This document shows positions 1-23,444 of a DNA stretch of 23,444 bases, piece by piece. Source of the stretch: a virus; IMG/VR virus record IMGVR_UViG_3300010883_000497, positions 1 through 23,444 of that record; one strand, 5' to 3'. The notes below the pieces were generated by a model. That model was not told where the DNA came from, did no database searches, and saw nothing but the letters and a program-made list of their open reading frames with translations. Every line of letters starts with the position of its first letter. Position 1 is the first letter of the stretch. A program made the position numbers and the translations under genes.

Positions 1-650
1 ATACTAATCCAGATAATTTTGCTTTAAGAAATAAAGTATATGGTGAAATAATTCATCCTTGTTTTGATAAACTCGCTGAAAATATAATTAATACATTTAA
101 ATTTAGTTACTTTGATGATGTATTTAAAGATGTGAAGCATGAGGTAGTCGCATTTATGGTAATGAACATTCATAAATACGACCACAACAAAGGTTCAAAA
201 GCATTTAGTTATTTTTCAATTGTAGCTAAAAATTATCTTATTCTTCATAATAACAATAATTACAAAAAATATAAAACACACGATGACATAAAAGTTTTAA
301 ATAGAAAACCTGATGAAACTGTTGATTCAGATTTAAATATATTTACTGATGAATTAATTGTTTTATTCGAAGATAAAATTCCTACTTTATTTAAAAGAAA
401 AAAAGATATAGATGTAGCTTATGCAGTTATTCAGTTAATGAGAACTCGTGAAGAGATAGAAAACTTTAATAAGAAAGCATTATATATCCTTATCAGAGAA
501 ATGACGGATGTGGAAACATCTCATATAACTAAAGTAACTAATGTATTAAAAAAACATTATAAAAAGGCTTTTGCACATTTTGCAAGACATGGTACTATAA
601 CACCTATTAGTGGAAGTAATGCCAATAAATTCTTTGTTTATGACAAATAA
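1..650 (+). CDS. gp55: T4 gp55-like late sigma factor, 5' end outside window
   Basis: Late-transcription sigma factor that would direct host RNA polymerase to late promoters together with the sliding clamp. The frame is open from base 3, so the gene begins before the window; at least 215 residues are present. A GTG at 132 could be taken as a start, but the upstream codons continue the fold: they encode a segment (FDKLAENIINTFKF) that aligns with the N-terminal helices of T4 gp55, so that GTG is internal. The core is a sigma region 2-like stretch, YDHNKGSKAFSYFSIVAKNY, typical of marine T4-like gp55. The C-terminus ends NKFFVYDK, an aromatic/acidic tail reminiscent of the clamp-binding tail of T4 gp55 (family knowledge; its function here is inferred). 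A related ECF-like phage sigma factor is the main alternative. It lies 17 bases upstream of the next gene. Confidence 0.85.
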   Translation, partial: TNPDNFALRNKVYGEIIHPCFDKLAENIINTFKFSYFDDVFKDVKHEVVAFMVMNIHKYDHNKGSKAFSYFSIVAKNYLILHNNNNYKKYKTHDDIKVLNRKPDETVDSDLNIFTDELIVLFEDKIPTLFKRKKDIDVAYAVIQLMRTREEIENFNKKALYILIREMTDVETSHITKVTNVLKKHYKKAFAHFARHGTITPISGSNANKFFVYDK

Positions 651-667
651 TTGATATTTATTAATAT

Positions 668-1246
668 ATGAAGAAACAATATAAAATAATATCATTAGAC
701 TTACAAAAGAATCTCATCGAATTTTTAGATGAGATTCAATTTGACGCTGCAAAAACAAAAGACGATGCCGATTCTATGCAAATAATAAATTTTTGTAATT
801 GGGCTATAAAAGAATTATTAGATTCGTATGATGGATATCTAAAGGATAAACCCTCAAATAAAAAACCCCCCCAAAAGAAATCAAGAGATGAATATGTAGA
901 AGAAACATTTATGGATTGGAATCTTCCTGATATGGATGATGATGAGTATGAAAAGCTTGTAGACCAGTTTGATGCTTTCTTACGAAGTTGGGAACAAGAA
1001 TATAATAAGAAAAACCCTAAAGCAGATGATATAGAAGAACGACCTTTTAGACCTACAATGCAAGATGTAGCAGAACATTGTACATTGGATGAGATAGAAG
1101 ATATGTTAAAAGATGACCCCGAACTTTCCGATTCAGAACGATTTGACCTGTATTATGAGGAAAGACAACGAATTTACGACAAAAAAACCAGCCTATCCTA
1201 TACCCAACTAATGAAACAAGTTGGTATAAGCCCCCGAAAAAAATAA
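668..1246 (+). CDS. Acidic hypothetical protein next to gp55
   Basis: I do not recognise this 192-residue protein. It is strongly charged, with an Asp/Glu-rich middle and end (DMDDDEYEKL, DEIEDMLKDDPELSDSERFD) and a basic linker (NKKPPQKKSR) around residue 65-75. No membrane segment or signal peptide is visible, and the predicted character is helical and soluble. The linker is encoded partly by a run of seven C at 866-872, unusual in this AT-rich DNA. No clear Shine-Dalgarno precedes the ATG, and it starts 17 bases after the gp55 stop, so coupled expression with gp55 is likely. A role with gp55 in late transcription, such as a gp33-type co-activator, would suit the position, but I see no sequence support for it. 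A likely terminator follows 20 bases after the stop. Confidence 0.7.
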   Translation: MKKQYKIISLDLQKNLIEFLDEIQFDAAKTKDDADSMQIINFCNWAIKELLDSYDGYLKDKPSNKKPPQKKSRDEYVEETFMDWNLPDMDDDEYEKLVDQFDAFLRSWEQEYNKKNPKADDIEERPFRPTMQDVAEHCTLDEIEDMLKDDPELSDSERFDLYYEERQRIYDKKTSLSYTQLMKQVGISPRKK

Positions 1247-1265
1247 TATAACACATATATTCGAC

Positions 1266-1302
1266 AAAACTCACCTTATCTTCAAGGAGGGTTTTAATTT
1301 TA
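1266..1302 (+). terminator. Probable intrinsic terminator after gp55 unit
   Basis: AAAACTCACCTT (1266-1277) and AAGGAGGGTTTT (1284-1295) can pair as a 12-position stem with one G-U wobble and one A-A mismatch, around a six-base loop (ATCTTC). A T-rich tail (TTTTAATTTT) forms the 3' side and follows it. It begins 20 bases after the stop of the acidic protein and before the structural operon, which is where a transcription boundary would be expected. The stem is only moderately GC-rich, so efficiency is uncertain. Confidence 0.6.
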
Positions 1303-1312
1303 TAGAAAAACT

Positions 1313-1320
1313 TATAAACT
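1313..1320 (+). promoter_or_regulatory. Possible late promoter (-10 element) of the structural operon
   Basis: TATAAACT matches six of eight positions of the T4-type late -10 box TATAAATA. It lies 18 bases after the terminator hairpin and about 47 bases before the first ATG of the structural operon, which carries a good AGGAG Shine-Dalgarno at 1356-1360. In DNA this AT-rich such matches occur by chance, so the call rests mainly on position. The 120-base gap 1247-1366 is the only sizeable non-coding stretch in the window. Confidence 0.35.
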
Positions 1321-1366
1321 TTATATTTATATATGATTAAGTGTATTTGTACTATAGGAGTGATAT

Positions 1367-1771
1367 ATGAGTAAGCAGCCAGATGAGATATTTGAGGGTA
1401 AAACATTTCAAGATTTAACAAAAGACATCTATGAAAATTCTCAAAACAAGAAATTACAATTAGATTTGTTAATACAAGAAATTCACGGTTTCATTCAGAA
1501 TGTAGATGATGTTGTACTTGTTGCACCACTCATTAAAGAAATGTATGAAGTTTCTGTAAAAAATGATGAACATCTGGTTAAATTGGCTGGAGTTTTACAA
1601 CGCATTATATCTAAAGCAAATGTCGGAGATGAAGAATCTATGTTATTATCAGATTTAGAAAAACAAGATTTACTTGATGCTTTACAAGATGATGTTAACG
1701 AAATACAACAAAAACACGAACAATTACAATTAAAAAAAGAAAAAAAAAGCCAAGGAATGATTGAAAACTAA
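1367..1771 (+). CDS. Small coiled-coil protein, first gene of the structural operon
   Basis: This 134-residue protein is not recognised. It is helical throughout. The C-terminal third (from about residue 100) is a Gln/Lys/Glu-rich coiled-coil-like segment ending in a lysine run (QLQLKKEKKSQ), encoded by runs of A around 1731-1748. No signal peptide or membrane segment is seen. The start is well supported by AGGAG six bases upstream. Its stop overlaps the gp5 start (TAATG), so the two are translationally coupled. Location directly before gp5 suggests a baseplate hub component or an assembly chaperone, but it does not resemble T4 gp53, which lies before gp5 in T4. This role is inferred from position only. 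Confidence 0.75.
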   Translation: MSKQPDEIFEGKTFQDLTKDIYENSQNKKLQLDLLIQEIHGFIQNVDDVVLVAPLIKEMYEVSVKNDEHLVKLAGVLQRIISKANVGDEESMLLSDLEKQDLLDALQDDVNEIQQKHEQLQLKKEKKSQGMIEN

Positions 1772-2994
1772 TGGGAATTTTTGAACATATAGGAATAAAT
1801 GATTATATATCAGAAGAGGCGTATTCAGAGCGAGTTTATTTACAATTTTGGGTAGGGCATGTAGATTTTGCAATATCCCATAATAAAAGTCCTTTATATA
1901 CATCCGAAAAAGATATTAACGCAGTAATAGTTAAAGAGTATAAATCTATGGATGTTACACAAGGTAAATTCGGTAATAAATTTTATCCGTTATTGCGGGG
2001 TGTAGTTGATTGTCCTATGCCGGGTGACCAAATATTATTATGTCAGTTCGGAGGAGAAAATTATTATATAGGTCCTATAAATACTTTAAATAAACCTAAT
2101 TATAATGTTGACCATTTAATTAAACAATTGGGGGGAGCAGATAGTTCGTTATCTGGATGGAAGAAACAGAAAAATATAAAAGAAACACATAAGTTATCTA
2201 ATCTAGCTAGATTACAAAAAACATATATAAAAAATCTAGATGACCCTGATGATGAATATGATGGTATTAATCCTAATATGACATCTGAAGAATATGCATT
2301 GACCCATCAAATAGGTGATATGTATTTAGAAGGTAGATATGGGAATAGTATTAGAGTTGGTGGTAGAAAAAATAATCCTAATATTATTATATCTAATGGT
2401 AGAATTAAAAAAGGTATAAATCCTGGAGCTTTTGTGAGGGAAACTTTAGGTGATACATCACTCTTTTCTATGTCACAGAAGGGTAAATTAAATGATTATT
2501 TTTGTGCAACAGATAAAGTATACAATCCTAGTTGTATGATAACAGATTTAAATTCACCAGATAAATTAGATGCACCAAGAAAGATAGATTATAATACAGA
2601 ATATGAAGGTGCACAGACAATATTAGCATCTAAAAAAATAATATTTGATAATAGAAGTACTGAGCCTATGATAATAAGCTCATTCGGTAATTTAGAAATA
2701 GGGACCTCTGGAGTAGTTAATATGAAAGCAAAAGACAGAGTTAATTTAGATGCAAAAATAGTAAATTTAGGTACGAAAGAAAGTGCAACAGAGCCGTTAG
2801 TTCTTGGAGTTAAATTACAAAAGTGGTTAGGTAAATTGGTCGATAATATTGCAATGATAACAGTTGCACCGTGTCCACCTTCAGGCCCATCTGGTCCACC
2901 TGTAAATGCAACTACAATTACAGCATTAAAAACTGAATTGAAAGATATAATAACTGATTATGCTTTTGTGCAACCAAAAAAACCAAGTAAATAA
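1771..2994 (+). CDS. gp5: Baseplate hub / central spike protein, gp5-like, lacking lysozyme
   Basis: The gp5 family forms the central spike under the tail tube. At 407 residues it is shorter than T4 gp5 (575). The N-terminal part (about 50-110) looks like the gp5 OB-fold: LLRGVVDCPMPGDQILLCQF, then ENYYIGPINT, a pattern I associate with marine T4-like gp5. Residues 110-180 form a charged linker. Residues 185-215 (GDMYLEGRYGNSIRVGG) and 300-335 (GNLEIGTSGVVNMKAKDRVN) resemble the strands that lead into the trimeric beta-helix. A short Pro/Gly stretch, PCPPSGPSGPP (about 367-377), precedes a helical tail. No lysozyme domain is visible between OB-fold and beta-helix, as in other marine relatives. 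The start overlaps the upstream stop by one base. Confidence 0.85.
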   Translation: MGIFEHIGINDYISEEAYSERVYLQFWVGHVDFAISHNKSPLYTSEKDINAVIVKEYKSMDVTQGKFGNKFYPLLRGVVDCPMPGDQILLCQFGGENYYIGPINTLNKPNYNVDHLIKQLGGADSSLSGWKKQKNIKETHKLSNLARLQKTYIKNLDDPDDEYDGINPNMTSEEYALTHQIGDMYLEGRYGNSIRVGGRKNNPNIIISNGRIKKGINPGAFVRETLGDTSLFSMSQKGKLNDYFCATDKVYNPSCMITDLNSPDKLDAPRKIDYNTEYEGAQTILASKKIIFDNRSTEPMIISSFGNLEIGTSGVVNMKAKDRVNLDAKIVNLGTKESATEPLVLGVKLQKWLGKLVDNIAMITVAPCPPSGPSGPPVNATTITALKTELKDIITDYAFVQPKKPSK

Positions 2995-3005
2995 TAGGAG
3001 TTATA

Positions 3006-3443
3006 ATGAAAAAAAAGACAGACATAAAAACAATGATACGACAAATAGTGAGGGAAGAAGTTGCAATGGCAATTAATGAAGTAGTAACTGAATTAAAACA
3101 CCCACCCATATCATCTAAACAAGTCGTTGTCAATAAAAGTTCTCAACCTAAATCAAGAAAGAAAGTTGTTGAGGCAAAACAATTTTCAAAAAATTCTATT
3201 CTTAATGAGGTAATGAATGATACGGCACAATCGGAAGAATGGCAAACTTTAGGTGGCGGTGTCCAAACTACAGATAAAATGAGTAGTGTATTAACTAAAT
3301 CTTATGGGGATATGATGAGTGGTACAAATAATAATCCAGCTGAATTAGCTAACTCAATGGGATTTGCTGCAGATAAGGCACCGGATTTTTTAACTAAAGA
3401 TTATAGTAAACTAATAAATAAAATAGAAAAGAAAAATGGCTAA
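3006..3443 (+). CDS. Hypothetical structural-operon protein
   Basis: I do not recognise this 145-residue protein beyond its position. The first 35 residues are a charged amphipathic helix (MIRQIVREEVAMAINEVV), followed by a basic disordered-looking region (about 38-60, SSQPKSRKKVV). A Gly/Ser/Asn-rich middle comes next, then a C-terminal helix ending in a Lys-rich tail (KLINKIEKKNG). No signal peptide or membrane span is visible. The start is supported by AGGAG at 2996-3000. It overlaps the next gene by eight bases. Small unknown proteins lie between gp5 and gp25 in marine T4-like phages, so a minor virion protein or scaffold-like factor is plausible; this is inferred from gene order. Confidence 0.75.
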   Translation: MKKKTDIKTMIRQIVREEVAMAINEVVTELKHPPISSKQVVVNKSSQPKSRKKVVEAKQFSKNSILNEVMNDTAQSEEWQTLGGGVQTTDKMSSVLTKSYGDMMSGTNNNPAELANSMGFAADKAPDFLTKDYSKLINKIEKKNG

Positions 3444-3987
3444 AGATTTACGAATAGCAATATATGATGCACTTTATGTATGGGGTGATTATGATAAATT
3501 ACCACCAGGTGAGGGTAGAGATGAAGTAATCGTCAAAACTAAAAAGTGTGCAAATGACATAGGAGATGCAATAAAAGAATATATGATTGAAAATACTTGG
3601 TCAATAACAAGTATGCAAGCAAATGTACAACTTGACCATATAAAGACTACTGATGCTATACCAGTAAATATTGAACCAGACACTTTAATGGCACCATATA
3701 GTCCTATGATGAAGGTAATAAAATCTTTAGGATTTGATTTATTTTCTGTAGTTAGAAAACAAGTAAATCAAGTAGTAGAAAGTGGAGCATTTACACATCA
3801 ATTAAAATTGCACAAAATGAATCTATTTCAACAAGGTGGTAGATTAGATGCAAAAGGAAAAGCATTTGTTGGGCCTAACGATAATACTGGATACGATATA
3901 GGTGCACAAATTAAAGACAAGTGGTTAAATAGGAGCACTGTACAATTGAATCCAAGTAAAATGAAATTAGATAAGGATGTGAAGTAA
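3436..3987 (+). CDS. Hypothetical protein between gp5 and gp25, probably virion-associated
   Basis: This 183-residue protein is not recognised as a named family. It starts inside the previous gene (eight-base overlap), which implies coupled translation, and ends one base before the gp25 ATG. The N-terminal 60 residues look helical (IAIYDALYVWGDYD, then CANDIGDAIKEYMIENTW). A middle part contains IPVNIEPDTLMAPYSPM. The C-terminal part is basic and Gly/Asn-rich and ends in lysines. There is no signal peptide or membrane segment. Tight packing between hub and wedge genes suggests a baseplate or tail-tube-junction role, but no motif proves it. Confidence 0.75.
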   Translation: MAKDLRIAIYDALYVWGDYDKLPPGEGRDEVIVKTKKCANDIGDAIKEYMIENTWSITSMQANVQLDHIKTTDAIPVNIEPDTLMAPYSPMMKVIKSLGFDLFSVVRKQVNQVVESGAFTHQLKLHKMNLFQQGGRLDAKGKAFVGPNDNTGYDIGAQIKDKWLNRSTVQLNPSKMKLDKDVK

Positions 3988-3988
3988 A

Positions 3989-4432
3989 ATGGCTATAAGA
4001 ATAACACCAGATTCAGGCTCGTTTATACAGGATAGAGATGCAAATACCTTTATTGGTATCGACTTACCTGTTAGAAAATCTACTGGTGTAGAGGGTTATT
4101 TTGCATCAACTACGAGTACTATTGAAGCAGTGAAAATAGATATATTAAATTTATTAAATACGAGGGTTGGGGAGAGATACATGCAACCTACTTTAGGTGT
4201 ACAATTACATAAATTTTTATTTGAACAAATTACAATAGGTATAATAGATGAAATTAAAATGTCTATAAGTGATTCATTTAAACAATGGCTACCATATGTA
4301 ATTATAAATAACTTAATTGTTCAGGAAGAAGAAACAACTGGTCTTACTAATGTGTTAATTATAAAAATTAATTTTAGTATAAGTCAAGACCCATTGACAC
4401 GAGAAACTGTTGAAGTAGAATTGACTGCATAA
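3989..4432 (+). CDS. gp25: Baseplate wedge subunit gp25
   Basis: gp25 is a small wedge protein of contractile tails (also conserved in type VI secretion as TssE) that helps connect baseplate and sheath. The length of 147 residues fits the family (T4 gp25 is 132). The N-terminus is short and extended. Residues 39-60 are the conserved helix (TSTIEAVKIDILNLLNTRVG), and the family's EPR-type motif appears as GERYMQP at 61-67, followed by LGVQLHKFLFE. The C-terminal half is a beta-rich segment (VIINNLIVQEEE, LIIKINFSIS). It sits one base after the upstream stop and 12 bases before gp6, the classic gp25-gp6 neighbour pair. Confidence 0.92.
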   Translation: MAIRITPDSGSFIQDRDANTFIGIDLPVRKSTGVEGYFASTTSTIEAVKIDILNLLNTRVGERYMQPTLGVQLHKFLFEQITIGIIDEIKMSISDSFKQWLPYVIINNLIVQEEETTGLTNVLIIKINFSISQDPLTRETVEVELTA

Positions 4433-4444
4433 TGGAGAAAAAAA

Positions 4445-6652
4445 ATGTATAATAGTAAAGAATTTAAAGACTCAAATGTAAATTATATGGATAAAGATTT
4501 TAATGCATTAAAAAGTGCGTTAGTTACTTATGCTAAGACATATTATCCAAATACTTATAGAGATTTTAACGAAACATCTCCTGGTATGATGCTAATTGAA
4601 ATGGCAGCATATGTTGGTGATGTATTATCATTTTATATCGACCAACAATATCAAGAAATGTTATTACCATTAGCTGAGGAAAGAAGAAATATTATAAATG
4701 TTGCAAATATGTTAGGTTACAAAGTAAAACCTACAACCCCAGCTAAAGTAGATTTAGATGTTGTATTAAAAGTAGCTGCAGATACATCTGACATTAATAA
4801 CCCCATTCCAAATTTTAATGACACTTTTATTATTAAAGAGAATATGCAATTAACTTCTACTATAGATTCAACAATATATTTTGAGACAAAAGATTCTATA
4901 GATTTTAATGTTAGTAGTTCTGCTTATGAGGCCCCTGTTCCTATAGAATTTAATGCGACTACTGGATTAGTAACCTATTATGAATTAAAAAGAAAAGTAA
5001 GGGCTATATCAGGACAGACAAAAACAAAAACAGTAACTATAAGTGAGCCTAAGAAATTTTTAGAGATAGTACTATCGGAAAAAAATGTCATTGAAATCAT
5101 ATCTGTGACAGATAGTAATAATAACAAGTGGTATGAGGTACCTTACTTAGCACAAGATAAGATTCCCCTTGAAACTTTTTATACAGACCATGGAATGAGA
5201 AATGACTCAGAAGGTAACGCTAATGCTTATTTAAATATAGGTGATGATGGTACTCAAGTACCCGTAGATGTTGCAGTTCCATATACATTAGAGTATGTGA
5301 AAACAACAAAAAGATTTATAACTGAAGTTGATGAGGAAAATCAAACAAAAATAGTTTTTGGAAATGGGTTTTTAAGAACTGGTATGGATGCCGATTATGG
5401 TACTCAGTTTATGAATACAGAACAAGCAGGTATAACTATCCCAGGAAGTGCCGTAAATATAGATGGAGAAATTAGCCACACATTAGGTGATAGTTATTCA
5501 ACTTTAGGTGAAACACCAAGTAATACTATATTGACAATTCAATATAGAACTGGTGGTGGTATAAATACTAATGTTAATGTTAGTGACTTAACAAAATTTA
5601 CTGCTACTACTATCCCATTAGGTACAAGTGTTGCAAATGTTACTGTTAATAACCCGGAGCCAGCAAGAGGAGGTTCTGAAGGTGAGACAGCCGATGAAAT
5701 AAAACAAAGAGCAAAAGCATTTTTCTCGACACAAAACAGATGTGTAACTAAAGAAGATTATGAAGCTAGAGTTTTAAATTTACCTGCTAAATTCGGGAAT
5801 ATAGCAAAAGTTATTGTTGAAAATACTGAAATATCTAATCCTGAGCTCAATGGTGCACCTTCAGATTACTATAATCAAGCTTTAAGTTTATTAGGTAATA
5901 TTATAACCAATTCTTCTAATGGTAGTTTAGATGGTGATGGGGCTATTACTACATATATAGAGGAAATGATAGCATCGGGTGACTATAATTTATTAGATTT
6001 AAATGAGGATGGAGTATTAGATACAAGTGATGTATCTCAACTGATGGCAGGTATAACAAGTAATATAGGAACTATAGGTATAAATTTATTATCATATAAT
6101 AATAAAAAAGAACTAACTGCTACACCAGAGTTATTAAAAACAAATTTAAGTAACTATTTAAGTCAATATAGAATGCTTACTGATACTGTAGTTTTATTAC
6201 CTGGATTTATAATTAATTTTGGTGTATTGTTTGATGTTACATCACATAAGAGTGCTATAAAACAGGAAGTTAAAATCAATTGTATAAAAAAAATAATAGA
6301 TTATTTTAATATCAGTAAAATGCAATTTAAACAACCTATATATTTAAGTGATTTAGAATATGAGCTAATGAGTGTTGATGGTGTTAGGTCTGTAAACGAT
6401 ATTGTTATATCACAAGATTTTAATTATAATTTAGATAATGCCGACAACATTTTAGGGAATCTTTATAGTTATAATATAGAGGGTGGAGGTAGTGTAGATG
6501 TATCATCTGTCAGTGGAACAACAGGTTATGGATATTATTATGATTTCGAAAACGCAGTAGTTTCAAATGGAAGTATGGTTTTACCATCATTAGAGCCTGC
6601 TGTATTTGAATTAAAACAGCCAAATAAAAACATAAAGGGGATAATAAGATAA
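4445..6652 (+). CDS. gp6: Baseplate wedge subunit gp6, with dockerin-like insertion
   Basis: gp6 dimers form the inner ring of the baseplate and join the wedges. The N-terminus is very characteristic: FNETSPGMMLIEMAAYVGDV, then SFYIDQQYQEMLLPLAEERR and NMLGYKVKP. The middle carries the gpJ/gp6-type core with GGSEGETADEIKQRA and a KEDYEARVLNLP segment (about 410-450). At 735 residues it exceeds T4 gp6 (660). Part of the excess is an insertion at about 485-540 with a good EF-hand/dockerin-like loop, D518-x-N520-x-D522-G523...D526..D529, following a weaker SLDGDGAI half. The C-terminal domain (about 560-680) is again gp6-like. A GGAG lies upstream, and the stop overlaps the next ATG (TAATG). Confidence 0.92.
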   Translation: MYNSKEFKDSNVNYMDKDFNALKSALVTYAKTYYPNTYRDFNETSPGMMLIEMAAYVGDVLSFYIDQQYQEMLLPLAEERRNIINVANMLGYKVKPTTPAKVDLDVVLKVAADTSDINNPIPNFNDTFIIKENMQLTSTIDSTIYFETKDSIDFNVSSSAYEAPVPIEFNATTGLVTYYELKRKVRAISGQTKTKTVTISEPKKFLEIVLSEKNVIEIISVTDSNNNKWYEVPYLAQDKIPLETFYTDHGMRNDSEGNANAYLNIGDDGTQVPVDVAVPYTLEYVKTTKRFITEVDEENQTKIVFGNGFLRTGMDADYGTQFMNTEQAGITIPGSAVNIDGEISHTLGDSYSTLGETPSNTILTIQYRTGGGINTNVNVSDLTKFTATTIPLGTSVANVTVNNPEPARGGSEGETADEIKQRAKAFFSTQNRCVTKEDYEARVLNLPAKFGNIAKVIVENTEISNPELNGAPSDYYNQALSLLGNIITNSSNGSLDGDGAITTYIEEMIASGDYNLLDLNEDGVLDTSDVSQLMAGITSNIGTIGINLLSYNNKKELTATPELLKTNLSNYLSQYRMLTDTVVLLPGFIINFGVLFDVTSHKSAIKQEVKINCIKKIIDYFNISKMQFKQPIYLSDLEYELMSVDGVRSVNDIVISQDFNYNLDNADNILGNLYSYNIEGGGSVDVSSVSGTTGYGYYYDFENAVVSNGSMVLPSLEPAVFELKQPNKNIKGIIR
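5909..6060 (+). other. Dockerin/EF-hand-like insertion within gp6
   Basis: Encodes SLDGDGAI followed by DLNEDGVLDTSDVSQLM. The second loop has the full calcium-loop pattern D1-x-N3-x-D5-G6-x-L8-D9-x-x-D12, followed by a short hydrophobic helix as in type I dockerins. The first half keeps D3, D5, G6 and I8 but lacks the acidic residue at position 12. Conserved gp6 sequence flanks it on both sides. Calcium binding is inferred, not shown. Confidence 0.55.
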
Positions 6653-7809
6653 TGCATTTTTACATTTTTCCACAAAAAGATACTTGGTTGAACGAGGCTA
6701 CCTCATCACAAAATTATGGTGGAGATGAGATATTAGAACTAAGTAAAAATATATCAACTGCTGGTGATACAGCAGCATTAAATGGAGTCACGAGAATTTT
6801 AACAGCATTTGATTTTGTTGGTACAAATTCATTAGAAGAAATGGTTAATAAAGGGTTGATACCTTCTGTGGGTACAGGTAGTGGGCAATCAAAAATTTCT
6901 TTAAGATTATATAATACTGAAGCTTCAGAACTATCAACTGCCTATAATATAGTTGCTTTTCCTATATCACAAGATTGGGAAGAAGGTTCAGGTAAATTTC
7001 ATCAAGACCCTATTGTGAAACAAGCTGCAACCTGGGATTATAGTAATTATGATAAGACTGCAGTGTGGGATGGTAATGGAGTAACTGTAAACACTGGTAG
7101 TCGGACTGCAGGTGGTGGCGCTTGGTTAGGTGGATTTACAAATTATGGTACTCAATCTTTTTCATACGAGTCTCCTGATATTAATATGGATGTTACAGAT
7201 ATATGTAGGGGTTGGCTAAATGGCGATAATAATAACTATGGTTTAATTTTAAGATTTAGTGGAAGTCAAGAAACAAATACAACAACAACAGGTAATATAA
7301 AATTCTTTTCAAAAAATACTAATACTATATATGCTCCAAAATTAGAAGTTAGGTGGGACGACCACAACCCTATTACTGGGTCAGTAACTGGGAGTATGGA
7401 AGCATTAGATTTGACTGGAGAGACTGATAATATTTTATATGTAAAAAGATTAAGGGAAAAATATAAAGAGGGAGAGAGAGTTAAGTTTAGAGTAGGTGGG
7501 AGAAAAAGATACATAGATAAAACTTTTACAACTTCTATTCATTATGCATCAAGCTCGTATATTGCAGAAGGAAGTGGTTCATATTCTATACAGGACCAAT
7601 CGACTGGTGATGTTATTGTACCATTTGAAGTCTCTGGTGGTACATCATATACACAACTATCAGCTGATAGCAGTAGTATGTTTTTTACGCAATATTTGGA
7701 TACTTTTGAACCAAATAGAATATATAAAATTTTATTAAAATTGAAAACTGATGATGGTCAAGAACAAATTTTTGATGATGATTGGGAATTTGCAGTAGTT
7801 AAAAAATAA
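6652..7809 (+). CDS. DNRLRE-like beta-sandwich virion protein
   Basis: This 385-residue protein starts with a pattern typical of DNRLRE/disaggregatase-type carbohydrate-binding domains: QKDTWLNE at 8-15, NYGGDEILEL at 21-30, then a long beta-rich stretch. The family's late signature, DVTDICRGWLNGDNNNYGLI, lies at about 180-200. The remaining part (about 235-385) is Ser/Thr-rich beta with a basic KRLREKYKEGERVKF patch. No signal peptide or membrane segment is visible, as expected for a virion protein assembled in the cytoplasm. It overlaps the gp6 stop by one base (AAAGGGG at 6634-6640) and lies where gp7 is usual in marine T4-like phages. Glycan or cell-surface binding on the baseplate is inferred from the domain; the exact T4 counterpart is not identifiable. 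Confidence 0.75.
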   Translation: MHFYIFPQKDTWLNEATSSQNYGGDEILELSKNISTAGDTAALNGVTRILTAFDFVGTNSLEEMVNKGLIPSVGTGSGQSKISLRLYNTEASELSTAYNIVAFPISQDWEEGSGKFHQDPIVKQAATWDYSNYDKTAVWDGNGVTVNTGSRTAGGGAWLGGFTNYGTQSFSYESPDINMDVTDICRGWLNGDNNNYGLILRFSGSQETNTTTTGNIKFFSKNTNTIYAPKLEVRWDDHNPITGSVTGSMEALDLTGETDNILYVKRLREKYKEGERVKFRVGGRKRYIDKTFTTSIHYASSSYIAEGSGSYSIQDQSTGDVIVPFEVSGGTSYTQLSADSSSMFFTQYLDTFEPNRIYKILLKLKTDDGQEQIFDDDWEFAVVKK

Positions 7810-7826
7810 TATAAAAGAGGGTTTCA

Positions 7827-9545
7827 ATGTCAACAATTGCAAGAAGAAAGATAATATCTAAGAGGATAGCTGAACTATGTGCACAGGCGTTTACTACGAA
7901 TGGTGTATCGGAAGTATTTGCCTTAGAAGATTTACAACGAACAATAGATAAAACAACTGGTATACCTAAAATAGGTCGAGCTGATGATAGTGATAATGTG
8001 TTGCTGTTTAGTAATACATTAGTTGGTTCTATAGAAGACAATGAATTAATTAGACATATAGATACTAATATATTAAATAATGTTGACAACCAATCGTTAG
8101 CAGAAAAGTTTTTTATACGAGCAGATTTATTTGGAATAGCTATTGATGCAACTGGTATGGCACCTCTACTTGTTGGCGGGGTGATTGTTTGGCAAGAAGA
8201 TTACTTATATAATGTTTGGTTTTTAGATGAGACTGCAGCCAACCCACCATTTGGGTATGATAATACACAATCTCAAGGTACATACTCTATAGAAAATTTA
8301 TCTGCAGGTGGTAACAATCCATATAATATTTCTCAATTTATAGACTTTAATCAGATACAGACAGAAATAGATTTAACTCAAGCAAAAAAAGTATTAGACT
8401 TTGATATAACAGAACTTATTCCAGAATATATAACACAACAGGATAAAATAAATAATTTTTTTACTGATTATTTAACATTAAGAGGTGAGTTACCAAATTT
8501 TGAAGATTTAGATTCAGATTCAATAATTGAAGAATTGACAGAAGATGGGTTTGTTGATGATTATCAATCAAGAATTAGTAGTGGTAATAATTTAGGATAC
8601 ATTACACGAGTAGATGAATCAGTAGATAGTTTAAATACAGATAAAACTTTAGAGTGGTTAAGGAATGATTTAAATAAATATTTAAAAGACATAGATAAAA
8701 TCGTTGTACCTGAATTTGATGATGCGAGACCAGAATATGAAAACAAATCAGATGGATATATTAAACTAAGAGCATTAAATCAAGGTATAATTATAAGAAA
8801 ACAAGAAGGTACTGATGTTGGTATTTCTGATTATATATCGACTGATGTCTGTGATGGTCCAAGTTTTCAATGTGATGGTTTTACAATTACTATGTGGGTG
8901 AAATTTTTAGACAGAGTAAACACTGGTACATTATTTAATTATGGTAATCCTTTAAGAGCATTTGACCCAAGAGGATTTCAATTACAAACTTATGTAATTT
9001 ATGCAGATGATGTTATGGGTGGCACTCATAGTTTTACTGGTCAGACTTGGCGACAATATGCAACTTCAATAGGTCAAGAAAATATATTTTCTGATGATTA
9101 TGTAAGATTTGTAAGATTAATTGTTAAAGACCATAGTGGTCATATAAGAGATAGCCATCTAGGATATGATTGGTCAACTGACCACAAAAGAAATAATTCT
9201 ATAAGTTGGACTAATGTTACATATCCCCAATTTGGTTCTAATAATGAGTTTTTACTAATAAATTATACACAGATACCTATTAATTTTGAAGAATGGTATT
9301 ACATTGTTGCGTCATTTGACCCAACAGTTGAAGAAGAAAGTTATGAGAATGGGGGTGTAGTAGTATATGACGATACAATTTTACCCTCCTTACCATTATG
9401 GTGGTTGGGTCATCTACAAGCTGCAAACACTCCAAACACAATACCATCTGCATATATTGCTGATTCTGGATTTGGTGCAAAATGTAAAATTGAGTTTATT
9501 TCAAAAAGTAAATTATTAAGAGCCCGTGGTTATAAGCCAGAATAA
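7827..9545 (+). CDS. LamG-like (concanavalin fold) virion protein
   Basis: This 572-residue protein is preceded by AGAGG at 7816-7820. The N-terminal half (1-320) is an unrecognised acidic, mostly helical region: a basic start (STIARRKIISKRIAELC), then a fold around VWQEDYLYNVWFLDE, then an Asp/Glu-rich stretch. It may be the baseplate-attachment part. From about 330 the sequence becomes a LamG/concanavalin-like jelly roll: DGFTITMWVKFLDR at about 350, and EEWYYIVASFDP near 486, which is the WxHxxxTFD-type strand of this fold. The end (SKSKLLRARGYKPE) is basic. LamG domains commonly bind sugars or glycosylated surfaces. A receptor-binding or adhesin role is inferred from this domain and from the next genes. 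Confidence 0.75.
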   Translation: MSTIARRKIISKRIAELCAQAFTTNGVSEVFALEDLQRTIDKTTGIPKIGRADDSDNVLLFSNTLVGSIEDNELIRHIDTNILNNVDNQSLAEKFFIRADLFGIAIDATGMAPLLVGGVIVWQEDYLYNVWFLDETAANPPFGYDNTQSQGTYSIENLSAGGNNPYNISQFIDFNQIQTEIDLTQAKKVLDFDITELIPEYITQQDKINNFFTDYLTLRGELPNFEDLDSDSIIEELTEDGFVDDYQSRISSGNNLGYITRVDESVDSLNTDKTLEWLRNDLNKYLKDIDKIVVPEFDDARPEYENKSDGYIKLRALNQGIIIRKQEGTDVGISDYISTDVCDGPSFQCDGFTITMWVKFLDRVNTGTLFNYGNPLRAFDPRGFQLQTYVIYADDVMGGTHSFTGQTWRQYATSIGQENIFSDDYVRFVRLIVKDHSGHIRDSHLGYDWSTDHKRNNSISWTNVTYPQFGSNNEFLLINYTQIPINFEEWYYIVASFDPTVEEESYENGGVVVYDDTILPSLPLWWLGHLQAANTPNTIPSAYIADSGFGAKCKIEFISKSKLLRARGYKPE

Positions 9546-9560
9546 TAAAAGGAAAATTTA

Positions 9561-12500
9561 ATGGCAACTGAAGATTGTAAAATATATCGTACTAATCTTA
9601 CTTATGGTAGTGGTGGTGATTATGACGAAACTAATAATACAGATTGTGATATGCCAGCTGGAATATGGATGAGTTCTGGTGGTCATCAATGGACAGTTGG
9701 TGGTCAATGTGATAGTGCATGTTGTTTGAATAATGGTGATTGTGGTAACAATGGTAATGTTTATTGTAATGCTTATAATTGCAATGCAGGTTCCATGCGT
9801 GGCATCGAGGAGGCGGCACACGACCAAGATTGTAGAACATCAGACGCAGCTACTGCAGATGGACTTTCCTGGGGTTGTTCAGGTTTTTGGGATTGGAATT
9901 GTTCAGGAAATTGTGCTTCAGATAATGGCCTAGCTACACACTATGATACTCCTGTAGGAGCGAGTCAAACCTCCCCAGCTCTTGATGCATATGCATCACC
10001 ATTTTATTGTTGTACATTAAACGACCAATATGAAGAATATACCCAAACAGGCCTGGCAAAGAGTTATTGGGGCCCGAATCCAACTGATGAAGGTTTATTT
10101 ACCTCTAGAGCTGCTAGGTTTGATGGTGTAGATTTTATTGGAATGGTTACTTCTCCATTTACATATCAGGGTTATTATTATGCAAATGGTATACCAAATA
10201 GTGCAGATGGACCGACCGGGGATATAGGCCTAGCTTGCAAAAAACACGGGGCTTCTGATGCATTACACGAGGGTAGCTTGGGCCATGCTAACTCTGGTGG
10301 CAATTGGCCATTTGGAAGTTGCACATGGGATAATTGTGCAGGTCAACAAGGTGGTTGTAGCGCTCCATCACCACATACAAGCTTTAATGGACTAAATCTA
10401 CATGGTTGGGCAAATCTAGCCCAAGGGGCAGAGTTCTTCCCAGATGATGCAACAAGAACACTTCATAATGCAGTTTGTATTAATTATTATATAGATGGAT
10501 GTGGTGTCTGTAGAGCAGATAATTGGACTCCACCAACTGGTTTTAATGCAGATGGTACAGTAGATTGTGAAAGTATTGACGACTATTGTTACACAAGTAG
10601 TCTAATATGTGATACATCTGATTGTCCTAAAAGAAACGAGTGTGGTGAATGTGGAAGTGCATATGGTGGAGCTCCAAGTGCGTCTTATTGTACAGACCAA
10701 TGTGGTAGTGTGAATCCTAATGATTGTACATACCCAGGTACAGATGTTACAGAGTGGTATATTTATAATTGTACTAATAATACAGATGATTATGCTGAAT
10801 GGAATAGTAGTTGTTTCGGTTGTTCAATGTCAGAATGGGGTGGTACAGCAGGTATTATAGACGATGGTTCTTGTGACCAAGATTATACTTCTGTACAACC
10901 CGAATCTATATTAAACCAACATGGATATCATACTGATTTAGTTATTTTACCAACTATAGAAAATCAAACTTATTATGTGAGTAGGGTCGGTATTGATGTC
11001 ATTACCACCCTCAGTACATCAGGTAGTTCATATACTTGGGGATATAGTGTTGACTATGGTCCAGGTTGGCATAATTCCCACGCAAATAGTGGATTCATTG
11101 GTTCTGTTGGTCCAGGTAATAGTAGCGGCGGTTATTTTGCGGGTTGGTTAAGTGCTAAAATATATGATTCAGAAGTAGATATGACAGATATTTATGGAGG
11201 GCAATATACTGAAGATGTAGAAGATATAACAAATACTCAGTTAGTAAATAATAATACTATTAATATTTATGAAGATTATAATGATTGTGCACAACAGGTT
11301 ATAGATGATATAGATTTTAATTCGTCTGAGTGTGACAGTGTTTCTGGTTTGTGTGCTGACATACCAACTTGTAGTTCAACCGGTGATAATTTAACTATTC
11401 ATGCATTTCAAACTCCAAGAGATGGTACAAGCGGTGCACATAATAATTTAAGAAATTTCTTTTTCAAAGTACCATATAAATATAATTCAATAGATGTTAA
11501 AATATATGCTACTTTAGCTAATAATATTGATAGTTATAAGAATGTTGCAATATTTACGAAAAAAGCAACAGACTCAGTTGGTAACTATGCAACTGTTGAA
11601 GTACCATCTGATTGGCTAACTGGTGTATATCGGATTACAACTCCTCAAATGGTTATAAATGAAGGTAATGCTGCCGGCTCATTACAAATGCATTGGAATA
11701 GTTTTTGTTTAGATTCTTCTGTAGCTACAGAAGATGGTATAGGATATTATGATATAGATGAATACATAAAAGGGGAAGTTTCAGGAGTTGAGAGAGGTTG
11801 GGTATACCACGACACGGGTGTATTGAGTGGTTTATCAGGTGGTGATGAAATATATTTTTCAGTAGTACCAACACATTGTGATATAGGGTCGGTACAATAT
11901 CCGTTTAAAGTTTGGTTAGGTATAGAAGCGATAGAAGGTTGTACTGATGCATCAGGTTTAAATTACAATAAAGAAGCAAATAAAGATGATGGTAGTTGTA
12001 ATTATGGTTGTTTACCTGGTATAGGTGCTGCAAATGGTAATTTGTCACCTACTTATACTATAAATGGTGGGGTAAGTGATGCAAGTAGTTTCAAACCAAC
12101 TAATAGTAATGTGGATGCACAATGGATACTCGGTGGGTCTGACCACCCTAATTCTTTTTTACATCACGACTCTACTGACCATAGTAATCAACCTTGTTTA
12201 GAATCAGTAAACTTTAATGAACAAAATGATGCTGGAAGAAGAGTGAAAGCTAGTGCAGATGCATCTTGTTATGATGCAGATTGGATGAGATTTAGATTTT
12301 TATATATTTGGTTACCAAGAGTATCAAAGACTTACATTGTATCCTTTTATTATAAGGGGTTTAGTGGTAGCAGTATAAGAACTGATATGAGACAAGTAGC
12401 GACAGATGGTAATGAGTCTGATTATAATGGTACTGGTGCAATATATTCTACTGGAAATCATGGTGGTGCTCTATGGGCAAACCACCAGATTAAAACGGGC

Positions 12501-15500
12501 TCGAATCCAAGAAATATACAGGGATGGTATTATTTTGAAGCTGAATTTGAAGTACCCACTCCTAACAGTACAAATGCTGCAGACTTTTATCACCCAATAA
12601 CAAATGAGCCGGGTGTTAGATGGACATTCAGTCAATACTTTGGAGAAGTAACTGGTGCAACTTTAGTTGATTATAGAATTAGAGAAAAAGACGATAATAC
12701 TACTTTACCATTATTAGATTGTTGTTATGATGGTAATAGTACATCATTTTGTGATTGTCCTGAAGGTAATGCACCAGGAACAGGATGTGTAAAAACTATG
12801 TGTAATTTAAATCCTGGGAATAATGATTTTGATGGTACATTTGGGTATGATTGGAATGTATATAGTGATAGTTGGGAATGTGATGGAGATGATTGGACTC
12901 TATGTGGTGCTGTTTGGTATTTACCTAATCTAAATAATAGTGAAGTGGGTGTAGCAACAAATGCATGTGGATTACACTACGATAATGTTTTAGCTGATGG
13001 TTATGGTGGTGATAATTGGATTAGATTCGATGATAGCTTTGAAAGATATGGCAATCAAGATACTGGACATTGTGGGTATTGGAGTAGTGCTTCTGTATGT
13101 GATATAGAAACAGGTAGCGATACAGGTGGAGATGATTTTTTAGATTGTCTATATGGGTCTCCTCAAAATACATTTGAAGTTGGTGGAGTGGTTTGTGGTT
13201 GTTCATCAACCGCTGATGGAGAAACTATAGGTAGTAATGACACAGATTATAGATATACAGGAAGAGCACCTCATTATTGTTGTCTGGATTATACTGATAG
13301 TACTCAATGTGATGGTAATTGGCAACAAGAAACTTTATCTATTAATCCTACACCGACAAGTAATACTAATAGTTGGTTAACATATTTTTATCCTGGATTT
13401 ACAGGTTATTCTAATAGTATACATTGTGGTAATCCTTCTTCTTGCCCTGCCTCTAAAACTTTTGAAGCAGATTCTCAAATACAATGGCCTGGTGACACAA
13501 TAACAGAATCCCATACATCTCCAATGGGAGACCAATCTCAGTATAACAATTTAAAAATATCTTTAGCTTCCTCAATCGAAAAATCAGAATACATATCAGA
13601 CCTCACAGATGGTGGTCCGGGATATCCTGAGTTAGGTCAAAACACAGATACATATGGGTGTTCAGAAATAGATGGATATAAAAAATGGGATACAACTGCG
13701 GGTGAATTAACTTTTAATTGTAATTACAATCCTAGTAATACTGCTACACTTATAGATGATGGGACTTGTGTTGGAAATAACACTAAAAGTAATTCAGTTC
13801 CAGAAGAAAATGAATATGGTAGTAACGCTTTCTGGAATGATTACAGACTTAGTGGTTTTGGTGACACTCAAGGAACAAATACTCATTGGAAATATGGAGA
13901 CATAAGTTTACCTGCAACAGCAGGTATCAGACCACACCCCGTTTATAATAAATATTTTCCTTGTACTTGCCAACCCTGTGAGACAACAGATTTACTATTT
14001 GATGGCAATGGATATTGGCAAGGATATCAAGCGGGTTATGATTTTGTAAATTGCCCAACCAAATATTTCTGGGATTCTGATGGTGATGGTATTGGTTGTA
14101 GTTCTGAAACTGGTGAAGCACCAGAACCAAGGTGGTTATGCCCTGGTGATGAATTACTCGTACCTCACGCAGACAATTCTAATTACCCAGGTGAGGTGTC
14201 TAAATGGACACTACCTCTATTTTGCATTGACAATAGATGTCAAATGACAAATCAACAATGTGATATTTTACAAGATTGTTTAGAATCAAATGAAAATCAA
14301 TGTGAGTGTCCTAATACTTGTGATTCAAATGGAGCTCACCCTGAACAATGTGAATGTAGTTGTAATTGTTGGGTAGATAGTAATGAAACTTGTACTGGTG
14401 ATTGGGATGCTGCTGATGGATTTGAAATATCATTTCCAAAAATAGCGTGTAATGATGGCCAAGGAAATAGTGACTGCCCTTGTAATAATGCATATCATAT
14501 GGTAGATGGTGAACCAAGTGGTGATTCAATAGGTAATCCATCTCAAATACTACCAACAGGTGAAATGTCAAGATTTTCTTGTATTGACAGGTGTGGTGAA
14601 TGTTCTATGCCAGGATGTACAGATGATTTAACAATGAATGGTTGTAATAATAAAGAAGATGCATGTGGGCAGTGTCAATCTACTACAACTGCTGGTGCTA
14701 GATGTAATGGTAGAAAAGATAATTTATATATGAGTGGTGTATCAGTAGGAGAATTTTATGCTGGTCAGACTCACCCATCAGGAAAAGGTGGTTGTTGTAG
14801 ACCTGAAAATTGGGATTTAAGAGTTAATTATTATGGTGAGGGTGGTAATGATAAGTGGTTTGAAAATGTAAATGGTGCAGGTGGCATGGATTGTCACGGA
14901 GTATGTTTTGGAAATTCAGTAATAGACCAATGTGGGAATTGTACAGTAGAACCGGGTGAGGATAGTGCAACAACCTCTCCAATATCCTGTTTAGGTAACC
15001 AACATTTAGATGGTACTTATCTTCATTTTGATACTGCCGGAGTAGAATTTTATTTATCTAATCAAGGGCAAATACAATCACCTGATGTAGATACACCTAC
15101 TAACAATGCTGGTAATAATTGGAGTCCTAGTATAAATTGTTTAACATATGAAGACCAATATGAGTGGGATGGTACTTATTGTGTATATAATTGGGCAGTA
15201 GATAGTTGTGGAAAATGTTATGGTGCAAATGCTGATGTACATGGTTGTTGTATCGATGATACTGGTGATACAATTTCAAACGCTGTTAATATACGAGAAA
15301 ATACTACGAGTACTGGTTGGAATACTTTTCCTGAAATGCTATTTGCATTCTCAGAATTTGAACCACCTAAAGAAAAATTAGTGCACCATTATAGATTTAT
15401 AGAAGACTATCCATACACCGAAATCGCTGTATATAATGGAGACCCGGTATATTTATTTGATGAAAAGGGTACTCACTTATTATTATCAAGTTATCGTAGT

Positions 15501-18500
15501 GCAGGCTTTGCAACTTGTACTGAGGTCCAATATTGGAATGGTGGAACTTGGCAAACTTCTAATTGCGGCTGCGATGTTGCAGAAGGTACTAATGTAGAGT
15601 GTAGAAGTGTAGATGGTGATGTAGATGGTTTTACTAGTACAAATAATTTTGCATATAGAGTATTATGTTTAGCACCAGATGGTAATTTGTATCCTCAATT
15701 TCTTTTTCTTGCCTCATCAAATTGTTTATATGGTGGTGATTGTACAATCTGGCCAGAATATGCTGTAACAGCAACACAAGCATGTGAAACAGCAGGAACA
15801 TTTCATTATTCTGATGATGCTCCGGAACATTTAAATGGTCAACACTCATTAGAAATAAGAAGTTCTAACTTATCATATAATAGTACTGATGCATCTGGTT
15901 GGGGCTCACAAACAGAAATAGACAATTTAAATTTATATACAACTGATTTTAGAACATTAGACTTAGTAGAAGTTGGCCCAACTAAATATACACAAGGTAA
16001 TAGTTGGACAATATCAGGATGGATTAAACCTAATATGCAAAGTATGTTACCTGGTGGTGACAACCATGTTAATGACACTCAGATATTTAGTTTAACAGGT
16101 GGTAAATTTATTGATTGTTTTGCATTATTCAATAGTGAGAGAGAACTTTGTGAATGGTCGACTGTAGTAGGGAATCAGATGATGTTTGTTTTCAATGGTG
16201 AAAGTGGTTATGGTACTGACGGGGTTCTTAGTGGAAATTATGGAAAAGTGGTGCTAAAATTTAATAGAACTACTATTGCAGGTACCCACACCACGAATGT
16301 GAATGAGACTATTCCTTCTATAGACAGAATTATTACTGATACACCATCCATTAAATGGCACCATTTTTCTATAGTATATCATCATAATCAAGATTGGGTA
16401 TTGTTAGGTGATGGGTCCCAAAACAGAAAGAATTTTATAGAATTTTATATTGATGGTGCATATCAAGGTGGTATGACAACAGATACTTTTCTTTTTGGTA
16501 AATTTAATTTGTTTGCTGATGGTGATGGTTCAGAATTAAATCAATTTCCAAATATGAAAATAAAAGATTTAAAAATGCACCAAGGTAAAGTTTATCCACC
16601 AATTAGACATTATAAATTTAATGATGCAGCTGCATCAATAGGTGAGGATACTAGTTTTTATGGAACTAAAGATGCATCTTTATTTGGTGGTGCAACAATA
16701 ACTAATGATGGTTTAGTACTTGATGGTGCACCATCTACTAGTCCCGGACAATTCGCTTTAATAAATGAACCAATACCTTCTTCAGATACTTTTACTGTTA
16801 TGGCTTGGGTAAAAGGTCGACCGGATGGTGGATATAGTGGTAATTGGAATATGATTTCAGCTTATGGTGAATCTGGTTCTGGCCAAAATCAACAATTTAT
16901 TCTTGGGCAGACTAGTGGTGAACGGATTACATTTTTAATAAAAGGCCCAAGTGGTTGGATAGGGCCTGGATATAACACAGGATTGGATTGTATTGAAGGT
17001 ACAAGTTACTATACTGTTCCAAATGCAAACGAATGGCATCACTTTACAGGAACTTTTGATGGTAATAGAATAAAACTTTATGATAATGGTAAAGAAGTAA
17101 ATACTTGTACACTTGTAACACCTGTTAGTATGCCAGAAAATACTGGTGCAACAACTGCAATAGGTGCAAGAAGTTATTGTATAAATGATACTGGTACTAT
17201 TGTAGACCAAGGTCAATGTAGTTGGTTCGATGGTATAATAAAAGATGTGAGAATTTACACAACTACACTTGAACAAAACCAAATTAAAGATATAGTTAAT
17301 AATGATGTTAATCAATTATTTGATAGAACAAATTTTTCAAACAACAATCCAGAAGGTATAAATATAGTTGACCAAACAAGTTCATTAAGTTATTCTTGGG
17401 ATTATGGCACAAATAAGTTTATTGGTTCTGGAACATTTGATATTGGGACTGAATATAAATTTATTCCTCCTTCTCTACTTGGAGCTGCTGTAGGATGTAC
17501 AGACTCTTTAGCTTGTAACTATAATATATCAGCTGATATAAATGATGGTAGTTGTACTTATCCAGAATATCCAGATTGTAATTGTGAGGGGACTGAACAA
17601 TATGATTGTACTGGTAGTTGTGTCAATATAACTGATACTGCCAATTTTGGTGTCAACGATGAATGTGGTGTATGTGATGGTGACAATTCCTCTTGTTCAG
17701 GTTGTATGGATATTAATGCTTGTAATTATGATGCTGCAGCAACTATAGAATGTGAATATGGTGATGAAAGTGATACTTGCTGTGAATACCCAGAAGAAAA
17801 TTTTAGTTGTGATAATGTATGTATGAACATTACAGATTGTGCTGGAGTATGTAATGGAAATGGAGTAGAAGATTGTTCAGGTAATTGTAATGGTGACGCT
17901 GAATTAGATGATTGTAATATATGTAATGGTGGGAATTATTTTGATAGTTCTAATCAAATTATAGCTGGTGGGTCTCTCCCTACAGGAAATTGTAGTTGTA
18001 TGAATACCGATGAATCAACTTTTATTGATTGTTCTGGTATGTGTGGTAGTGAAACTAGTTCTTATTTTTCTAACTTCGATAGTTGTGGAAATTGTTCAAG
18101 ACAAAACCCAAATGTAACTAATTATAACGAGTATTTAGATGATATTTTCATAAATGAAAATATTAGAATGGCAGAAGTTTGTACTAATATTTTAGACGGG
18201 TGTTCACTCGTATTAGTAGATAATCATCTAATATGTTATCCTGAAAACACAGAATTAGATAGAGATGCAAGTTTTCCAGTACCAATATGGATGTTTTATA
18301 ATATACTAAATAATCATAATTTTGATAACCTTGATGCTGAAAATGGAATTTATACAAGTGGGATAACACAAGCATTATGTACAAGTATAAGTGATACTTG
18401 TGGAGCAATTACTGGACCAGAAGATACTCCCTTAATATCCCAAATGGGAACATTATCATGCTATCTCGGGTGGAATGGTTCTCAAGATGATTGTGGTGTA

Positions 18501-18821
18501 TGTAACGGGCAGATATTTGACGGGTGTCCAGCAGGTGACTCTATAGATTGTGAACCAAACCAACAACTTCAAGATGGTAATTGTTATAATATTTATGACT
18601 TTAATCAAAGTGGTACTTTTGATTTCAGCGATTTAGTTTTTCAAATGGATTATATTAATTATGTAAATACGGGTGACTCTAATTTTAATACTGATGAAAG
18701 CCTTTTTACTGACGATACATTAGTTGACATATTTACAAGTGGTGATAATATAAGTAATCAATTAAACATAATTGATGCAGTAAAAATGATAAAAGCTATG
18801 AAAGATTTGGGGGACATATAA
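9561..18821 (+). CDS. Giant cysteine-rich multidomain adhesin-like protein (3,086 aa)
   Basis: The gene is preceded by AAGGAA at 9549-9554. The N-terminal part (1-370) is very Cys- and Gly-rich. A GCTD...DDGSC module is at 793, a degenerate copy (CNYNPSNTATLIDDGTC) at 1387, and two better copies at 2645 and 2714. CGxC motifs recur at 314, 361, 1678, 1702, 1791, 1883, 2702, 2842 and 2978. A region near 915-1050 (TYIVSFYYKGF ... WYYFEAEFEVP) resembles a carbohydrate-binding beta-sandwich. A DSDGDGIGC motif is at 1505. Two LamG-like domains lie at about 1940-2345 and 2347-2580. The C-terminus (about 3013-3075) is dockerin-like. No signal peptide is visible, fitting a virion protein. The likely role is a tail- or baseplate-attached fibre or adhesin; this is inferred from domains and operon position. 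Confidence 0.8.
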   Translation: MATEDCKIYRTNLTYGSGGDYDETNNTDCDMPAGIWMSSGGHQWTVGGQCDSACCLNNGDCGNNGNVYCNAYNCNAGSMRGIEEAAHDQDCRTSDAATADGLSWGCSGFWDWNCSGNCASDNGLATHYDTPVGASQTSPALDAYASPFYCCTLNDQYEEYTQTGLAKSYWGPNPTDEGLFTSRAARFDGVDFIGMVTSPFTYQGYYYANGIPNSADGPTGDIGLACKKHGASDALHEGSLGHANSGGNWPFGSCTWDNCAGQQGGCSAPSPHTSFNGLNLHGWANLAQGAEFFPDDATRTLHNAVCINYYIDGCGVCRADNWTPPTGFNADGTVDCESIDDYCYTSSLICDTSDCPKRNECGECGSAYGGAPSASYCTDQCGSVNPNDCTYPGTDVTEWYIYNCTNNTDDYAEWNSSCFGCSMSEWGGTAGIIDDGSCDQDYTSVQPESILNQHGYHTDLVILPTIENQTYYVSRVGIDVITTLSTSGSSYTWGYSVDYGPGWHNSHANSGFIGSVGPGNSSGGYFAGWLSAKIYDSEVDMTDIYGGQYTEDVEDITNTQLVNNNTINIYEDYNDCAQQVIDDIDFNSSECDSVSGLCADIPTCSSTGDNLTIHAFQTPRDGTSGAHNNLRNFFFKVPYKYNSIDVKIYATLANNIDSYKNVAIFTKKATDSVGNYATVEVPSDWLTGVYRITTPQMVINEGNAAGSLQMHWNSFCLDSSVATEDGIGYYDIDEYIKGEVSGVERGWVYHDTGVLSGLSGGDEIYFSVVPTHCDIGSVQYPFKVWLGIEAIEGCTDASGLNYNKEANKDDGSCNYGCLPGIGAANGNLSPTYTINGGVSDASSFKPTNSNVDAQWILGGSDHPNSFLHHDSTDHSNQPCLESVNFNEQNDAGRRVKASADASCYDADWMRFRFLYIWLPRVSKTYIVSFYYKGFSGSSIRTDMRQVATDGNESDYNGTGAIYSTGNHGGALWANHQIKTGSNPRNIQGWYYFEAEFEVPTPNSTNAADFYHPITNEPGVRWTFSQYFGEVTGATLVDYRIREKDDNTTLPLLDCCYDGNSTSFCDCPEGNAPGTGCVKTMCNLNPGNNDFDGTFGYDWNVYSDSWECDGDDWTLCGAVWYLPNLNNSEVGVATNACGLHYDNVLADGYGGDNWIRFDDSFERYGNQDTGHCGYWSSASVCDIETGSDTGGDDFLDCLYGSPQNTFEVGGVVCGCSSTADGETIGSNDTDYRYTGRAPHYCCLDYTDSTQCDGNWQQETLSINPTPTSNTNSWLTYFYPGFTGYSNSIHCGNPSSCPASKTFEADSQIQWPGDTITESHTSPMGDQSQYNNLKISLASSIEKSEYISDLTDGGPGYPELGQNTDTYGCSEIDGYKKWDTTAGELTFNCNYNPSNTATLIDDGTCVGNNTKSNSVPEENEYGSNAFWNDYRLSGFGDTQGTNTHWKYGDISLPATAGIRPHPVYNKYFPCTCQPCETTDLLFDGNGYWQGYQAGYDFVNCPTKYFWDSDGDGIGCSSETGEAPEPRWLCPGDELLVPHADNSNYPGEVSKWTLPLFCIDNRCQMTNQQCDILQDCLESNENQCECPNTCDSNGAHPEQCECSCNCWVDSNETCTGDWDAADGFEISFPKIACNDGQGNSDCPCNNAYHMVDGEPSGDSIGNPSQILPTGEMSRFSCIDRCGECSMPGCTDDLTMNGCNNKEDACGQCQSTTTAGARCNGRKDNLYMSGVSVGEFYAGQTHPSGKGGCCRPENWDLRVNYYGEGGNDKWFENVNGAGGMDCHGVCFGNSVIDQCGNCTVEPGEDSATTSPISCLGNQHLDGTYLHFDTAGVEFYLSNQGQIQSPDVDTPTNNAGNNWSPSINCLTYEDQYEWDGTYCVYNWAVDSCGKCYGANADVHGCCIDDTGDTISNAVNIRENTTSTGWNTFPEMLFAFSEFEPPKEKLVHHYRFIEDYPYTEIAVYNGDPVYLFDEKGTHLLLSSYRSAGFATCTEVQYWNGGTWQTSNCGCDVAEGTNVECRSVDGDVDGFTSTNNFAYRVLCLAPDGNLYPQFLFLASSNCLYGGDCTIWPEYAVTATQACETAGTFHYSDDAPEHLNGQHSLEIRSSNLSYNSTDASGWGSQTEIDNLNLYTTDFRTLDLVEVGPTKYTQGNSWTISGWIKPNMQSMLPGGDNHVNDTQIFSLTGGKFIDCFALFNSERELCEWSTVVGNQMMFVFNGESGYGTDGVLSGNYGKVVLKFNRTTIAGTHTTNVNETIPSIDRIITDTPSIKWHHFSIVYHHNQDWVLLGDGSQNRKNFIEFYIDGAYQGGMTTDTFLFGKFNLFADGDGSELNQFPNMKIKDLKMHQGKVYPPIRHYKFNDAAASIGEDTSFYGTKDASLFGGATITNDGLVLDGAPSTSPGQFALINEPIPSSDTFTVMAWVKGRPDGGYSGNWNMISAYGESGSGQNQQFILGQTSGERITFLIKGPSGWIGPGYNTGLDCIEGTSYYTVPNANEWHHFTGTFDGNRIKLYDNGKEVNTCTLVTPVSMPENTGATTAIGARSYCINDTGTIVDQGQCSWFDGIIKDVRIYTTTLEQNQIKDIVNNDVNQLFDRTNFSNNNPEGINIVDQTSSLSYSWDYGTNKFIGSGTFDIGTEYKFIPPSLLGAAVGCTDSLACNYNISADINDGSCTYPEYPDCNCEGTEQYDCTGSCVNITDTANFGVNDECGVCDGDNSSCSGCMDINACNYDAAATIECEYGDESDTCCEYPEENFSCDNVCMNITDCAGVCNGNGVEDCSGNCNGDAELDDCNICNGGNYFDSSNQIIAGGSLPTGNCSCMNTDESTFIDCSGMCGSETSSYFSNFDSCGNCSRQNPNVTNYNEYLDDIFINENIRMAEVCTNILDGCSLVLVDNHLICYPENTELDRDASFPVPIWMFYNILNNHNFDNLDAENGIYTSGITQALCTSISDTCGAITGPEDTPLISQMGTLSCYLGWNGSQDDCGVCNGQIFDGCPAGDSIDCEPNQQLQDGNCYNIYDFNQSGTFDFSDLVFQMDYINYVNTGDSNFNTDESLFTDDTLVDIFTSGDNISNQLNIIDAVKMIKAMKDLGDI
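15372..16598 (+). other. LamG-like domain 1 of the giant protein
   Basis: Residues about 1938-2345. It opens with LVHHYRFIED, continues with NSWTISGWIKP, and carries the hallmark IKWHHFSIVYHH strand followed by FIEFYIDGAYQGG. A Cys-rich insertion (CTEVQYWNGGTWQTSNCGC) sits between the first strand and the core. Confidence 0.65.
16599..17304 (+). other. LamG-like domain 2 of the giant protein
   Basis: Residues about 2347-2581. A complete and typical jelly-roll pattern is visible: IRHYKFNDAA at the start, DTFTVMAWVKGR, EWHHFTGTFDGNRIKLYDNG, then WFDGIIKDVRIYTTTL before the closing helix. It directly follows the first LamG domain. Confidence 0.75.
18591..18818 (+). other. C-terminal dockerin-like pair of the giant protein
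   Basis: The first loop is D3013-x-N3015-x-S3017-G3018-T-F-D3021-x-x-D3024, followed by a hydrophobic helix. The second, 50-60 residues later, is weaker (N3069, D3072) but has the typical LNIIDAVKMIKAM helix of dockerin-type repeats. The domain closes the protein, the usual place for a dockerin module. Calcium binding is inferred. Confidence 0.55.
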
Positions 18822-18824
18822 AAA

Positions 18825-21800
18825 ATGCCTTTACCAGAAAATACTATAAAATTTACCTATAAAGGATTAAAAACAAAAAATACAAATTTTTGTGCAGAAA
18901 ACTTTAACGACCTTAATACACAATATGTATGTACTTCTGTAGGTAGTTTTGAACCTCATAATTATAATGATGATGGTTCTGGTGGATGGTCAGTATTTGA
19001 ATATTTTGGTAATAATGCAGACTCAAGATTGTCAGCAGCAAATTCGTGTCAAACATATGGGGTTAATAATTCTTCATATTATGTACCAGTAGAAGCAGGT
19101 AATGATATATTAGATTGTACAGATAAAAATGCACAAAACTATAATCCAGCTGCTACTGCAGATAATGGGGAATGTAGTTGTTATTTTGAAAATTGTTTTG
19201 GTTGTACAGACTCAAACGCTTGGCAATATGATTCTTCTAATCAAGTTTTTATTTCTTGTGCTGATGGCGGACCATGTGTTGATAATGGTAGTTGTATATA
19301 CATATCTAACCCATATTCTACAGATTATTTAGAAAATTTAGATAGTATAGTAAATGATGATTATATCACTTGGCCGTGTGTAAGTCTAACTGGTTTAACT
19401 AGTTTTCCTTCACCTTATTATTATGATAATGATAGTGATGGTACAGGATGTGGGTTACCTGAATATTTTTGTCAGTATAACGCAGATGATTATGAAACTT
19501 ATAGTTCTATTAACAATGATTTTGGATTTGAGGAGGATTATGTAGCAATGGGTGGTGACGCTCTTTGTATATGCCCTTCCAATACTGATGTTTTTACACC
19601 AGAATATCAATGTTCTGCAGATAATAATGAATTTGTTAGTAATGCCAATAATAATTGTGGTGATATTGGATATATAACAGGTATTATAATGAATGGTGAT
19701 GGGTGTGGGTATTGTAAAGATTGTGCATTTGACCAAGATTCTTGTGAAGAAATAACTGAAGATTTATTTCAAACATATTGTCAAGTTAATTTAGGTGATA
19801 GTTATTGTACAGCATTACCATTATTTATTAGTGGTGCTTATAATTCTATTGAATTTACAAATATCGTGTATGAATGTTTACAATTAGGACCAGAAGCATT
19901 GTATGTATCAACTTTAGATGGTTATGATGAAGCAACCAATATCTGGCAAGATATCCATAATGTTAATTGGGTACAATATTCTCCAACTGGGAATAGTTTT
20001 ATAACTGATTATAATGCTAATAATTCAGATACAGAAATTATTCCATGCTCTAAATATGAATCAGGTACGCTATTAGAAGGGCAATGCATTCCTAATATAG
20101 TTGGATGTACAGATGATAATGCATTAAATTTCCTTGACCAACCAGTTTTAGAATGTATACCAAATGTAAATTGTCACGCTTATAATTTATGTGATATGTG
20201 TCCTACAGGAGTATGTGGAGAGCAAGCTGATGGTTCTGGAATGTGCCCTAATATATCAGATGCTAATAGATGTGACTATGGTTGTGGAGAAGGAGTTTCT
20301 GCAAATACTCAAATTTGCTGTCAGGATAGTTTTAGACAACAATCGGGAGAACCATTAACAATAGAAGGACCATTAGGTTATAGTGGTGTGGCATCAAATA
20401 ATAGATGTGATATAGTAGTTGGTTCAGCTCCATCAGAAACTATAAATCCATCGGGTGCTATTTTATCTACTCAAATATGTGAAACAGAAGGATTATTTGC
20501 AAAACACCCAAGATTAAGTGAAGGTAATTTAACATTAGGAGGATATCAGTATCAAGGAGTAACTGTTCCAGTATGTAATAATGTAAACAGAACTTGGGAA
20601 GGTATAGATAGACAATATATTGATTATGGTGGTGGTGCACACGATAAGTATGCATGTAATGGCTCATCAAATGAATCAAACTACACTTTTGAAATAGTAG
20701 AACGGGAAGATTTAGAATTAGGAGGGTGGATTAGTACAGAAGAAGCTTTAATAAGTCCACAAAATCAATATATGCCTGGTGGATTTAGCACTACCATAGA
20801 TGTAGATAGTTTACACTGGAGTCAATATTGTGATTATGGTTGTGGAATAAATGCAGGAGGAGCGGGAGATAGTGAAGAATTATTTATAGCAAATACATTA
20901 GAAGAATGTTGTGCTGATATAAATCAAGATTACACATGCGATAATCCTGCAGACAATGTTTTAATATGTAGAAATCATAATGATAGTCATAATGATGCAT
21001 ATATGTTTACAGAAGCCTCATCGTGTCAAGGTTTAGAAATATCAGAATCTACAACGGATATTGGTAATCTTCCTCTGAATTTAGATTGGATGTATACAGT
21101 TAATCAATACCATAATTCTTGGATTCCTGCAAATCCTGATTTTGGATTAGGAGTTATTGAGGGATGTGCAGACCCAACTGCTTTAAATTATTTTAACCAA
21201 GATATTTGTTTATCACCACCAGAAGAAGGTGGGTGTGGTGGATATTGTGGTGTACAAATTTGGCCAGAAGAATCTGGTGAAGGAGATTTAGTAGTTATGT
21301 GTCCTAACACACCAACAGTTGGTAGTTGTGATTATGGTTGCGGGCAAGGAGTCGGGGAACATATAAGTAGTGGATGGCAATCTGATGAAGATAGAATTAT
21401 AAAACCAGTACCACCCTTCTTGTTTGTCCCTTCTAGCGTAGAAGCCGCAGGCTGGGAGTTAGAATATAATCACCCATATGACGAAGATACTGTATGGTAT
21501 AATATAAAATGGTGTACAGAAGGTCAAGAAAATATTATTAGTGGGGCTCAAACACAATATAGAAATTATCCAGTTGATAATCCAAATGAATTTGAGATTA
21601 AAAAATATCCACTATGTCAGTCTGTTGGTAATACAGATTTAGTTTATGCTGATGGTTTATATCCAAACAATGATGGTGTAAAAGATACATTCAGAGGTGA
21701 AAGAATGACTAGTTATAATCACCAGATTGGTGCACCAGATGATTTCACAAGACCTGGAATGTTATATTTAGACCCAACGGGTACCCAAACAGATTGTAAT

Positions 21801-23444
21801 AGTATATGGAGTAGTGAATTATATCCACATATAAGTCAAACTTATATAACAGAAAATCAAAATAATTCCCTTCCACTATTTAAACATTTTTTCCAATATA
21901 CAATTCTCAATAATGACATATTTATGCCTGAATATGTTACCATGGAACAATATTGGCAAGAAACAATGTCAGACTATACTGACTCAAGTTATTATTGGGT
22001 AGAACACGACAATATTGGATATACAACTGGTTGTAGAATGAGTGCAGCTATAAATTATATATACCAAAATCCTTGTAGTGATTGCCCTACAGGAGTGTGT
22101 GGAGACCAATTAGAAATAACAAATGAAGGTCAATTATATAATACTTGTCCTTCTATACAGACAACTGGGTGTGATATTTGTGAAGGGTGTGATGAAAGCG
22201 AAGCGAGTGGGTGTAGTTGTGATTATGGTTGTGGTGAAGGTGTAGGTAATTCTTATCAAAATACATATAACGATTACACAACAAAATGTTGTTTAAGTGT
22301 TGATACAAATAATACAAATTTTCTCGGAAATACTGATAGTAGTTTAATATGGGAATATGCAGATTATAGTGGTGGATTATGTGGTTTTTACAATTCAACT
22401 ACAGATGATTTACTACCAAATGCATTTGGTGGTGTTAAAAGAGAATTAAGAGTATGTAATACTTATGGTACAAATACTTGTCAAGATAATACCTTTAACA
22501 AATTTAATATATCTGAAGTTGATGGTACTATTACACCAGGACCAATTGCAGAAATATGTACACCCGATTCACACTATTTATATTCACCTAATCAAGAATG
22601 TATTGGAGTTGATTCTACTGATATATATTTACCTCAAGTAGGTGTAACTGGAGAGTGGATAGATTCAACGAACACTAATATAACATTTGGTTGTACTGAT
22701 GGTCAAGGTAGAAATGGTACACTAAATCCTCAAGATGAGGGTCAGGATGTTGAAATCTTTTGGAAAGCGTATTGTAATTTTGGTTGTGGATACGGAAGTG
22801 AAAACCCTACAACAGGTGATTCTATACAAAATTTAACAGAATTTAGATACTATTATGAATTTAAATGTTTAAAAGATGATGGTGTTGCTGATGATGATAG
22901 CTTACCAGGAGAAAATACTTGGGACCACCCTTATTGGCCAGCATTACCACATAATAAATTTATAGATTTAAATTATGCATCAGCTGATACTATGAAAATG
23001 TGTAGAAGAGTTTCTTTTGCTGTTTATAGCGGTGCAGATTATGATTTATCGCAATTGGGAACCAACTTTTATTTTAACGCTTCCGCTGACCCTTATTTAT
23101 CTGGAGAATGCAGTGACCTCGGTCATGGTGAAGATTTAATATCAGAAAAACTATGTGGTAATTATTTTGGACAAACAGATATTCAATTAACACCACATTC
23201 TGGTTTTACACAATATGATTGTGAAGTATTAGATAATTCAACATATGTAGACAGATATACAGAAGTAGAAGGATGTACTGAATCTAATGCATGGAATTAT
23301 TTATATCAAAATCCTTGTAGTGAGTGTCCTACAGGTAATTGTGGTATACAAACTGGATATGAGGTAATGTCTACAGGTGCACCAGAACAATGCCCAACAA
23401 TACACGATGGTAATTTTTTCACAATACCAGATACATCTTTTGAA
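18825..23444 (+). CDS. Second giant cysteine-rich repeat protein, 3' end outside window
   Basis: The frame is open from the ATG at 18825 to the window end: 1,540 codons without a stop. The ATG is three bases after the previous TAA and in the same frame. No strong Shine-Dalgarno is present beyond a GGGGG about 12 bases upstream, so coupled translation is likely. GCTD-type modules occur at residues 97 (DCTDKNAQNYNPAATADNGEC), 126, 427, 780, 1069, 1289 and 1483. CPTGxCG motifs follow at about 460, 1088 and 1502 with a looser one near 803. CDYGCG-type motifs occur at 483, 669, 835, 1132 and 1317. A YDNDSDGTGCG segment lies near 206. No LamG or enzyme domain is evident. The protein is probably an elongated virion adhesin; this is inferred from context. 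Confidence 0.8.
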   Translation, partial: MPLPENTIKFTYKGLKTKNTNFCAENFNDLNTQYVCTSVGSFEPHNYNDDGSGGWSVFEYFGNNADSRLSAANSCQTYGVNNSSYYVPVEAGNDILDCTDKNAQNYNPAATADNGECSCYFENCFGCTDSNAWQYDSSNQVFISCADGGPCVDNGSCIYISNPYSTDYLENLDSIVNDDYITWPCVSLTGLTSFPSPYYYDNDSDGTGCGLPEYFCQYNADDYETYSSINNDFGFEEDYVAMGGDALCICPSNTDVFTPEYQCSADNNEFVSNANNNCGDIGYITGIIMNGDGCGYCKDCAFDQDSCEEITEDLFQTYCQVNLGDSYCTALPLFISGAYNSIEFTNIVYECLQLGPEALYVSTLDGYDEATNIWQDIHNVNWVQYSPTGNSFITDYNANNSDTEIIPCSKYESGTLLEGQCIPNIVGCTDDNALNFLDQPVLECIPNVNCHAYNLCDMCPTGVCGEQADGSGMCPNISDANRCDYGCGEGVSANTQICCQDSFRQQSGEPLTIEGPLGYSGVASNNRCDIVVGSAPSETINPSGAILSTQICETEGLFAKHPRLSEGNLTLGGYQYQGVTVPVCNNVNRTWEGIDRQYIDYGGGAHDKYACNGSSNESNYTFEIVEREDLELGGWISTEEALISPQNQYMPGGFSTTIDVDSLHWSQYCDYGCGINAGGAGDSEELFIANTLEECCADINQDYTCDNPADNVLICRNHNDSHNDAYMFTEASSCQGLEISESTTDIGNLPLNLDWMYTVNQYHNSWIPANPDFGLGVIEGCADPTALNYFNQDICLSPPEEGGCGGYCGVQIWPEESGEGDLVVMCPNTPTVGSCDYGCGQGVGEHISSGWQSDEDRIIKPVPPFLFVPSSVEAAGWELEYNHPYDEDTVWYNIKWCTEGQENIISGAQTQYRNYPVDNPNEFEIKKYPLCQSVGNTDLVYADGLYPNNDGVKDTFRGERMTSYNHQIGAPDDFTRPGMLYLDPTGTQTDCNSIWSSELYPHISQTYITENQNNSLPLFKHFFQYTILNNDIFMPEYVTMEQYWQETMSDYTDSSYYWVEHDNIGYTTGCRMSAAINYIYQNPCSDCPTGVCGDQLEITNEGQLYNTCPSIQTTGCDICEGCDESEASGCSCDYGCGEGVGNSYQNTYNDYTTKCCLSVDTNNTNFLGNTDSSLIWEYADYSGGLCGFYNSTTDDLLPNAFGGVKRELRVCNTYGTNTCQDNTFNKFNISEVDGTITPGPIAEICTPDSHYLYSPNQECIGVDSTDIYLPQVGVTGEWIDSTNTNITFGCTDGQGRNGTLNPQDEGQDVEIFWKAYCNFGCGYGSENPTTGDSIQNLTEFRYYYEFKCLKDDGVADDDSLPGENTWDHPYWPALPHNKFIDLNYASADTMKMCRRVSFAVYSGADYDLSQLGTNFYFNASADPYLSGECSDLGHGEDLISEKLCGNYFGQTDIQLTPHSGFTQYDCEVLDNSTYVDRYTEVEGCTESNAWNYLYQNPCSECPTGNCGIQTGYEVMSTGAPEQCPTIHDGNFFTIPDTSFE
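22059..22093 (+). repeat. Direct repeat, copy 1 (QNPCSDCPTG core)
   Basis: This 35-base segment matches 23301-23335 at 31 of 35 positions by direct comparison. It encodes the NPCS(D/E)CPTG core of the composite module. A shorter relative (CCTACAGGAGTATGTGGAG) is at 20202-20220. Confidence 0.75.
23301..23335 (+). repeat. Direct repeat, copy 2 (QNPCSECPTG core)
   Basis: This segment is the partner of 22059-22093, 1,242 bases downstream. Two of the four differences (C/T at the sixth position, C/T before CCTACAGG) are silent or nearly so, suggesting duplication followed by drift under protein-level selection. Confidence 0.75.

Follow-up and report, generated by a model that had tools for sequence, protein, structure and literature searches.

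The window analysed here is the whole 23,444-bp stretch of an IMG/VR virus record. The genes gp25, gp6, X, LamG1 and G1 lie contiguously in it, with short or absent spacers. G1 is one unbroken ORF on the plus strand, with an ATG at 9561 and a stop codon ending at 18821, and encodes 3,086 aa; the preliminary description had given its coordinates, length and single reading frame exactly. It starts 15 bp past LamG1 and ends 3 bp before a second giant gene, G2. The genes of this region are as follows:

3989..4432, plus strand: gp25-like baseplate wedge protein (PF04965, 5e-11; phrog_261, 3e-20)
4445..6652, plus strand: gp6-like baseplate wedge protein (phrog_219, 1e-21)
6652..7809, plus strand: X, a conserved 385-aa protein after gp6
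7827..9545, plus strand: LamG1 (a working label; no Pfam match), a conserved 572-aa protein always preceding the slot described below
9561..18821, plus strand: G1, a 3,086-aa Cys-rich giant
18825..23444, plus strand: G2, another Cys-rich giant, truncated by the end of the contig (1,540 aa or more)

The adjacent gp25 and gp6 homologues, identified with Pfam and PHROGs, bear out the T4-like baseplate operon proposed earlier. No Pfam or PHROGs HMM matched the ORFs at 3436-3987 and 1771-2994, for which gp53/gp5 is suggested by position only. X and LamG1 gave no database family above the cut-off; among the loci compared, matches spanning more than 60% of the length occurred in 84 ORFs for X and in 42 for LamG1, and the gp6 query recruited 437 related IMG/VR stretches. 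X may resemble DNRLRE/CBM96-type domains. The AF2 model of LamG1 was modest (pLDDT 62), and Foldseek searches with it (viral, PDB) found no significant match; legume-type lectins made up many of the highest-ranked PDB rows. Profile searches of the PDB gave nothing significant for X, LamG1 or G1. Promoter and terminator scans of the window found promoter-like sites only at chance level. At the left end, an N-terminally cut ORF (3-650) without an HMM match may, from its position and appearance, encode a T4 gp55-type late sigma factor.

The description of G1 as Cys-rich holds: it has 163 Cys in 3,086 aa (5.3%), against 16 Cys in 3,125 residues (0.51%) for the ten upstream genes, and at the upstream rate the binomial probability of such a count is about 5e-105. 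G1 is also acidic and Asn-rich, with 270 Asp, 269 Asn and a net charge of -287. Its fourfold-site GC (0.12) falls within the range of its neighbours (0.04-0.29), and its higher overall GC is thus due to amino-acid content and not to recently acquired DNA.

Modules of G1 and their cellular relatives

The following features were located within G1:

11937..11999, plus strand: GCTD...DDGSC unit, residues 793-813
14592..15218, plus strand: CGxC motif cluster, residues 1678-1886
16767..17288, plus strand: LamG domain (PF13385), residues 2403-2576
17493..17924, plus strand: GCTD/CGVC/DCAG array, residues 2645-2788
18591..18800, plus strand: dockerin-like end (weak), residues 3011-3080

GCTD occurs at residues 793, 1685 and 2645, with GCMD at 2714; DGSC occurs at 434, 809 and 2661, with DDGTC at 1399. 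Together with nine CGxC motifs, these positions substantiate the GCTD/DGSC modules and many CGxC motifs reported before. The claim of several LamG domains stood for one copy, a Laminin_G_3 match (PF13385, E 5e-19, 69 bits against a curated cut-off of 27.6), which is the one secure recognition-type domain of G1. The supposed second copy at residues 2090-2400 was rejected, as it had no Pfam match and did not align with the first. The dockerin-like end was retained as weak: against a four-sequence phage-dockerin HMM it scored 13.3 bits, above the maximum of 9.6 in 1,000 shuffles, but Dockerin_1 (PF00404) was not found in the C-terminal 96 aa, where Pfam gave only EF-hand_6 below threshold (E 0.12), and AF2 predicted a single terminal helix (pLDDT about 70). 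In AF2 models of the C-terminal part of G1, GCTD units alone were confident and several GCTD/CGxC units only partly so. Besides LamG, the array at residues 2645-2788 is the sole long stretch with homologues elsewhere; most of G1 outside LamG and the GCTD-type units has no detectable homologue.

A pattern search of the genome collection with the phage GCTD-type units retrieved at least 78 loci, and among the matches listed nearly all came from Flavobacteriales, Crocinitomicaceae, other Bacteroidota and Neomarinimicrobiota MAGs. Matches to residues 1-2150 of G1 were present in 48 of the 296 Flavobacteriales genomes and in 7 of the 244 from the Neomarinimicrobiota phylum, nearly always through the GCTD unit near residues 790-818 only. 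In the cellular proteins, GCTD is accompanied by Peptidase_S8, reprolysin, LTD, dockerin, fasciclin and Por_Secre_tail domains, in combinations such as S8 with GCTD (L097), LTD with dockerin in a GCTD protein (L129) and dockerin with GCTD (L089). Phage giants occupying the same position as G1 likewise contain S8 (L209), LTD (L167, L280, L305), dockerin (L167) or CotH with LRR (L015). A BLAST search of the cellular loci with the S8, LTD and CotH domains of the phages gave no match, and hence no sign of direct descent from those particular proteins. In kind, the modules of G1 and its sibling giants are typical of secreted proteins of Flavobacteriales and Neomarinimicrobiota.

Several sibling giants showed further features. 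A fibre-like giant (L209:5270-12334) begins with a subtilase domain (PF00082, 1.1e-29) whose D/H/S motifs look intact, followed by GCTD repeats and a conserved fibre C-terminal domain; another giant (L015:6225-13418) combines a CotH kinase domain (4.8e-29) with LRRs, GCTD units and a weak dockerin. Hint/intein-type domains were found in two giants, members of alignment A8 (PT-HINT 8.5e-10, Intein_splicing 3.7e-05), and a Hint-like 'CFVAGTKVLL' stretch in a third, on the reverse strand of L314 (2992-12573). GCTD units also occur in two phage proteins of 2,780-3,224 aa (L170:2951-11290 and L196:1592-11263), with the operon genes absent from the stretch examined.

No catalytic domain was found in G1 with Pfam, whether the whole sequence or pieces were searched. 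This counts against G1 being a tail-mounted enzyme or processing protein, such as a protease or depolymerase, whose catalytic domain escaped detection; the siblings with an apparently intact subtilase (L209) or a CotH kinase domain (L015) speak for that reading, which we nevertheless consider improbable.

Using a simple hydrophobicity rule, a signal-like N-terminus was called in 76 of the 94 cellular ORFs with GCTD and in none of 53 phage slot giants; G1 and G2 lacked one as well. Por_Secre_tail, the T9SS tail, was also not found in G1 with Pfam. The giants thus look like strings of secreted-protein modules minus the export signals, as would be expected for virion assembly in the cytoplasm, and the earlier suggestion of an extracellular matrix role is left unsupported by the lack of both signals. 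Release of G1 into or onto the infected cell, for host manipulation, superinfection exclusion or as a matrix protein outside the virion, would suit the secreted-protein type of its modules, and other phages with X-type operons do encode GCTD proteins with a signal peptide and a T9SS tail; with neither signal in G1, and with its gene inside a tail operon, such a role seems improbable.

Those T9SS-tailed proteins were observed on phage contigs of up to 245 kb and are GCTD-repeat proteins of 400-1,570 aa whose N-terminus is signal-like and whose C-terminus bears a T9SS sorting domain (L165:8222-11611, L169:644-4201, L240:7613-11548 and about 40 more in L163-L241). Two scanned with Pfam gave Por_Secre_tail at 4e-11 and 2e-11, and an HMM built from these two matched 44 phage ORFs, 38 of them signal-like. 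X is also carried by 6 of 16 tested contigs with such proteins. Among 13 contigs from the group to which the window belongs, no T9SS-tailed protein was found, beyond the shared GCTD units. Phage-encoded type IX secretion cargo would be a subject worth separate study.

The hypervariable slot after LamG1

The distribution of the architecture was checked in IMG/VR, and the position of G1 proved to be a recurrent slot across a large marine phage family. The order gp25-gp6-X-LamG1 followed by a large ORF recurs in dozens of IMG/VR contigs, which are themselves fragments. The large ORF is mostly 1,000-3,500 aa, with Cys from 0.3% to about 10%. Cys-poor and Cys-rich slot ORFs share a conserved C-terminal domain, about 490 aa long, in which a PKD-like part is followed by YWKNIIP...YYPVLPK...SGNxNxGFxIxDY. 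In a census of 116 rows deduplicated by LamG1 sequence (about 115 distinct, L228 and L244 being one contig), the ORF that immediately follows LamG1 had at least 2.5% Cys in 27 rows, about a quarter, and a GCTD unit in 38; the C-terminal domain was present in 67 of the 91 complete ORFs at this place, a fibre-like gene being the usual occupant of the slot. The Cys-rich state was clustered on the X tree, and a single origin of the Cys-rich slots was rejected, the tree needing 10 changes, at least 4 of them forced by strong branches.

The C-terminal domain is absent from G1 (HMMER --max). In six contigs, a fibre-like giant of about 3,100-6,200 aa with the domain comes after one or more additional ORFs, most of them Cys-rich:

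G001: extra ORF of 2,146 aa, then a giant of about 5,367 aa
G007: extra ORFs of 239, 1,007 and 589 aa, then a giant of 3,389 aa
G008: extra ORFs of 1,177 and 715 aa, then a giant of 3,404 aa
G009: extra ORF of 1,514 aa, then a giant of about 6,224 aa
G010: extra ORF of 709 aa, then a giant of 3,107 aa
G012: extra ORF of 3,194 aa, then a giant of about 4,675 aa

Lengths given as 'about' for G001, G009 and G012 are stop-to-stop, from same-frame overlapping pieces of one contig, and the G012 sequence contains a short stretch of N close to the junction. The G009 frame of 6,224 codons (contig positions 36368 to 17697, L312 with L260) is apparently uninterrupted.

The arrangement in the window, a Cys-rich extra giant and then a giant, matches that of the six contigs. 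Judged from their order, G1 would correspond to the extra giant and G2, which has 90 Cys in its 1,540 aa inside the window, is probably the fibre-like slot gene, the orthologue bearing the C-terminal domain. The Cys-rich giants in the slot are positional equivalents of, or additions to, the fibre-like gene.

The same recurrence bears on the possibility that the assembly wrongly joined a phage contig to a bacterial secreted-protein gene, which would make the window a chimera. Much of G1 does resemble bacterial secreted proteins, but it has no signal peptide, its synonymous GC is identical to that of its phage neighbours, and the junction of LamG1 with a Cys-rich giant recurs in many contigs from different metagenomes. 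We rejected a chimera, which is extremely improbable, on the fourfold-site GC and the recurrent junction.

Proposed role and comparison with known systems

The slot giants probably contribute to attachment of the virus to its host. For G1, position and comparison make it most likely, with a probability that we put at roughly 0.6, that it is a tail-associated virion adhesin of a T4-like marine phage, built as a mosaic of captured host-type surface modules. It would be made in the cytoplasm as a late structural protein, together with the products of the baseplate genes, and would probably sit on the baseplate beside LamG1 and the fibre-like giant G2. Its modules (LamG, GCTD/DGSC, CGxC and the dockerin-like end) may have been acquired from marine Bacteroidota or Neomarinimicrobiota hosts or from sister phages, and then diversified within the hypervariable slot. 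G1 would likely form an extended binding arm making multiple contacts with host surface glycans or proteins, presumably stabilised by disulfides or metal; its cysteines may be oxidised after lysis or may bind metal. Several properties count against the adhesin reading: 163 Cys without an export signal are odd, being at odds with a reducing cytoplasm, G1 is without the C-terminal domain of the fibre family, and most of its sequence beyond LamG and the GCTD-type units matches nothing known.

Alternatively, G1 may be a virion protein that attaches to surfaces or matrix in the environment (polysaccharide of algae or particles, host exopolymer) and raises the encounter rate, not a receptor-binding protein. 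The LamG and carbohydrate-type modules would fit this, as would the optional nature of the extra giants beside a nearly constant fibre-like gene, but the kinship of the modules favours host-type proteins over general polysaccharide binders, and we regard this role as unlikely.

The tail-adhesin reading of G1 can be extended, tentatively and at a little under even odds, to the slot as a whole. It would be a cassette site, following the conserved baseplate block in a large family of marine T4-like phages, in which module strings of FCB secreted surface proteins (GCTD arrays, dockerins, LTD, CotH and subtilases that look active) are captured without their export signals and displayed on the tail at up to about 6,200 residues, imitating the host surface for adhesion.

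Module kinship and the T9SS-tailed proteins of other phages lead us to infer a host of the Bacteroidota/FCB type. Among MAGs, one related phage contig lay in a Neomarinimicrobiota-phylum genome and one in a Flavobacteriales genome; these are not decisive for the host because they are only distant relatives. For this uncultured marine phage group the slot points to Bacteroidota/FCB hosts, and X, LamG1 and the C-terminal domain are markers for tracking these phages. A biochemical question is how a protein with more than 160 cysteines made in the cytoplasm stays soluble, and whether these cysteines form disulfides only after lysis or bind metal.

The finding holds up and is broader than the preliminary description had it. 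The absence of a described phage counterpart was confirmed: G1 had no PHROG, NCBIfam or PDB match, tblastn with its halves found no match in 50,697 phage records, peptide-pattern scans of IMG/VR with G1 and G2 gave nothing, and no description of a phage protein of this architecture was found in the open-licence literature. Among cellular proteins, the closest parallels are the secreted GCTD-repeat proteins of Flavobacteriales and Neomarinimicrobiota, which share the GCTD-DDGSC, CGVC and DCAG units of G1, several also ending in a dockerin-like repeat; they differ in having mostly signal-like N-termini and some Por_Secre_tail domains, whereas G1 has neither.

Among cultured phages, the nearest gp6 relatives are in Microcystis phage Mel-JY01 and the Flavobacterium phages immuto. 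In these, homologues of gp6 (34-36% identity) and of X stand in the window's order, followed by large ORFs, but the downstream large proteins are Cys-poor and unlike G1 in sequence. A further parallel is the fibre-like slot gene of the window's own marine T4-like group, defined here (for example L072, L082, L209, L249, L250), which like G1 follows gp25-gp6-X-LamG1, is giant and hypervariable, and is sometimes Cys-rich with GCTD and CGxC; G1 differs in being additional and in lacking the conserved C-terminal domain.

The tail fibres of T4 (gp34-37, gp12) are encoded in a late tail-operon location and have a role presumably like that of G1, but neither G1 nor G2 has a Pfam or PHROG tail-fibre match, in agreement with the earlier view that G1 looks like an extracellular adhesion protein and unlike the classic long tail fibres. 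Most phage adhesins are trimeric fibres containing few cysteines. If our reading is true, a widespread slot of Cys-rich host-type mosaics of 2,000-6,200 residues would represent a different build of the receptor-binding apparatus.
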